64,000 nucleotides of DNA, from assembly GCF_023016085.1 (NCBI RefSeq), contig NZ_JALKBF010000001.1:1488001-1552000 (forward strand), given 5' to 3'. Positions 1-64,000 of the stretch are shown here, in pieces. The notes beneath the pieces were generated by a model that was not told the DNA's origin, did not search any database, and was given only the letters and a program-made list of their open reading frames with translations. Position numbers and translations under genes: made by a program. Every line of letters starts with the position of its first letter. The stretch's first letter is position 1. The stretch is from Aliiroseovarius sp. F47248L (GTDB lineage: Bacteria > Pseudomonadota > Alphaproteobacteria > Rhodobacterales > Rhodobacteraceae).

Positions 1-2
1 TA

Positions 3-440
3 CTGGCGGTCGCCGCGCGAACGAAACGCATCGCTTGTATAATTCTCGAAGATGGTATGCCGGTCACCTGGGACGCAGCCGGGAAGAAAGCAAAATCACC
101 GGAAAAAGCCGCCAGGAAACTCCGGGACTGGATCACGGAACACAAGCCCGACGTCTTGGTCAGCGAGAACCCTGACTCTGCGGCGAGGAAAGGCAAACGA
201 CAGATTGCCATTCTCAAAGCCTTTCAGTCAGTTGGAGAAGACCTACCTATCCGCAATCTCGTCGTCAGCCGAGAACGAAGGTTTGCCAACGTCTACGAAG
301 AAGCTTCAGCTTTCGGTGAGCAGTTCCCAGACTTGGCAGGGCTGGTTCCAAAACATGCCAAGCCCTGGGAAAGCGAAGGACACAACGTGGTCTGTTTCGA
401 GGCATTGGCGTTGGCGCGTGACGCGGAGCTGTTGGGATGA
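3..440 (+). CDS. Partial hypothetical protein, RNase H/RuvC-like fold suspected
   Basis: An open frame enters from the left edge (first full codon at 3) and stops at TGA 438-440, giving 145 visible residues. A methionine lies at 57, but the frame upstream reads as coherent protein, so the true start is outside the window. Three blocks resemble the RNase H-like fold of RuvC-type nucleases: a first hydrophobic strand (RIACIILEDG), a second ending in an acidic residue (DVLVSENPD), and a C-terminal helix rich in Ala and Leu with an acidic residue (CFEALALARDAELL). The assignment is a fold-level inference. The catalytic Asp expected on the first strand is not obvious. It shares its strand with the mobilisation genes downstream, but the spacing does not suggest one operon. 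Confidence 0.45.
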   Translation: MAVAARTKRIACIILEDGMPVTWDAAGKKAKSPEKAARKLRDWITEHKPDVLVSENPDSAARKGKRQIAILKAFQSVGEDLPIRNLVVSRERRFANVYEEASAFGEQFPDLAGLVPKHAKPWESEGHNVVCFEALALARDAELLG

Positions 441-555
441 TTTCAATGATAGATCGGGACCAGAAAAACCGAGTCAAAGTAACGTATGCTCGATGACATA
501 CTCACCGAGATCTTGCCGCCGCGCTTTGCTGCGGCTTTCTCGATTTTGACGCGAA

Positions 556-572
556 CACTCAACTATTGAGTG
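556..572. promoter_or_regulatory. 7-bp inverted repeat upstream of membrane-protein gene
   Basis: CACTCAA (556-562) and TTGAGTG (566-572) form a perfect inverted repeat with a 3-base spacer, 62 bases before the start codon at 635. The position suits an operator or promoter-proximal site. No T-run follows, so it does not look like a terminator. No regulator can be named. Confidence 0.35.
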
Positions 573-634
573 AGCACCTGTTAGAGTGCAGGATAGCAGC
601 TATTAACAAGAGTATTTATTGGAAGGGATGGATT

Positions 635-1402
635 ATGGCAGATCGCCTACGGTCATATGACGTTGCAAGAAAGACATTCAGTTTTTTAGAATTCATTGGA
701 TGGAGCGTTGTTGTGCTCGGGATCTTTGTTGGCCTTATCTTGGCCAGTAGTGCCGGACGCTATGCAGGAGATGGTCAGAAATTCTTGCTATTCTTAACGG
801 GCGCGAGCGGCTCTTTGATTGGTCTATTTTTGGTCGGGGCTGTTCAGAACTGGCGAGCGGGTGTTGACTCCGCCGAATACGGCCAGCAAGCACTAAAAGT
901 GGCCAGAGAGCAGCTCGAGATTTCCAAACAAAGCCTCAAGCGACAAGACACAGATAGTCGCTCGTTCTCAGCTCAGAAGGCCGTTGTAGGGGAGAAACCT
1001 GGGGCTTCGTTCGAGCGCACCGAACCGAGCTTGTCACGTCAATCAAACGGTGAAGATCCTGGCAGGCATCGTGGCCACAACATCTATCATATCGGCAGCA
1101 CTTATCGAGCTGTTGGACAGGTGTTTCCCACACATGCAGATGCCGTGGCCGCAATTGATGCAAAACTGGATGTCCCCGCTATCGAGAACAAGAACGAGGT
1201 GCCGATAGCCAGCATTGTCGAGCCTAACCCGGGGCAAGAAGCGGAAATTGAAGTTGGCGAAACCAAGTCGAGTATAGAGCCAGCCCACACGATCACCGAA
1301 GAGAACGGGAAATTCTTTTATGGCCGCATGGCGTTCTCATCGCGCGAAGCGGCTGAAAAGTACGTCCGCCAGCTTGGGGTAAACCCGAATTTCCGCAGCT
1401 AA
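635..1402 (+). CDS. Hypothetical membrane protein with two transmembrane segments
   Basis: A 255-residue protein I do not recognise. The ATG at 635 is preferred over the upstream ATG at 566 because GGAAGGG sits about 8 bases before it. Two hydrophobic segments lie near residues 16-40 (FLEFIGWSVVVLGIFVG...) and 50-72 (FLLFLTGASGSLIGLFLVG), followed by a charged, Gln-rich, probably cytoplasmic stretch. The C-terminal half holds two similar short modules, about residues 145-170 (YHIGSTYRAVGQVFPTHADA) and 228-250 (ENGKFFYGRMAFSSREAAEKY). Each has aromatic and Gly residues, then a Phe, then a helix starting S/T-x-x-x-A. This suggests a small repeated domain. The gene stands alone between inverted repeats at 556-572 and 1408-1449. 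Confidence 0.6.
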   Translation: MADRLRSYDVARKTFSFLEFIGWSVVVLGIFVGLILASSAGRYAGDGQKFLLFLTGASGSLIGLFLVGAVQNWRAGVDSAEYGQQALKVAREQLEISKQSLKRQDTDSRSFSAQKAVVGEKPGASFERTEPSLSRQSNGEDPGRHRGHNIYHIGSTYRAVGQVFPTHADAVAAIDAKLDVPAIENKNEVPIASIVEPNPGQEAEIEVGETKSSIEPAHTITEENGKFFYGRMAFSSREAAEKYVRQLGVNPNFRS

Positions 1403-1407
1403 ATGAC

Positions 1408-1449
1408 CCCCATACGGACCCCCAACCTCTATGGGTATTCCGTATGGGG
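1408..1449. repeat. 11-bp perfect inverted repeat, possible terminator
   Basis: CCCCATACGGA (1408-1418) pairs perfectly with TCCGTATGGGG (1439-1449) across a 20-base loop, six bases after the stop codon of the membrane-protein gene. The position suits a terminator, but no T-run follows on either side, so an operator or protein-binding site is also possible. Confidence 0.45.
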
Positions 1450-1575
1450 AAACACTCTTGAAATCCGCTGAACATACCAGAACAAGAACCGGCCAATTAG
1501 CATCATGACTTCATCCGCTTTCGCTTCTTCACCCACCACCCCAAAATGTAAAATTAGCCTGCCCGGCTTACCCTG

Positions 1576-1935
1576 ATGCGCGTCTCAATAGATCATCATA
1601 CAATCCGCAAAGGATTGCTTCTGAAGAAGACATACTACGAGGTCCATCTCACCGTTGCCTTTACCCACGAAGAGAAACAGATCATTCGGCAAAGGGGACT
1701 CTTAAAAACTAAGCTTGTTGATCGAAGGCCAGCCAATGCTCGGGTGGATGATCGGGATGAGAAGTTCGAACTGCGCGTCGAACATCTGATGGATGGAAGG
1801 ACCGATCGGTTTCTTTGCGCCACGCCTTCGAAATCCAAAATCTACGAAGAAGATCTTTTGGAAATGTTGAGCCAGATGAAAGCGTGGCTGGACGATAATG
1901 CCGAAACTGGTACCCGAACTGTGGTTGAGTTCTGA
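1576..1935 (+). CDS. Hypothetical small protein, first gene of mobilisation module
   Basis: A 119-residue soluble protein rich in charged residues, with no signal peptide or membrane segment. I do not recognise the family. The N-terminal half contains strand-like stretches (TYYEVHLTVAFT) and an Arg/Lys-rich middle; the C-terminal part is helical (EDLLEMLSQMKAWLDD). Its TGA overlaps the ATG of the VirD4-like ATPase gene (shared A at 1935), so the two are probably translationally coupled and the protein may be an accessory factor of the DNA-transfer ATPase. The start has only a weak ribosome-binding site, so the true start could be slightly downstream. Confidence 0.6.
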   Translation: MRVSIDHHTIRKGLLLKKTYYEVHLTVAFTHEEKQIIRQRGLLKTKLVDRRPANARVDDRDEKFELRVEHLMDGRTDRFLCATPSKSKIYEEDLLEMLSQMKAWLDDNAETGTRTVVEF

Positions 1936-4010
1936 TGCAGCGTTCGGCGTTCGATGACCTCTTCAGCGGATCCGCAGCCTTCGTGATTGTCGCGGGCTTT
2001 CTGGTTCTTGCGATCATCGTGACACCGTTTCTGCTTCTGGGCGCAGCCCTCTACATCGGTATCCGAATGTACCGCGAAAGCCCGAAGCGTTTGGAACGTC
2101 TTGCCCGCGAAGAAACCGAGCTGCTGTACAATCACGCTCTGGCCGGGGACGTCCACCTGACGGAAGATGACGTCGATGCAGCGCTGGCACGTCACTGGCC
2201 ACCCGACATGCCGGAAGCACTGAAGATCCAGCTGCTGGAGATTGGCAAAGAGCTCTTCGTACAGGAAGGGCTGATGCCGGAAATCCCACCGCCACCGGCA
2301 CTCTGCAACACGGTCGAAGGTGCGCGCTATCGGGATATGCTGGCGCGGGTTGGTCAGGCTCGTAGTGACCGGGTGATGGTGTTGTCGGCCCTCGATGTGA
2401 TCTCGCAAAGCCTGGCCACGATTGCCGAGGCTGTGCCGCCAATTGATGGTGATGTTCTCGTCGAGGTCACGCAGTTCGTCCACCCGCTGGGGAACGCCGT
2501 CTCGAGCCTGATCGCTCCGTTCTTCCAGGACAACGATTACAACCATTTCAAGAAGCTTCGTGAACGCCTTGATGCCAATCTTCAGAAGACACACAGGTCG
2601 CAGCCGATCTTTCCGCGCGACTACAAAGGCGATGATGTGGTTGAAACCTACCTGTCCGGCACGGTTCTGAAAGAGCTCTTCCGACTGCGCACACCGTTCA
2701 CGATCCCCGAGAAAAACCGGTTCGAACACACGCATATCGTGGCAGGCTCCGGCCACGGCAAAACCCAGACGCTGCAATACTTCATCGTCAGGGATCTTAA
2801 GGATGTCGAGCGGCACGACAAATCCGTCATCGTGATCGACAGCCAGGGAGATTTGATCAATACGATCCTGAAGGCGAAGACTGTGCCGCCCGATCGGATC
2901 GTGCTGATTGATCCGGAGGACATCGGCTTCCCGGTCAGTCTGAACCTCTTCTCGGTTGGCCAGGAACGGCTGGAGCGCTATGACGATCTGGAGCGCGAGC
3001 GGCTGACCAACTCGATTATCGAGCTCTATGATTTTGTCCTTGGCTCGCTCTTGTCCGCAGGCATGACAGCAAAGCAAAGCGTTGTCTTCCGCTATGTCAC
3101 CCGGCTGATGTTCCACATCCCCGGTGCGACGATCCACACGCTGCGCGAGTTGATGGAACCAGGTGGCACTGACAAGTACCGCGAACACATCGAAAGGCTG
3201 GAGGGCACGCCTCGCCGTTTCTTTGAGACCGAATTCGACAGCAAGGAATTCACCAACACTAAAACCCAGGTGCTGCGCCGTCTTTATGGCGTGCTGGAAA
3301 ACCAGACCTTCGAGCGGATGTTCACGAACCCGCAATCGAAGTTCGACATGTTCACCGAGATGAACGCGGGCAAGCTTATCCTGATCAACACGTCGAAGAG
3401 CTTGCTGAAGGAACAAGGCACCGAGATTTTCGGGCGCTTCTTCATCGCGCTGATTGCTCAAGCCGCTCAAGAACGCGCCACGCTGCCGGACTACGACCGC
3501 TTGCCGGTGATGGTCTATGTCGATGAGGCACAGGACTACTTTGACCAGAACATTGGCGTCATACTAAGTCAGGCCCGCAAATACAAAGTCGGCATGATCA
3601 TGGCGCACCAATACCTGGGTCAGCTCTCAAACGGCCTTCAGGAGGCGTTTGAAGCCAATACGTCGATTAAACTGGCCGGTGGCGTCTCTGCGCGCGATGC
3701 GCGCGCTCTGGCGGGGCAGATGGCGTCCGGCGCAGAAAAGATTCAGGAACAGCCCAAGGGCACCTTCGCCACTTTTGTGCGCGGCCTGACTAAGAACGCT
3801 GTCCCGATCAGTTTCCCGTTTTTTGTTCTGGAGAACCTGCCGCGCGCGTCGAAGGATGAGATAAACGAGATCCGCGATCACAGCCGAAAAACCTATGCTG
3901 AACCATTGCGCAAAAGTGCTGAACATGACGCGCCACCGGAGAACGAGAAAGCAGAAAAACCCGAAGAAAAACAGGATGATGACCCAACATCCCGTTCTCC
4001 AGAGCTCTGA
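1935..4010 (+). CDS. VirD4/HerA-like DNA-transfer ATPase (type IV coupling protein)
   Basis: A 691-residue P-loop ATPase of the VirD4/TraD/HerA superfamily, which in conjugative elements brings DNA to the secretion channel or pumps it. A hydrophobic N-terminal segment (about residues 14-46) would anchor it in the inner membrane. Walker A is GSGHGKT at about 271-277 and Walker B is VMVYVDEAQD at about 525-534. Further motifs fit this group: VIDSQGD near 301 and MIMAHQYLGQL after Walker B. The last 40 residues are Lys/Glu/Pro-rich and look disordered. The start overlaps the preceding gene (TGATG), and the replication-relaxation gene follows after 11 bases. No relaxase is visible nearby, so the substrate is unknown; a role in mobilisation is inferred. 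Confidence 0.85.
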   Translation: MQRSAFDDLFSGSAAFVIVAGFLVLAIIVTPFLLLGAALYIGIRMYRESPKRLERLAREETELLYNHALAGDVHLTEDDVDAALARHWPPDMPEALKIQLLEIGKELFVQEGLMPEIPPPPALCNTVEGARYRDMLARVGQARSDRVMVLSALDVISQSLATIAEAVPPIDGDVLVEVTQFVHPLGNAVSSLIAPFFQDNDYNHFKKLRERLDANLQKTHRSQPIFPRDYKGDDVVETYLSGTVLKELFRLRTPFTIPEKNRFEHTHIVAGSGHGKTQTLQYFIVRDLKDVERHDKSVIVIDSQGDLINTILKAKTVPPDRIVLIDPEDIGFPVSLNLFSVGQERLERYDDLERERLTNSIIELYDFVLGSLLSAGMTAKQSVVFRYVTRLMFHIPGATIHTLRELMEPGGTDKYREHIERLEGTPRRFFETEFDSKEFTNTKTQVLRRLYGVLENQTFERMFTNPQSKFDMFTEMNAGKLILINTSKSLLKEQGTEIFGRFFIALIAQAAQERATLPDYDRLPVMVYVDEAQDYFDQNIGVILSQARKYKVGMIMAHQYLGQLSNGLQEAFEANTSIKLAGGVSARDARALAGQMASGAEKIQEQPKGTFATFVRGLTKNAVPISFPFFVLENLPRASKDEINEIRDHSRKTYAEPLRKSAEHDAPPENEKAEKPEEKQDDDPTSRSPEL

Positions 4011-4021
4011 TTCCTGCTAGC

Positions 4022-4918
4022 ATGCCGGGCATGAAGCAGACGGACAGCCTTGGCAGGTCAACATTCCACCACATAGCGCCTCAAACTGGCGTCAGGCCGA
4101 CGAATCGCGAGATCCTTTGGCTCAAGCATATTGAACGCCACGGCCCCCTATCATCGCAGTATCTCTATGAATTGACACGTGACACGCATCGCTGCAAAGA
4201 TACGGCGCTTCGGCAGATGCAGAAGCTGCGCGCGGGAGGTTTTCTTCGACTGCCTCAGCAACAACGAGCCACCGAACACTCTGATTTCAATCCTTACGTC
4301 TATGATCTGACCAAGGCAGCGAAAGAGCATCTGTTTGATCTGGGGCTAGCGGAACCGACCGTTCGTCCGACAGGCCATTGGTGGCATGGCTTTGCGACGT
4401 CATGTGTGACTAGCTCGATCGATATCACAGCGGCGCAACGCCGTGTTCGCTACATCCCAGCGCACACGATCCTCACCAAGCGGGGCGTAACGCTAGAGAT
4501 CCCGATGAAGCGCGGAAAATTGATACCTGATCAGTTGTTCGCACTCGACTACGGTGGCAGCTTCCGCGCATTCATGCTGGAGGTCGACCGTGGGACAGAG
4601 CCAATCAAATCCACAGCTGCAAGGAAATCGCTTGGCCGTTCGATCGATCAGTATCTTGAAGTGCTCGAACGTCAGCTACAAAAGTCGCACTATGGCCTGA
4701 AGGCAAACATGCTTGTTTTGTGGTTGTTCACAAGCCGGTCCCGACAGGCAAAATTCCTTGATGTTCTAAAGGAAAAATCACATCCCGCTGGAAGGGCAAT
4801 CGTTTCCCAAGCCGTCAATCCCGTGCGACTCTATAAGAACGTCAATGCCGAGCTAGTGCTAGGCGATTGGGCTTCAATTGGATCAAAGCTGTTTCAGATG
4901 ATCGACCTGCCTTCGTAG
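4022..4918 (+). CDS. Replication-relaxation family protein
   Basis: A 298-residue protein resembling the replication-relaxation family found next to VirD4-like ATPases on mobile elements. Residues about 25-95 read as a winged helix (TNREILWLKHIERHG, then CKDTALRQMQKLRAGGFLRL). The C-terminal half has the family's nuclease-like block: IPDQLFAL, then FMLEVDRGTEPI, then a conserved Lys and Tyr (KSLGRSIDQYLEVL). The Asp/Glu pattern recalls PD-(D/E)xK folds; that link is inference. ATG at 4022 or 4031 could be the start, and neither has a strong ribosome-binding site. It lies 11 bases after the ATPase gene, is probably in one operon with it, and converges on hsdR. Confidence 0.75.
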   Translation: MPGMKQTDSLGRSTFHHIAPQTGVRPTNREILWLKHIERHGPLSSQYLYELTRDTHRCKDTALRQMQKLRAGGFLRLPQQQRATEHSDFNPYVYDLTKAAKEHLFDLGLAEPTVRPTGHWWHGFATSCVTSSIDITAAQRRVRYIPAHTILTKRGVTLEIPMKRGKLIPDQLFALDYGGSFRAFMLEVDRGTEPIKSTAARKSLGRSIDQYLEVLERQLQKSHYGLKANMLVLWLFTSRSRQAKFLDVLKEKSHPAGRAIVSQAVNPVRLYKNVNAELVLGDWASIGSKLFQMIDLPS

Positions 4919-4947
4919 ACGACCCGGGGCTTCGAGCCGAGCTTTCC

Positions 4948-7776
4948 CTAGTCGATACCGTCGATGAAAGTCTCAACGAAATCCTTGATTTTGCCGATCA
5001 CGCGTTCCGCGATGCTACCGCGTTCACGGAGCTTCGGGCGCGTTTCCATGATGCCGATGACCTCGTCGCGCATTGGCGGCTTTTCTGTGAACAAGTAGTT
5101 CCCGATGACCCTTTCGAGACCTTCGGCATCCAGTCCTTCGTCCTCCGAAAGCTGCCGGATCGCTTGGCGCTTTTGCTCGGCCCAATAGGTTTCAAATTCA
5201 TCGCCGACATCGGCCTCGGCTGGGATGTTCGGGAAGAGCTCAGCAATGAACCGGGCGATGAGTTCTTTTTTGCTGCGCAGTTGGGCTTCCGTGTCCAGGA
5301 TATCCATGATCGCTTTGCGTTGTTTCGCCTGATCTTCCGGTTTGGAATCCCGCATGTTTTGCAGCAGGGCGATGATATAGCTGACGTTGATTTTATCGCG
5401 GCTGATCAGTTCAACTTCAAAGTCGATATCGTCAAGGATCGACACCTTTTCCTTCTCGTGGTCACTGCGGACCTTGTCGTAGAGATCGAGATACTTGCTC
5501 CTGAAATCTGCGAATAACTGCTCGTTAATTGGCAGGTCATCAAAGCTGAATTGGGTGAAGCAATCCAGGACGTTTTTCACGCGGATTACCTCTCGGAACG
5601 CCTGGATGAACCTGGCTTCGTCCTCCTCAGTTAGAAGGTCATCCACGCTTTCAACAGTCGGCGTTACCTCGAACAGGTTGTCGACCGCCTCCTGGAATTT
5701 TTCGATGTAGTCCTCGTATGGGGCGAGGACGATGTCCTCGATTGCATCCTTGTTGGCAAAGAGTTCGATCGCTTGATCGGTGGCCGGTTTCAGGTTGCGG
5801 AAGCACACCACGTTCCCTTGGGATTTTTTCTGACCCAAGGTTCGATTGGTCCGCGAATATGCCTGAAGCAGTCCGTGGTATTTGAGATTTTTGTCGACGT
5901 AAATTGTGTTCAGCGGTTTGCTGTCGAAACCGGTCAAGAACATGTTCACGACCAGCAGGATGTCGAGCTGCTTCGCTTTCACGCGCTTTCCGATATCCTT
6001 GTAGTAGCCATAGAAATTGTCGGTCGAGAAGTTGGTGCCGAACATGCTGTTGTAATCATCGATATACTCATCAAGCTTGTCGCGGCTGTGTTTGTTGATC
6101 GGGGTATCGTCGCATCCATCAGGAATGATGTCGGTATCGATGAAACCAGCAACTTCCTGGTCATCCTCGTTGGCTTGGTATGAGAAGATCGTACCAATGC
6201 GCAGATTGTGCCCTCCTGCGCCTTTTTTAGCCCGTAGCAGCTCGTAATAGGCGCAAAGGGTCTTCACGTTGCTAACGCAGAAAATGGCCGTGAATTCGCG
6301 GCTGTGTGTCTTCCGGGCATGGTTGGCAATGATGTAGTCAGATACCTTGTCCAGTCGCTCCGGCGCTTCCATCACTTCGGCGGTGTCAATCGCCTCGACT
6401 TCGATATCAGCAATTTCGTCCTTTTGCTTCACCGTCCGGATGTACTCAACTGAAAACTTCAGAACGTTCTCGTCACGGATCGCATCAGTGATGACATATT
6501 TGTGCAGACAGTCGCCAAAGAGGTCCTTTGTCGTGCGTTTGCCAAGTGCGTTCTTGGAGGCGTTCTTCGCGAAGATCGGCGTGCCAGTGAATCCGAACAT
6601 CTGGACGTTTGGGAAGTACTCAACAATCCGGCGATGCGTGTCGCCAAACTGGCTGCGATGGCACTCGTCGAAAATGAACACCATGTGCTTGTCCTTAAGC
6701 GCATCCATCTTCTCTAGGTGCTTCTGTCGACTGATCGCAGTGTTCAGCTTCTGCAAAGTGGTCACGATGATCGGCGTGTCGTCGGTGAACTGCTGGACCA
6801 GGCTGCGGGTGTTGTTGGTGCCATCAATGCTGCCAGGGCTGAAACTGTTGAACTCCTTGATCGTCTGGTAGTCGAGGTCCTTACGGTCAACGACAAAAAC
6901 CACCTTGTGGACGTTCGGCGACTGGGTGAGGATCTGCGCCGTCTTGAACGAGGTAAGAGTCTTGCCTGATCCAGTCGTGTGCCAGATGTACCCGTTTTTC
7001 TCGGTGTTCTTGACCCGCTCAACGATCGCTTCGACCGCATAGTACTGGTAGGGCCGAAGCGCCATCAAAGTTTCATCGCTCTCATTCATAACGATGTACT
7101 TGGTGATGATCTTCGACAGCTGACACTTTTCAAGGAAGGCCTCGGCAAACTCGGACAGTTGCGCGATCTTTTTGTTGTCTTCATCGGCCCAGAAGAACGT
7201 CTGCTTGAAGTCGCGCTTATGGATTGGGTTGTTGGCGTAGTACTTGGTGTTGACCCCGTTCGAGATCACGAAAATCTGGATGTAGCCGAAGAGCCCATAG
7301 CCCGCCGAAAACGAGTGGCGGTGATAGCGGTTAGTCTGGTTAAACGCCTCTTTCATCTCAAGGCCACGACGCTTTAGCTCGATCTGCACGAGCGGCAAGC
7401 CGTTGACCAACAGCGTCACGTCATAGCGGTTGGTGTACTTGCCGGTCATGGTGACCTGGTGCGTCACCTGGTACTGGTTCTTGCACCACTGGATCTGATC
7501 GATCAGCTCGATGTAACCAGTCGTGCCGTCATCCCGTGTGTAATCGATCTTGTCGCGCAGGATTTTGGCCTTCTCGAAGATTTTACCCTTGGCCAGCTTG
7601 TTGAGAACCTGATTGAACTCTGCATCGCTGAGCGTCATGCCGTTGTGGATTTCGAGCTGGGCCTTCAGATTTTCGACCAGGGCCGTTTCGTCAGGAATCG
7701 AGACCTTCGAAAATCCCAAGGTTTCAAGTTGGGCGACGAGGTTGTTTTCGAGCTGTTGTTCTGACTGGGTATTCAT
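4948..7776 (-). CDS. hsdR: Type I restriction enzyme, R (motor/nuclease) subunit
   Basis: A 942-residue HsdR. With HsdM and HsdS it cuts DNA lacking the host methyl mark after ATP-driven translocation. The N-terminal nuclease domain shows D119 (NRYDVTLL), then E133 and K135 (IELKRRG), followed by the conserved QTNRYHRHS block. The superfamily 2 motor has Walker A TGSGKT at about 268-273, DECH at 370-373, and FGFTGTPIF as motif III. Length and domain order are normal, with no break. It is the last gene of the minus-strand operon, 8 bases after the Abi-like gene. Because hsdM carries a stop codon, the intact HsdR may be idle in this strain. Its 3' end converges on the replication-relaxation gene. 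Confidence 0.95.
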   Translation of the reverse strand: MNTQSEQQLENNLVAQLETLGFSKVSIPDETALVENLKAQLEIHNGMTLSDAEFNQVLNKLAKGKIFEKAKILRDKIDYTRDDGTTGYIELIDQIQWCKNQYQVTHQVTMTGKYTNRYDVTLLVNGLPLVQIELKRRGLEMKEAFNQTNRYHRHSFSAGYGLFGYIQIFVISNGVNTKYYANNPIHKRDFKQTFFWADEDNKKIAQLSEFAEAFLEKCQLSKIITKYIVMNESDETLMALRPYQYYAVEAIVERVKNTEKNGYIWHTTGSGKTLTSFKTAQILTQSPNVHKVVFVVDRKDLDYQTIKEFNSFSPGSIDGTNNTRSLVQQFTDDTPIIVTTLQKLNTAISRQKHLEKMDALKDKHMVFIFDECHRSQFGDTHRRIVEYFPNVQMFGFTGTPIFAKNASKNALGKRTTKDLFGDCLHKYVITDAIRDENVLKFSVEYIRTVKQKDEIADIEVEAIDTAEVMEAPERLDKVSDYIIANHARKTHSREFTAIFCVSNVKTLCAYYELLRAKKGAGGHNLRIGTIFSYQANEDDQEVAGFIDTDIIPDGCDDTPINKHSRDKLDEYIDDYNSMFGTNFSTDNFYGYYKDIGKRVKAKQLDILLVVNMFLTGFDSKPLNTIYVDKNLKYHGLLQAYSRTNRTLGQKKSQGNVVCFRNLKPATDQAIELFANKDAIEDIVLAPYEDYIEKFQEAVDNLFEVTPTVESVDDLLTEEDEARFIQAFREVIRVKNVLDCFTQFSFDDLPINEQLFADFRSKYLDLYDKVRSDHEKEKVSILDDIDFEVELISRDKINVSYIIALLQNMRDSKPEDQAKQRKAIMDILDTEAQLRSKKELIARFIAELFPNIPAEADVGDEFETYWAEQKRQAIRQLSEDEGLDAEGLERVIGNYLFTEKPPMRDEVIGIMETRPKLRERGSIAERVIGKIKDFVETFIDGID

Positions 7777-7784
7777 ATCGTCGG

Positions 7785-8411
7785 CTATTCATTCGTTTCT
7801 AATGCTTGAAATTCATCAAAATAGTTTTCGTAAGCGTCGTAGTCATGCTGATAAAGTAGCCAACTGTAGTACGCACCGCCAATCCGATCACCCTTGGCAT
7901 CAAGCCACTTGTTGAAACCGCCTTCGTCTGAGTGATCGTCGTAGTTCATTTTACCAGAAGACATCTCCAAAATGTGGAAGTAGTAAGCCGCAAAGGATAG
8001 GGCCAAGTTCAACGACATCGCAGCATGCGCTGGGCTAAGCTCCTTCTTCGAGGGCAAATGCCCGTGGGAAATGTCGCCACTTGTGCTGCGGTTGCCTAGA
8101 ATGCGCCCAGCAGGAGTGATCAACGCAGAGAACACTTCTTCATAGAAGTCGGGATCATGCTCATCGAAAAAAGCTTTGGCTCCCTTCAAAATAGCGGTGA
8201 TTTTGGCTGTCTCGATCTTACTGTGAACAGGTGCTTCAGCAGTATTTGCCCAAGCATTCTTGCCCACACATTCGTAGATCGTATTGGCGAGGTCGATCTG
8301 CTTACCCACAGTCGATGCGCCATTGTAGGCTTCTTCTAGTGGCACCCGAAAGGCCTTGGCCTCTGGAAAGAAATCCTTCAAACGATCGTAAACTGTAAAA
8401 GCATCCAACAT
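7785..8411 (-). CDS. Abi-C-like protein embedded in hsd operon
   Basis: A 208-residue protein lying between hsdS and hsdR. The middle (RILGNRSTSGDISHGHLPS, about residues 104-122) followed by a helix (SPAHAAMSLNLALSFAAYYFH) matches the pattern of the abortive-infection C-terminal (Abi-C) domain, in which R, G, GD and HG residues precede a hydrophobic helix. The N-terminal part is helical and unrecognised. The start codon overlaps the hsdS stop (TAATG) and hsdR follows 8 bases later, so all three are probably translated from one mRNA. No catalytic RNase or toxin motif is clear. It may be an accessory of the restriction system or a separate defence gene using the hsd promoter. The family call is from pattern memory only. 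Confidence 0.7.
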   Translation of the reverse strand: MLDAFTVYDRLKDFFPEAKAFRVPLEEAYNGASTVGKQIDLANTIYECVGKNAWANTAEAPVHSKIETAKITAILKGAKAFFDEHDPDFYEEVFSALITPAGRILGNRSTSGDISHGHLPSKKELSPAHAAMSLNLALSFAAYYFHILEMSSGKMNYDDHSDEGGFNKWLDAKGDRIGGAYYSWLLYQHDYDAYENYFDEFQALETNE

Positions 8412-9703
8412 TATACAAACATTTGCTGTAGTAGGCCCTTTTTGAAATCTTGGGCAGCGAACAGCTCATCCTCGACAAGACTGATCTTGGTGTCGATGGC
8501 AGATAGAAAATTTGCAATTTTTCTTTGTTCGTCAGGGTGCGGAAGCTCTAACGTCAAGGTAGCCAGGTTACCCTTAGAGACACCAAGAACCGAAATGCCT
8601 TGAGCGATGCGCATAGTCTGTCTTCGCATGGTCGCGCTCCTGAGTAGGTAGCCAGCGAATCCAAGAACCAATTTCCAACCCTTTGGTCGAGCAATGTAGG
8701 TATGAAGACCTGCAACCAGTGGGGGGTCACTTAATTCTACAATCTCGATGGCTTTGCCTATGTCTGTGTAGTCTTCGGATGCGTCAGCAATGACAACATC
8801 ACCTGGTTTGCAAAAATCCTCTTCTGCGAAATCAGCTCTAAGAGAACCCGAGATGTAGGGCACCTTTTCGAGCCCTTGCCTGAAGTTGGCATGGAATTTA
8901 GAATGGATATCGCCGTAGTGAATGTTCTGAACTTCGCCGTTCGCACCATAATTCAGCTTGTCCCGCGACAAACTGTTGGTGCGAACCCAGTCAAACGTTT
9001 CCCCAACCGTCGTTTCCGCCCAATCAGGAAAGTCGTTGCCCTGGCCGTCTTTAAAACGGAGTTTCTGGGTGAAGAGCTGTTGCATGCAGCCCTTTTTGTA
9101 GTCTTCCAGCAGCGCCTTTTTGCGCGTCAACTGCTCAATCTTGGTCTCAACTGTTTCAAGATACGAGGATATTTTGTCTTGCTCTCGATCCTTCGGAAAC
9201 GTGAGAGGGAAATTTTCAAGTATTCTTTGGCTCAAATTGTTGATGTTTGTTCCGCCACCGGCAACGTCCAAATAGCTTCGAAATCTCTCAGAGCGAAATA
9301 GATGTCCCGCAAATTCGCTCGAAACACGCGAGCCCTTGCGGCGGCCTCTGATCGTAAAACCTGAGAACGACATCTTTTCGGAAATTGGGCCTATTTGCAG
9401 GCAACGACCAATTAGTGCCTTGTTTCCGTTTGAACGGACGAACAACAAGTCACCTTCGCTCAGCAGATCATTTTCGCGAACGTTGCCTCGGATTGTGATC
9501 TCGGCAAGCTTCGACGCTTCGGAAAGCAAGGTGTTATCTTTAAAATCCCCAACACCAACGACCTTTATTTTCTCGCCAACAGATCCGCGCGTAAAGTTGA
9601 GCCCATTTCGATAGTCGAACTCCTCGTGTGACAGGGCCGTCTCCCATTCATCCGAAAACTCAGGTAAACGCAGTTTCGGTGTGTTTTCTACTGCCACACT
9701 CAT
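8411..9703 (-). CDS. hsdS: Type I restriction-modification specificity subunit
   Basis: A 430-residue HsdS, which chooses the bipartite DNA target for methylation and cutting. It has the usual two target-recognition domains, each followed by a conserved helical spacer. The first spacer ends in KKGCMQQLF near residue 206, the second in KKGLLQQMF at the very C-terminus. Within the spacers are the repeated phrases KISSYLETVETKIEQL and KIANFLSAIDTKISLV. Its ATG overlaps the hsdM stop (ATGA at 9700-9703). The recognition sequence cannot be read from the protein. No repeats suggesting domain shuffling were seen inside the gene. Confidence 0.93.
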   Translation of the reverse strand: MSVAVENTPKLRLPEFSDEWETALSHEEFDYRNGLNFTRGSVGEKIKVVGVGDFKDNTLLSEASKLAEITIRGNVRENDLLSEGDLLFVRSNGNKALIGRCLQIGPISEKMSFSGFTIRGRRKGSRVSSEFAGHLFRSERFRSYLDVAGGGTNINNLSQRILENFPLTFPKDREQDKISSYLETVETKIEQLTRKKALLEDYKKGCMQQLFTQKLRFKDGQGNDFPDWAETTVGETFDWVRTNSLSRDKLNYGANGEVQNIHYGDIHSKFHANFRQGLEKVPYISGSLRADFAEEDFCKPGDVVIADASEDYTDIGKAIEIVELSDPPLVAGLHTYIARPKGWKLVLGFAGYLLRSATMRRQTMRIAQGISVLGVSKGNLATLTLELPHPDEQRKIANFLSAIDTKISLVEDELFAAQDFKKGLLQQMFV

Positions 9704-11034
9704 AGCGCAAAGGGGGCTTTAATGCCGAGCTCATCGCAAAATCCCGCGATGGTCTTGTCGGTGGTTTTCATATCTTTCTCGAGCGTGTGAAGTGCAGTTG
9801 CAACCGCATCGAGATCAATCTCTTCCTCTTGCTCAAACGTATCCACGTATCGCGGGATATTGAGGTTGTAGCCGTTTTCGGCAATCTCCTTGAGCGGAGC
9901 CGGATAGGCGTATTTCTCGACCTTTTCACGGCGCTCATAGGTCTCGACTATTTTGCGAACGTACTCGTCAGTCAGAGCATTCTGGTTGCCGACCTTCTCG
10001 AATTCTGCGCTGGCGTCGATGAACATGATGTTGTCATCGTGAACGCGGCACTTTTTAAGAACAAGGATGCAGGCCGGAATCGAGGTTCCATAGAACAGGT
10101 TTGGCGGAAGGCCTATGACTGCATCCAGGTAGTTCATTTCTTTGATGATGTATTCGCGGATCGTTCCCTCAGCAGCGCCTCGGAAAAGCACACCGTGCGG
10201 CAGCACAATAGCAGCAGTGCCGTTGTCGGCGAGCTGGTAGATCATGTGCTGAACGAAGGCGAAATCAGCCTTCGAACTCGGAGCAAGTTTGCCATACTGG
10301 CTGAAACGTTCGTCCGTTTCGTTGAGCGGATTATTCGCCCCTTTCCACTTCGCGGAGAACGGCGGATTGGCGACCACTGCCTCGAACCGTTGATCGAGGT
10401 GTTGCGGCTCTTCGAGGGTATCTTCCTGCTTGATGTCGAACCGGCTGAAATGCACATCGTGCAGGATCATGTTCATCCGCGCGAGGTTGTAGGTCGTTCG
10501 GTTTAGCTCCTGACCATAGAACGAACCGACATCGGCCTCTTTGGCGATGCGCAGGAGCAAAGAACCTGATCCACATGCCGGGTCATAGGCTGACTTGATC
10601 CGTTTCTTGTCCAGGGTAACAATCTTGGCGAGGATCTTTGAAACCTGCTGCGGAGTATAGAATTCACCGGCTTTCTTGCCCGCACCGGACGCGAACTTCG
10701 AAATCAAGTACTCGTAGGCGTCGCCCAAGACATCCGCGTCAACTTTGCCGAGTTCGAAATCGATCTTGTCGAGGTGCTTCAGAACACGCGCAATTAGCGA
10801 GTTCCGCGCATCCACGCTGCGACCGAGCTTGGTGCTGTTGAGGTCCAGGTCCTCGAACAGTTTATTGAAGTCATCCTCACTGTCAGTCCCCATCGTGCTT
10901 TGCTCGATGGAATTGAGGATCGCCTGAAGGTCTTCCAGGATGAAGTTGCTTTTGCCTTTGGTGTCGGCATTACCCTTGTCGCTAATTGCCGTGAAAAGTT
11001 CGTCCGGTTGTAGGAAATACCCCAGCTTGTCCAA
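9700..11034 (-). CDS. hsdM: Type I DNA N6-adenine methyltransferase, main part (split hsdM)
   Basis: A 444-residue open frame carrying the catalytic part of HsdM. The S-adenosylmethionine motif is DPACGSGS at about 151-158 and the catalytic motif is NPPF at about 223-226. The block AGEFYTPQQVSKIL, typical of the family, precedes motif I. The frame begins directly after an in-frame TAA (11038-11040). Its first possible initiator is a TTG at 11032-11034 with no good ribosome-binding site, and it lacks the N-terminal helical domain, which lies in the same frame upstream at 11041-11268. Joined, the two parts would be about 521 residues, the normal HsdM length. Whether this part is translated on its own is unknown. 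Confidence 0.8.
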   Translation of the reverse strand: MDKLGYFLQPDELFTAISDKGNADTKGKSNFILEDLQAILNSIEQSTMGTDSEDDFNKLFEDLDLNSTKLGRSVDARNSLIARVLKHLDKIDFELGKVDADVLGDAYEYLISKFASGAGKKAGEFYTPQQVSKILAKIVTLDKKRIKSAYDPACGSGSLLLRIAKEADVGSFYGQELNRTTYNLARMNMILHDVHFSRFDIKQEDTLEEPQHLDQRFEAVVANPPFSAKWKGANNPLNETDERFSQYGKLAPSSKADFAFVQHMIYQLADNGTAAIVLPHGVLFRGAAEGTIREYIIKEMNYLDAVIGLPPNLFYGTSIPACILVLKKCRVHDDNIMFIDASAEFEKVGNQNALTDEYVRKIVETYERREKVEKYAYPAPLKEIAENGYNLNIPRYVDTFEQEEEIDLDAVATALHTLEKDMKTTDKTIAGFCDELGIKAPFAL

Positions 11035-11037
11035 AGA

Positions 11038-11268
11038 TTATTCTTTGATCGCCTCAATGTCGTCCTGGTCGGTTACTTTTGCGTAGTCCTTCACGTCCTC
11101 GGTTTCGAGAAGCTTGTTCCCGAAGAGGTGCTGTTTTTCGGATAGGTACTTGTAAAAAATGAACCCGAGAATGTAATCGCGAAACTCATCGGCATCCATC
11201 TTCCCACGGAGTTCGTTGGCGATGTTCCAGAGTTGCTGCTCGAGCCGCTGTTTTTGTGCTTCAGTCAT
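11038..11268 (-). pseudogene. hsdM: HsdM N-terminal fragment ending at an in-frame TAA
   Basis: Seventy-six codons encode the standard HsdM N-terminal helical domain (WNIANELRGKMDADEF, then FIFYKYLSEK). The frame reads ATC AAA GAA TAA TCT TTG GAC AAG and continues without a shift into the rest of HsdM (LGYFLQPDELF). HsdM relatives usually have Glu at this place (pattern IKEE or IREE followed by S/A-L-x-x-LGYF), so one G-to-T change of GAA to TAA would explain it. This is a nonsense interruption, not a frameshift. The likely outcome is loss of methylation and of restriction, unless there is readthrough, reinitiation at TTG or a sequencing error. No strong ribosome-binding site is seen before the ATG at 11266-11268. 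Confidence 0.8.
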
Positions 11269-11357
11269 GATTTCATTGTATATTTTTGTTCAGTTAATAG
11301 CAAAGTGACCTAGTGGGAAGAGATTAGCAACTAGCAATTGAATCCATTTACCAAAAA

Positions 11358-11388
11358 GGGTGACCGGACTGTGCACGCCCGGTCACCC
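11358..11388 (-). terminator. Rho-independent terminator of the alpA-like gene
   Basis: GGGTGACCGG (11358-11367) and CCGGTCACCC (11379-11388) form a perfect 10-bp stem with an 11-base loop. On the minus strand the stem is followed at once by TTTTTGG. It lies 11 bases past the alpA stop, so it should end alpA transcription before the hsd operon, which then needs its own promoter in 11,269-11,357. Confidence 0.85.
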
Positions 11389-11398
11389 AGCTCCTGTA

Positions 11399-11596
11399 TC
11401 AGGAGTGTCGTTTGGGTTCTTCGCGACTATCCAGCCGTTGCTGAAGCCAGTCCAGCACCTCACACTCGACCCATCCCACTCTGTTCGGGCCCAGCTGTAC
11501 CCGCTTAGGGAATTGGCCTGCCTTTTCCAGCCGCGCGATGTGTTGCGGCGAGTATAGGACCAGCTCCTTGAGCTGGCGCTTTGAAAGTATCCTCAT
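11399..11596 (-). CDS. AlpA-family DNA-binding regulator/excisionase-like protein
   Basis: A 65-residue winged helix-turn-helix protein of the AlpA/MerR-like type found beside integrases, where it acts as transcription activator or recombination directionality factor. The pattern MRILSKRQLKEL, then SPQHIARLEKAGQFPKRV, then GPNRVGWVECEVLDWLQQRL fits the family along its whole length. The ATG at 11594-11596 is chosen because GGAGA lies 7 bases upstream; an upstream ATG at 11623 has no such site. A 12-bp palindrome (11620-11631) lies just upstream and may be an autoregulatory operator. It ends in a strong terminator. A truncated second copy of its 5' region lies next to the integrase at 15,521-15,610. 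Confidence 0.85.
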   Translation of the reverse strand: MRILSKRQLKELVLYSPQHIARLEKAGQFPKRVQLGPNRVGWVECEVLDWLQQRLDSREEPKRHS

Positions 11597-11656
11597 CACG
11601 ATGTCTCCATGATTGAAGAGCATCGCGATGCCCTAGGTTTGACAAACGCCTAGGCA
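11567..11656. repeat. 90-bp alpA 5' region, left copy of cassette-flanking direct repeat
   Basis: This 90-bp segment aligns without gaps to 15,521-15,610 (constant offset 3,954) with 70 identical bases by hand count. It covers the first ten codons of alpA, its ribosome-binding site and upstream region. Both copies are in the same orientation and flank the unknown two-gene cassette. Confidence 0.8.
11620..11654. promoter_or_regulatory. Probable operator region upstream of alpA
   Basis: GCATCGCGATGC (11620-11631) is a perfect 12-bp palindrome 24 bases upstream of the alpA start. It is followed by two CCTAGG hexamers (11632-11637 and 11649-11654) that bracket TTTGACAAACG, an imperfect inverted repeat. 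In the diverged right-hand copy the outer arms of the palindrome persist (AGCAT-4-ATGCT at 15,573-15,586) and one CCTAGG survives. This suggests a real protein-binding site, perhaps for AlpA itself or an element repressor. Confidence 0.5.
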
Positions 11657-11790
11657 CACGAAGAATATCGCGAATAGCCCTTGGATCAAGGGGGTCGGAA
11701 ACCTAGTAATTCACTTGATGCATCGGAACATCTTGTCAACATTTGCTACAAAAGAGGGCGATCAAAAACTGAAGGAAAGCCCAATCACTG

Positions 11791-11815
11791 ACATATCAGG
11801 GAAAAGATGATATGT
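11791..11815. promoter_or_regulatory. 8-bp inverted repeat upstream of unknown cassette
   Basis: ACATATCA (11791-11798) and TGATATGT (11808-11815) form a perfect inverted repeat with a 9-base spacer, 48 bases before the ATG of the 833-residue gene. It is AT-rich and could be an operator overlapping the promoter. A strong ribosome-binding site, AGGAGGTGG, follows at about 11851-11859, just before the start at 11864. Confidence 0.4.
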
Positions 11816-11863
11816 TAAAAAGCTAATTGGATCGTCACGCTACCCGTTTCAGGAGGTGGAGCG

Positions 11864-14365
11864 ATGTTCGAAAAGACAGCAACTCTTATTTTTTCAGTTG
11901 TTGCAGGATCGTGTTTTCAAACCCCGGCGTTTGCGGACATTGCTGTTGAGTTCTTGTATCATAACTCTACTACGACCCGAAGTGCGACTAAGCCAAAAAT
12001 CGGTCAGCTGCTCTACAGTACGCCTTTCCCCACAATGGACCACCCTGCATCCTATCTCATTCCAGGAAATTTGGCCGAGCACTTATTTTTACTCCCAACA
12101 GCAATGGAGCGATCGCCTCTACAGTCACCTGATTTTTTGGAGGTTTTTCATCAGCCCTACTTTCAGGTTGTTCCCAGATCAGCAATAGATGAAACACCTC
12201 TAGACACATTTGATTGGAACCTTTCTACGGAAGATACCCAAAATAGTTGGTTAGAAAATGAACCGACGATTTCAGAATCTCAGAGAACCAGTAAATATCA
12301 CCTTCTCGATGAAATTCTAGGCTGGGAAAAAATTCGAAATGCCTTCGATGCACCTCGGTTTACTCGAGCAAGAAGCAGTCGGGAGATTTTTTGCTCAGCC
12401 AATTTGAGGAAAAGGTATCCAAGATTGTCACTCATTAGCAACGTGGCTGACGATTTCTTCACTACTTCTAACTGGGCGGACGATGGTTTCAATTCATGGG
12501 CTGCTGCTTTAGTCGATCATGAAGCGTCAATCTGGATAGCCCTAGATTCTGAAGACCTACCTTTCAGTAGCTTGGCCTCCTTACAACGAAAGCAGTTTGA
12601 AGCATCTGACCCGTTTGAAGAATTTCTCATTCGCAACTGCCTCATCTCACATCTGAAGGAGATTTGGAAAGGAACTCCAACAGTCACTGATTCAAAACTC
12701 TTCTCGACGCCCGCGATTGTTCCTTGGGTGATGATGTTTGAATGGTATGACCACTCTGCTGGCAAGTTCCTGATAAGGAGCGGAACAAAGCCAGAAGAAC
12801 TAGAGATGACGATTGAAAATGTCGATACGATATTGTCCTATCTTGAAATCCTTGAAGACTCAGAAATCCGAGACGCACTAGACCGTTCGTTCTTGAAATT
12901 CCTTTCAGCTGTGTATGACACTCCCGAAGACGTTTCTGTCAGAACCTTAGCGAATGAATTAAGCTCGCTGAGAACCAAATTGATGGCGCGAAAGCTATCG
13001 CTCAATATGATTTCAGAATTGCTGTATAGCATCAGCAGACTGGATAATGACAGGTCTCCATCTGTCGCCAACTATGGTACCAACACAAGTGATAAAAACG
13101 GAATCATTGAACAGTACGTATTAGAGCAAATTAGCGCATTTAAAATCCGTTACGGTGGCGTTGGGAAAGTGGCAAACGAAATTAAATCGGCTTTCCCCAC
13201 GGCAGATCAAAAGTTCCTAGACAGTATTGCGCTTTCAATGCAGTTCGAATTGGACTCTCGGGTTGAGTTGTTCAGTCAATTTGCCAAATGCCTTTATTGG
13301 GAACTTTTTCCCGTCAAACCATTCGACATCGAGCTCTACCATTCAGCTCTACAGAGAGTTAACTTTTTTGAAAACCCAAGTCCAAACCCAAGACGCCGAT
13401 GGTCGGATTTGGTTCAACCCATCTCAAGTAATCGCTTTGTTGTTGATTTCGATAGACCTCTCTTAAGTTACTCTACTCGAAGGTTTCCGGGGTATCGAAG
13501 GAACAGGGATAGTGGTCTATGTGGCGTTATAGCCAACCGGAAACTTCCAACTCGAAATTTCCCCGAAATATTCGACTTAGCGAATCTTATGCATGATCAG
13601 AAATGGCTGGATACTAAGCAACGAGACTTTGTCAGAAATACCTTTCTCCAACTGGATTTAGTGTCACTCACCCCGCCACCAAACGCGAACCTATTGCCGC
13701 GGCTGACCATTGATCGTGAGTGGGAAATCCAATCCCAGAGACAGATTGCACAGGTTCTAGACCGTTCGTCCAGAGAAGTGAGTAGCAGACTGCGAAGCGT
13801 TATTGCGGAATATGACAAGGAATTGGGCTTGGAAACAAACAACGTTCCTGTTGAAGCCTACACTCTTTGGAATGCAGGCAACTCCGGCGCCAACGTGAAA
13901 AACTTCTTTGCGAATGAAACCCTACATGGAGCTTTCGCTGCGGACTTTTTTGTCACTCTTCAAGGTGCGAAAAACAGCGGAATGCCCAGATCAAACCATT
14001 TCCAAGCGATCGTTTGGTTCGAAACTGCGAGTTCAGGAAAGCGCTGTCTCTACTTCGACCAAGACAAAAAGAGAATTGCACTCGGGGTGCAGGGTACCTC
14101 AGAAAACTGCATCACTTTTCAAGTCAGTCGAGATGTGAATCGTGTTGGGTTATTGAGGGTTAATGCCACACTTGCTTTGAACTCAGCTTTGTTTCTCATT
14201 TTGGATGATGCGATTGTAGACCCCGTAGAAACCTGGTTGTTCGCTGAGCGAAATCTGGTTCCTAGGCGCGTTTACCGACGCGTACTTGATCCTGTCCAGC
14301 CGGTCATGAGAGGTTTCTACACAGCTCTAAAAGATGAAACTTTCGTTCTGGAGGTCCTCCGTTGA
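11864..14365 (+). CDS. Unknown 833-residue protein, signal-peptide-like N-terminus (cassette gene 1)
   Basis: A large protein I do not recognise. The start is supported by AGGAGGTGG 5 bases upstream. The first 24 residues look like a Sec signal peptide: FEK, a hydrophobic core (TATLIFSVVAG), then a cleavage-like TPAFA-D; an AGSC sequence inside could instead be a weak lipobox. If real, the product is periplasmic or surface-exposed. About residues 130-480 are mainly helical, with many Trp, Phe and acidic residues. About 690-800 read as alternating strands (FQAIVWFET, KRCLYFDQD, RIALGVQG, CITFQVS) like a beta-sandwich. No P-loop, nuclease, protease or methyltransferase motif was found. Base composition is clearly more AT-rich than in the neighbours, suggesting separate transfer. 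The next gene overlaps by 32 bases. Confidence 0.75.
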   Translation: MFEKTATLIFSVVAGSCFQTPAFADIAVEFLYHNSTTTRSATKPKIGQLLYSTPFPTMDHPASYLIPGNLAEHLFLLPTAMERSPLQSPDFLEVFHQPYFQVVPRSAIDETPLDTFDWNLSTEDTQNSWLENEPTISESQRTSKYHLLDEILGWEKIRNAFDAPRFTRARSSREIFCSANLRKRYPRLSLISNVADDFFTTSNWADDGFNSWAAALVDHEASIWIALDSEDLPFSSLASLQRKQFEASDPFEEFLIRNCLISHLKEIWKGTPTVTDSKLFSTPAIVPWVMMFEWYDHSAGKFLIRSGTKPEELEMTIENVDTILSYLEILEDSEIRDALDRSFLKFLSAVYDTPEDVSVRTLANELSSLRTKLMARKLSLNMISELLYSISRLDNDRSPSVANYGTNTSDKNGIIEQYVLEQISAFKIRYGGVGKVANEIKSAFPTADQKFLDSIALSMQFELDSRVELFSQFAKCLYWELFPVKPFDIELYHSALQRVNFFENPSPNPRRRWSDLVQPISSNRFVVDFDRPLLSYSTRRFPGYRRNRDSGLCGVIANRKLPTRNFPEIFDLANLMHDQKWLDTKQRDFVRNTFLQLDLVSLTPPPNANLLPRLTIDREWEIQSQRQIAQVLDRSSREVSSRLRSVIAEYDKELGLETNNVPVEAYTLWNAGNSGANVKNFFANETLHGAFAADFFVTLQGAKNSGMPRSNHFQAIVWFETASSGKRCLYFDQDKKRIALGVQGTSENCITFQVSRDVNRVGLLRVNATLALNSALFLILDDAIVDPVETWLFAERNLVPRRVYRRVLDPVQPVMRGFYTALKDETFVLEVLR

Positions 14366-15413
14366 AGTCGATACATTGCCGAAAGCGCGCGAGATGATCG
14401 ATACTGCCTTCGCAACACTCTTAATCAGCGAACTGTTTGCGGTCGATGGTATGAGAATTCCGTTTAGCAATATTCCGGTTCAACTGGTTTTGTCGGAAGA
14501 AGCAGCTGATGCCCTGGAAGTTGACATTGATTTCGACTCGAAAGGAAACCTGGACCCAAAAGGTTACATCTGCCTGGCCGTACTGAATTGTGGACCTCAC
14601 CCCGGAGAGGAAGCCGAAATTAGCACGTCACGAGCTACAGCCGAATTGCCTCCATCGATCACAAGTGACACCACTTCTTTAGCCGCGACTGGTGTCTACG
14701 AGTTTGTTCGCAGTGTTACGAAGTCTACACTTGAGTTTTTTGGCTACCAAAACCTGGATCAGAATGTCGCAGTTTTGAACCGTCAGGAAGTGTCTTGGCT
14801 AGGGGTACCATATTCGATGCCAGCGGAGCTATTACAGAGTGATGCCTTAGGTCTGTTCCCTTGGAACACAGGAAGCACCGATTGGACCTGGTCGAATCGT
14901 ATCCAAGGAATACGTTCGGTGAACGAATTTGGATCCGACTTCGATAACTCTTTCAAACAAGATACGATTGGGTTTCTTGGAAAGTACTGGAACTTTTCCA
15001 CCAAACCCGATGAGAGTGACTTCGTATCGTTGCCTGAGTTTGGGCTTGGAGCAGATTTCGAGAATGCGCCAATGGTCAGGGCGAAAGTAGAAGAGTTCAT
15101 CCAGAAATCTTACTCTATTTCAGAGGCCTTTGGGTCCAGTGAGTTTGTCTATATCTATGAAACCAAAGACAACAGAGCAATTACCAATGTAACCTTCGAC
15201 AGTGGGTTATTTTCTTTGGGCAAGTCATCTCTATTTCGTGAGGCAATATGCTATGAAAATAGCTGCAGTTTTCGATTTAGTATCCGAGACCGGTTCGAGG
15301 AACCAGTCCGCATTGAGGGGTTGGAATTCGGACAGCCGTACGGCATTTTCCACGAGTTTGCCGCCCCGGTCCCTTACACACGTGACAACATAGCAATAGA
15401 GGGGTTTTTTTAG
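14334..15413 (+). CDS. Unknown 359-residue acidic protein (cassette gene 2)
   Basis: An unrecognised acidic protein with no signal peptide or membrane segment. The ATG at 14334 lies inside the end of gene 1; ATG at 14394 (MIDTAFATLL) is an alternative start. A GGAGG at 14350-14354 is too far from either start to decide. Overlap with gene 1 indicates coupled translation. The N-terminal part has strands around a short acidic loop (VQLVLSEEAADALEVDIDFDSKG, residues about 49-71) and a Cys-containing strand (ICLAVLNCGPHPGE). The middle is rich in Trp, Asp and Ser (NTGSTDWTWSNRIQG). The C-terminal part is beta-rich with CYENSCSFRFSIRD, whose Cys pair could bond. Low GC as in gene 1. The pair looks like a two-component unit of unknown function. 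Confidence 0.7.
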   Translation: MKLSFWRSSVEVDTLPKAREMIDTAFATLLISELFAVDGMRIPFSNIPVQLVLSEEAADALEVDIDFDSKGNLDPKGYICLAVLNCGPHPGEEAEISTSRATAELPPSITSDTTSLAATGVYEFVRSVTKSTLEFFGYQNLDQNVAVLNRQEVSWLGVPYSMPAELLQSDALGLFPWNTGSTDWTWSNRIQGIRSVNEFGSDFDNSFKQDTIGFLGKYWNFSTKPDESDFVSLPEFGLGADFENAPMVRAKVEEFIQKSYSISEAFGSSEFVYIYETKDNRAITNVTFDSGLFSLGKSSLFREAICYENSCSFRFSIRDRFEEPVRIEGLEFGQPYGIFHEFAAPVPYTRDNIAIEGFF

Positions 15414-15550
15414 TCGTTAGGAACAAGTTGACCATTTTGGAAATCTGAAGCTTTTTGTTCAGATCGAAATGATGCCCCCAAAACCCGGCATCTCGAGGCA
15501 AAAAAAGTAGAGGATAAACCGCTGAGTTGGCGGTTTGTAGGTATCCTCAT
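15410..15550 (-). pseudogene. Truncated alpA copy next to the integrase
   Basis: The minus strand from ATG 15548-15550 reads MRIPTNRQL, matching MRILSKRQL of the intact alpA (six of nine identical), with similar DNA upstream. After about ten codons the likeness ends at a hairpin, and the frame runs on as unrelated sequence to a stop at 15410-15412. It is best read as the remains of an alpA gene that stood downstream of the integrase before the cassette was inserted or alpA was duplicated. Confidence 0.6.
15501..15536 (-). terminator. Terminator-like hairpin downstream of integrase
   Basis: AAACCGC (15516-15522) and GCGGTTT (15530-15536) form a perfect 7-bp stem with a 7-base loop. On the minus strand a run of T (complement of 15500-15506) follows about 9 bases after the stem. 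It should end the integrase transcript before it runs into the opposing cassette. The hairpin sits exactly where the right-hand alpA copy loses similarity. Confidence 0.55.
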
Positions 15551-15610
15551 AGCGATGCCTCCAAGAGTGAAGAGCATTGCTATGCTCAAGAGTAGACCAA
15601 AGCCTAGGCA
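15521..15610. repeat. 90-bp alpA 5' region, right copy of cassette-flanking direct repeat
   Basis: The diverged partner of 11,567-11,656 (70 of 90 bases identical, no gaps). The best block is GTATCCTCAT at 15541-15550, and the block AGCCTAGGCA at 15601-15610 is also well kept. It ends 12 bases before the integrase stop codon. The two copies differ too much for a recent duplication. Confidence 0.8.
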
Positions 15611-15621
15611 GCCCGAGTATA

Positions 15622-16728
15622 TTAGGCCGAGTTTAACCTAGCAATGTACTTGTCATATTCGGCAACCGCCGCCTGCATTTCCTGCTGGTACGAATGTCGA
15701 TTATAAACTGCAGCGACACCGCTGATCGTTCCGGATGTGTGATTTAACAGTTTCTCTGTGACATGGACGGGTGTCCCAATTTTTGCGTGGATCGTCGCAA
15801 ATGTTCGCCGAAGATCATGAAGAGTAAAATGTGACAGCCCGGTTTCCGACAACATTCGCCTGGTAGATTTTCCAAACCCATTGAACGGCTTATCGTCAGC
15901 CGTAGTACCAAAGACGTAGGTTGCGCCTCCTTCTACTTGGCTGATCAAATCAAGCGCATTTTTTCCAAGTGGCAAAACATGTTCTCGCTTGTTTTTAGTT
16001 TTGCGCCCTGGGAGTATCAGCCGTTTTCGATCGATGTCTTGCCACTCCAGATTGGCAATCTCTCCTTTTCGTTGTCCTGTAAAAACAAGGAGTTGGACAA
16101 TCTGGCCAAACCGATCCGTGTTTTCACGGCAGAAGAAAAGCAGTGCCCTCAACTCATCGTCGTTCAAAACGCGTTCTCTCGGTGTCATGCGGTGCGGGCG
16201 CCTATGAGGCGAAAGTGGGTTACTGGTTAGATACCCTCGGCGAACAGCCCAGTTGAAAAACACCTTGAAAGTGGTGAAGGCATAATTCTGACTGGATGGA
16301 CTTTGGGTTTGCTTGGCAATCTTTATTAGAACATCATTCCCAGTAATCTTGCTGATGGGGCCTGCAAAAGAAATCCCGCGCAAGTATAGATTGTAACCCT
16401 TCATGGTGGTGGGACGCACTCTGCTTTCGCAATCTGAAAGATAAGCCTCAATCACGGTCTGGCATTCATGTTCCGGGGTCTTACTGGGCTCCAAGGCTTG
16501 AGTTGAGAGAAGCAGTTTGGCCTGCTTGCGAGCATTCGCTAGTGAGAGTTCTGGGTAACGCCCCAAGGTCTTTCGCCTTCGTTTCTCACCCAGAAGCACG
16601 ACATACGACTTGCTGCGAGTTGAACAACGAATTCCAAAGTTTGGCGTCAGTTCATCCCAGTAGGTCACCTGCCCATTAGATGCGAATGGGAGCTTCTTCA
16701 CGGCCAAGTCAGTCAGACGGAGTTTCAT
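15622..16728 (-). CDS. int: Tyrosine site-specific integrase of the element
   Basis: A 368-residue phage-type tyrosine recombinase that would cut and rejoin DNA at the tRNA-Asn attachment site. The N-terminal arm-binding domain (DUF4102-like; KLRLTDLAVKKLPF, then TLGRYPELSLANARK) is followed by a core-binding domain (about 88-170) and the catalytic domain. Catalytic residues visible are R220 (TGQRKGEI), a lysine in the 242-248 hairpin, H304 and R307 (HDLRRTF), H330 (LLNHTSG) and tyrosine 342 (VYNRHSY; 347 is the other candidate). Length and motifs are intact, so the element may still be mobile. It reads away from the attachment site. Short direct repeats AGGCTCA at 16732 and 16743, just upstream of the start, may bind its N-terminal domain. 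Confidence 0.95.
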   Translation of the reverse strand: MKLRLTDLAVKKLPFASNGQVTYWDELTPNFGIRCSTRSKSYVVLLGEKRRRKTLGRYPELSLANARKQAKLLLSTQALEPSKTPEHECQTVIEAYLSDCESRVRPTTMKGYNLYLRGISFAGPISKITGNDVLIKIAKQTQSPSSQNYAFTTFKVFFNWAVRRGYLTSNPLSPHRRPHRMTPRERVLNDDELRALLFFCRENTDRFGQIVQLLVFTGQRKGEIANLEWQDIDRKRLILPGRKTKNKREHVLPLGKNALDLISQVEGGATYVFGTTADDKPFNGFGKSTRRMLSETGLSHFTLHDLRRTFATIHAKIGTPVHVTEKLLNHTSGTISGVAAVYNRHSYQQEMQAAVAEYDKYIARLNSA

Positions 16729-16731
16729 TTT

Positions 16732-16749
16732 AGGCTCATTTCAGGCTCA
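16732..16749. repeat. Direct repeats AGGCTCA, possible integrase arm sites
   Basis: AGGCTCA occurs at 16732-16738 and 16743-16749, exactly 11 bases apart (about one helical turn), between the integrase start and the attachment site. Arm-type integrase sites often have this arrangement, but the assignment is inference. Confidence 0.35.
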
Positions 16750-16869
16750 GGAATCATGTGCGTTTGGGCGCATTTTAATGATCAACTATGTTCACATATC
16801 AACGCTTATCTACTGGATTACATACATTATTTGTTGCGCAATGTGAATCTATGTTTTCGCGAGTAAAAC

Positions 16870-16916
16870 AACTGTTAATCAATTGGTCGTAGGTTCGATC
16901 CCTACCGCCGGAGCCA
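16870..16916 (+). other. Attachment site: 3' fragment of a tRNA-Asn(GTT) gene
   Basis: The sequence holds the anticodon loop with GTT (ACTGTTAATCA), the T-arm GTAGG-TTCGATC-CCTAC and the acceptor 3' strand CGCCGGAG ending in CCA. This matches the 3' part of a tRNA-Asn gene. The bases before 16870 do not form a D-arm or 5' acceptor strand, so the gene is not complete here. This is the duplicated target left at the right end of an element that entered the 3' end of tRNA-Asn. The functional tRNA should lie at the other end, left of the window. The crossover point is probably within the T-arm or anticodon stem. Confidence 0.85.
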
Positions 16917-17355
16917 AATTCTCAAGCTACCCATCTGAAGTCCCTAGAAACAGGGGCATACGTGTCCCTCGCAACTATTCAAAGCTTGAAGCCAATGGGG
17001 CTTGCTAGCCCGCGGACACGGCGCAGTAAGTGGGTAGTCCTACGAGGTGAACTCGTAAAACTGGTTCATTCGGCCAGGGAAACACCGTCTCAGATCAAAA
17101 AAGTGAAGGTGATCAAATAGCGCCTTAGGCCTGTTCGGCATCCTGTGTAGGCAGTAATTGCGCACTTGTTGAAGGGCTGATGGCCGCTCTGCCTGTGACT
17201 CTGACGCCACAATATTTCAATAGACAACACAATTGTGAAATATTTAGTCGCCACTCCCCGTTCATAATCTGTTAACATGTGAATACCGAAAGGTCTCTGG
17301 TGGGGAAAATGGTGCGTCATATTCAGGCGCGAACCGCAATAGCTGGAGTGGGGTA
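16917..17355. other. Non-coding stretch right of the attachment site
   Basis: No gene is convincing here. One plus-strand frame stays open from the tRNA fragment to a TAG at 17107-17109 but has no start with a ribosome-binding site, and its codon use does not resemble that of the core genes. The stretch also holds the inverted repeat listed at 17211-17244. It may be remnant DNA next to the insertion point. Confidence 0.4.
17211..17244. promoter_or_regulatory. Nested inverted repeats, possible operator
   Basis: AATATTTCA (17211-17219) pairs with TGAAATATT (17236-17244), and inside lies the perfect 10-bp palindrome CACAATTGTG (17228-17237). The AT-rich nested symmetry suggests a regulator-binding site. 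The next downstream candidate gene starts at 17356. Confidence 0.35.
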
Positions 17356-17505
17356 ATGGTATATAAGTCACAGAATAAACAGATTAAAACACCAAAGCGC
17401 GTCGTTCGTTATCTTCGACAACAAACACCGCCGAAAACCGACAGATCAAAGACCGAGGAACCGGAGACACCCGCCGTGGTGTTCACGGACTGGGCCAGTA
17501 TCTGA
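17356..17505 (+). CDS. Possible small basic protein (49 residues)
   Basis: ATG at 17356-17358 follows GGAGTGGGG by about 3-8 bases and opens a 49-codon frame ending at TGA 17503-17505. The product starts MVYKSQNKQIKTPKRVVRY, is basic in the first half and acidic in the second, and has no membrane segment. I do not recognise it. It lies 38 bases before the TfoX-like gene on the same strand. Coding status rests only on the start context and the frame. Confidence 0.35.
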   Translation: MVYKSQNKQIKTPKRVVRYLRQQTPPKTDRSKTEEPETPAVVFTDWASI

Positions 17506-17543
17506 CGGTTTTCACGGTCGGACAACACGCTTAAGTTAGGATC

Positions 17544-17885
17544 ATGACTGATCCTGTATCGTCCATACGCAATCTTGGGCCCGCCTCGGATGCGGGGTTT
17601 GCCCGGGCAGGCATCCACTCGGCAGATGAATTGCGGGAGCTGGGCGCGGATGAGGCTTATCGCCGCCTTCTGGCCGCAGGCTCTCGTCCCCATTTCATCG
17701 GATATTATGCCATGGTCATGGGGCTGCAGGGTCGGCCTTGGAATGACTGCAAAGGCAAGGAGAAAATCGAGTTGCGAGCGCGGTTTAATGCAATCAAGGC
17801 CGAGACCCGTGCGAACACCCCGTTGGAAGATAAGATGGAAGCCATCTTAAACGAGATCGGTCTTCCGAGGCAGAGCGATATCTAA
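17544..17885 (+). CDS. TfoX C-terminal domain protein
   Basis: A 113-residue protein with the helix-hairpin-helix-like TfoX/Sxy C-terminal domain: RNLGPASDAGFARAGIHSA, then ELRELGADEAYRRLL, then HFIGYYAMVMGLQGRPW. In gammaproteobacteria the domain occurs in the competence regulator TfoX. Here it stands alone without the N-terminal domain, as is common in Rhodobacteraceae, and its role is unknown. The start ATG has only a weak site (TTAGGATC). A 17-bp palindrome follows the stop codon. Confidence 0.85.
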   Translation: MTDPVSSIRNLGPASDAGFARAGIHSADELRELGADEAYRRLLAAGSRPHFIGYYAMVMGLQGRPWNDCKGKEKIELRARFNAIKAETRANTPLEDKMEAILNEIGLPRQSDI

Positions 17886-17891
17886 TCCGGT

Positions 17892-17908
17892 GGCTCACAA
17901 TGTGAGCC
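17892..17908. repeat. Perfect 17-bp palindrome after tfoX-like gene
   Basis: GGCTCACA and TGTGAGCC flank a single central A (17900), seven bases after the stop codon. With a one-base centre it is a poor RNA hairpin loop but a good dimer-binding site; an RNA stem with a larger loop is still possible. No T-run follows. Confidence 0.4.
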
Positions 17909-18043
17909 TGAGAGGCGCTGCCCCTCGCGGCGTGGCCGCTTACGCCGGGATACTTTCGGCCAGAAGAAAAAACGGCTTGGGTAAACTGAAAAGGCCACCC
18001 GAGTTTCCCCGAACGGCCCTTCCAATTTCAAAAACCTGATGGC

Positions 18044-18466
18044 TTAGCCAACCAGTTCCAGACCCGAGAAGAAGTAAGCGATTTCTTCAGCGGCGGTTTC
18101 TGGGGCGTCTGAGCCGTGCACCGAGTTTTCGCCAACCGACTGGGCGAATTCCTTGCGGATTGTGCCTTCGTCTGCGTCTGCCGGGTTGGTGGCGCCCATG
18201 ACGTCACGGTAGGCTTTGATCGCGTTTTCGCCTTCCAGAACCTGAACAACAACCGGTTCAGAGATCATGAATTCGACCAGTTCACCGAAGAAGGGGCGCT
18301 CTTTATGGACGCCATAGAAGGTTTCGGCTTGTTTCTGGGTCATGTGGATGCGTTTCTGCGCGATGATGCGCAGGCCTGCGGCTTCGATCTTGGCGTTGAT
18401 TGCGCCGGTCAGGTTGCGTTTGGTGGCATCGGGCTTGATGATCGAGAATGTGCGTTGAATGGCCAT
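18044..18466 (-). CDS. ndk: Nucleoside diphosphate kinase
   Basis: A 140-residue enzyme that moves the terminal phosphate of ATP to other (deoxy)nucleoside diphosphates. The family pattern is complete: [13 protein letters not shown] at the N-terminus and the active-site histidine H117 in [13 protein letters not shown]. Length is normal for bacterial Ndk. It is convergent with the TfoX-like gene and divergent from the ABC-F gene, with about 180 bases between the two start codons. Confidence 0.97.
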
Positions 18467-18644
18467 GTCGGTCCCTTTTTACGGTTGGGCAACGGGACCC
18501 CTGCCCCATGGCAGCACCCGCGCGCGTGTCATTTGCGCGTCCCGTAACATGGGATCAAGGATTTGGGAAGCGTCGATTGTGACCTGTCCTAACCGTGCGT
18601 GACAGCGATTGACGCCCGCGCGCGGCTCAGGCACATGAGACAAC

Positions 18645-20501
18645 ATGCTAAAGATTTCAGATATCACTTATGCCGTTGAGGGCCGCCCATTGTTCGACGG
18701 TGCAATCGCGGCTATCCCGGATGGTCATAAAGTCGGTCTTGTCGGTCGCAATGGCACGGGCAAGACGACGCTGTTTCGACTGATCCGGGGCGAACTGGCC
18801 TTGGAATCGGGTGAAATCTCGGTTCCCAAAGGCGCGCGGATTGGCGGTGTGGCGCAGGAAGTCCCAGCCTCGCAGACCTCGCTGCTGAACACCGTGCTGG
18901 CGGCGGATACCGAACGGGCAGCATTGATGGCGGAGGCAGAGACCGCCACCGACGCCCACCGGATCGCCGATATCCAGACACGTCTTGCCGATATTGACGC
19001 CTGGAGCGCAGAGGCGCGCGCGTCTGCGATCCTGAAGGGATTGGGGTTTGACGATCATGAGCACGCCCTGCCCTGCGCCGATTTCTCGGGCGGGTGGCGC
19101 ATGCGGGTCGCGCTCGCGGCGGTGTTGTTTTCCGAACCGGACCTTTTGTTGCTGGACGAACCGACCAACTATCTGGATCTTGAGGGTGCGTTGTGGCTGG
19201 AACAATACCTGACAAAATATCCACATACGGTCCTGATCATCAGCCACGACCGCGGGCTTTTGAACCGTTCGGTCGGCGCAATCCTGCATTTGGAAGACCG
19301 CAAGCTGACGCTGTATCAGGGCGCTTATGATCGGTTTGCCGAGACCCGCGCCGCGCGTTTGGCAGTCGCCGAAAGTGAAAACAAGAAGGTCGAGGCGCGA
19401 CGCGCACATCTGCAAAGTTTCGTGGATCGATTCCGGGCGAAAGCATCAAAAGCCGTGCAGGCGCAATCGCGTCTGAAGATGATCGAGAAGCTCAAGACCA
19501 TTACGACGCCGCAAGAGGCCGCGTTGAAGGCGTTCAGCTTCCCGGAACCTGAAGAGTTGTCGCCGCCGATCATCAACATGGAAGGCGCATCTTGCGGGTA
19601 TGGCGACACAACGGTTCTGTCACGAATGGATCTGCGGATTGATCAGGACGACCGGATCGCGCTTCTGGGCAAGAACGGTCAGGGCAAATCGACCTTGTCG
19701 AAACTGCTGTCGGATCGTCTGCCCCTGATGACCGGAAAAATGACCAAATCCTCGAAGCTGCGCATCGGGTATTTCGCGCAGCATCAAATGGACGAGTTGT
19801 ATGAGGATGAAACCCCGGTCGAGCATTTGCGACGACTGCGACCCAACGAATTGCCGGGGCGTCACAGAGCACGTTTGGCAGGGTTTGGTCTGGGCGCGGA
19901 TCAAGCAGAGACTGTGGTTGCCCGGCTGTCGGGTGGACAAAAGGCGCGGCTGACGTTGCTTCTGGCCACTCTGGACGCGCCGCATCTGTTGATTTTGGAT
20001 GAACCGACCAACCACCTTGATATCGAAAGCCGCGAGGCATTGGTCGAGGCGCTGACAGCCTATTCCGGCGCGGTCGTTCTGGTAAGTCATGACATGCATT
20101 TGTTGGGCCTAGTGGCAGATCGGTTGTGGCTGGTAAATGACGGCGGTGTCGCGCCATATGAGGGCGATCTTGAGGATTATCGCAAGATGCTTCTATCGTC
20201 CGACGACGATAAGAAGCCTGCCAAAACCAAGCCTGCACCCACCAAACCGAAACGCGCCGACCGGGACACGATTCTGGCCCTGCGCGCCGACTTGCGCAAA
20301 GCCGAGGCTCGGGTCGAAAAACTGGAAGCAATGCGCGACAAGCTGGATGCCAAACTGGGGGATCCTGAGATCTACGAACCAGAGCGTAAGGACGAGGTGG
20401 TGGTTTGGCAAAAAAAGCACGCCGAAGTTCACGAAGCGTTGGATCGGGCCGAAGAACTGTGGCTTCGCGCCCAGGATAAGCTTGAGAAAGCAGAAGGTTA
20501 A
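18645..20501 (+). CDS. ABC-F family ATPase (YheS/Uup-like)
   Basis: A 618-residue protein with two ATP-binding cassettes and no membrane domain, the ABC-F layout; members act on ribosomes. Cassette 1 has GRNGTGKTT near residue 34, signature FSGGWRMRVALA and LLLLDEPTNYLD. Cassette 2 has GKNGQGKST near 345, signature LSGGQKARL and LLILDEPTNHLD. The linker between cassettes is Arg/Lys-rich (about 225-290), as in translation factors of this family. The C-terminus is a Lys-rich coiled coil (about 545-615). Start pattern and length are nearest YheS, but the exact subgroup cannot be fixed by eye. marC starts two bases after the stop. Confidence 0.9.
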   Translation: MLKISDITYAVEGRPLFDGAIAAIPDGHKVGLVGRNGTGKTTLFRLIRGELALESGEISVPKGARIGGVAQEVPASQTSLLNTVLAADTERAALMAEAETATDAHRIADIQTRLADIDAWSAEARASAILKGLGFDDHEHALPCADFSGGWRMRVALAAVLFSEPDLLLLDEPTNYLDLEGALWLEQYLTKYPHTVLIISHDRGLLNRSVGAILHLEDRKLTLYQGAYDRFAETRAARLAVAESENKKVEARRAHLQSFVDRFRAKASKAVQAQSRLKMIEKLKTITTPQEAALKAFSFPEPEELSPPIINMEGASCGYGDTTVLSRMDLRIDQDDRIALLGKNGQGKSTLSKLLSDRLPLMTGKMTKSSKLRIGYFAQHQMDELYEDETPVEHLRRLRPNELPGRHRARLAGFGLGADQAETVVARLSGGQKARLTLLLATLDAPHLLILDEPTNHLDIESREALVEALTAYSGAVVLVSHDMHLLGLVADRLWLVNDGGVAPYEGDLEDYRKMLLSSDDDKKPAKTKPAPTKPKRADRDTILALRADLRKAEARVEKLEAMRDKLDAKLGDPEIYEPERKDEVVVWQKKHAEVHEALDRAEELWLRAQDKLEKAEG

Positions 20502-20503
20502 AC

Positions 20504-21127
20504 ATGGATCTTGATCTATTTGTACCCGCGTTTGTGACGCTGTTCGTGGTGATGGATCCGATTGGTATCTCGCCATTGTTCATGGCGCTAACGCAAGGCA
20601 GATCCACGCGTGAACGACGAGGCATCGCCCTGCGGGCCTGTGGAACCGCTGGAATCTTGCTGATCCTATTCGCATTTCTGGGCGAAAATGTTTTGAACTT
20701 CCTTGGCATCTCGATGCCTGCTTTCCGTATTTCGGGCGGTATTCTGCTGTTGCTGTTGGCGCTGGACATGGTGTTTGAACGCCGCACAGCGCGACGTAAA
20801 GACCAGTCGGAAGATGGTGTCGACAGCCAGGACGACCCTTCGGTCTTTCCATTGGCGATCCCAATCATGGCCGGACCGGGATCGATTGCAACCGTGATCC
20901 TGCTATCAGGCCAAGGTGACGGATTTACCGGCATTGCCCTGGCGATTGCTGTGATGGCAGTGGTGTTGTTGATCGCGTTTATCCTGTTCAACGCCGCATC
21001 CCTGTTGGAACATGTCCTGCGCGAAACAGGCATCAAGGTTGTCACCCGGCTTTTGGGTATGCTTCTGTCCGCTTTGGCCGTTCAGTTCATTTTGGAAGGG
21101 CTGCGGGATTTTGGCCTGATGGGATGA
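20504..21127 (+). CDS. MarC family integral membrane protein
   Basis: A 207-residue inner-membrane protein with about six hydrophobic segments and the MarC family opening (LFVPAFVTLFVVMDPIGISPLFMALT). Members were named for the mar locus, and a transport role has been proposed but not proved. A charged cytoplasmic loop (ERRTARRKDQSEDGVDSQDD) separates the halves. It starts two bases after the ABC-F gene, so the two are probably cotranscribed. Confidence 0.9.
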   Translation: MDLDLFVPAFVTLFVVMDPIGISPLFMALTQGRSTRERRGIALRACGTAGILLILFAFLGENVLNFLGISMPAFRISGGILLLLLALDMVFERRTARRKDQSEDGVDSQDDPSVFPLAIPIMAGPGSIATVILLSGQGDGFTGIALAIAVMAVVLLIAFILFNAASLLEHVLRETGIKVVTRLLGMLLSALAVQFILEGLRDFGLMG

Positions 21128-21197
21128 TCTTTCGTGCCCCGGTGACAACTGCGCCTGCCGTTCCTATATCTTTCGGTAAGGGGTTTGGGAGACAAGA

Positions 21198-21785
21198 ATG
21201 ACCGGCGACGATTATGCACGCGCGATTTATCTGACCTTGCTGCTGGTGGCGGTGGGCGGGTATTTCGTCGCCGAGAACCGGAAAAACATCGGGCAAACTT
21301 TTCGCCACGCCCTGATTTGGGGCCTGATTTTCGTCGGCGCGATGGCGGGTGTCGGGCTTTGGCAGGATATCCGAAACGACATCACGCCGCGCCAAAGCGT
21401 GGTGCAGGAAACCGGACAGATCGAGTTGCCGCGGGCGCATGACGGCCATTTCTATGCCACGTTACTGATGAATGGTCAGCCGATAGAGTTTGTTGTCGAC
21501 ACCGGGGCCAGTCAGATCGTTCTGACCAAGGAAGATGCGGAACGCGCTGGTGTGCAGATGGACGCGTTGCGCTTTTTCGGTCGTGCGATGAGCGCAAATG
21601 GCCCGGTGCGCACGGCGCCCGCCCGCATCGCTCGGGTCGAGCTTCTGGGTATCGAGGATTTCGGTGTTGAAGTTTGGGTAAACGACGGCGAAATGCCGGG
21701 ATCGCTCCTCGGAAACGACTATCTGCAACGGTTTGAGAAGATCGAGATTGAGCGGGACAAGCTGATCCTGACACGCGGCGACTAA
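21198..21785 (+). CDS. Membrane-anchored retropepsin-like aspartic protease (TIGR02281 type)
   Basis: A 195-residue protein with two N-terminal hydrophobic segments (about 9-24 and 37-55) followed by a retropepsin-like domain. The catalytic motif is VVDTGASQIVLT at about 99-110, and the second half has LLGNDYLQRFEKIEI, as in clan AA proteases. Single-domain proteases of this type work as dimers. The domain probably faces the periplasm. The substrate is unknown. It starts 70 bases after the marC-like gene and may be in the same transcript. Confidence 0.88.
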   Translation: MTGDDYARAIYLTLLLVAVGGYFVAENRKNIGQTFRHALIWGLIFVGAMAGVGLWQDIRNDITPRQSVVQETGQIELPRAHDGHFYATLLMNGQPIEFVVDTGASQIVLTKEDAERAGVQMDALRFFGRAMSANGPVRTAPARIARVELLGIEDFGVEVWVNDGEMPGSLLGNDYLQRFEKIEIERDKLILTRGD

Positions 21786-21814
21786 CAGTCTAGAAACGCA
21801 TCGCAATCAAAAGC

Positions 21815-22327
21815 TTACGAGCTTGCATTCATCTCCCATCGCCCGCTTTCCTGACTCCAGTATTTCGCAGTCAAGCCCGCGGCAACCACGTCTTTCCACT
21901 GGGTGCGCGCATGGGCCACTGCATCTGCGTCGTTGCCATCGAACAGGATGCTGACGCGCGTCAACCCTGCCATTTCGTTGGTGTCTATAACCGCCCCATC
22001 GACCACGATCAGTGCGTCCGCCTGATTTGTTATCTCTGTGTCCGTGGTCAGCAAGACAGGCTGATCCGCGTCATGCGGCCCACCTGATTGGCCATGTGGC
22101 AAAAACCCGTCATCCGTGGTGGTCCAAAGCCGTTCGTCCAGCCAGTCCATCCGCTTCGGGTCGGTGCCGCGAAGGCAGATTTTCCAACCTGCCTCCAGCG
22201 ATCTTTGCAAAAGTACCGGCAAAGTTGCCTCAAGCGGACTGCGCGTCATGTGATAGAAAAAGACCTCGCCGATCTTCTCCGCTGGCGCGCTTTGCTCGTC
22301 TGGGGTGTTGCTTGCCGAGTCCGACAT
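21815..22327 (-). CDS. holC: DNA polymerase III chi subunit
   Basis: A 170-residue HolC, the clamp-loader accessory that in E. coli contacts single-strand binding protein. Family features include the strand EVFFYHMTRSPLEATLP, the helix LLQRSLEAGWK, DERLWTTTDDGFLPHG and QPVLLTTD. The N-terminal 18 residues are a low-complexity extension. Its ATG overlaps the pepA stop (TAATG at 22327), the usual pepA-holC arrangement in proteobacteria. Confidence 0.92.
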   Translation of the reverse strand: MSDSASNTPDEQSAPAEKIGEVFFYHMTRSPLEATLPVLLQRSLEAGWKICLRGTDPKRMDWLDERLWTTTDDGFLPHGQSGGPHDADQPVLLTTDTEITNQADALIVVDGAVIDTNEMAGLTRVSILFDGNDADAVAHARTQWKDVVAAGLTAKYWSQESGRWEMNASS

Positions 22328-23805
22328 TACTCAGCCTCGAACATGTCCTGCACCAGACGGTTCAGAGCCAGAACACCCCAGCCGGTCGCACCTTTGGGCC
22401 ACAACGGACCGTCCTGAGCCACTTGCGCCGTCCCTGCAATATCAAGGTGAATCCAAGGCTGACCTTCCTTGACGAACCGGCCAAGGAACTGGGCGGCCGT
22501 GATCGAGCCCGCAGCGCGGCCACCAACATTTTTGATGTCGGCCTTGTTCGACTTGATCAGCTGATCATAGCCCGGCCCCATCGGCATCCGCCACGCGCCT
22601 TCTCCTTCGGCCTTCGCAGCGTCCAGCAGTCCATCACACAAGGTGTCATCATTCGAGAAGACACCGGTGTTTTCGTGCCCCAGCCCGATGATGATCGCCC
22701 CGGTCAGGGTGGCCAGGTCGATCATGCCAGCCGGTTTGTATTCCTCCTGAGTGTACCACATGAGGTCACACAGGACGAGCCGCCCTTCAGCGTCGGTGTT
22801 GATCACTTCGATCGTGTCGCCCTTCATCGAGGCCACGATGTCGCCAGGGCGTTGTGCACGGCCATCGGGCATGTTTTCCACCAGACCGACCAGCCCGACC
22901 ACGTTGGCTTTTGCCTTGCGGGTGGCCAGCGTTTTCATGACGCCCGATACGGTGCCAGCGCCGCCCATATCCATGGTCATGTCTTCCATACCTGCGCCGG
23001 GTTTCAGGCTGATGCCGCCGGTATCAAAAACGACTCCCTTCCCGACCAGTGCCAAGGGGGCGACGTCCTTTTCGCCTCCCATCCATTCCATCACGACCAC
23101 TTTCGACGGGGATTCCGACCCTTGCCCAACGGCCAGAAGCGCACGCATCCCAAGTTTCTCAAGCGCGTCTTCTTCCAGCACCTTGACCTTCACCCCAAGT
23201 TTTTTCAGCGCCACGAGGCGGTCGGCAAACTCGGTGGTGGTCAACACATTGGCGGGCTCGTTCACCAGATCACGGGTGAAAAAGACCCCGTCGCTTTGGG
23301 CATTGATCCGATCCGCTGCCCCCTCGAACTGATCAACCCGCGACACCATCACGGTCAAGCTGCCCGGCTTGGTATCTTGTTCTTTGTCCGTCTTATGGTC
23401 GGTGAACGCATAGGCGCGCAACACCGCCCCAAGAGCAAGGTCATCGGCATGCTTGACCGGTCCGGCCAGAACCAGAACATCCTTGCTTGTCATAGACTTA
23501 CCAATCGCGCCACCTGCTTTACGAGCAATATTCATATCGGCACGCGGGGCCAGGCGGATGACCTGCACAGCCTCGGCCTTCATGCCCGTGGGAAAGGCCA
23601 TTTCGTGGGTGTCGCCGTCTTTCATCTTCTCGAACGCGTCGCTTTCCGCGAAACGCAGAAGCGCACCACGGGTCAGCTTGTTGACCCGTCGCGCCGCCGG
23701 GTGCAGCTTGCCCGGCTCAGACAAAACTACGACCACACGACCTTCGTGTTCGCCAATGGCATCAAGGTTTACTTCGCTAAAAACGGGCTGGATCGGGGTC
23801 GTCAT
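22327..23805 (-). CDS. pepA: Leucyl aminopeptidase (M17)
   Basis: A 492-residue cytosolic dinuclear-metal aminopeptidase. The metal-binding core is visible as GKGVVFDTGGISLKP, then DMGGAGTV, and the M17 signature NTDAEGRLVL, carrying the Lys, Asp and Glu ligands and the catalytic Arg. Length is standard. It is divergent from lptF with about 95 bases between the starts, as in many proteobacteria, and is coupled to holC downstream. In some bacteria PepA also binds DNA; nothing here shows that. Confidence 0.97.
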   Translation of the reverse strand: MTTPIQPVFSEVNLDAIGEHEGRVVVVLSEPGKLHPAARRVNKLTRGALLRFAESDAFEKMKDGDTHEMAFPTGMKAEAVQVIRLAPRADMNIARKAGGAIGKSMTSKDVLVLAGPVKHADDLALGAVLRAYAFTDHKTDKEQDTKPGSLTVMVSRVDQFEGAADRINAQSDGVFFTRDLVNEPANVLTTTEFADRLVALKKLGVKVKVLEEDALEKLGMRALLAVGQGSESPSKVVVMEWMGGEKDVAPLALVGKGVVFDTGGISLKPGAGMEDMTMDMGGAGTVSGVMKTLATRKAKANVVGLVGLVENMPDGRAQRPGDIVASMKGDTIEVINTDAEGRLVLCDLMWYTQEEYKPAGMIDLATLTGAIIIGLGHENTGVFSNDDTLCDGLLDAAKAEGEGAWRMPMGPGYDQLIKSNKADIKNVGGRAAGSITAAQFLGRFVKEGQPWIHLDIAGTAQVAQDGPLWPKGATGWGVLALNRLVQDMFEAE

Positions 23806-23901
23806 GGGACATTCCTTTCAGGCAATCTTTTGCCATTCCTAGCCAGAGGCACACCGAAAGACCAGATAGCAGTTTTCCCCGGCGGAGGGATCGGCTAGAA
23901 A

Positions 23902-25101
23902 ATGACCCACAACATGTTGGGGTTCACCGGGGGTAACGTGGCCAGATTCGACCGCTATATGCTGTCGCAATTGATTTTGCTGTTTGGCTTTTACGGGCTG
24001 GTGCTTGTTTTGCTCTTCTGGGTGAACCGGGCAGTGCAGCTATTTGATCAGCTGATCGCCAACGGACAAACCGCCATGGTGTTTCTTGAATTCTCGGCAA
24101 TGATCGTGCCCGGTGTCATCGTGTTCATCATCCCGATTGCGTCCTTCGCAGCGGCCGTATCTGTGACGAACCGGCTGAATTCGGAAAGCGAACTGGTCGT
24201 GGCTCAAGCCGCAGGCTTTGGCCCCTTTCGGCTAGCCCGCCCTGTTTTGGTCTTTGGGATCTTCACCGCATTATTCATGCTGATCCTGACCCATGTTCTT
24301 GTGCCAATGAGCCAATTGCGCTTTGCCGAACGACAGGCCGAAATCGCCGAAAACATCACTGCACGTTTCCTGACCGAAGGCAGCTTCGTGCACCCGGTCG
24401 ATGGTGTCACCCTCTATATCCGCGAGATCAGCCCATCGGGCGAGCTATTGGACATCTTTCTGTCCGATGAACGCGATGCCACACAGAAATATACATATAC
24501 AGCCAAGAAAGCTCTGATTCTGCGCACCGATGCCGGACCGCGCCTGATCATGTTTGACGGGCTGGCGCAGTTCCTGAATGTAAAATCACAAAGGCTGTCG
24601 ACCACGGGGTTCAAGAATTTTACCTATGACATTTCTGCGCTTCTGACCGGCCCGATTGGCGGCAATCGCACCGTTACCCAGATCTACACGCCGGAACTTT
24701 TGAACCCGCCCACCGCCACCCTGTCTGAAACCGGTGAAACCCGCGAAGCCTTGCGCGCCGAAGGGCACTTCCGCAACGCACAGGCGCTTTACTCTATCGT
24801 GACGGCGATGACCGGGTTCTCGATGCTGATCGTCGCGGGGTTTAGCCGATTTGGGTTGTGGCGGCAGGTTGTGCTGGCACTTGGCGCGGTTGCGCTTCTG
24901 CAAACGTTGGACAACACGATGCTGGATATGGCGCGCCGGAATGCAAGCCAGTTGTGGTTGGTCTATGTCGCAACCGGCGTTGGGTTCATTCTGAACATCG
25001 TGATCCTGATCTTGGCCAGCCGCCCCTCTCCACGCGACATGCGTCGACGGCGGCGCACGTTGCGCGAGATGTCCCGGACACCGGCAGGAGGGGTTGCATG
25101 A
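23902..25101 (+). CDS. lptF: LPS export ABC transporter permease LptF
   Basis: A 399-residue inner-membrane permease of the LptB2FG complex, which extracts lipopolysaccharide and drives it toward the outer membrane. The typical opening FDRYMLSQLILLFGF is followed by three membrane segments, a periplasmic beta-jellyroll (about 125-270) and three C-terminal segments (about 295-375). The start at 23902 could instead be at the Met five codons in. The stop overlaps the lptG start (ATGA). lptA, lptB and lptC are not in the window. Confidence 0.94.
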   Translation: MTHNMLGFTGGNVARFDRYMLSQLILLFGFYGLVLVLLFWVNRAVQLFDQLIANGQTAMVFLEFSAMIVPGVIVFIIPIASFAAAVSVTNRLNSESELVVAQAAGFGPFRLARPVLVFGIFTALFMLILTHVLVPMSQLRFAERQAEIAENITARFLTEGSFVHPVDGVTLYIREISPSGELLDIFLSDERDATQKYTYTAKKALILRTDAGPRLIMFDGLAQFLNVKSQRLSTTGFKNFTYDISALLTGPIGGNRTVTQIYTPELLNPPTATLSETGETREALRAEGHFRNAQALYSIVTAMTGFSMLIVAGFSRFGLWRQVVLALGAVALLQTLDNTMLDMARRNASQLWLVYVATGVGFILNIVILILASRPSPRDMRRRRRTLREMSRTPAGGVA

Positions 25102-26195
25102 AACTTCACTTGTATATCGCGCGCAGGTTCTTGTTTGCCTTTTTGACCATGCTCGTCGTGTTGGCGATGATTTTCGTTCTTCTGGACATGGTGGAAAGCA
25201 TGCGCCGGTTTGACAGCGCCGCCGTTGGCTTTGGAAATGTGCTGGGTTTGACCCTGTTGAATGCACCAGTCTGGATGTACCGCATTCTGCCGCTGATCGT
25301 CATACTGGCGACCTTGTGGATGTTCCTGAGCCTTGCGCGCAGTTCCGAGATGGTCGTGACTCGCGCCGCGGGGCGTTCGGCATTGAACACTCTGGTTTCG
25401 CCTGCGCTGACGGTTTTTCTATTCGGCTTGTTGGCCGTGGCTGTTGGTAACCCGATAGCAGCGGCCACGTCCAAGAAATACGAGCGCATCGCGGCACAGT
25501 ACAAAGGCACGGGGGGATCCGTCCTGTCGATCTCGACCGAGGGTGTGTGGCTCAGACAGGGCAACGAGGACGGTCAGACGGTGATCCGCGCGACAAAGTC
25601 TGATCTGGAAGGCACCAGCCTGTCGGGCGTAACCTTCTTTTCTTTCGCGCCGGATGGGCTTCCCACCCTTCGGATCGAAGCGAAAACCGCCAGCTTGGAA
25701 CCGGGCCAATGGATGTTGACCAAGGCCAAGGTCTGGGATCTTGAGAACGCAGACAATCCCGAGATGGACGCCGAATCTTATGACGAATACCTCGTGGATT
25801 CGAACCTAACACAGGAGCAGATCAGGGACAGTTTCGGCAAGCCAAGCTCGATCTCGATCTGGGACATGCCGCACTTTATTCGTCAGTTGGAAGCCGCCGG
25901 ATTCTCGGCCCGCGCGCACCAAGTATGGTTTCATATGGAGCTTGCAACGCCATTTTTCCTAGTAGCGATGGTGCTGATTGGCGCGGGCTTCACCATGCGC
26001 CACACTCGGTTCGGGCGTACTGGCATCATGGTCTTGTTGGCGTTGATGATGGGTTTCGGGGCCTATTTCATTCGCAATTTCGCGCAGATTCTGGGTGAAA
26101 ACGGTCAGATTCCGGTGCTTTTGGCCGCGTGGGTGCCACCCATCGCCGCAATCATGATGCCCATGGGGCTTTTGTTGCATCTGGAGGACGGATGA
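25098..26195 (+). CDS. lptG: LPS export ABC transporter permease LptG
   Basis: A 365-residue partner of LptF with the same layout: opening KLHLYIARRFLFAFLTMLVV, two further segments by about residue 110, a periplasmic domain, then three C-terminal segments (about 275-355). The ATG at 25098 is chosen because AGGAGG lies 6 bases upstream and it overlaps the lptF stop. An in-frame start further upstream would lie inside lptF and is unlikely. The stop overlaps the lptD start. Confidence 0.94.
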   Translation: MKLHLYIARRFLFAFLTMLVVLAMIFVLLDMVESMRRFDSAAVGFGNVLGLTLLNAPVWMYRILPLIVILATLWMFLSLARSSEMVVTRAAGRSALNTLVSPALTVFLFGLLAVAVGNPIAAATSKKYERIAAQYKGTGGSVLSISTEGVWLRQGNEDGQTVIRATKSDLEGTSLSGVTFFSFAPDGLPTLRIEAKTASLEPGQWMLTKAKVWDLENADNPEMDAESYDEYLVDSNLTQEQIRDSFGKPSSISIWDMPHFIRQLEAAGFSARAHQVWFHMELATPFFLVAMVLIGAGFTMRHTRFGRTGIMVLLALMMGFGAYFIRNFAQILGENGQIPVLLAAWVPPIAAIMMPMGLLLHLEDG

Positions 26196-28345
26196 TGGGT
26201 CTTCGGTCAGGTCTACGCACAAGCCTTTTGGCGATGTGGTTGGGAGTCGCTGTCACCGCAGCTGCGATATTCACGACGTCGCGCCCCGCGTTGGCAGGGC
26301 AGGCAAGCCTGATCGCGGACCACGTGCGTGTCGAAGGCAATAGCGCGTTGATTGCACAGGGCAATGTCGTTGTATTGTACGAAGGCACACGGTTGACGGC
26401 ATCGCGCGTGGTTTATGACAAGTCGACAGACAAGCTCAGCATTCAAGGGCCGATCACCATTAGCCGTCCCGACGGCACAGTCCTGATAGCTGGCGCAGCC
26501 GAGTTGTCGTCAGATCTGCGCAACGGCATCCTGAAAAGCGCGCGACTTGTCCTAAATGAACAGTTGCAGATTGCCGCCGCCCAGATCAATCGCGTGAATG
26601 ACCGCTATACGCAAATGACCCGCGTTGCGGCCTCGTCCTGCCACGTGTGCAAAACCAACCCAGTGCCGCTGTGGCAGATCCGGGCCGAACGCGTGGTGCA
26701 TGACGAAAAAGCCCGGCAATTGTATTTTCATGGCGCACAGCTTCGCATCGCCGACGTTCCAGTTTTCTATCTGCCACGATTGCGTCTGCCCGACCCCACC
26801 CTAAAGCGCGCCACTGGGTTCCTGCCCCCTCGCATTCGCACCACATCGACGCTTGGCGTCGGTGTGGTCACCCCATTCTTTTTGCGCCTGGGTGATCATG
26901 CGGACCTGACCTTGTCCCCGTTTCTGGCCGCCAAGACGACCACGCTTGAGTTGCGGTATCGTCAGGCGTTCCAGGCGGGGGACATCGAGTTTTCCGGCGC
27001 AGTCAGTCGGGACAACGTTCTGCCCAACCAGACGCGATACTACGTCTTTGGCGAGGGTAAATTTAATCTGCCTCGCGACTATACGCTTTCGTTTGAACTG
27101 CAAGAGGTCTCGGACCCCGCTTATTTGCTTGATTACGGCTATTCCGATCAGGACCGACTGCGCAACGCGATCAACGTGATGCGGGCACGACGGGACGAGT
27201 TCGTGTTCGGGGGCATCACCCGCTATGACACGTTGCGTGAATCCGAATTGCCGATATCGGACCAACTGCCCTTTGCGCAGATCGACACCTTCTATGAACG
27301 CCGCTTCTTTCCGAACTGGCTGGGCGGTGAAGTGCGCGGCAATCTGTCATGGCAGGCGCATTTTCGCGAAAGCAGTGAGGATATTCTTGGCCGCGACATG
27401 GCGCGATTGGGGGCTGGGATAGGCTGGACCCGCAGCTGGATCGGCCCCGCTGGTCTGGTGATCGAAGCCGAAGCGGGCGTGGATGCCAATGTTTACTGGA
27501 TCGAACAAGACAGCCGGTTTGAATCTGAACAGAGTTTTGCGGCGCCCTCTGCCGGTGTGACTCTTCGATGGCCCATGTCGCGCGTGGCGGCATCGGGGGC
27601 GGTCGATATTCTGGAACCCGTCGCCCATATCGCATGGTCCAAACAGGTCGGGGCCGATATCCCCAATGAAGACAGCGTGTTTGTCGAGTTTGACGAGGCC
27701 AATCTGTTCGATCTGAACCGGTTTCCCGGTTATGACCAGCGCGAAGATGGCGCGCGTGCAGCGGTCGGGTTAAGCTGGACACGCCACTCACCCTCAGGCT
27801 GGGCCTTTACGCTGGCCGCCGGTCGGGTGTTCCGTGAAAGCGGGTTCGACCAGTTCACCGATGCATCGGGGTTGGCAGGGGACAGTTCGGACTGGCTGTT
27901 GGGCGCGCATGTAAACCTTGGTGGGCGGTTCGCACTTCAGGGCCGCGCGCTTCTGAACAACGATTTCGGCGTGACCAAGTCGGAAACGCGCGCCGCCTAT
28001 CTGGCCGAGGACTTCGAGATTAGTGCCGCCCATATCTGGGTGATCGAAGACACTGCTGAAAACCGCCCTGACCCGACCCACGAATTGCGGCTGGACGGCG
28101 CTTATCAGATCAGCGACTTCTGGCGCGTGTCGGCCGATGGCAGCTTTGATCTTGAGGCACAACAAGCTACACGGGCCGGATTGGGGCTGCGCTATCAAAA
28201 TGAATGCCTTTTTGTGGACCTTTCCCTCTCGCGTCGTTTCACATCCTCCATTAATGTGACGCCAACAACGGATTTCGGCTTCAAGGTTGAACTGACGGGT
28301 TTCGGCGGCGCACGGGGTAAAACGGCCCATAAATGCAGCGGCTGA
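26192..28345 (+). CDS. lptD: LPS assembly outer-membrane barrel LptD
   Basis: A 717-residue protein that inserts lipopolysaccharide into the outer leaflet of the outer membrane. A signal peptide (about 1-35, ending RPALA-G) is followed by an OstA/LptA-like periplasmic jellyroll (about 38-140) and a C-terminal beta-barrel of alternating strands. Cysteines appear in SSCHVCKTNP near the domain junction and in ECLFVDL near the end, in keeping with the inter-domain disulfides of this family. The start is ATG 26192, overlapping the lptG stop and preceded by GGAGG. An immediate second ATG at 26195 is equally possible. surA follows after 31 bases. Confidence 0.93.
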   Translation: MMGLRSGLRTSLLAMWLGVAVTAAAIFTTSRPALAGQASLIADHVRVEGNSALIAQGNVVVLYEGTRLTASRVVYDKSTDKLSIQGPITISRPDGTVLIAGAAELSSDLRNGILKSARLVLNEQLQIAAAQINRVNDRYTQMTRVAASSCHVCKTNPVPLWQIRAERVVHDEKARQLYFHGAQLRIADVPVFYLPRLRLPDPTLKRATGFLPPRIRTTSTLGVGVVTPFFLRLGDHADLTLSPFLAAKTTTLELRYRQAFQAGDIEFSGAVSRDNVLPNQTRYYVFGEGKFNLPRDYTLSFELQEVSDPAYLLDYGYSDQDRLRNAINVMRARRDEFVFGGITRYDTLRESELPISDQLPFAQIDTFYERRFFPNWLGGEVRGNLSWQAHFRESSEDILGRDMARLGAGIGWTRSWIGPAGLVIEAEAGVDANVYWIEQDSRFESEQSFAAPSAGVTLRWPMSRVAASGAVDILEPVAHIAWSKQVGADIPNEDSVFVEFDEANLFDLNRFPGYDQREDGARAAVGLSWTRHSPSGWAFTLAAGRVFRESGFDQFTDASGLAGDSSDWLLGAHVNLGGRFALQGRALLNNDFGVTKSETRAAYLAEDFEISAAHIWVIEDTAENRPDPTHELRLDGAYQISDFWRVSADGSFDLEAQQATRAGLGLRYQNECLFVDLSLSRRFTSSINVTPTTDFGFKVELTGFGGARGKTAHKCSG

Positions 28346-28376
28346 CCGGAACCGATAAATGAGATGACAGGTTGAG

Positions 28377-29690
28377 ATGACGATGAGCAGATCGGACAGG
28401 ACTATGGTGAAACGCAAGAATAACAGCCGCGCCAGCACGTTGCCGAAACCCCGGTGGACCCAGCGTCTTGCGGCGAGTTTGGTGGCCGGACTGCTTGTCG
28501 TGACTTCCTTCGGTGCGGCACCGGCAGTCGCGCAAGATCTGTTCGCCCCGGTAAAGAAAATCAACGACCGGGTAATAACCGCTTATGAACTGTCACAACG
28601 CATGGCGTTTCTGACCATACTGAAAGCACCCGGCAACCTTCGCGAACTGGCGATGGATCAGTTGACCAACGAAGCCTTGCAACGCCAAGCTGCCGAAAAC
28701 GCGGATGTGAAACCCACTGCTGAAGAAATTCTTGCCGGGATGGAAGAATTCACCGGCCGGTTCAATTTGGATATTGAAACCTTCAACAAGATCATTGCTC
28801 AGGCCGGTATCGCGCCTGAAACTTTCCGCGACTTCGTATCCGGCGGGATTGCCTGGCGCGGCGTTGTGCGCGCCCGTTGGGCCGGACGCGTTCAGGTCTC
28901 GGACGATGAGGTGGATCGCCAACTGGCTTTGACCCGCCCCGGCCAAGGCGTGCGTGTACTCTTATCCGAGATTATCTTGCCCGCCCAGACCCCAGCGCAG
29001 TTGCAGGTGTCGAATGCCCGTGCCTCGGAACTGAGCGAGATCACCACCCTGCCCGCGTTTGCCTCGGCTGCACGGCAGTATTCCGTGGCGCCTTCGCGTG
29101 GGCGTTCGGGACGGTTGCAATGGATGGATCTCTCCAACCTGCCACCTGCCGTCGCTGCACAGATTCTGCCGCTGGCACCGGGTCATGTCAGTGACCCGAT
29201 CCCGGTCAAAAACGGCGTGGCGATCTTTCAGATGCGTGCGATTGAGGAAATCGACGCTCCTCAACCAAAAGACGTGACCGTGGATTATGCCACCCTGTTC
29301 CTGCCCGGTGGACGGTCTGAGACCGCGCTTGGCGAGGCTGCGAAGATCCGCGCGAAAGCTGATACGTGCGACGACCTTTATGGTATCGTCCGGGATGCGA
29401 CGCCCGAGCAACTGCAACGCGAATCCCTTCCCATCGGTCAGATCCCCACCAACTATGCACTGGAACTGGCTAAACTGGACGAAGGCGAAGTATCGACCAA
29501 CCTGACCTCGGCTTCGGGTCAGAACCTTGTGTTCCTGATGCTGTGTTCGCGCACTCGTGATCTGCCAGAAGAGGTCAGCCGAGAAGACATCAAACTGCGG
29601 TTACAAAACCAGCGTCTGCAAAGCTTTGCCAATGCCTATCTGGATGAGCTGAAGGCCGCAGCTTATATCGAAGATTACAGCGGTCAATGA
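28377..29690 (+). CDS. surA: Periplasmic chaperone/peptidyl-prolyl isomerase SurA
   Basis: A 437-residue periplasmic chaperone for outer-membrane proteins such as LptD. The first methionines (28377, 28383, 28404) precede a twin-basic, then hydrophobic signal peptide ending GAAPAVA-Q. The SurA N-terminal helical domain starts at NDRVITAYELSQRM. One parvulin-like domain is visible at about 195-300 (VLLSEIILPAQTP, then RSGRLQWMDLSNLPP and VSDPIPVKNGVAIFQ). A second, degenerate region follows before the C-terminal helix. The stop overlaps the pdxA start (ATGA). Confidence 0.9.
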   Translation: MTMSRSDRTMVKRKNNSRASTLPKPRWTQRLAASLVAGLLVVTSFGAAPAVAQDLFAPVKKINDRVITAYELSQRMAFLTILKAPGNLRELAMDQLTNEALQRQAAENADVKPTAEEILAGMEEFTGRFNLDIETFNKIIAQAGIAPETFRDFVSGGIAWRGVVRARWAGRVQVSDDEVDRQLALTRPGQGVRVLLSEIILPAQTPAQLQVSNARASELSEITTLPAFASAARQYSVAPSRGRSGRLQWMDLSNLPPAVAAQILPLAPGHVSDPIPVKNGVAIFQMRAIEEIDAPQPKDVTVDYATLFLPGGRSETALGEAAKIRAKADTCDDLYGIVRDATPEQLQRESLPIGQIPTNYALELAKLDEGEVSTNLTSASGQNLVFLMLCSRTRDLPEEVSREDIKLRLQNQRLQSFANAYLDELKAAAYIEDYSGQ

Positions 29691-30688
29691 TCGCACGAAC
29701 GCCGTCTGTGGACCATTTGGCACCGGTGGCGTTGACCATTGGTGAACCGGCTGGCATTGGCCCTGACATAACCGGCCCTGCCTTCAAAGCGTTGAAGGAT
29801 AAGGTGCCGTTTTTTCTGATCGGTGATCCGTCGCACCTGCCGCCCGGCACCGAATTCACCGAAATCTCTGCGCCCGCCGAAGCGTTAACCGCATCCAGCT
29901 TGCCGGTGCTGCGCCACGATTTCGGCAGCGCTCGCCGCCCCGGCGCCCCCCAGGCAGACCATGCTCAGCATGTGATCACGGTGATCCAACGGGCGGTGGA
30001 ACTGACGCGCGCAGGCAACGCTTCGGCAGTCTGCACCAATCCGATCCACAAGAAGGCTCTGAAGGATGGCGCCGGTTTTGCCTTCCCCGGTCATACAGAA
30101 TTTCTGTCCCACCTGGCGGGCGGGGCCAATGTGGTGATGATGTTGGCCTGTGAAGGTCTGCGTGTTGTGCCCGCCACCATCCATATTGCTTTGTCGGACG
30201 TGTCGGATGCGCTCACGCCTGACCTTTTGGCGCAAGTCATTCGAACAACCCATGCAGCCCTTATCCACGACTTCGCCATTGAAAATCCGCGCATCGCCGT
30301 GGCTGGTTTGAATCCCCATGCGGGTGAAGGCGGCGCGATGGGGATGGAAGAGATCGAGATGATTACCCCGCTTCTAGACAATCTGCGGGCCGAGGGGCTG
30401 GAGCTGATCGGGCCGCAATCGGCGGACACGATGTTCCACGCCGCCGCGCGTGCAGGCTATGACGCTGCGGTCTGCATGTATCACGATCAGGCGCTGATCC
30501 CGATCAAGACCATCGACTTTGCCGGTGGCGTGAATGTCACGCTGGGCCTGCCCTTCGTGCGCACCTCGCCCGACCACGGCACCGCGTTTGACATCGCGGG
30601 CACTGGCAAGGCGGACCCTAGCTCTCTGATCGCCGCCCTGCGCATGGCACATCAGATGAGCCGCGTCCGGCAGGAGCGTGCCATATGA
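29687..30688 (+). CDS. pdxA: 4-hydroxythreonine-4-phosphate dehydrogenase
   Basis: A 333-residue enzyme of pyridoxal 5'-phosphate synthesis, oxidising 4-phosphohydroxy-L-threonine with NAD. It shows [13 protein letters not shown] at the N-terminus, the metal ligands in GHTEFL and [10 protein letters not shown], the [10 protein letters not shown] loop, and the C-terminal block [18 protein letters not shown]. Placement between surA and rsmA is typical of proteobacteria. Both ends overlap the neighbours by four bases. Confidence 0.96.
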
Positions 30689-31524
30689 GTCAGATCGACG
30701 GATTACCCCCCCTGCGCGAGGTGATATCTACCCATGGTTTGGTGGCCAAGAAATCACTGGGACAGAACTTTTTGTTGGATCTGAACCTGACCGCCAAGAT
30801 CGCGCGACAGGCGGGGGATCTGAGTAACTCCGACATACTGGAAATCGGCCCCGGCCCCGGCGGGTTGACGCGCGGATTGTTAGTCGAAGGCGCACGCAAA
30901 GTGCTGGCAGTGGAAAAAGACAGCCGCGCAATGGCCCCTCTGGCCGAGATACAGGCGGTCTATCCTGACCGGCTTCAGGTGATCAACGCCGACGCGCTCG
31001 ACCTTGATCCGCTGGAGCATCTGACCCCGCCGATCCGCATCGTGGCCAACCTGCCCTATAACGTTGGCACCGAGCTTCTGGTGCGCTGGTTGACCCCACC
31101 CCGCTGGCCGCCGGTCTGGGACAGCCTGACTTTGATGTTCCAGAAAGAGGTCGCCGAACGTATCGTCGCCCAGCCGGGATCAAAGAAATATGGCCGTCTG
31201 GCAGTGCTGTCGCAATGGCGCACGACCCCGCGCGTGGTGATGGAACTGCCGCCCGAGGCCTTCACGCCGCCGCCCAAGATCCATTCCGCCGTGGTGCATT
31301 TCGACGCCCTGCCCGAACCACGTTTTCCGGCGGACGCGGACAAGCTGCAAGCGCTTGTGGCCAAGGCATTTGGCCAGCGCCGCAAGATGCTGCGCGCGTC
31401 TTTGAAAGGGCTGCATCCGAATATCGAGGACGTGTTGACCTCGGTTGGGATCAAACCCACCTCGCGCGCCGAAGAGATCAGCATTGAAGATTTCTGCGCG
31501 CTCAGCCGGGCTTTGGCCGGCTAA
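30685..31524 (+). CDS. rsmA: 16S rRNA (adenine1518/1519-N6)-dimethyltransferase
   Basis: A 279-residue KsgA/RsmA that dimethylates two adjacent adenines near the 3' end of 16S rRNA during small-subunit maturation. Motif LGQNFLLD precedes the S-adenosylmethionine motif [14 protein letters not shown], and the catalytic [11 protein letters not shown] is intact. The C-terminal helical domain is present ([14 protein letters not shown]). It is the last gene of the lptF-rsmA run and ends 11 bases from the convergent ClC gene. Confidence 0.97.
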
Positions 31525-31535
31525 ACCGGTGCAGT

Positions 31536-33224
31536 CTAGCTGTGTTCTTCCGCCGCGGTTTCGGCCAGCGCGCGGTTGAACGCTTTCAACGCATCCACTT
31601 GGAACACCGCCCCCCAAAGCTCGGGTGGATCCCCCTCGCTGCCCAACGTGACCACCGGTACGAACCGCGCGGCGGATGTTTCAAACATCGGCATCACGGC
31701 CTCTAGAGTGGCGTTGCCGTCGATGTACACGCCCTGCTCAATCAGCTCCCAACACTGTTTTTCGTTTGCCGCCCGTTCGTGATCAACGGTTCGCATGACC
31801 GAGGCAACGCGAACGGTGGACAAAAGATAAGCTTGCGGTCCTGCGGCCAGATGCACATCGCGCCGTTCAAGTTGGGTCAGGAAGAATGACCGGTCCACCC
31901 AGCGGCTGGCCAGCGCTGTGGACAGTGACACTGCGGCCATCACGGCGATTCCGGTTTGCCAATCACCGGTCAGTTCAAACACAATCAACGTGGTCGAAAT
32001 CGGTGCGCCCAGCACCGCCGCTGCAACCGCCCCCATGCCCGCCAGCGCATAGAGAGTCTCGGATCCTGATACGTCGGGGAACACAGCAGTTGCCACGATC
32101 CCGAAGGCCAACCCGGTCAAAGCTCCGACCATCAGGGCCGGTGAGAATACTCCGCCCCCCATGCGTCCGGCCATGGTAATCGCGACGGCGGCAACCTTGA
32201 CCACAACAAATGTAATTGCCAGTTGCAGTCCCAGTCCGCCAGTCAGGGCAACAGATGTGGTTTCATAGCCCACACCGATGATATGCGGATACCAGATGGC
32301 CATGGCCCCAAGGATCAGCCCCGCGAAGGCCGGGCGCAGCACTTTGGGCAGGCGCAAAGACCTCTGAAGAGAATCGCCGACATCTTCGGCCCAGAAAATA
32401 GATCGCATCAGGATGACGGCGACCACGCCGCACACCAGCCCCAGAAGCAAAAAGGCGGGCAGTTCGACATAGAAGGCAAGCGAACCTTCAGCGGGCAGGA
32501 TGAATTCGGTGACGTCACCATATTCGATACGGTTGATCACTGTGCCCGCAACCGACGCGATGGCAATCGGCGCAAAAGCGTGTACGGCGAAGTGGCGCAA
32601 CACGACCTCAAGCGCAAACAGCGCGCCTGCGATCGGGGCGTTGAAGCTGGCCGATACTGCCGCCGCGACCGCACAGCCCAGAAGATCGCGCCCAGTTACG
32701 CCGTCTGCCTTGATCCGGGCGGACACCCAGCTTGAAATGACAGCCGCCAAATGCACCACGGGACCTTCACGACCAGACGATCCTCCGGTTGAAAGCGTGA
32801 TCAGAGAGGCCAGCGCCGATCCAAGCCCCGCGCGTTTTTCGACGCGGCCCTCCCATAGGGCAGCGCCCTCGATCACATCAGCCACCGCGCGCACACGTCC
32901 GTCATGGGTGAACCAGTTCAGGATGATGCCCACAACCAACCCGCCGAAAGCGGGCAGCAAAAGCACCCAATACCACGGAAGCGTACCCGCAAAACTGTGC
33001 AGATGCGCCAGATCGTCGGTGCCATACAGCGCCGCCTGAAGCGTTTCGATTCCCTTTCGAAACCCCAGCGCCGCAAATCCGGACGCAATCCCGATCACCA
33101 GTGCGATCAGCCAGAATTGCACCTGGCTAGGTCCTTTCTCGAGCAGAATATGCCAGCCGGTAGAGGTCCGCTTTCGCAAATCCCGCCTAGAGCGATATAG
33201 AAACAATTTTAGCCGTCTAGGCAT
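31536..33224 (-). CDS. ClC-family chloride/proton transporter with CBS domains
   Basis: A 562-residue membrane protein of the ClC family. Selectivity-filter motifs are GGSSGREGPVVHLAA near residue 148, which keeps the gating glutamate typical of H+/Cl- exchangers, and MGGGVFSPALMVGA near 358. About 440-560 form a CBS pair (VASVMRTVDHER, then VYIDGNATLEAVMPMFE), which often bind adenine nucleotides. The role may be acid or ion balance; no neighbouring gene says more. It diverges from the FAD-dehydrogenase gene with 76 bases between the starts. Confidence 0.92.
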   Translation of the reverse strand: MPRRLKLFLYRSRRDLRKRTSTGWHILLEKGPSQVQFWLIALVIGIASGFAALGFRKGIETLQAALYGTDDLAHLHSFAGTLPWYWVLLLPAFGGLVVGIILNWFTHDGRVRAVADVIEGAALWEGRVEKRAGLGSALASLITLSTGGSSGREGPVVHLAAVISSWVSARIKADGVTGRDLLGCAVAAAVSASFNAPIAGALFALEVVLRHFAVHAFAPIAIASVAGTVINRIEYGDVTEFILPAEGSLAFYVELPAFLLLGLVCGVVAVILMRSIFWAEDVGDSLQRSLRLPKVLRPAFAGLILGAMAIWYPHIIGVGYETTSVALTGGLGLQLAITFVVVKVAAVAITMAGRMGGGVFSPALMVGALTGLAFGIVATAVFPDVSGSETLYALAGMGAVAAAVLGAPISTTLIVFELTGDWQTGIAVMAAVSLSTALASRWVDRSFFLTQLERRDVHLAAGPQAYLLSTVRVASVMRTVDHERAANEKQCWELIEQGVYIDGNATLEAVMPMFETSAARFVPVVTLGSEGDPPELWGAVFQVDALKAFNRALAETAAEEHS

Positions 33225-33300
33225 CGTCCCCCGCCCGCGCGGCCCTTCCCAAGATCACGCATTTACCATAAGTTGTTCCGGCTTTGCTGGGGAGGATGGG

Positions 33301-34674
33301 ATGACCATCGACACCGTGTTTACCGAGCTTTCGTCCATGCTAGGCGATCGACTCAGCCGCTCCAAGTCCGATCTGTCGCATCATGGCGGTTCCGAAAGCC
33401 ATTTTGAACCGGCTCCGCCCGATGCGGTGGCTTGGCCTGAAACCACCGACGAGGTCAGCAATATTCTGCGACTGTGCCATGCGGCCAGTGTGCCGGTCAT
33501 TCCCTATGGCGCAGGCACGTCATTGGAAGGCCATACCAGCGCGCCGATGGGTGGACTGTGCATCGACACGTCGCGAATGAACCGCATGCTTTCGGTCGAT
33601 CCGGGCGACATGCTTGCGGTGGTGCAACCCGGCGTGACCCGCGAAGATCTAAATCACGAACTGCGCACGTTGGGCGTATTCTTTCCGGTTGATCCGGGGG
33701 CCAATGCCTCGATCGGCGGAATGGCGGCGACGCGGGCATCTGGAACAACCACGGTGCGCTATGGGTCGATGCGCGACAATGTGATGGGCCTGACCGTGGT
33801 GCTTGCGGATGGGCGTGTCATCAAGACCGGGTCACGCGCGGCAAAATCTGCGTCGGGCTATGATCTGACCGCGCTGTTTCTGGGGTCGGAAGGCACGCTT
33901 GGCATCATCACCGAACTGACCTTGCGGCTGCACGGTGTGCCGGAACAGATAAGCGCGGGCATTTGCGCTTTTCCTGACATGTCGTCTGCTGTGGGGGCGG
34001 TGCAACAGGTAATCCAAATGGGCATTCCCGTGGCGCGGATTGAATTCGTGGACGCCGACACTGCGCGCGCATTCAACGGCTATGCCGGGACCGACATGCC
34101 TGAATGCCCGCATCTGCTGGTTGAGTTTCACGGAAGTCCCACCGTTGTAACCGAAGCCAGTGAAGCCTTTGGTGAAACTGCCTCGGATTTTGGCGCCACG
34201 GGATACGAACACGCGACACGCACCGAAGATCGCAATGCGCTGTGGAAGATCCGCCACCACGCGTATTATGCGGTGCTGGCGCTGCGCCCGGGTGCGCGCG
34301 CCGTGGTTACGGACATCTGTGTGCCGATTTCAAAACTGGCCCAAGCCATCACCGAGACACAGGCCGACATTGCAGCGTCCGGCTTGATGGGGCCGATCCT
34401 TGGGCATGTGGGGGACGGAAATTTTCACGCAGCTTTGTTGATCGAAGACGGCAACGATGCCGAGAAAAGCATAGCCAAAGACCTTGCAGCCCGGATGAGC
34501 ACCCGCGCCCTAGAAATGGGCGGCACAATCACCGGCGAACATGGGATTGGTATGGGCAAACTGGGGCTGATGGAGGCAGAGCACGGTTCAGCCTGGTCGG
34601 TCATGGGGGATATCAAACTGGCGCTGGACCCCAAGGGTATTCTGAACCCCGGCAAGCTTATACCGCAAGGGTAA
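33301..34674 (+). CDS. FAD-binding D-lactate/glycolate-type dehydrogenase
   Basis: A 457-residue flavoprotein of the vanillyl-alcohol-oxidase fold. The FAD domain has PYGAGTSLEGHTSAP, then VDPGANASIGGMAATRASG and GSEGTLGIITELTL. The C-terminal substrate domain has GHVGDGNFHAALL and ITGEHGIGMGKLGLM. It most resembles cytochrome-linked D-lactate dehydrogenase (LDHD type); glycolate oxidase GlcD and 2-hydroxyglutarate dehydrogenase are close alternatives. No glcE or glcF follows, which favours the single-subunit D-lactate enzyme. Its stop is 6 bases from the convergent recN stop. Confidence 0.88.
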   Translation: MTIDTVFTELSSMLGDRLSRSKSDLSHHGGSESHFEPAPPDAVAWPETTDEVSNILRLCHAASVPVIPYGAGTSLEGHTSAPMGGLCIDTSRMNRMLSVDPGDMLAVVQPGVTREDLNHELRTLGVFFPVDPGANASIGGMAATRASGTTTVRYGSMRDNVMGLTVVLADGRVIKTGSRAAKSASGYDLTALFLGSEGTLGIITELTLRLHGVPEQISAGICAFPDMSSAVGAVQQVIQMGIPVARIEFVDADTARAFNGYAGTDMPECPHLLVEFHGSPTVVTEASEAFGETASDFGATGYEHATRTEDRNALWKIRHHAYYAVLALRPGARAVVTDICVPISKLAQAITETQADIAASGLMGPILGHVGDGNFHAALLIEDGNDAEKSIAKDLAARMSTRALEMGGTITGEHGIGMGKLGLMEAEHGSAWSVMGDIKLALDPKGILNPGKLIPQG

Positions 34675-34680
34675 CGCAGC

Positions 34681-36333
34681 CTAGCCGCCCAGAAGTTCGC
34701 GCGCGGCGGCGCGGCCCGCATCAGTGATCGTATCACCCGAGATCATGCGCGCCACTTCGTCGATGCGGGCAGTGCTGTCCAAGGGGCTAACCGTAGTCAA
34801 TGTCATGCCCTGCGACACGGATTTCTGAACTTGCCAGTGATGATCGCCCAATGCCGCCACCTGCGGGCTGTGCGTGACAACCAGAACCTGCCCGCCTTGT
34901 GACAAGGACGCCAAACGTCGCCCAACCGCATCAGCTGTGGCCCCGCCCACACCGCGGTCAATTTCGTCAAAGATCAAGGTAAGCCCATCTGTTTCGCGGG
35001 TCAGGCACACTTTCAACGCCAACAGGAACCGGCTGAGTTCTCCGCCCGAGGCGATCTTGTTCAACGGGCCCGACGGCGCGCCGGGGTTGGTTGCGACGGT
35101 GAATGTCACTTGATCGCACCCGTCGGGACCAGCCTCCGACCGCGTGATCTGAGTGGTGAAGACAGCGCGTTCCATCTTCAGCGGGGCAAGTTCGCCCGAC
35201 ATCGAATTGTCCAGTGCGGTCGCGGCCAATGACCGGGACCGCGTCAAAGAAGCTGCGGCATTGTCGTAGTGGCTTTGCGCAGTGGCCATATCGCGTTCCA
35301 ACCCGGCAATCGCATCGGCACCTGCATCCAACGCGTCAAGCCGCGCGCGCAGATCTTCGGCAAATCCCCCCAATTCATCCGGGGCCACCTGATGTTTACG
35401 GGCCATCGCGCGGATCGCGAACAGTCGTTCTTCTACGGTTTCCAGCTCGTGCGGGTTGAAGGTCAGTGTGTCCAATGCAGTCTCGACCCCCTGCACCGCA
35501 TCGCCCAGTTCTGCCAAAGCACGCCCAAGCGCCGAGATTGGCGGATCCAGCGTATCCCCCGCCTGATCGGCGACGCCTTCCAACCAGCGCAACGCGTCGC
35601 CCATCCGCGCCTCGGCCCCCTCGCCCGACGACAAGGCCTGATGCGCTTTGGTGATGTCCTCGCCGATACGCTCGGCGGCTTGCATCAATCGGCGTCGGCT
35701 GTCCAGTTCGGCGTCTTCGCCCGGTTCTGGGGCAAGCGCATCCAGCTCTGCAACCGCGTGGCGCAGAAACTCTTCCTCGGCCTGTGCGGCCGCCAGATCG
35801 GTGCGCGCCTGATCCAGTGCCGTTGCTGCACGCGACAGGTCGCGCCAAGCTGTGCGCGTCGTGTCAACCTGCGAGCCCAGCCCGCCAAATTCATCCAGAA
35901 GTTTCCGGTGCACACGCGGGTTCAACAATCCGCGATCATCCTGCTGCCCGTGCAGTTCGACCAGCGTATCGGAAAGCGCGCGCAGAACTTCGCCAGAGGC
36001 ACGACGGTCGTTGACCCACGCCGTCTTGCGCCCATCAGCACGATTCACCCGACGCAGGACCAGCTCGTCCTCGACCGGGAAGCCAGCGTCGTCCAGCACC
36101 ACACGGGCTGGGTGGCCATCTGGAAGATCGAACACTGCTGTGACTTCGCCTTGTTCGGCCCCGGCGCGCACGAGATCCGCACGCCCGCGCCACCCCAGCA
36201 CGAAGCCAAGACTGTCCAGCAAGATGGATTTGCCCGCCCCGGTTTCCCCGGTCAACACATTCAGACCCGGCTGAAACTCAAGTTCCAGCCGGTCAATGAT
36301 CAGAAGGTCGCGGATATCAAGACCACGCAGCAT
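34681..36333 (-). CDS. recN: DNA repair protein RecN
   Basis: A 550-residue SMC-like ATPase acting in repair of double-strand breaks. It opens with LRGLDIRDLLIIDRLELEF and Walker A GETGAGKS near residue 29. A long coiled-coil middle (about 150-370) contains a break, and the C-terminal half has the signature SGGELSRFLLALK and Walker B LIFDEIDRGVGG, followed by LVVTHSPQVAALGDHHW. It lies 39 bases downstream of bamD on the same strand, the common alphaproteobacterial order lpxC-bamD-recN. Confidence 0.96.
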   Translation of the reverse strand: MLRGLDIRDLLIIDRLELEFQPGLNVLTGETGAGKSILLDSLGFVLGWRGRADLVRAGAEQGEVTAVFDLPDGHPARVVLDDAGFPVEDELVLRRVNRADGRKTAWVNDRRASGEVLRALSDTLVELHGQQDDRGLLNPRVHRKLLDEFGGLGSQVDTTRTAWRDLSRAATALDQARTDLAAAQAEEEFLRHAVAELDALAPEPGEDAELDSRRRLMQAAERIGEDITKAHQALSSGEGAEARMGDALRWLEGVADQAGDTLDPPISALGRALAELGDAVQGVETALDTLTFNPHELETVEERLFAIRAMARKHQVAPDELGGFAEDLRARLDALDAGADAIAGLERDMATAQSHYDNAAASLTRSRSLAATALDNSMSGELAPLKMERAVFTTQITRSEAGPDGCDQVTFTVATNPGAPSGPLNKIASGGELSRFLLALKVCLTRETDGLTLIFDEIDRGVGGATADAVGRRLASLSQGGQVLVVTHSPQVAALGDHHWQVQKSVSQGMTLTTVSPLDSTARIDEVARMISGDTITDAGRAAARELLGG

Positions 36334-36372
36334 GATGCCCTCGGTCGCTTACTGCCCTGCCACGGCGAAGGG

Positions 36373-37299
36373 TCAGAGCCATTCGCCCTTGATCAACTGG
36401 CGATAGACTGCACTGAGCCAATTGTTACCTTTCGCCTCGGGCTTCAGCCCGGACTTGGTCAGCAAACGATAGCTGCTCTGATACCACTCGGTCGATTGGA
36501 AGTTGTGCCCCAAGATCGCCCCGGCGGTTTGTGCCTCGTCTACCAAACCAAGCGACATGTAGCTTTCCACAAGTCGGTGCAAGGCCTCTGCCACATGGGT
36601 CGTTGTCTGGAACTGTTCAACCACCACGCGGAATCGGTTGATCGCAGCAGAGTAATGCTTGCGCTTCAGGTAGTACCGCCCGATCTCCATCTCTTTCGCA
36701 GCAAGATGGTCAAACGCGAGGTCAAACTTCAGGATTGCTGATTTCGCATATTCGGTATCGGGATAGCGTTCGATCACCGTGCGCAGAGCTTGCAACGCCT
36801 GATACGTCAAACCCTGGTCACGTCCGATTTCGTCGATCTGGTCGTAATAGCTGAGCGCCAGAAGATATTGCGCATAGGCTGCATCTTCAGAGGCCGGATA
36901 AAAGTCGATGTAACGCTGGGCGCTGGCCCGCGCCTGTTCGTAGTCACGATCCTTGTGGTGCGCAAAGGCCTGCATGATCAGCGCGCGTTTGGCCCATTCC
37001 GAATAGGGATACAGACGTTCCACTTCGCCAAACCACTTGGCAGCTTCCGAAGGGTCACCACGATCAAGATCGTATTCACCACGTTTATAGATTTCTTCCG
37101 CTGTCCACTGGTCGATCGGCTTTTTCTCAACCGGTTTGGAAAAAGCGCCAAACAGGCCGCCGCCGGATCCGCCACCGCCGCCCGAGCTGCCACCCAGACT
37201 GCCAAACCCCAAGCTGCCAGAGCCACCACCGCACGAGGACAGAACAATTCCCGACACCAGCGCCACGCTGATAGCTTTGCCAAATTTCACGCGGATCAT
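36373..37299 (-). CDS. bamD: Outer-membrane assembly lipoprotein BamD
   Basis: A 308-residue lipoprotein of the BAM complex, which folds barrels into the outer membrane. The signal peptide ends in the lipobox VLSSC near residue 25. An unusually Gly/Ser-rich stretch follows (about 26-57, repeated GG and SGGG units), then helical TPR-like repeats typical of BamD/ComL (AEEIYKRGEYDLDRGD, then VERLYPYSEWAKRALI and YPASEDAAYAQYLLALS). The ATG at 37299 is preferred over an in-frame GTG at 37311 because GGGGTGG lies 8 bases upstream. It lies between lpxC and recN. Confidence 0.92.
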   Translation of the reverse strand: MIRVKFGKAISVALVSGIVLSSCGGGSGSLGFGSLGGSSGGGGGSGGGLFGAFSKPVEKKPIDQWTAEEIYKRGEYDLDRGDPSEAAKWFGEVERLYPYSEWAKRALIMQAFAHHKDRDYEQARASAQRYIDFYPASEDAAYAQYLLALSYYDQIDEIGRDQGLTYQALQALRTVIERYPDTEYAKSAILKFDLAFDHLAAKEMEIGRYYLKRKHYSAAINRFRVVVEQFQTTTHVAEALHRLVESYMSLGLVDEAQTAGAILGHNFQSTEWYQSSYRLLTKSGLKPEAKGNNWLSAVYRQLIKGEWL

Positions 37300-37462
37300 G
37301 ACCGGTGCCACCCCAAAAAATTGTTATCCAACCCAAAGGTCCGAATTGCTCTCGCCTGTCCTAGCACAGAAATTTTCAAGGCAAAATGGTTTGCGCGGCA
37401 ATTTTCGCACCTCAGGGACACTTGGCACACGCTCAATGAACCCACCTGCGCCCAAAAACAGA

Positions 37463-37489
37463 GAAACCACGCCTGAAAAGCGTGGCTTC
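37463..37489 (-). terminator. Terminator between lpxC and bamD
   Basis: CCACGC (37467-37472) and GCGTGG (37480-37485) form the core of a hairpin with a 7-base loop, extended by A-T pairs after one mismatch. On the minus strand it is followed by TTTCTCTGTTTTTGG. It lies 31 bases past the lpxC stop and should end or reduce transcription coming from lpxC. Confidence 0.65.
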
Positions 37490-37519
37490 CGTATTATAAT
37501 CAATAGGTTCCAGTTGCGA

Positions 37520-38452
37520 TTATGCCGTCATCGGCAGATCAGAGCGGCGCACCCCTACCCCGGGCAATCGGCGGGCGGTTGCGGCGTCACATTCGACCAT
37601 GCGCCACGCATCTGGTGAGTCAAACAAGGCGCGAAGAAGCTTGTTGGTCATCGCATGGCCCGCCCGGTGCCCGACATAGCGCGCCTTCAGCGGAGCGCCC
37701 GCCAGGGCCAGGTCGCCCACCGCATCCAGCATCTTGTGACGCACGGCCTCGTCAATGCGGCGCAGTCCACCGGGTGACAGAACTTCGTCGCCATCCACAA
37801 CAACCGCGTTGTCATAGGTGCCGCCAAGCGCAAGCCCGGCCTCATGCATCGCGTCCACATCGGCGCGACGGCAGAAGGTACGGCAATCGCTAAGCTCGCG
37901 TACAAAATTGCCATTAGACAGGTCCAGACGCTTGTTTTGCGTGCCAATCACACGGTCCGGGAACGAGATATGAAAATCGATCTCGAACCCGTCTGACGGT
38001 TCTAACCGCGCCCAAACGGCATGTTCACCATCGTCTTCGCGGTATTCAACTGGTTTCAGAACCTCGATCACCCGCACCGGCGCAGACAATTCGCGCACGC
38101 CAGTTTTTACGAGTCCATCCACAAACCGGGCGGCGCTGCCGTCCATGATCGGCACTTCCGGGCCGTCCAACTCAACCAAGGCGTTGTGAATGCCGCAGCC
38201 CGCAAGCGCGGCCATGATATGTTCGATGGTCTTGACCTCGACCCCCGCATCATTGCGGATCAGGGTGCAAAGCGGTGTCGGAACTCCCGAAGCCCAATGG
38301 GCGGGGATCAGATTGTCGCGGTCCGTGATATCAATGCGTTTGAACCAGATGCCATGTTCAGCCGAAGCAGGCCGCACGCGCATACGCGCCGGGCGTCCTG
38401 AATGAAGCCCGGTGCCGGTAAATGTCACACTGCTTGCAACTGTGGTTTGCAC
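37520..38452 (-). CDS. lpxC: UDP-3-O-acyl-N-acetylglucosamine deacetylase
   Basis: A 310-residue zinc enzyme for the committed step of lipid A synthesis. Metal and catalytic residues are in place: E77 and H78 (TIEHIMAAL), H239 and D243 (HKMLDAVGD), and H266 (GHRAGHAMTNKLL). Length is normal, with a short C-terminus. It lies downstream of ftsZ after an unusually long gap and upstream of bamD. Confidence 0.97.
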   Translation of the reverse strand: MQTTVASSVTFTGTGLHSGRPARMRVRPASAEHGIWFKRIDITDRDNLIPAHWASGVPTPLCTLIRNDAGVEVKTIEHIMAALAGCGIHNALVELDGPEVPIMDGSAARFVDGLVKTGVRELSAPVRVIEVLKPVEYREDDGEHAVWARLEPSDGFEIDFHISFPDRVIGTQNKRLDLSNGNFVRELSDCRTFCRRADVDAMHEAGLALGGTYDNAVVVDGDEVLSPGGLRRIDEAVRHKMLDAVGDLALAGAPLKARYVGHRAGHAMTNKLLRALFDSPDAWRMVECDAATARRLPGVGVRRSDLPMTA

Positions 38453-38988
38453 GTGTTGCCTCTTAATTTGCCTCAGCTTGGTTCGCGCTGCCCTTGTTCC
38501 TCAAAGCCCAGACGCAACCGCATTCTTCGCCGCGCCAGGAGCCGCAGACGACAGGGTTCTGTGTGGAGTGTCACAGGTCCTTACCGTCTTGGGTCTGTGT
38601 GGTGACCGGATTTGTCCGATTGCCACTGCCAGTCTCCGTGCGATGAAAGGTGTTTGAAACCGTTTCATGCAGCGGCAGGTCTGACGCGCTCCAAGCATGT
38701 AGGGCTTGGTGACACAGAGGTAAATCCTGCCCGGTGCAATAACAATTCAAACCTCTGTAACGGTCTGTAACATGGAAACTCGCCCCGGCGGGAGGTTGCC
38801 GAAACACCTTCTTCCGTTCCGCAAGGTATTGTTCTTAAACGCAAATGACCCGCCGTTTGGCAGGACATTATTTGTAGTTTAGTGAACAGTGCGACAGCGT
38901 GTCATACACAATGATGGTCCGCTGTGGCCTTGGTGTAACTATCCAGATCGCGCGAAGCTGCCCCCGCGCGATCTGGTTTGTTACAATC
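38453..38988. other. 536-base gap between ftsZ and lpxC
   Basis: No open frame here looks like a gene. It holds an 8-bp inverted repeat, ACAGAGGT (38714-38721) with ACCTCTGT (38751-38758), and a direct repeat CTGTAAC at 38755-38761 and 38765-38771, ten bases apart. The lpxC promoter and the end of the ftsZ transcript must lie here. No clear rho-independent terminator or known RNA was recognised. Confidence 0.5.
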
Positions 38989-40632
38989 TTAGTTCGCCTG
39001 ACGGCGCAGGAAGGCCGGAATTTCAACCTTGTCTTGTTCGGGATCGGCTGCCGGGGCCTGCGGTTGGGCGGGCCGTTCGGATTGAACCGGCGGTTGGCTG
39101 CGTGCCTGATCTTCTGCACCAGCCGCCCCCGATCCTGTCATCCGATTGATCAACGAATTGATACCAAAGCGCGGCTTGTCATGCGCAGAGGTGTCGGAAT
39201 GGGTTGGGCCTTCGTGATGTAATGCAGGTTGTTGCGTGCGCGGTTGGTTGTGCACGGCGGCCTGCAAACGGGCCAAAGCCTCGGGCGATGGTGTACCCGG
39301 AGCAGGCGCACGCGGAGCTACAAATGTTGCCACATCGGGTTGTGCGTCATAGTCCGTCGGTTTCGCTTCGGGTTCGCGCGGCTGATAAGCGGGCGGAGGA
39401 ATATCACCACCGGCCTGATCGACATTGAACACGTTTTCTGTCGGCGCTGTCGGCGCTTCTTCTTCGCGCTCCAGGTCACCAAACAAGGTTGGTTCACTGT
39501 TGGCGACCTCGGCTTTAGGGGTTTCTGCTGCAGGTGCGTTTTCAATCGCCGCTGCCGCAGCAACCGCATCCGGTGCTTCAGCTTCCATCTTCTGCTCGAC
39601 CTCAAGCGGTGCCTGCAACGGGGTTGCCAGGCTGCGACGCGGCACTGGCATCTCGGAGTTGACGTCCACGGCATCAATACCGGTGGCAACGACAGATACG
39701 CGCATCGCTCCTTCCATGTCGGTGTCGAGCGTCGAACCGACGATGATATTGGCGTCTTGATCCACTTCCTCGCGGATGCGGTTGGCTGCTTCGTCCAGTT
39801 CGAACAGGGTCAGGTCGTAGCCGCCGGTGATGTTGATCAACACGCCTTTCGCGCCGCGCAGGCTGATTTCGTCCAGCAGCGGGTTTGCGATGGCTTTCTC
39901 GGCGGCCTGAACGGCGCGATCTTCGCCTTCAGCCTCGCCGGTGCCCATCATGGCTTTGCCCATCTCGTCCATCACGGCGCGGACATCCGCGAAGTCGAGG
40001 TTGATGAGGCCGGGGCGAACCATCAGGTCCGTGACACCCTTAACGCCCTGATAAAGCACATCATCTGCCATCGAGAACGCTTCGGTGAAGGTCGTCTTCT
40101 CATTGGCCAGCCGGAACAGGTTCTGGTTCGGAATAATGATCAGCGTGTCGACCATCTTTTGCAGGGCTTCGACACCGTCTTCCGCCTGACGCATACGTTT
40201 CGCGCCTTCGAACTGGAAGGGTTTGGTCACAACGCCGACCGTCAGCACACCCAGCTCTCGCGCTGCTTGCGCGATGATCGGGGCTGCACCGGTTCCGGTG
40301 CCGCCACCCATACCTGCTGTGATGAAGCACATATGCGCGCCAGCCAAGTGATCGACAATCTGTTCGATGGACTCTTCCGCCGCGGCTGCACCAACCGATG
40401 CGCGGGCGCCAGCGCCCAGCCCCTCGGTTACCTTCACACCCATCTGGATGCGGTCTTTCGATCGCGACTGCTGTAATGCTTGCGCGTCGGTGTTGGCTAC
40501 AACGAATTCTACGCCCTCGAGTTCCTTCTCGATCATGTTGTTGACCGCGTTGCCACCGGCTCCGCCCACGCCAAATACCGTGATACGAGGTTTCAACTCT
40601 TCCTGACCGGGCATGGTAAGGTTCAAAGTCAT
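38989..40632 (-). CDS. ftsZ: Cell division GTPase FtsZ
   Basis: A 547-residue tubulin-like GTPase that forms the division ring. The GTP motif GGGTGTG is at about 109-115, after [13 protein letters not shown] near 21. The GTPase core ends near residue 320. A long Ala/Pro/Glu-rich linker follows, as is common in alphaproteobacteria, and ends in the conserved tail [10 protein letters not shown], which binds FtsA and other partners. ftsA lies 234 bases upstream; that gap probably holds a separate ftsZ promoter. Confidence 0.98.
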
Positions 40633-40866
40633 GATATGTCCGCCTGTTTATGTCCGCGCCGCACCGATGTCCCCCGATGGCGGCAAATGCTGTCTATTAA
40701 TTCCGACTGAATCGCCGGTTACTGCCTCATTTTTACCATGATACCCCATAAAACAGCCTTCCGTCACCTCCTAAAGGGGCGGAAAGCCGCAAAATATTGA
40801 GGAAATCGGGGGTATTTCAGCAGGATTTCGCCGAAGACACCGTATGTTGGTGTCGTGACGGCCCTA

Positions 40867-42201
40867 TCACCAATTGTCTTTGAACCACCGGAAAGCGCGT
40901 CGCAGGCTGCGGGCGGGATAGCTTTCGGCCGGAATGTCAAAATCCCACCATTCATCCTGCGGGTGGGCAGCGAACAGACACAGCCCAACAGCCGAGGCGA
41001 ACCCCGCCCCCGTCGCCGCCTGCGGCAAGCCCTGCACGCGCAATGGTCGACCAATACGAACCTGTTGGCCCAAAATTTTCGGCGCAAGGCCGTCCAAGCC
41101 AGGAATCTGACTGCCACCGCCGGTCAGGACAATTTGCTGGCTGCGCAGATGTTCGAACCCTGACGCATCCAGACAGGCCCGAACCTCTTCCAAAATCTCT
41201 TCGACGCGCGGGCGCATGATGCCGATCAGCTCGGCCCGGCTGACCGTGCGCCGGTCATGTTCCCAATCGCCCGTGTCGCCGCCAATCTCGATCATTTCGC
41301 GATCATCCATCCCGGTGGCCACGACGCCGCCATAGAAGGTCTTGATCCGTTCGGCCGTGGACAGTGGCACCTGCAACCCCTTCGAGATGTCCGAGGTTAC
41401 ATGATCGCCGCCCAGCCGCACGCTGTCGGAATAAATCATGTGCTTTTTCATGAAGATGGACAGACCAGTTGATCCTCCACCTAAATCTATGCAAGCCGCG
41501 CCAAGTTCCTGTTCATCTTCCACCAAGGCCGAGATGCCGGACACATAGGCCGAGCTGGCCAGCCCAGCCAGTTCCAGATCGCAGCGCTTGATGCAGTAAA
41601 GCAGGTTCTGAATGACCGTGCTATCAACCGTCAGAACATGCATGTCCACCGCCAGCCGGTTTCCAATCTGTCCGCGTGGGTCGTTCAAGCCCGACCGGTG
41701 ATCCAGAGCGAAATTTACGGGCTGGGCGTGCAACACTTCGCGCCCGTCGCCGATATCCGGCATGTCACAAGCCGCCAGAACCCGCGCGACATCATCTTCG
41801 GTAACGGCAGAATTGTTTAGCTCGACCACGCCGTCCAGACCGTAGCTGCGCGGGTTGGCACCCGAGAAACAGGCGATCACGTGATCGACCCGAATATTTG
41901 CCATTTTCTGCGCCGCCTGAACGGCGGTGCGAATAGCGCGTTCGGTTTCCTGCATCGCGTCGATTTCGCCAAACCGGACACCACGCGACCGCGTGGTGGC
42001 CGCGCCGATCACGCGAAACGCGCTTTGCCCGGCCAGGCTGCCCACCCCATCGCTTTCGCGAAATTGATCCGGCCCATCAAAGCGCAGGATCAGGCAGGCA
42101 ATCTTGGAGCTGCCGATATCCAGAATGGCAATCACACCTCGCTGCATGGCGGCTTCACGCATCGAGCGCATGGCGCGCTGCTGGCTGTAAATATCGGTCA
42201 T
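40867..42201 (-). CDS. ftsA: Cell division actin-like protein FtsA
   Basis: A 444-residue actin-fold ATPase that tethers FtsZ to the membrane. Phosphate-binding blocks are AILDIGSSKIACLIL near residue 25 and ACIDLGGGSTGLSIF near 235, and the adenosine loop is VLTGGGSQIPGL near 360. The C-terminus (SLRRAFRWFKDNW) is the amphipathic membrane-targeting helix. The start overlaps the ftsQ stop (ATGA). Confidence 0.97.
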   Translation of the reverse strand: MTDIYSQQRAMRSMREAAMQRGVIAILDIGSSKIACLILRFDGPDQFRESDGVGSLAGQSAFRVIGAATTRSRGVRFGEIDAMQETERAIRTAVQAAQKMANIRVDHVIACFSGANPRSYGLDGVVELNNSAVTEDDVARVLAACDMPDIGDGREVLHAQPVNFALDHRSGLNDPRGQIGNRLAVDMHVLTVDSTVIQNLLYCIKRCDLELAGLASSAYVSGISALVEDEQELGAACIDLGGGSTGLSIFMKKHMIYSDSVRLGGDHVTSDISKGLQVPLSTAERIKTFYGGVVATGMDDREMIEIGGDTGDWEHDRRTVSRAELIGIMRPRVEEILEEVRACLDASGFEHLRSQQIVLTGGGSQIPGLDGLAPKILGQQVRIGRPLRVQGLPQAATGAGFASAVGLCLFAAHPQDEWWDFDIPAESYPARSLRRAFRWFKDNW

Positions 42202-43160
42202 TGGTCGTCTACTCCAAACTCAATCGCACGTATGCGACGCAATTCTTCGACGGCAGGTTCGCCCAATCGAAGCGTCGGTCTCAGGGGATTTCTCATGTCA
42301 ACTACGGTCAGATCACGCGCCATTACTTCTTGCGCCTGATCCAGAGCGATCACTTGTTCAAGCGCCGCCACGGGATCAGTTTCTGGTAAAAGGATGCGCT
42401 GTTTTGTGGCCAGAACCACATCCCAACGACGTTCCCCCACGCGCACAAGGCCGCGCAATTGGGGACCGAATGGCCGCGCGGTTTCGATCAGGTCCAGCGC
42501 TTCTTTGACAGCATCGTCTGCCCCGGCTCCGGCAATCAGCGGCAGGTCCGACCGGCCATTGCGCGCCATAAGGCTTGCCACCCTGTGACCGGTGCGATCC
42601 AGCAGATCGAGGATACCTTCATGGCGCCAGATGATGACCGGCTGGCGTTCGGTGATGGCAACTTCCAACACCCCGCCTGGCCGCACCCGCAGTTCGGCCT
42701 TTTCGACCACATCCAGCGTGGTGATTTCCTGACGCATGGCCTCCAAGTCCAGATCAAAGCTGGAAATTGGAAAGTCGATCGGAAGCATTTGCCGCACGGC
42801 GTCGCTTACAACCGGTGTCGCACCTTCGACTGCCATCAGCTTGACCATAAACTCGGGGCGTTCCTGCACTGACCTCTGAACTTTGGTGAATGTGTCAGCA
42901 ACCGCCGCGCGGTTTTCGGGGATTGAGAAATACCAACCAACTGTCAGAAGAACGGCACCAATCGGAAGCCCGACCCGTAGCATCGCCCGAAAGGTTGGTG
43001 TCAACCACAAACGATGCACTTTATAGGCCAGGCGCGATGGGGCCGGATCACGATGAGAGTTCGCAGGTCCCTGAGCAATGCTACCAGCACCGGTCGCACG
43101 CCGCGCTGCAACGGAATGGTAAGTGCCTGAAGGGCGTGACTTTCGCATCAACGATCGCAT
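42198..43160 (-). CDS. ftsQ: Cell division protein FtsQ
   Basis: A 320-residue bitopic protein of the divisome. A basic cytoplasmic N-terminus is followed by one membrane segment (LRVGLPIGAVLLTVGWYFS), then a POTRA-type domain (LMAVEGATPVVSDAVRQML) and the FtsQ beta domain (LRVRPGGVLEVAITERQPV). The ATG at 43158-43160 is chosen because GGAGG lies 7 bases upstream; an earlier ATG at 43181 is inside ddl without such a site. It overlaps the ddl end by 13 bases. Confidence 0.93.
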   Translation of the reverse strand: MRSLMRKSRPSGTYHSVAARRATGAGSIAQGPANSHRDPAPSRLAYKVHRLWLTPTFRAMLRVGLPIGAVLLTVGWYFSIPENRAAVADTFTKVQRSVQERPEFMVKLMAVEGATPVVSDAVRQMLPIDFPISSFDLDLEAMRQEITTLDVVEKAELRVRPGGVLEVAITERQPVIIWRHEGILDLLDRTGHRVASLMARNGRSDLPLIAGAGADDAVKEALDLIETARPFGPQLRGLVRVGERRWDVVLATKQRILLPETDPVAALEQVIALDQAQEVMARDLTVVDMRNPLRPTLRLGEPAVEELRRIRAIEFGVDDQ

Positions 43161-44062
43161 GAAGCGTCCTCCACCATCCATGCGCAGAACTGCCCGAAAG
43201 TGATCCCGTGATAGGCTGCTTGCTCGGGGGCCAGTGATGTCGGCGTCATGCCCGGCTGGGTATTGGTTTCCAACAGGATCAACCCGTCTAGTCCGCGCGC
43301 CTCGTCCCAGCGGAAATCGGTGCGGCTGACACCGCGACAGCCCAAGACCTCGTGGGCGCGCAGAGCATAATCCAGACAGGCGGCTTCGATGTCGGCGGGG
43401 ATTTCGGCAGGCATGATGTGGCGCGACCCACCTTCGGCATATTTTGCGTCATAGTCATACCAGCCATCGGTCAGAATGTCGGTCACACCAAGCGCCCGAT
43501 CCCCCATGACAGTGGTCGTCATCTCGCGCCCCGGTGCATAGGTTTCCACCATCACCGTCTTTGGCATGCTCGGAGCCAGTTGTGGCGGCGTGTTCGCACC
43601 GTCCTGCACGATGTAGATCCCGACCGAGCTGCCCTCGTTATACGGCTTCACCACATAGGGCGGGTCCATCACGTGGCGCGCACGCACTTCATCGGCCGAC
43701 GCCAGGACACTGTCCACGACCGGTAACCCTGCCACGCGGAACGTATCTTTCGTGCGCTCCTTATCCATCGCGAGCGACGAGGCCAACACACCCGAATGGG
43801 TATAGGGGATTTGCAGCCACTCAAGCAGACCTTGGACGCAACCGTCTTCGCCCCAGCGGCCATGCAGCGCATTGAACACAACATCGGGGGTTTCCGCGCG
43901 CAGACGTTCGGCAAGATCAGGGCCGGCATCAATCGCGACCACGTCATAGCCCTCGCCTTTCAGCGCCGCGACGCATTCGCGCCCGGAACTCAGCGAGACC
44001 TCCCGCTCAGCCGAATGGCCGCCCAGAAGTACCACAACTTTCGAGACTGTCTTGCCCGACAT
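43148..44062 (-). CDS. ddl: D-alanine--D-alanine ligase
   Basis: A 304-residue ATP-grasp enzyme making the D-Ala-D-Ala end of peptidoglycan precursors. The opening VVVLLGGHSAEREVSLSSG and the blocks PYVVKPYNEGSSVGIY and ILLETNTQPGMTPTSL (metal and phosphate binding) are intact. The ATG at 44060-44062 gives the usual Ddl length; an upstream in-frame start would add 22 residues unlike the family. A 230-base gap with a small hairpin separates it from murB. Confidence 0.96.
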   Translation of the reverse strand: MSGKTVSKVVVLLGGHSAEREVSLSSGRECVAALKGEGYDVVAIDAGPDLAERLRAETPDVVFNALHGRWGEDGCVQGLLEWLQIPYTHSGVLASSLAMDKERTKDTFRVAGLPVVDSVLASADEVRARHVMDPPYVVKPYNEGSSVGIYIVQDGANTPPQLAPSMPKTVMVETYAPGREMTTTVMGDRALGVTDILTDGWYDYDAKYAEGGSRHIMPAEIPADIEAACLDYALRAHEVLGCRGVSRTDFRWDEARGLDGLILLETNTQPGMTPTSLAPEQAAYHGITFGQFCAWMVEDASCDR

Positions 44063-44196
44063 GCCTGCTCTTTGCCTCGTCCTTGGTCGCGAAGACGCAA
44101 CCAACTGCCCAGCCGTTTCCGGCGCCAATCCGCACTTTGCGCGCGGTGTTTATCTTTGTCGGAGGCTGTACCGCCCCTTTGCTCAGGGCTTTATGC

Positions 44197-44212
44197 CCCT
44201 TGTTTGCAAGGG
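44197..44212. repeat. Small hairpin between murB and ddl
   Basis: CCCTTG (44197-44202), the tetraloop TTTG and CAAGGG (44207-44212) form a perfect 6-bp stem within the murB-ddl gap. No T-run follows. It may be an attenuator or an mRNA-stabilising element. Confidence 0.3.
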
Positions 44213-44292
44213 CGTTTGCCCCTTATCACCGGTTCTTTTCGACCGGATCTGAAGGGCCTGCCCGACCCCGGTATCTGCGCGCATCCGTTGGC

Positions 44293-45225
44293 TTATTTTT
44301 CTGCCAATTCACCCACGCGCATGATTTCCCATACTAGCTCTATGCCACTGTGTTCGTAAACCTTTTTTCTGACCTCTTCGCCCAATCCTTCAAGGTCGGC
44401 GGCAGTGGCGTCACCGGTGTTGGTCAGGAAATTGGCGTGCATCGTGTTCATCTGCGCCCCACCAAGGGTGGCGCCACGCATGCCCGCATTTTCAATCACC
44501 TTCCACGCTTTCAGCTCGTGACTGTCATCGGTGCGCCCGGTCGAGCTGAACCCTGCCGGGTTGCGGAAGGTCGATCCGGCGGTTCGGTCCTTGGTGGGTT
44601 GGGTCTGATCCCGCTTGGCCAGTTGCGCGTCCATACGGGCGACCAACTCGGCAGGTTCGCCCGTTGGGCCTTCGAAGGTAGCGCTGATGATCACGCACCC
44701 GTCTGGCAGATCTGACTGGCGATATTGGAAGTTCAGGTCGTCTGCGGTCAGCGTCACCCGCTTACCTGCCCGCGTGACGGCTTGTGCTTCGACGAATACA
44801 TCTGCGACGTAGGAGCCATAGCAACCCGCATTCATCCGCACCGCGCCGCCGATGGCACCGGGAATGGTGCGCAGGAAGGTCAAATCAACACCCGCGTCCG
44901 CTGCTTTGCGCGCCACGTGCGCATCCAATGCAGCAACGCCCGCTGTCACGCGGTTGCCATCAATCTCAATCCCGTTGAAGCCCCGCCCCAGCCGGATCAC
45001 CACACCTCGAATGCCGCCATCGCGCACAATCAGGTTTGACCCGACGCCCATGGGAAACACCGGCACTTCAGGGTCGAGCGCGGCGAGAAACGCGGCCAGA
45101 TCATCCTCGTCCGCGGGCATGAAGAACCACTCTGCCGGGCCACCAACACGCAGCCATGTCAGCGCAGACAAGTCCTTTTCCTGCACCAAAGTTCCACGCG
45201 TTTCGATCTTGCTTGGGTGGGTCAC
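44293..45225 (-). CDS. murB: UDP-N-acetylenolpyruvoylglucosamine reductase
   Basis: A 310-residue FAD enzyme reducing UDP-GlcNAc-enolpyruvate to UDP-MurNAc. It has the flavin block [14 protein letters not shown], the [15 protein letters not shown] segment, and the catalytic serine in AGSTFRNP, typical of the type II enzyme. The C-terminal phrase [16 protein letters not shown] is conserved. The start codon is GTG at 45223-45225, one base after the stop of the upstream DUF2484 gene. Confidence 0.96.
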
Positions 45226-45226
45226 G

Positions 45227-45472
45227 TCAACCTCGTGTCTTGCGCAGCCACCGGATCAGGTAAATCACTGGCCAGCGCAAGATCGACATCGCTGCAATCA
45301 AGACCAGCCCGCCCACCAGCGGTCCGTTTTCGTATACGACGTAACCCAATAGCGGAATGCCCACGGCAATCAAGACGTAAGCCACCCGCCAATGATGATC
45401 CCGCGATGGAAACAGCGCGATGATTTGCGCGATGACGGCCCAGAAACAGGTAAGGATCAGCGACAGCGTCAT
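45227..45472 (-). CDS. DUF2484-type small membrane protein (second copy)
   Basis: An 81-residue protein with two or three hydrophobic segments: [36 protein letters not shown] and [19 protein letters not shown]. It resembles the DUF2484 family, known to me as a small protein in the murC-murB interval of Rhodobacteraceae. The ATG at 45472 overlaps the stop of the preceding paralogue (ATGA). A role in cell-wall synthesis is suggested only by position. Confidence 0.72.
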
Positions 45473-45708
45473 ACCTGCCCCAACGTTTTGCGGGCCAGAT
45501 ACCAAAGCGGGCGGCGAAACTTGGAAATGAAAGCACCCAATCCAATGGCAGACCATAGCCACCCATGTGACATCCCGATCCAGACGATCAGAACGGGTGC
45601 CGCGACCAGAAGCACCAGACCCGGCGCGAATTGGCGACGCATGGGCAGAAATGCCACGGCGCTGGCGGCAATCACCCAAAGGGCTGCGGCAATCAGCGGC
45701 GCGCTCAT
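45469..45708 (-). CDS. DUF2484-type small membrane protein (first copy)
   Basis: A 79-residue protein with hydrophobic segments APLIAAALWVIAASAVAFLP and APGLVLLVAAPVLIVWIGM, then FRRPLWYLARKTLG. The layout, a short first helix ending FLPMRR and a basic RRPL-Y tail, matches the following gene ([18 protein letters not shown]), so the two are tandem paralogues. The start overlaps the permease stop and the stop overlaps the next start, showing tight coupling. Confidence 0.72.
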   Translation of the reverse strand: MSAPLIAAALWVIAASAVAFLPMRRQFAPGLVLLVAAPVLIVWIGMSHGWLWSAIGLGAFISKFRRPLWYLARKTLGQV

Positions 45709-46901
45709 TGCATTTCACCGGTCAGAAAGGACGCGACAAGCGCCAAAAGTGCCGCGACCAGACCAAGCCAGGGCACCCATTGTGCTGTGCGAAACGGGGC
45801 TTCAGGTTCTTTGCGCTTCAGTGCGATCAGGGCAATGTTCACGACCGCAAAGACGACCAGAAGGACGGTCGACGTTACTTCGGCCAGATCGGACACCGGC
45901 AATGCCAGAGCCGCTGCAACCACGCCAACGCCCAAAAGAACCGTCGCCAGAATCGGCGTTCCAAACCGGGGATGGGCGCGATAGAAGATCGACAGAAACC
46001 TTTCACGCCGTCCCAACCCAAACAGCACCCGCGCCGCCATAATGATCTGCGCCAACACACCATTCAGCGCCGCAACCACTGCAATGGCCCCTAACATGGC
46101 CGGGGACATCAGGAACGCGGCCTCCCACACCAGAACCAAGGGTCGGTCAGAGCCAGCCAGTTCGTCCACCGGCACGGCCCTAATCGCCGCCAGCGAAACC
46201 ATGGCGTAAAGCGCAGTGGTCACAACCAGTGCAATCAAGATTGCACGTGGCACAGTGCGGGTGGGGTCGCGGGCTTCTTCGGCCATGTTCACCATGTCCT
46301 CGAACCCAATAAATGCAAAGAAGGCAAGAGCGGCGGCACCTGCCACGCCGGGCCAATAAATAGATGACAGGTCGGTAAACTCGGCCACCGGCGGGGCGCT
46401 GAACCCCGCCCAGATCACAGTGGCCAGCCCCAACACTTCGATGATGGTAAACAGGGCCACAAGAGCAAGGCTTTCCAGAACACCCGCGACGGCCACCAGC
46501 GTCAGGGCCACTCCGATCCCGATGATCGCCCAAGTCGAGGGTATGTCGATCAGCGACAGCAGATAGCCGACCCCGCCGCGCAATACGGCTGCGGCAGAGA
46601 CTGTGCCAGCCAGCACAATCGCCAGACCGATGAACACAGCCAGCAGATGACTGTTCAGCCCCTTTTCGACATAAGCAGCCTCGCCCGCGGCTTCGGGGAT
46701 GCGCGAGCTAAGTTCGGCATATGACAGGGCGGACGGGGCTGCGATTACCCCGGCCAGCACGAAGGCCAGTGGCGCCCAGATACCCGCTTCGGCAGCAACA
46801 GCACCCACCAGCACATAGATGCCAGCCCCCACCATGACGCCGACGCCATACATGGTCAAAAGGCCAAGACCGAGATTGCGTTTCAGCGGGGCTGGTTTCA
46901 T
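45705..46901 (-). CDS. APC-family amino-acid permease
   Basis: A 398-residue transporter with about 11-12 membrane segments. The APC opening LGLLTMYGVGVMVGAGIYVLVG is followed by SALSYAELSSRIPEAAGEAAYVE and FFAFIGFEDMVNMAEEARDPTRTVP, which are family signatures. The substrate cannot be told from sequence. ATG at 46901 is taken as the start; an in-frame ATG at 46928 would add nine residues. It sits inside the cell-wall cluster between murC and the DUF2484 genes, with its stop overlapping the first DUF2484 start. That position is unusual. Confidence 0.85.
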   Translation of the reverse strand: MKPAPLKRNLGLGLLTMYGVGVMVGAGIYVLVGAVAAEAGIWAPLAFVLAGVIAAPSALSYAELSSRIPEAAGEAAYVEKGLNSHLLAVFIGLAIVLAGTVSAAAVLRGGVGYLLSLIDIPSTWAIIGIGVALTLVAVAGVLESLALVALFTIIEVLGLATVIWAGFSAPPVAEFTDLSSIYWPGVAGAAALAFFAFIGFEDMVNMAEEARDPTRTVPRAILIALVVTTALYAMVSLAAIRAVPVDELAGSDRPLVLVWEAAFLMSPAMLGAIAVVAALNGVLAQIIMAARVLFGLGRRERFLSIFYRAHPRFGTPILATVLLGVGVVAAALALPVSDLAEVTSTVLLVVFAVVNIALIALKRKEPEAPFRTAQWVPWLGLVAALLALVASFLTGEMQ

Positions 46902-47005
46902 GTTCCCATCTTTCGTCAAACGGCGCACAGCAAAGCACCATTGCTCAAATCTGGACCTTCACCGTTAAAAATTAAGCGGCGCGTAACCCGTTGCGACGAA
47001 CGACC

Positions 47006-48403
47006 TCAGCCCAATCGTTTCGGCAGATTGTTTGCCCAGGTCGAGATCGTGCCCGCCCCAAGACACACCACCATATCACCGGGATTGGCATGGTCTTTGA
47101 CAAGCGCAGTCAGCGCATCCTCGTCCGGGATCGCGATGGCATGGCGGTGACCGTGGCGCACGAGTCCCGCGACCAGGTCGTCGCGGCTTGCGCCTTCGAT
47201 CGGGTCCTCGCCAGCAGCATAGACATCGGCAATGCCCACCACGTCGGCCTCGTTAAAACAAGCGCAGAAGTCTTCGAACAATCCGTGTAGGCGGCTATAG
47301 CGGTGGGGTTGATGCACGGCGATCACACGACCTTCGGTCGCTTGACGTGCCGCTTTCAAAACCGCGGCGATTTCTACGGGGTGGTGACCATAATCGTCGA
47401 TGATCGTGATACCATTGACCTCGCCCACACGGGTGAACCGTCGGTTGACGCCGCCGAAATTCTTCAATGCTGTGCGAATTTCGTCGCGCTTCATGCCCAG
47501 ATGGCGGGCCACCGCCACGGCCGACAGCGCGTTCGAAACATTGTGATCCCCCGGCATCGGCAGAGTGCAGCCGTCGATCCGGGTGCCTTCGTTGTGCAGC
47601 TCAATATCGAATTGCGCAACACCACCCTTATAGGTCAGGTTCACTGCCCGCACATCGGCCTGCGCATTGAACCCATACGTCACGACGCGGCGGTCGGTGA
47701 TTTTGCCGACCAATGCCTGCACCTCCGGGTGGTCTGTACAACAGACGGCCAGACCGTAGAACGGAATGTTGGACACAAAATCAAGAAAGCCCTGACGCAA
47801 CGTGTCAAAATCGCCCCAATGCTCCATATGCTCGGGGTCGATATTGGTCACGATGGCGATGGTCGCGGGCAAACGGTTGAATGTGCCGTCGCTTTCATCA
47901 GCTTCCACGACCATCCATTCACCCTGCCCCATCCGCGCATTCGAGCCATAGGCGTGAATGACGCCGCCATTGATCACGGTGGGGTCGATGCCGCCATGCA
48001 CCAGCAACTCGGCGACCATGGTGGTGGTTGTCGTTTTGCCATGCGTGCCCGCAATGGCGATGTTGGATTTCAGGCGCATCAACTCGGCCAGCATCTCGGC
48101 CCGGCGCACCACCGGCAGGCCACGTGCACGTGCCGCGTCCAGTTCCGGGTTGCCCGGCTTGATGGCTGACGAGATCACCACGACCTCTGCATTCTCAAGG
48201 TTCTCGGCGCGTTGCCCGACGAATATCTCGGCCCCCAGATCCTTCAGGCGATCGGTGATTTTCGAGGTCTTCAGGTCCGACCCCTGCACCCGATAGCCAT
48301 GGTTCAATAGAACCTCGGCGATGCCCGACATGCCAATCCCGCCGATCCCAACAAAATGGATCATCCCCATTTCGGTGGGAAGTTTGGTCGCTGCTGCGTT
48401 CAT
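47006..48403 (-). CDS. murC: UDP-N-acetylmuramate--L-alanine ligase
   Basis: A 465-residue Mur ligase adding L-Ala to UDP-MurNAc. The N-terminal Rossmann block is [16 protein letters not shown], the ATP loop is [12 protein letters not shown] near residue 118, and [23 protein letters not shown] marks the C-terminal domain. Length is normal. It lies 49 bases after murG. Confidence 0.97.
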
Positions 48404-48452
48404 CTAAATACCTTTCACTCGTCGGGGGACGCCGGCCTTGTTTCACGCAGCG

Positions 48453-49559
48453 TCATGCAGTTGGGGCGGTTCGTGTCAATCGCTCGACCAAATCCACCAA
48501 CGCTTCGGTCGCGTCTGGCCGGGCGTGCCCTTGCGCGGCGCGCGACATTTGCATCGCCCCTTCGGGATTGTCCAGAACCGTTCTGATCTGCTCGGACAAC
48601 GTATCCACATCCAACCGGCTTTCGGGAATCAGGATCGCTGCGCCAGCTTCGACCAATCCGCGCGCATTTGCCGTCTGGTGATCGTCCGTCGCGTAAGGAT
48701 AAGGCACAAGGATCGATGGGCGACCAATCACCGAAATATCCGCCACCGACGAGGCACCTGCCCGACTGATCACCAGTTGGGCCTCTGACATGCGGCGTGG
48801 GATATCGTTAAAAAAGGGCTGCACATCGGCCCGGATGCCATGTTCGGCATAGAACGTACTGACCCGCTCCATATCCTCATCACGGGCCTGATGACTGACC
48901 GAGATGTGCTGCGACAACTCGGTCGGCAGGGCGGCAATCGCAGGTGGCACAGTATCTGACAAGGCGCGCGCGCCCTGCGAGCCACCGATCACAAGGATCG
49001 ACATCGGATAGTCGCCGGGCGCGATATAGCCCGAGGTGTCACGGGCCAGCACCTCTGCCCGGACCGGGTTGCCGGTATAGATCCCATTCGCGCCGTCCGG
49101 CAGTTCGGTCGGCCATGTGCCGCAGGCAACTGCATCGACCCGCGTTGCGAAAATCTTGTTTACCCGCCCCAGCACGCCATTTTGTTCGTGGATCATGCGC
49201 GGTAAGTTCAACACCTTGGCCGCTGCCAGCGCGGGAATGGTCGGATAACCTCCAAAACCAACGACCGCCTTGGGTTTGTCACGGCGCATTTTCAGAACTG
49301 CGCCAATGATGCCTGCACCAATGCGCATGGGCACAAATGCCTTGGCCAAAATCCCTCCACGCGCGAAGGTTGCCGAAGAGACCTCCTCGATCTCGACAAC
49401 ATGGGGGAAGCCGCCCGTGTACCGTGCGCCGCGCGCGTCGGTGGACAGTTTCACCCGCCATCCTTTACGCAACATCGCTTCAGCAAGGGCTTGGGCAGGG
49501 AACATGTGCCCACCCGTGCCGCCGGCTGCGATGATTAGAAGGGGCTGTGGCTCGTTCAT
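48453..49559 (-). CDS. murG: UDP-GlcNAc:undecaprenyl-PP-MurNAc-pentapeptide GlcNAc transferase
   Basis: A 368-residue membrane-associated glycosyltransferase that makes lipid II. The N-terminal glycine loop [19 protein letters not shown], a second glycine loop [13 protein letters not shown], and the donor-binding stretch [22 protein letters not shown] are intact. The start overlaps the ftsW stop (ATGA). Confidence 0.97.
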
Positions 49560-50725
49560 CGTCCTTGCCTGTTTGCAAATACGTCCTGCATGCGACCTTG
49601 CGGGCGGGTGCGGGTAAAGGCCAAAAGCATGCCAAGTGCAATCCCCCCCGCGATCAGGGAGGATCCACCATAACTGACAAACGGAAGCGTCATGCCCTTG
49701 GCCGGCAGAAGGCGCACCGCCACACCCATGTTGATCAGCGCCTGAATGCCAAACATCGCAGCCAGACCCGAACCTGCCAAACGCGTGAACGTGTCACGTT
49801 CGCGGATCAGGCGCAGGAAGCTGCGCACGACGATGGTGGCATAAAGCGCAATGATCACAAGGACCAGAATAAGGCCGTACTCTTCGGCGGCAACTGCAAT
49901 GATGAAATCTGTATGCGCATCCGGCAACGACCACTTCACCTGCCCCTCGCCCACGCCAACACCGAAGAACCCGCCTTCGCGGATGGCATTGGTGGCATAG
50001 CCAAGCTGCGTTGTCGGATCGACATCGGGGTTCAGAAACCCGTCGATGCGGCGGGCGAAGTGCTCGGAATTGTTATAGGCGAACATCCCGCCCAGAACGA
50101 CCACCCCGGCAGCAGCGGCCAAAAGCAGGATCGGCGCACCGGCCAGAAAATACATCACGCCCCAACCAAACAGCACCAGCGCGGCCTGCCCGAAATCCGG
50201 TTGCAGCGCGAGAAAACCGACGATCACCAGAACCAACGCCAGAGACATCGAGCGGCCGGGAGGACCGTTGATCTCTTGACTGGCGGCCATAAGCCACGCG
50301 GCGACCACGACGAAACCGGGCTTCAGGAACTCGGACGGCTGGATCGAGGCAAAGCCCAGCGAATACCAGCGCACCGCCCCTTTGCCGAAATCTGTGCCCA
50401 GCACCGGCAGGAACATGACCGCCACCAAGGCAACCAAAAACCCCATCACACCAAGGCGGCGCACCATTTGCGGGCTCATCATCGTGGTGGCAAACAGGGT
50501 GATCAGAGCGACCAGACCAAACACCAGTTGGCGTTCGACATAGTGAAACTGCGACAGCCCGTTGCGTTCCGCCAAGGGCGGCGACGCGGCCAGCCCCAGC
50601 AGGATGCCGATCCCAAACAGGATCAGGATGCAGGACACCGACCACTTGTCGATCGTCCGCCACCACCGTGGAAGAATGGGGTCGCCGTCACGCGCGGGAA
50701 CCGCGCCATATACCATCTCTGTCAT
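49556..50725 (-). CDS. ftsW: Cell-wall polymerase FtsW
   Basis: A 389-residue SEDS-family glycosyltransferase of septal peptidoglycan synthesis, with about ten membrane segments. Conserved blocks are [21 protein letters not shown] near residue 108 and [12 protein letters not shown] near the C-terminus. It opens with a cytoplasmic stretch before [17 protein letters not shown]. Upstream of it the expected murD, mraY or murF genes are absent; a DMT transporter follows instead. Confidence 0.96.
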
Positions 50726-50903
50726 GGGAAAATGCCTGCCACTTGTCTGTACCGCTCGTCTTCACCAACAGCAGGCCCCGTTTTCGGGCTATCTCTGCTA
50801 CTGATCCTCATTCGCCCGTCTGATGCGGGTCATTGCGCGAAGGATAGCTAGGTTTTCATTGGTTTTCCAGAGAATTCGCGCCACACGCGATCCAGATGCG
50901 CAA

Positions 50904-51830
50904 TCAACTGCCGGGAGGGCCGACGGCGCGCGATTTCGAGCGGTCGCGCCCAAGCTGGCTTTCGCGCCAGATGATCACCAACCCAGCGCAAACGACGATG
51001 CCCGCGCCCGCAAGCATTTGCAGCGTCGGCAGCTCGCCGAAAAAGACATAACCAAGCGCCAGCGCAAAGATCATTGAAGAGTAGTCGAACGGCGCGATGG
51101 TCGAAGCATCGGCGTGCGTATAGGCCGTGGTCAGCATCAATTGCCCCACCCCTCCAAACAGCCCTGCCCCCAGCAAAAGCGCGAACTCCCACCCGGTTGG
51201 CCAAACCCAGCCGAAGGGTAGCGACAACAGAGACAGGCAAATCGCCGTCATTGATGCGTAGATGACAACTGTGGAAGGCGGATCAATCCCCACCAATTTG
51301 CGCACAAGGATCTTCGCAACAGCCATACAACAGGCAGCAACCAGCGCCAGAACGGCACCAAAAGCCCGAAGCGCATCATCTTCGCCTGATCCGCCAAAAC
51401 CTTCCAGCCGTGGCCAGAGGATCACCAGAACTCCCACCAATCCCGCAAGCACCGCGCCGATCCGCACCATGCGCACCTGTTCGCCCAGAAAGATTGCGGC
51501 AAGCACCACGGTAATGATCGGAGCAGCGTAGAAAATCGCTGTGACTTCGGGCAGTGGTAGATAGCCTAGGGCGGTGAAACTAAGGGTCATTGCCAACACA
51601 CCGATCGTTCCCCGGCTGATATGCCCCCATGGATTGGTGGTGCGAAGTGCGGAATGCAACCGCCCCTCATACGCCAACCAACCAAGGATCACAGGCAGCG
51701 CGAACAGTGAACGAAAAAACACGGCCTCGCCCACTGGAACATGGACGGTTACGGCTTTCACCATCGACTGAAGCGAGATGAAAAAAGCGACGGATCCGAG
51801 TTTGAGGGCAATACCGCGTGAAGGGTTCAT
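50904..51830 (-). CDS. DMT-superfamily (EamA) transporter
   Basis: A 308-residue inner-membrane protein with about ten hydrophobic segments in two EamA halves (about 8-138 and 150-285). Typical phrases are AVFFRSLFALPVILGWLAYEG and LPLPEVTAIFYAAPIITVVLAAIFLGE. The substrate is unknown. It stands alone between ftsW (179 bases downstream) and the pntAB terminator. Confidence 0.85.
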   Translation of the reverse strand: MNPSRGIALKLGSVAFFISLQSMVKAVTVHVPVGEAVFFRSLFALPVILGWLAYEGRLHSALRTTNPWGHISRGTIGVLAMTLSFTALGYLPLPEVTAIFYAAPIITVVLAAIFLGEQVRMVRIGAVLAGLVGVLVILWPRLEGFGGSGEDDALRAFGAVLALVAACCMAVAKILVRKLVGIDPPSTVVIYASMTAICLSLLSLPFGWVWPTGWEFALLLGAGLFGGVGQLMLTTAYTHADASTIAPFDYSSMIFALALGYVFFGELPTLQMLAGAGIVVCAGLVIIWRESQLGRDRSKSRAVGPPGS

Positions 51831-51887
51831 GCCACTCGCTTAGCGCGTTTTCACGCCTTGCGAAAGCTGGAGAGTGGCGGAAACGAA

Positions 51888-51916
51888 AAACGCCCCCAAC
51901 TTTCGCGGGGGCGTTT
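51888..51916 (-). terminator. Rho-independent terminator of pntAB
   Basis: AAACGCCCCC (51888-51897) and GGGGGCGTTT (51907-51916) form a perfect 10-bp stem with a 9-base loop. On the minus strand the right arm continues as TTTTTCGTTT. It lies 18 bases past the pntB stop. Confidence 0.9.
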
Positions 51917-51934
51917 AACTTGGTATGCTCTGCC

Positions 51935-53368
51935 TTAGCTGATCATCGTCAGTAGCGTATCCAGCGACTGTTTCGCGTCTCCATAGAACATGCGGGTGTT
52001 TTCTTTGAAGAACAGCGGGTTCTCGATGCCCGAATACCCGGTCCCCTGACCACGTTTCGACACGAAGACCTGCTTCGCCTTCCAGCATTCCAGAACCGGC
52101 ATGCCGGCGATGGGACTGTTGGGGTCTTCCTGTGCAGCAGGGTTCACGATGTCGTTCGAGCCGATGACGATGGCGACATCCGTCGACGGGAAGTCGTCGT
52201 TGATCTCGTCCATCTCAAGCACGATATCGTAAGGAACCTTGGCTTCCGCTAGCAGCACGTTCATGTGTCCGGGCAGACGACCCGCAACCGGGTGGATTGC
52301 GAAGCGAACGTTCTTGCCCTTGGCACGCAGACGGCGGGTCAGCTCGGCCACGTTCTGCTGGGCTTGCGCCACAGCCATACCGTAACCGGGGATGATCACC
52401 ACGCTGTCGGCATCTTCCAAAGCGGCTGCCACACCATCGGCATCGATGGCAATCTGCTCGCCTTCGATTTCCATGGCGGGACCAGAGGTGCCACCAAAGC
52501 CGCCCAGGATCACGCTGATGAACGACCGGTTCATCGCCTTACACATGATATAGGACAGGATCGCACCCGACGAGCCAACCAGCGCGCCGACTACGATCAG
52601 AAGATCGTTGCCAAGCGAGAAGCCGATCGCCGCCGCGGCCCAGCCTGAATAGCTGTTCAGCATCGACACAACGACGGGCATATCCGCGCCGCCGATGCCC
52701 ATGATCAGGTGGTAGCCGATGAAAAAGGCGGCCAGCGTCATGATGAACAAAGGCAGGAAGCCACCGGTGTTGAAATACCAGATCAGGCAGATCAACGAGA
52801 TGATCGCAGCGCCCGCGTTCAGCATATGCCCACCGGGCAGCTTTTCCGCAGCCGAGGTTACCTTGCCGGCCAACTTACCATAGGCAATCACTGAGCCGGT
52901 GAAGGTCACGGCACCAATGAAGACACCGAGGAACAGCTCGACCCGAAGGATGTTCTGCTCAACCGGTGTTTTATGCGCCAGAAGGGCAGCAAAACCCTCA
53001 AGCCCGTGGCGGGCTTCTTCGCTCATCGCCAGCACATTGCCTAGTTCGATATGGGCGTTGTAGCCCACGAATACGGCGGCCAGACCAACCAGCGAGTGCA
53101 TCGCCGCCACAAGCTGAGGCATCTCGGTCATCTGGACCTTTTGCGCCACATAGGTGCCGATGATACCACCGCCGACGATCAGAAGGATCGACAACAGCCA
53201 CAAGCCCGAACCGGGGCCAACCAGCGTGGCAACAACCGCCAGCGCCATGCCGACAATGCCATACCACACCGCGCGTTTCGCGCTTTCCTGCCCCGACAAA
53301 CCGCCAAGGGAGAGGATGAAAAGAACTGCCGCAACAACATATGCGGCTGTGGTGAAACCAAATTCCAT
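51935..53368 (-). CDS. pntB: NAD(P) transhydrogenase beta subunit
   Basis: A 477-residue subunit of the proton-translocating transhydrogenase, which makes NADPH from NADH using the proton gradient. The N-terminal two thirds are membrane segments; the C-terminal domain binds NADP ([16 protein letters not shown], then [15 protein letters not shown] and [10 protein letters not shown]). The ATG at 53368 ([12 protein letters not shown]) follows GGGGGTAGGG and is preferred over an upstream in-frame start that would add 12 non-family residues. pntA lies 13 bases upstream. Confidence 0.96.
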
Positions 53369-53381
53369 GATCCCTACCCCC

Positions 53382-54953
53382 TTACGATTTCTGGAACATG
53401 GCAAGCATGCGCCGTGTGACGAGGAACCCGCCGAAAATGTTGATCCCGGCCATGAAGATGGACACCGCCGCCAACAAGATCACAAGGAACGACCCCGACC
53501 CGATTTGCATCAGTGCGCCCAGAATGATGATCGACGAAATGGCGTTGGTGACAGCCATCAGCGGCGTGTGCAGCGAGTGCGAGACATTCCAGATCACCTG
53601 GAAGCCGACAAACACGGCCAACACAAAGACGATAAAGTGCTGCATGAAGCTGGCGGGCGCATAAAGCCCAAGAAGCAGCATCAGCACACCACCGACCCCC
53701 AGCAAGGTAAATTGCTGTTTGGTCTGGGCTTTGAACGCGGCCACTTCGGCGGCGCGTTTTTCTTCCGGTGTCAGCTCCGGCACCACCGCTTTCGGTTTGG
53801 CCGCGATGGCCTGCACTTTCGGGGGTGGTGGCGGGAACGTAATCTCGCCCTGATGTGTCACGGTCGCGCCACGGATCACATCGTCTTCCATGTCGTGATT
53901 GATCTTTCCGTCCTTTTCAGGCGTTAGATCAGTCATCATGTGGCGGATGTTATTGGCATAAAGGCTGGAGGCCTGCGACGCCATGCGCGACGGGAAGTCG
54001 GTATAGCCGATGATGGTCACGCCATTATCGGTCACGATCTTCTCGTCTGGCACGGTCAGTTTGCAGTTACCGCCCTTCTCTGCCGCAAGGTCTACGATGA
54101 CTGAACCGGGTTTCATGGCTTTCACCATGTCTTCGGTCCAAAGCTCGGGGGCTTCGCGGTTGGGGATCAACGCAGTGGTGATGACAATGTCGACTTCCGG
54201 GGCTAGTTCGCGGAACTTGGCCAACTGAGCCTCGCGGAACTCCGGGCTGGACACAGACGCATAGCCACCGGTGGCAGCGCCGTCCTGCTGGTCTTCCTCG
54301 AAATCCAGATAGACGAACTCGGCCCCCATCGACTCAACCTGCTCGGCCACTTCCGGGCGCACGTCAAACGCATAGGTGATTGCGCCCAGCGAGGTCGAGG
54401 TGCCAATCGCGGCCAGACCGGCAACACCGGCGCCGACGACCAGAACCTTGGCTGGCGGCACCTTACCAGCGGCTGTGACCTGACCGGTGAAGAAGCGGCC
54501 AAAATTGTTGCCCGCTTCGATCACTGCGCGATAACCCGCGATATTGGCCATCGACGACAGCGCGTCCATCTTTTGCGCGCGCGAAATACGTGGCACCATT
54601 TCCATGGCGATGACATTTGCGCCTGACGCTTTGGCCTTCTCCATCCCGGCCTCATTGCCGCCGGGATTGAAGAAGCTGATCAGCGTTTTGTCCGATGACA
54701 AGCGCTTCAGTTCAGCATCATTGGGTGGGCGCACTTTCGCGATGATGTCAGCCGCCTTCCAAAGGGCGGCGGCAGTCTTGACGACCTCGACACCTGCCTC
54801 TTTGTAGACTGCGTCCGAAAACCCCGCGGCCGCACCGGCCTTGGTTTCGATCACGCAGTCATAGCCCAGCTTTTGCAGCATCTGGGCACTTTCCGGGGTC
54901 ATTGCGACCCGGTTTTCGCCCTCAAAAACTTCCTTGGGTACACCGATCTTCAC
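53382..54953 (-). CDS. pntA: NAD(P) transhydrogenase alpha subunit
   Basis: A 523-residue subunit with the NAD-binding domain ([20 protein letters not shown] at the start, [17 protein letters not shown] near 170) and, after a Pro-rich linker near residue 385, membrane segments at the C-terminus. This is the E. coli-like form with alpha-1 and alpha-2 in one chain. The GTG at 54953 is chosen because GAAGGA lies just upstream; a longer frame to 55022 gives residues foreign to the family. A nested inverted repeat lies about 110 bases upstream. Confidence 0.95.
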
Positions 54954-55061
54954 AGTATCTTCCTTCTCCCGTCGTGTGCCGAACGAGGGGGTATCCCTCA
55001 GCCCCGGCGGTTTCCTGCGCATCCTATACGCGGCTCAGGCGCAAGATGCTATCGTTACGGA

Positions 55062-55091
55062 GCGTATTGCGACAATATTGTTTCAATACGC
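55062..55091. promoter_or_regulatory. Nested inverted repeats upstream of pntA
   Basis: GCGTATTG (55062-55069) pairs with CAATACGC (55084-55091), and inside lies the perfect 10-bp palindrome ACAATATTGT (55072-55081). It lies between the methyltransferase-like gene and pntA, both on the minus strand. No T-run follows, so an operator for pntAB is more likely than a terminator. Confidence 0.4.
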
Positions 55092-55132
55092 GCTTCCCCA
55101 TCGCAGAGCAATGCTGCTTTGCAGCAGGGCCA

Positions 55133-55618
55133 TCAAACCCAGCGACGCACCTGCCCGGACCAGTCGATGAAAGCGTGACCGAAATTGGCGGTCAACGCCT
55201 GTTCTTCCCACAAAATGAACCGCTTGGTGATAATAGTGGTGAACACTGGCACAAGCAGCAACGCTGGCAACACATCCCACCTAAGTATAAGACCCGTCAG
55301 GATCATTGCGTCGCCCAGATAGATGGGATTGCGTGTCCAGCGGTAGATCCCGCGCGTCAGCAAAACTGTCGGCTGTTCGCCGGGGATTACGGTGGTGCGG
55401 GCACGCATGAATTCCCACATCGCTATCCCCAGCAGACAAAGACCAAGCACGATCAGCAGATTTCCCAACCAATATGTGATACTCAGACCGAAGCCCATCC
55501 CGGGCGCGACATGGTCCAAACCGAAAGCCAATGCGATCATTGCCACCAGCCAGACCGGCGGCATATCAAGCCAGCGGATCAGATGTTTCATCAAGGTACT
55601 AAATTTGGGTCGTTCCAT
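55133..55618 (-). CDS. Isoprenylcysteine carboxyl methyltransferase-family membrane protein
   Basis: A 161-residue membrane protein with four or five hydrophobic segments and the family C-terminal motif: GIYRWTRNPIYLGDAMILTG, then EEQALTANFGHAFIDW. This resembles the PEMT/ICMT fold, whose bacterial members are mostly of unknown substrate. The ATG at 55616-55618 is chosen because the longer frame upstream adds 46 residues without family likeness. It diverges from the kynureninase gene. Confidence 0.85.
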   Translation of the reverse strand: MERPKFSTLMKHLIRWLDMPPVWLVAMIALAFGLDHVAPGMGFGLSITYWLGNLLIVLGLCLLGIAMWEFMRARTTVIPGEQPTVLLTRGIYRWTRNPIYLGDAMILTGLILRWDVLPALLLVPVFTTIITKRFILWEEQALTANFGHAFIDWSGQVRRWV

Positions 55619-55733
55619 GTTGCAAAAGTTGTAATGGATCAGGGGCGATGTGCAACGCCGATTGCACAGATATCTCCCTTGTCCGCGGCTGCGAAATGCA
55701 TACTCTGCCTTCAAACCACAGCCGGGGGACAAA

Positions 55734-56936
55734 ATGACTGACTTCAGCAGCACCAAACCGCTTTTTGCCCTTCCAGAAGGCGTGACCTATTTGGACGGGA
55801 ACTCGCTTGGCCCCTTGCCGATTGCAGCCAAGGAGCGCGTGACGGCCTGCCTGCGGGATGAATGGGGCGAAATGCTGATCACCGGGTGGAACAAGGCAGG
55901 TTGGATGGACCAGCCACGCGCCTTGGGGGATCGGATTGGGCGGTTGATCGGCGCAGCGCCGGGCAGCACGGTTGTTGGCGACACCTTGTCAATCAAGGTC
56001 TATCAGGCGCTGGCTTCAGCGCTGGAACTGCGCCCCGACCGCCGGGTGATCTTGTCTGACAGTGGCAACTTTCCCACTGACCTTTACATGGCTGACGGGC
56101 TGGCACGGTCGCTTGGCCAAGGCCACCGGATCGAGACCCCTCCCCCCGAGGAGGTTGGCGACCGAATTGCCGCGATTGGCGAAGACCTTGCCGCGTTAAT
56201 GCTGACCGAGGTCGATTACCGCACCGGACGGCGGCACGATATGGCCGCGCTGACTAAGGCCGCACACAAGGTAGGCGCGCTGGTGATTTGGGATCTGGCC
56301 CACTCGGCGGGAGCTTTTGCAGTGGATGTAGGTGGCACGGATGCGGACTTCGCGGTCGGCTGCACTTACAAATATCTGAATGGCGGCCCAGGTGCGCCTG
56401 CGTTCATCTATGTTGCACCGCGCCTTGCCGATCAGGTGCGACCTGCCCTGTCAGGTTGGTTGGGCCACGACGCACCGTTCGCGTTCGACCCTGATTATCG
56501 CCCCGGCCCCGGCATTGACCGGATGCGCGTCGGCACGCCGCCCGTCGTTCAAATGGCCGCGTTGGAGGCCGCATTGGATATCTGGGACAACGTGGACATG
56601 AACGCCTTGCGCACCCAATCCGTCGTGCTGTGCGAACGGTTCATTAAGGGGGTTGAGGCCACCTGCCCAGACCTAGCCCTTGCCAGCCCGCGCGATGCAG
56701 CGATGCGCGGGTCTCAGGTCAGTTTCCGGTTCGAACATGGCTATGCGGCGATGCAGGCTTTGATCGCACGTGGCGTGATCGGTGATTTCCGCGCGCCGGA
56801 TATCATGCGGTTCGGTTTCACGCCACTTTATATCGACGAAGGGGATGTCGACAGCGCCGTGGAGACCCTGTCTGACATCATGGCGACGCGCAAATGGGAC
56901 CGGCCCGAGTATCACACCCGGGCCGCCGTGACTTGA
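55734..56936 (+). CDS. kynU: Kynureninase
   Basis: A 400-residue PLP enzyme cleaving kynurenine to anthranilate and alanine in tryptophan breakdown. Family features are the opening YLDGNSLGPLP, the block LSDSGNFPTDLYMADGL, the Asp in WDLAHSAGAFAVD, and the PLP lysine in GCTYKYLNGGPGAPAF. The ATG at 55734 follows GGGGGA; the longer frame from 55650 is unlikely. No other kyn genes are in the window. Its stop is one base from the convergent pirin stop. Confidence 0.95.
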   Translation: MTDFSSTKPLFALPEGVTYLDGNSLGPLPIAAKERVTACLRDEWGEMLITGWNKAGWMDQPRALGDRIGRLIGAAPGSTVVGDTLSIKVYQALASALELRPDRRVILSDSGNFPTDLYMADGLARSLGQGHRIETPPPEEVGDRIAAIGEDLAALMLTEVDYRTGRRHDMAALTKAAHKVGALVIWDLAHSAGAFAVDVGGTDADFAVGCTYKYLNGGPGAPAFIYVAPRLADQVRPALSGWLGHDAPFAFDPDYRPGPGIDRMRVGTPPVVQMAALEAALDIWDNVDMNALRTQSVVLCERFIKGVEATCPDLALASPRDAAMRGSQVSFRFEHGYAAMQALIARGVIGDFRAPDIMRFGFTPLYIDEGDVDSAVETLSDIMATRKWDRPEYHTRAAVT

Positions 56937-56937
56937 T

Positions 56938-57849
56938 CTAATGCGCGGGGCGGATAAATGTCCCGTTGCGCAGATCGGCCATGGCCTGACGCAGTTCGTC
57001 CTTGGTGTTCATCACAATCGGGCCATGCCACGCGACGGGTTCACGGATCGGTGTGCCTGCGACCAATAGAAAGCGCACACCTTCAGGTCCCGCCTGCACG
57101 CGCACATCATCGCCCGCGCCAAAGCGCACAACGGTGCGGTTGCCGGACAAGTCGCGGATGTTGACCTCCTGCCCCATAACCTCTTTTTCCAGAAGCACAC
57201 CCTGCGGTGCGGCCGCGTCGGTGAACGCACCCGCACCTTCAAAGATGTAGGCAAAGGCTTGACGGCGCGTGTCCACGGGGAAGGTCTTTGTGACACCAGC
57301 GGGCACGCTGATATCCAGATACAGCGGGTCCGCCGCGATCCCGTCCACGGGACCTGACTTGCCCCAGAAATCACCGACGACGACGCGCACCTTGGTGCCA
57401 TCATCTTCCTCGATCACCGGAATTTCGACCGAGGGCACGTCCTGATACTTCGGCGCGGTCATCTTCAGGTCACGCGGCAGGTTGGCCCAAAGCTGGAAAC
57501 CGTGCATCTGCCCCTTGGTGTTTGCGTGGGGCATCTCCTGATGCATGATGCCAGAGCCTGCGGTCATCCACTGTATGTCACCCGCACCAAGACGGCCGGT
57601 GTTGCCAAGGCTGTCCTCATGCTCGACCTCGCCCGCCAGCACATAAGTGATCGTCTCGATCCCCCGATGTGGGTGCCACGGAAAGCCTTTTTCAGACAAG
57701 CGCGGATCATCGTTGCGGAAGTCGTCGAACAACAGGAACGGGTCATAGGCTTCCGGCTCGTGGAAGCCGAAGGCGCGATGCAGGTGAACGCCTGCACCCT
57801 CCAGCGTGGGTTTCGACTGCGTGGCCGACAAAACAGGACGAATGGACAT
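56938..57849 (-). CDS. Pirin family protein
   Basis: A 303-residue bicupin protein. The metal-binding N-terminal cupin shows FLLFDDFRNDDPRL, then FPWHPHRGIETITYVL and GIMHQEMPH, holding the three His and one Glu of pirins. The C-terminal cupin (PEGVRFLLVAGTPIREPVAW) is present. Bacterial pirins vary: some act as quercetinases, some bind metabolic enzymes. No function can be fixed here. Confidence 0.93.
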   Translation of the reverse strand: MSIRPVLSATQSKPTLEGAGVHLHRAFGFHEPEAYDPFLLFDDFRNDDPRLSEKGFPWHPHRGIETITYVLAGEVEHEDSLGNTGRLGAGDIQWMTAGSGIMHQEMPHANTKGQMHGFQLWANLPRDLKMTAPKYQDVPSVEIPVIEEDDGTKVRVVVGDFWGKSGPVDGIAADPLYLDISVPAGVTKTFPVDTRRQAFAYIFEGAGAFTDAAAPQGVLLEKEVMGQEVNIRDLSGNRTVVRFGAGDDVRVQAGPEGVRFLLVAGTPIREPVAWHGPIVMNTKDELRQAMADLRNGTFIRPAH

Positions 57850-58027
57850 GTGATCCCCCTTTCAGAAGGTCAAATAACGTTGACCTCAATCTAGGCACGG
57901 CCTGCTTGTTCTACAATTGCGCACAGCATAACAACACGTTTGCATTTTTGCACAAAACGCATAGGGGAAAGCGCGCCGGGCATATTCCTGCTATACTTGC
58001 AGCATTCTTTTATGGATTGAGGCAATC

Positions 58028-59221
58028 ATGGCCCAGCATTTCACCGACGCCGAATGGCTTGAGATCGAGGCGCATCTGGACGCGGCCCTTGCGCAGGATC
58101 CGCAAGCCTATGGCCTGCCCGAACGACGTGACGAGTCGGTGATCCTGATGTCGTGGAACATCCGCAAATTTGGTGCCGTGGCTGATCGGGATGGTCTGAA
58201 GAAAAGCGCGGGCGCAACGCGGATGATCGAACGGATCACGGCACAGGCCGATCTGTTGTCGATACAGGAACAACAAGACGACACCGGCGCGCTTGAGGCA
58301 TTGGTTGCGTCCCAAAACGGTGCTTACAGCGTGATCTACAGCGACGTCACCGGGCGCAGCCCCGGTTACAAGGGCATGTCCGAGCGGTTTGCGTTTCTGT
58401 ATCGTCATGACCGCTTGCATTTGGGAAATCTGGCATCTGACCTCTCCTATGACCGCACCGCAATTGCCGCAAACATGAACGAGGCGCTGAAAGAATCCTT
58501 CGACACCAGCGTACCCGGGCAGGATGACCCCGGCTATCTGGAGCAATTGATGAATTGGGTCCAGAACACCACGCGGCTTATGGGATCGCAGTTTTCAAAA
58601 TTCGTACAGTTTATTCGCAGCCCGTATTTGGTCGAGTTCCTGATCGACGGGCCGGATGGGCAATACGAGGTCTACGCGGTCAATGCCCATCTAGTATCCG
58701 GCAAAAAGAATGAACGCGAACAAGAGTTTTTCGCCTTGCTGGAATGGTTGCTACATGACAGCCGCAAGACGGTCAGCAAACGCAGTAAGATCATTCTGAT
58801 CATGGGGGACCTTAATCTGGATTTCGACAAGTCCAACGAAGACCGGAGGATCGGGATCGAAAACTATGTCACCGGGATCAATGCAAAGCGACGGCTGGAT
58901 GCTAAGGTGAATTTTCCGTTCTTAGACGGTAGTTTCAACACCAACGCGCGACGCACGCAGACCTATGATCACATCGCTTGGCTGGCCGATGACACACGCC
59001 TTCCGCGCGGGCGGCATAACAATCTGTCGGGTACACTTGGTCCAGACCAGTTCGATTACGGCATGTTCGATTTCACGCAGTTGTTCATGGATGCTGGGCC
59101 CGGCCTTTTGCCAGATGGCACACCCGACTATGACCGCTTTGCCCACGATCTGTCAGACCATATGCCGATTTGGATCAGGCTACCCATTCCCAGCACGACA
59201 CAGCACAGGTTTATTGTGTGA
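58028..59221 (+). CDS. Endonuclease/exonuclease/phosphatase (DNase I-fold) protein
   Basis: A 397-residue protein of the DNase I-like fold. Motifs in order are MSWNIRKFG near residue 41, LLSIQEQ near 76 (metal-binding Glu), VNAHLVSG near 219, MGDLNLDF near 259, YDHIAW near 315 and SDHMPIWIRL near 380, giving the complete catalytic set. No signal peptide, so it is probably cytoplasmic. The substrate could be DNA, a phospholipid or a phosphate ester. The C-terminus overlaps the convergent pilus gene by 11 bases. Confidence 0.88.
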   Translation: MAQHFTDAEWLEIEAHLDAALAQDPQAYGLPERRDESVILMSWNIRKFGAVADRDGLKKSAGATRMIERITAQADLLSIQEQQDDTGALEALVASQNGAYSVIYSDVTGRSPGYKGMSERFAFLYRHDRLHLGNLASDLSYDRTAIAANMNEALKESFDTSVPGQDDPGYLEQLMNWVQNTTRLMGSQFSKFVQFIRSPYLVEFLIDGPDGQYEVYAVNAHLVSGKKNEREQEFFALLEWLLHDSRKTVSKRSKIILIMGDLNLDFDKSNEDRRIGIENYVTGINAKRRLDAKVNFPFLDGSFNTNARRTQTYDHIAWLADDTRLPRGRHNNLSGTLGPDQFDYGMFDFTQLFMDAGPGLLPDGTPDYDRFAHDLSDHMPIWIRLPIPSTTQHRFIV

Positions 59222-59861
59222 CTGGCACCGGGCAAGGGTTTGCTTGAGTGTCGAAACACAAAGTCTGATACTCGCGCGGGCTGGTGACGACCACATGTTC
59301 GGTGTTGCGCGGATAAATTCCGGTCCAGAAACCAGCAAATGGCGGTTCATACTTCGCGACGGTTTCCACCACAATCAACTCTTCACCATCATACATCTTC
59401 GGAATATGTGGCCCCAGATACTGACGCATGGTTGGTTGCGTGTGAGGGTTGATGCCACTGCCGTTGCTGACCTGTGAATCGCCCGGGTCCAGCGTCAACT
59501 TGCGCGGAATCGCGTCGTTGCATTCCGCAGCGGTGAGTTCGCATTTCACAACCGTGACACGCACCCAGCTTTCTTCCCCGGTGCGTGACATATACTCAAA
59601 AAGCTCGTCCAGCCCTTCCAATGTGATGCGATCATATTTGTCGATCCGTGACAGGAAATCCGAGACAGCATAATTCGCTTTCAGGGCCAGGCTTTGGTGG
59701 CGATAGGCGTCGAAATAGGTATGCACTGCCTGAAGACCGAACAGAAGAAGCGGAAGAATGATAACGCTTTCGATGGTCACGGTCCCCCGCTCGGTTCGAA
59801 CGAACCGAGCTAGACGCTGACCCAGAGCAGCACGCATTTGGCTAAGGATTGTGTTTGTCAT
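59211..59861 (-). CDS. TadE-like pseudopilin/pilus assembly protein
   Basis: A 216-residue protein with a prepilin-like start: a basic stretch, then ERGTVTIESVIILPLLLFGLQAVHTYF (about 24-50), which is the TadE pattern with a conserved Glu inside the hydrophobic helix. The rest is a periplasmic domain with four Cys. The ATG at 59861 follows AGGGGTGAGC; the longer frame to 60092 runs over the next gene and is rejected. It is the last of three same-strand genes of Tad type. Confidence 0.75.
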   Translation of the reverse strand: MTNTILSQMRAALGQRLARFVRTERGTVTIESVIILPLLLFGLQAVHTYFDAYRHQSLALKANYAVSDFLSRIDKYDRITLEGLDELFEYMSRTGEESWVRVTVVKCELTAAECNDAIPRKLTLDPGDSQVSNGSGINPHTQPTMRQYLGPHIPKMYDGEELIVVETVAKYEPPFAGFWTGIYPRNTEHVVVTSPREYQTLCFDTQANPCPVPVTQ

Positions 59862-59869
59862 GCTCACCC

Positions 59870-60400
59870 CTATGGCTCGTTCACAAAGGTTGACACTGCA
59901 ACAATTGACACGCCACCGGACGGGTCGCGCGGCAAGCCCATTACATACGGAGTTGTGCCAAAAAACGGATCGCGCACAAGACAGGCACGTACCAACATAA
60001 GATCGCCGCCGCCACCCGGAGCATAGGTCGTCAGAGGTTTGATATTCTGGGCACGGTCCACACAGGGGATCGCTCCGGTGGGCAGGTTCCAACTGCCTTG
60101 ATCGACCAGCCGCAGGTCAACCGAAATTTCGTCTTCGCAATTTCGGAACAGGATCGTGTCTTCGCAGATGGCTTTCTTGAAATCAGCCAGATTGGCAGGA
60201 CGGCTGACGCCCAGCCGCAGCTCACGCACGTTCAAATCCAGTGCGCGTTCCAGCATCATCGAGCGCATCCCGTAAAAGCTCAGTTCGAACGATGTCAGGA
60301 ATAACGTCATGAACAATGGGAACCATAACACGAATTCGACGGTCGAGCTGCCATCGGACGCGCGCATCCGCCGCCAATATGCCTGCAATACCTGTTTCAT
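59870..60400 (-). CDS. TadE-like pseudopilin
   Basis: A 176-residue protein with the same layout as its downstream neighbour: RMRASDGSSTVEFVLWFPLFMTLFLTSFEL at the N-terminus, with the TadE Glu in STVEF, then a periplasmic part with three Cys. It lies 8 bases upstream of the next pilus gene, so the two are coupled. A gap of about 95 bases separates it from the vWA-domain gene. Confidence 0.78.
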   Translation of the reverse strand: MKQVLQAYWRRMRASDGSSTVEFVLWFPLFMTLFLTSFELSFYGMRSMMLERALDLNVRELRLGVSRPANLADFKKAICEDTILFRNCEDEISVDLRLVDQGSWNLPTGAIPCVDRAQNIKPLTTYAPGGGGDLMLVRACLVRDPFFGTTPYVMGLPRDPSGGVSIVAVSTFVNEP

Positions 60401-60495
60401 TCGTTACATTCCGTTCTACGTTTCGCCTCGATACAGGCGCAAAAGAAAACACGTGGTTACTTTGGGCTGCTCTTCGCACGCGCAGCCCAGCGTTG

Positions 60496-62325
60496 TCAGT
60501 TGATCAGCCGCAATTTGTTGATGTCTGCAGCGATCTTCGAGAACACTTGTGACAAGTTCACACTGCTGTCGCCTTTGGTCACCTTATAGTGCAGGCGTTT
60601 GCCTCCTTTTACAGATGCACAGGATTCCAGCGAGCTTGTATCTGTTGACGAGCTTGTCTCCATCTCGATCGTATAGATTGTCATCCCGGCGTTCTTCGCG
60701 GCGGTGCATTGATCGCGCAAACGTTCATCAATATCACCAATTCCGGCCAGGTCACCATCCGAGTTGTTGCTGTTCGAGATCTTTCGGCCAGGGTCTCCAA
60801 GCCAGCTAAACCGATCGACATAGCCCCAGACAAAATCCATTTTCCAGAAATTTTGCCAAGACAGACGGGTCGGTTCTGCGACGCGCGGTGTTTCCCAACT
60901 GCTGGTCCCTGTCTCAGTAGCGCAGACATAATCATATGATCCGCTAAAGCAATCGTCAGGGTCATCTCCAAATGGATGATCATGCCATTCGGTCCGAGGA
61001 GAGTTTCTCGACCCACGGTAATAGAACCACAGATACTCATCTGTACTGGACTTATAGACTGACATGATTTCGCGCTCTTTGTCCCGACCGCGGCTGTCTT
61101 TATAAGGCGCATTGGTTAGCCAGAACGGTGAAGGTCCAGTGCGATAGCCATCATACAAGTGATGGTGGTTGGTGTTCTGACCATCCGTCATCAACACGAG
61201 GAATTTCGAGGATGACGTAGTTGCCGGGTTATACGGGCGGCCAGCAAACTTGCTGTTCACAACACCGTCCCCGATCAGGCTGGTGATCGCAGGCTCGGCT
61301 TCATGGTGCAGAAGGGCCGCGCCCCATTTCACCCCGATGTCAATCGCGGTGTCACCCTCGGCTCGCAGGGCTTCGATCTTGGTTTTCATGACGGTCGGCG
61401 AATGCTCAAAGGTCACAATCTCGCGCCAGCCATCCGTATGGCAGGACAGGTAGGCATCAGAGTTGGTGTTCTTGTAGCTTCCGCCATACCGATAGAACTT
61501 CGCCGCTTGCCGAATGATCCTTGTCGGATCCGCGATTGGATCGGCATCTGACATGACCCCCGCCTGATTGAACTGTGCGTCCTCAAATGTTGCACAATAG
61601 GCGTCCGTCTGCGCGTCCATCCGGTTGAACTTGGTCAGCAATGTCTGCCCAACATTCACCTGCGTCGAATATGGCACCAACGAGATTGACGTCTTGAAGT
61701 TGTCAATCGTGCAGTCGGTCGACTTGCTGCCGTCATTGGGGTTGCACAAAAGCAGGTTCGAAAATTCTTTCGCGGCCTTGCGCAGCTCGTAAATCTTTGT
61801 ATTTCCCGTCGTCGCATTATCGTTCATCGACCCGGACACGTCCACCACCAGCGAAATTTCGGTCAACTGGTTGATCTTCGCCGCCCCGCCGCTGGCTGGT
61901 GCATTCATGAAGTCGACACCAACCGCGCCAAGGAACGGCATGCCTACTCTCATATTCGCGGTGGCTGTCACCATCGTGCCATCGGACGCGACCGTCACTT
62001 TTACATCTTCTCTTTTGATGTAGTTGCCCAGCCCGGAACGTGCAAAATAATCTAGAACCACATCTTTGCGGTCGTTTTCCTGATCGGGATGCGCTGCTGC
62101 CAAAAGCGCGCGATCCATGGTCGCCTGCAAGCGCGTCCGCTGAAGCTCGTATCGCATAAGATCGACAGATAAGCCCGAGACAATTAGCAGCGTGATGAAC
62201 AGAAACATTGCGAGGATGAACATCGCGCCATCCTCGTCATCTGCAAATTTGCCGATACGTCCCCAGCGCAAATGGCCGGTCAGCCGTGAATTCATAATCC
62301 CCAAGCGGTCCCTACGTCGCGCCAT
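60496..62325 (-). CDS. TadG-like pilus protein with von Willebrand factor A domain
   Basis: A 609-residue protein with a short basic N-terminus, one membrane helix (AMFILAMFLFITLLIVSGLSVDLMRYE, about 34-60) typical of TadG, and a large periplasmic vWA domain. The metal-ion-dependent adhesion motif DVSGSMND is at about 162-169, and VLMTDGQNTNHHH and IYTIEMETS fit later vWA strands. The ATG at 62325 follows GGGAG at 6 bases; ATG 62343 is the alternative. With the two TadE-like genes it forms a pseudopilin set for surface attachment. The Tad secretion genes are not nearby. Confidence 0.82.
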   Translation of the reverse strand: MARRRDRLGIMNSRLTGHLRWGRIGKFADDEDGAMFILAMFLFITLLIVSGLSVDLMRYELQRTRLQATMDRALLAAAHPDQENDRKDVVLDYFARSGLGNYIKREDVKVTVASDGTMVTATANMRVGMPFLGAVGVDFMNAPASGGAAKINQLTEISLVVDVSGSMNDNATTGNTKIYELRKAAKEFSNLLLCNPNDGSKSTDCTIDNFKTSISLVPYSTQVNVGQTLLTKFNRMDAQTDAYCATFEDAQFNQAGVMSDADPIADPTRIIRQAAKFYRYGGSYKNTNSDAYLSCHTDGWREIVTFEHSPTVMKTKIEALRAEGDTAIDIGVKWGAALLHHEAEPAITSLIGDGVVNSKFAGRPYNPATTSSSKFLVLMTDGQNTNHHHLYDGYRTGPSPFWLTNAPYKDSRGRDKEREIMSVYKSSTDEYLWFYYRGSRNSPRTEWHDHPFGDDPDDCFSGSYDYVCATETGTSSWETPRVAEPTRLSWQNFWKMDFVWGYVDRFSWLGDPGRKISNSNNSDGDLAGIGDIDERLRDQCTAAKNAGMTIYTIEMETSSSTDTSSLESCASVKGGKRLHYKVTKGDSSVNLSQVFSKIAADINKLRLIN

Positions 62326-62642
62326 TTCGAACTCCCTTCCCATGCCCCCGCACGGTACAACTCGTAAACCAATACACGGTTTAACCTATTTGTAGATTAT
62401 CAATGGCTGTGGCGAAACTAAGGCATTTTTTTAACAAATATGATTTTATCCATAGAATGACACGTTATTGTTCGCGCTAAGGCGACAGAAACTGCACAAA
62501 GCGACCTCTGACCCAGCTTGCGCACCAATCGCACAGGGATTGCGGGGGTGGCATTGGTGGCAATTAAGCCTAACCTGTTCAAAGAAGCGCCGCAGGAATT
62601 GATTCTGCGGCAGCGCAGAAAAGACCTCAGAGGTGTAAAAAA
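62326..62642. other. Divergent promoter region, tadG-like/gdhA
   Basis: A 317-base gap between two divergent genes. It must carry both promoters. The only clear structure is the hairpin at 62589-62611 in the gdhA leader. The part near the tadG-like gene is AT-rich (about 62,390-62,460). No other gene is seen. Confidence 0.5.
62589..62611 (+). promoter_or_regulatory. Hairpin in gdhA leader
   Basis: GCCGCAG (62589-62595) and CTGCGGC (62605-62611) form a perfect 7-bp stem with a 9-base loop, ending 31 bases before the gdhA start. It lacks a T-run. A role in leader regulation or mRNA stability is possible. Confidence 0.35.
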
Positions 62643-64000
62643 ATGGCTGATATGGCTAATATCAAAGAGCCGAGTTTCCGCGATTCCGTAAACCTGATGT
62701 TCGACCGGGCGGTCGCATTGATGGATATTCCCACCGGTTTGAAAGAGAAAATTCGCGTCTGTAACTCGACCTATACAGTTCGATTTGGTGTGCGGCTCAG
62801 GGGGGAAATTCGCACCTTCACCGGGTACAGATCTGTCCATTCTGAACATATGGAACCCGTTAAAGGCGGCATCCGCTATGCCTCGGCTGTAAACCAGGAC
62901 GAGGTCGAGGCGCTGGCTGCTCTGATGACCTTCAAATGCGCGCTGGTGGAAACACCGTTCGGGGGATCGAAAGGCGGGCTGTGCATCGAACCCCGCGACT
63001 ATGAAGAACACGAGTTAGAGCTGATCACGCGTCGCTTTGCGTATGAGTTGGCCAAGCGTGACCTGATCAACCCGTCGCAGAACGTCCCCGCGCCCGACAT
63101 GGGCACCGGCGAACGCGAGATGGCGTGGATCGCCGACCAATACGCGCGCATGAACACGACCGATATCAACGCACGGGCCTGTGTGACTGGCAAACCCACC
63201 CATGCCGGCGGCATTGCTGGCCGGGTCGAAGCCACCGGGCGCGGTGTTCAATATGCCCTGCGCGAGTTCTTCCGCCATCCCGAAGATGTCGCGATCGCAA
63301 ACTTGTCTGGCAAACTGGAGGGCAAGCGCATTGTTGTGCAGGGTTTGGGGAATGTGGGTTATCACGCCGCCAAGTTCCTGTCGGAAGAGGACGGTGCGAA
63401 AATCGTCGGTATCATTGAACGTGACGGCGCATTGGTGAACGACGATGGGCTGGATGTCGAAGCCGTTCACCAGTGGATCGTGCAACATGGCGGCGTCAAA
63501 GGGTTCGGCGATGCGAAGTATCATGAAGACGGGGCGAAGGTTCTGGAATCTGACTGTGACATTCTGATCCCCGCAGCGCTTGAAGGGGTCATCAACCTGT
63601 CCAATGCGGATCGCATTCAGGCACCTTTGATCATCGAAGCGGCCAACGGGCCTTTGACCTCGGGCGCGGATGAAATTCTGCGAAAAAAAGGCACGGTGAT
63701 CATTCCTGACCTTTATGCCAACGCGGGCGGTGTGACCGTCAGCTATTTCGAGTGGGTCAAGAACCTGAGCCACATCCGCTTCGGTCGGATGCAACGCCGT
63801 CAGGAAGAAGCCCGTCACCAACTGGTGGTGGACGAACTGGAGCGGCTGGATCGTTACCTTGGCGATGCGTGGTCGATGACACCGCAATTCAAGGAAAAAT
63901 ACTTGCGCGGCGCGGATGAACTGGAGCTTGTACGCTCGGGTTTGGATGACACAATGCGCACCGCCTATCAGGACATGCGAGAGGTCTGGCATTCCCGTGA
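62643..64000 (+). CDS. gdhA: Glutamate dehydrogenase (Glu/Leu/Phe/Val family), 3' end missing
   Basis: The frame opens at ATG 62643 (after AGAGGTG) and runs off the right edge after 452 codons; most members have about 475 residues, so only a short C-terminal part is missing. It interconverts glutamate and 2-oxoglutarate with ammonia. Substrate and catalytic lysines are K74 (EPVKGGIRY), K98 (TFKCAL) and K110 (PFGGSKGG), and the catalytic Asp is in VPAPDMGTGE. The NAD(P) Rossmann motif is VQGLGNVGYHAAKFL. Cofactor choice cannot be told by eye. Confidence 0.95.
   Translation, partial: MADMANIKEPSFRDSVNLMFDRAVALMDIPTGLKEKIRVCNSTYTVRFGVRLRGEIRTFTGYRSVHSEHMEPVKGGIRYASAVNQDEVEALAALMTFKCALVETPFGGSKGGLCIEPRDYEEHELELITRRFAYELAKRDLINPSQNVPAPDMGTGEREMAWIADQYARMNTTDINARACVTGKPTHAGGIAGRVEATGRGVQYALREFFRHPEDVAIANLSGKLEGKRIVVQGLGNVGYHAAKFLSEEDGAKIVGIIERDGALVNDDGLDVEAVHQWIVQHGGVKGFGDAKYHEDGAKVLESDCDILIPAALEGVINLSNADRIQAPLIIEAANGPLTSGADEILRKKGTVIIPDLYANAGGVTVSYFEWVKNLSHIRFGRMQRRQEEARHQLVVDELERLDRYLGDAWSMTPQFKEKYLRGADELELVRSGLDDTMRTAYQDMREVWHSR

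What the first reader, a model, noticed from the sequence alone, without database searches (positions are those of the whole stretch)
11864..15413. Low-GC two-gene cassette of unknown function inside a defence-bearing element
Two overlapping genes (833 and 359 codons) have a strong ribosome-binding site, an upstream inverted repeat and much lower GC than their neighbours. They sit between the alpA regulator and the integrase, next to a type I restriction system, where elements usually carry exchangeable defence or fitness cargo. Neither protein shows a motif I can name. The first seems to have a signal peptide, so the system may act in the envelope or periplasm, for example as a phage-adsorption or DNA-entry block, an anti-competitor device or a surface factor. 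Defence is inferred from location only.
Basis: partly seen in the sequence, partly recalled or inferred. Interest (0 to 1): 0.82.

Follow-up and report, generated by a model that had tools for sequence, protein, structure and literature searches.

The report
Orphan gene pair in defence island
Two intact, overlapping bacterial genes without recognisable relatives sit in a swappable cargo slot of a mobile, defence-carrying chromosomal island, so they may be an unrecognised anti-phage system, but that role is inferred from position only.

Summary
The two genes are real and intact: P1 (11864-14365, 833 codons) and P2 (14334-15413, 359 codons), overlapping by 32 nt. At the sensitivity available neither has a relative: Pfam, NCBIfam, PADLOC, PHROGs and PDB sequences give nothing credible, and in a word-filtered search of 5.8 billion proteins each finds only itself. 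Single-sequence AlphaFold models failed (mean pLDDT 33 and 31), so fold and function stay open.

The setting is clearer. The pair is cargo of a 28.9 kb island bounded by an exact 48-nt repeat of a tRNA-Asn 3' end. The island also carries Gabija (outside the window) and a type I restriction system whose hsdM has an in-frame stop. The pair lies between the integrase and an intact alpA; a truncated second alpA lies beside the integrase at the distance seen for intact alpA in two related elements. In 6 of 7 related elements that could be judged this slot holds no gene; one holds an unknown gene plus a PIN-domain gene.

Best reading: a coupled two-protein anti-phage or anti-element system of unrecognised family (0.48).

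The parts
11864..14365 (+). P1, 833 aa, protein without recognised relatives; first gene of the cassette
14334..15413 (+). P2, 359 aa (the protein database holds it as 339 aa, from a later start), protein without recognised relatives; overlaps P1 by 32 nt including P1's stop codon
11788..11816 (+). promoter-like match overlapped by an 8-bp inverted repeat (11791-11815): possible operator
   Evidence: repeat found in 4.45% of simulations, so weak
11399..11596 (-). intact alpA (65 aa, Phage_AlpA), inside the Rfam Trans44 match 11366-11630
15353..15584 (-). second, truncated alpA with leader (Trans44 model match below the family cut-off; its low end overlaps the end of P2); start codon 15548-15550, 71 bp from the integrase stop codon
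   Evidence: (32.7 bits, E 1.7e-6)
15622..16728 (-). tyrosine integrase
16871..16918 (+). att repeat, 48 nt identical to G000:C1:1475996-1476043 at the 3' end of tRNA-Asn
4948..11268 (-). type I restriction system: hsdR, a 208-aa gene with a sub-cut-off Abi_C match, hsdS, and hsdM with an in-frame stop at 11038-11040; cargo of the neighbouring slot
57..4918 (+). island backbone: short ORF (called RuvC-like from recall, no Pfam match), membrane protein, HerA/VirD4-like ATPase (Pfam matches below cut-off), Replic_Relax protein

Best explanation
P1-P2 is a two-gene cargo operon of a mobilisable, tRNA-Asn-integrated island, captured between the integrase and the alpA regulator. Most likely it is an anti-phage or anti-mobile-element system of an unrecognised protein family: a co-translated pair in which the large P1 senses or scaffolds and the small acidic P2 is its partner, driven by its own promoter. 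Shown: the genes, their overlap, the island and its boundary repeat, the slot and the alpA remnant, and defence cargo in this and related islands. Inferred: the defence role (from position), joint action (from overlap and co-orientation), promoter control (motif match). The division of labour between P1 and P2 and a cytoplasmic site of action are guesses.
For: Island of 28,923 bp, G000:C1:1475996-1504918, with an exact 48-nt repeat at a tRNA-Asn 3' end. Gabija near its left end: GajA 675 bits, GajB 585 bits. Type I genes in the neighbouring slot. alpA remnant 71 bp from the integrase stop, against 71 (L050) and 68 bp (L047) for intact alpA. The integrase-alpA gap holds no ORF of 70 aa or more in 6 of 7 related elements with a recognised full-length integrase; L049 has a 354-aa gene and a PIN-domain gene there. 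L047, integrase 64% identical, has a NotI-like restriction pair and a PDC-S60-matching protein between Replic_Relax and alpA. P4 satellites have an integrase-adjacent hotspot of anti-phage systems (PMC9122126, passages seen). P1 and P2 are intact beside an interrupted hsdM.
Against: No sequence sign of a defence domain in either protein and no usable structure. Only one instance of the pair, so no statistical link to defence genes. The island also carries genes of unclear role: deaminase, CYTH, methyltransferase. The only other filled example of this exact slot (L049) could be a toxin-antitoxin pair. 13 of 21 alpA loci had no recognised integrase in the stretch fetched, and 3 of 6 integrase relatives had no Trans44 match nearby, so the slot rule rests on few elements.
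Confidence: 0.48

Rival explanations
1. An addiction or maintenance module: the pair stabilises the island in the manner of a toxin-antitoxin system, without a dedicated anti-phage role.
For: Next to the integrase; overlapping pair; operator-like repeat over the promoter match; the other filled slot (L049) contains a PIN-domain gene.
Against: 833 and 359 aa are large for a classical pair (recalled); no toxin or antitoxin family match.
Confidence: 0.15
2. An envelope or secreted factor: P1, perhaps with P2, is exported and blocks phage adsorption or DNA entry or acts against competitors.
For: Hydrophobic run at 6-18 and AFA at 22-24 of P1; in P2 an equally hydrophobic run that is near the N-terminus of the 339-aa form.
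Against: Neutral n-region in P1, a glutamate inside the run of P2, no lipobox in either, no surface-protein family; P1 ranks only 6th of 42 window ORFs for N-terminal hydrophobicity.
Confidence: 0.14
3. An element-encoded function: transfer, anti-restriction or integration control of the island itself.
For: It lies between alpA and the integrase.
Against: No credible relative of P1 or P2 in any locus fetched, L047 and L050 included; lower G+C than the backbone ATPase gene (0.566).
Confidence: 0.1
4. Metabolic or niche cargo unrelated to conflict, or a module no longer in use.
For: No defence domain is visible; hsdM in the same island is interrupted, so parts of the island may be decaying.
Against: Both long frames are intact; no metabolic family match.
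Confidence: 0.13

Closest known systems
P4-like satellite hotspot between psu and integrase (Rousset et al. 2022, PMC9122126; passages seen)
   Same: Small cargo slot beside the integrase of a mobile element, with different systems in different elements, many anti-phage.
   Different: Different backbone (HerA/VirD4-like ATPase, Replic_Relax, AlpA); slot bounded here by alpA and a truncated second alpA; cargo without recognised family.
Gabija (GajA/GajB)
   Same: A two-gene module in the same island.
   Different: P1-P2 matches no Gabija or other PADLOC profile.
Type I restriction-modification
   Same: Neighbouring cargo of the same island.
   Different: No profile in common; opposite strand.
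AlpA-regulated genomic islands in tRNA genes (class recalled)
   Same: Integrase next to an alpA-family regulator, integration at a tRNA gene.
   Different: alpA is duplicated here, one copy truncated, with cargo between the copies.

Membership tests
Cargo module of an integrase-adjacent exchange slot | Lies between conserved genes of a mobile element | tested here: met
   Between integrase and alpA
Cargo module of an integrase-adjacent exchange slot | Absent or replaced by other genes in related elements | tested here: met
   Of 21 loci with an alpA frame, 7 had a recognised full-length integrase: 6 have no ORF of 70 aa or more in the gap (one, L011, with the integrase turned round), L049 has a different pair; 13 had no recognised integrase and L088 only a 57-aa fragment
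Anti-phage defence system | Protects against phage in a challenge | not testable with these tools
   Needs an experiment
Anti-phage defence system | Member of a described defence protein family | tested here: not met
   PADLOC: 0 families for either protein, limit E 5
Anti-phage defence system | Family recurrently found beside known defence genes | tested here: inconclusive
   One instance only; it lies with Gabija and type I genes
Toxin-antitoxin pair | Toxin or antitoxin family match | tested here: not met
   Pfam and NCBIfam: none
Secreted or envelope protein | Signal peptide or lipobox | tested here: inconclusive
   Hydrophobic runs in P1 (6-18) and P2 (25-37), AFA motifs, no lipobox; no predictor available
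P-loop NTPase | Walker A followed by an NTPase domain | tested here: not met
   P1 has no such string; P2 has GLFSLGKS at 291-298 with 61 residues behind it and no NTPase profile match

The most novel reading that the evidence does not exclude
P1-P2 founds a new two-protein anti-phage family unrelated to any known defence protein, carried in an alpA-island slot of roseobacter-type bacteria that collects uncharacterised defence systems.
Probability: 0.3. Interest if true: 0.72.

Novelty: new variant of a known kind. Interest (0 to 1): 0.47.

Why it matters
If the reading holds, the integrase-alpA slot and its neighbour between Replic_Relax and alpA are defined places to look for unknown defence systems, as the psu-int slot is in P4 satellites. 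P1-P2 would be an extreme case: a 3.5 kb intact operon with no detectable relatives, showing how much of the cargo pool is unsampled.

Tried and rejected
Family libraries: Pfam (limit E 10), PADLOC, NCBIfam (0.1), PHROGs and PDB sequences gave nothing credible; the best were PHROGs at 0.31 and 0.41 and PDB at 0.89 and 0.76.

Protein searches: only self for P1 (words from its first 500 residues), P2, and P1 490-833 at E up to 10. Searches scored only the 7988 and 7997 candidates sharing most words, one search scored 4090, so distant relatives can be missed.

tblastn: P1 no match in plasmids or phages, its last 333 residues none in plasmids; P2 none in phages and in plasmids 2 Haloarcula records at E 6 and 7, judged chance. 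Scans of contig collections with peptide patterns: 5, 1, 52, 25 and 9 stretches matched a pattern, none encoding a relative.

Whole genomes: P1 2 of 295 family and 2 of 398 phylum genomes; P2 2 of 385 class and 1 of 295 family genomes (E up to 0.01) and 2 of 21 genus genomes (E up to 0.1). One in each is the window's own genome. The four others are short stretches, 24-29% identity, E 0.0024 to 0.061 per genome, which hundreds of genomes give by chance. The one in G174 lies in a 275-aa frame that reads to me like an alpha/beta hydrolase (no family scan); L016, L017 and L018 were looked at only by phmmer. P1 was not searched as such in the set of 21 genus genomes.

Structures: AlphaFold without alignment, mean pLDDT 33.2 and 31.3; no fold search was run because such models give meaningless matches. 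A resemblance of P1's C-terminus to a beta-sandwich of glycosyltransferases was a recalled impression without profile support. P1 and P2 are not alike and have no internal repeat found by BLASTP. A Walker-A-like string in P2 was rejected for lack of room behind it.

Dropped from the slot survey: Trans44 places in G303 (2), G184 and G064; three integrase relatives (L048, L051, L052) without a Trans44 match in the stretch. L094 was included but has no alpA frame. The hotspot islands of congeners (L053-L058) were fetched and compared only with window proteins, not annotated.

Full report
What was reported is there. P1 (11864-14365, 833 codons) and P2 (14334-15413, 359 codons) are long open frames on the + strand, overlapping by 32 nt. 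Simulated sequence of the same composition never exceeded 261 stop-free codons in 1000 trials. P1 has a strong ribosome-binding site. An 8-bp inverted repeat lies over a promoter-like match; such a repeat turns up in 4.45% of 2000 simulations, so it is suggestive only. G+C is 0.451 and 0.472, well below the chromosomal genes to the right (0.56-0.60) but only a little below the integrase (0.490), hsdS (0.483) and the 208-aa gene (0.478).

The proteins have no recognised relatives. No family in Pfam, NCBIfam, PADLOC or PHROGs matches credibly, nor does a PDB sequence. In a database of 5.8 billion proteins each finds only itself, and so does P1 490-833. Genome searches gave the window's own copy plus, in four of five searches, one weak match at chance level (none in 91). 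The limits matter: the protein search passes on only candidates that share exact five-residue words, the collection scans need exact short peptides, and each genome search covered at most 398 genomes. 'No relative' here means no close or moderately distant relative in what was searched. AlphaFold without an alignment failed on both (mean pLDDT 33.2 and 31.3).

The setting was worked out beyond the window. The 48 nt at 16871-16918 are identical to G000:C1:1475996-1476043, at the 3' end of a tRNA-Asn gene. Taken as att sites, they bound an island of 28,923 bp. Near copies of this repeat also lie within some 2-25 kb of the same tfoX-like neighbour in several congeners. The left end of the island, outside the window, carries a clear Gabija pair (GajA 675 bits, GajB 585 bits), a T5orf172/MUG113 protein, a deaminase, a CYTH protein, a methyltransferase and a serine recombinase. 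Then follow backbone genes and the type I restriction genes. hsdM has an in-frame stop at 11038-11040, so that system may be inactive, or the stop may be a sequencing error.

The slot carries a scar. An intact alpA (11399-11596, minus strand; Phage_AlpA 41.3 bits) lies to the left of the cassette. Between P2 and the integrase lies a second alpA start with its leader, truncated and diverged. The Rfam Trans44 model, whose match covers alpA and its leader, also finds this copy (32.7 bits, E 1.7e-6, below the family's cut-off). Its start codon is 71 bp from the integrase stop codon. Where an intact alpA follows the integrase in the same direction in related elements, the distance is 71 (L050), 68 (L047), 97 (L012, L084) and 316 bp (L081). 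L047 has the integrase nearest to this one (64% identity). So the remnant probably marks the former place of alpA, and the cassette, with or without the second alpA, was inserted there. The two leaders are 72.6% identical; the intact one is closer to those of L050 (89.6%) and L047 (84.9%). This fits a later arrival of one copy but does not prove an order of events.

Related elements were surveyed from loci fetched by integrase and Trans44 matches. Of 22 loci hold an alpA frame. In 7 of the 21 a full-length integrase was recognised; 13 had none in the stretch and one (L088) only a 57-aa fragment. In 6 of the 7 no ORF of 70 aa or more lies between integrase and alpA (in L011 the integrase is turned round). 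In L049 a 354-aa gene and a PIN-domain gene lie there. Left out of this survey were four Trans44 places (two in G303, one each in G184 and G064), and three of the six integrase relatives had no Trans44 match in the stretch. In the neighbouring slot, between Replic_Relax and alpA, six elements have no gene (L011, L012, L081, L082, L083, L086) and two are filled: the window with its type I genes, and L047 with a NotI-like restriction pair and a 1067-aa protein matching PDC-S60. L049 has a GmrSD/NsnA-like gene and a cytosine methylase beyond alpA. No ORF of 80 aa or more in the fetched loci is a credible relative of P1 or P2 (best 16.0 bits).

Mechanism. The position argues for conflict-related cargo, as in the integrase-adjacent hotspots of P4 satellites (PMC9122126, passages seen). 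The overlap argues for coupled translation and joint action. I put 0.48 on an anti-phage or anti-element pair, with P1 as the large sensing or scaffold component and P2 as partner; that division is a guess. An envelope role is possible: P1 has a hydrophobic run at 6-18 and AFA at 22-24, and P2 an equally hydrophobic run at 25-37 that would be near the N-terminus of its 339-aa form. Against it stand the neutral n-region of P1, the glutamate in the run of P2, the lack of a lipobox, and P1's rank of 6th of 42 window ORFs in N-terminal hydrophobicity. Lack of homology is no argument against defence: DefensePredictor reports 3,140 clusters of predicted defence proteins without detectable homology to a known one (PMC13092281, passages seen). 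The four paper searches did not list a paper on this pair, but it has no name to search for.

Verdict. The find is a good test case rather than a demonstrated new system.

Noticed in passing
11366-11630 (-), also L047, L049, L050 and others: Rfam family Trans44_sRNA (RF02649), an sRNA of Ruegeria pomeroyi seen on a Northern blot (PMC4809877, passages seen), covers an AlpA gene: the frame is open (61-66 codons) in all 8 copies other than the remnant translated, and an alpA frame was found in 21 of 22 loci. It may be the alpA messenger and leader rather than, or as well as, an sRNA.
   Followed up: partly
11038-11040 (-): In-frame stop at codon 77 of hsdM, with the reading frame continuing on both sides; the type I system may be inactive, or the stop a sequencing error.
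   Followed up: partly
L039:7017-10934: Gabija pair (GajA, GajB) near the left end of the same island, outside the window.
   Followed up: yes
L039:11067-13430 (-): Three overlapping genes, deaminase, CYTH domain and methyltransferase: an unusual combination, possibly another cargo system.
   Followed up: no
L047:15047-18247: 1067-aa metallophosphatase protein with a STAND-type NTPase match and PADLOC candidate PDC-S60, in a related island of another genus.
   Followed up: partly
L049:1598-3086: A 354-aa gene without family match followed by a PIN-domain gene, in the same integrase-alpA slot.
   Followed up: partly
G099:C19:81468 and 92155 (L092, L086): Two Trans44/alpA copies in the same orientation 10.7 kb apart with other genes between them: possibly the same kind of capture between alpA copies.
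   Followed up: no
alpA leader, upstream of 11596 (-): A perfect 12-bp palindrome GCATCGCGATGC in 14 of the 17 leaders aligned; it is changed in the remnant, L049 and L092.
   Followed up: partly
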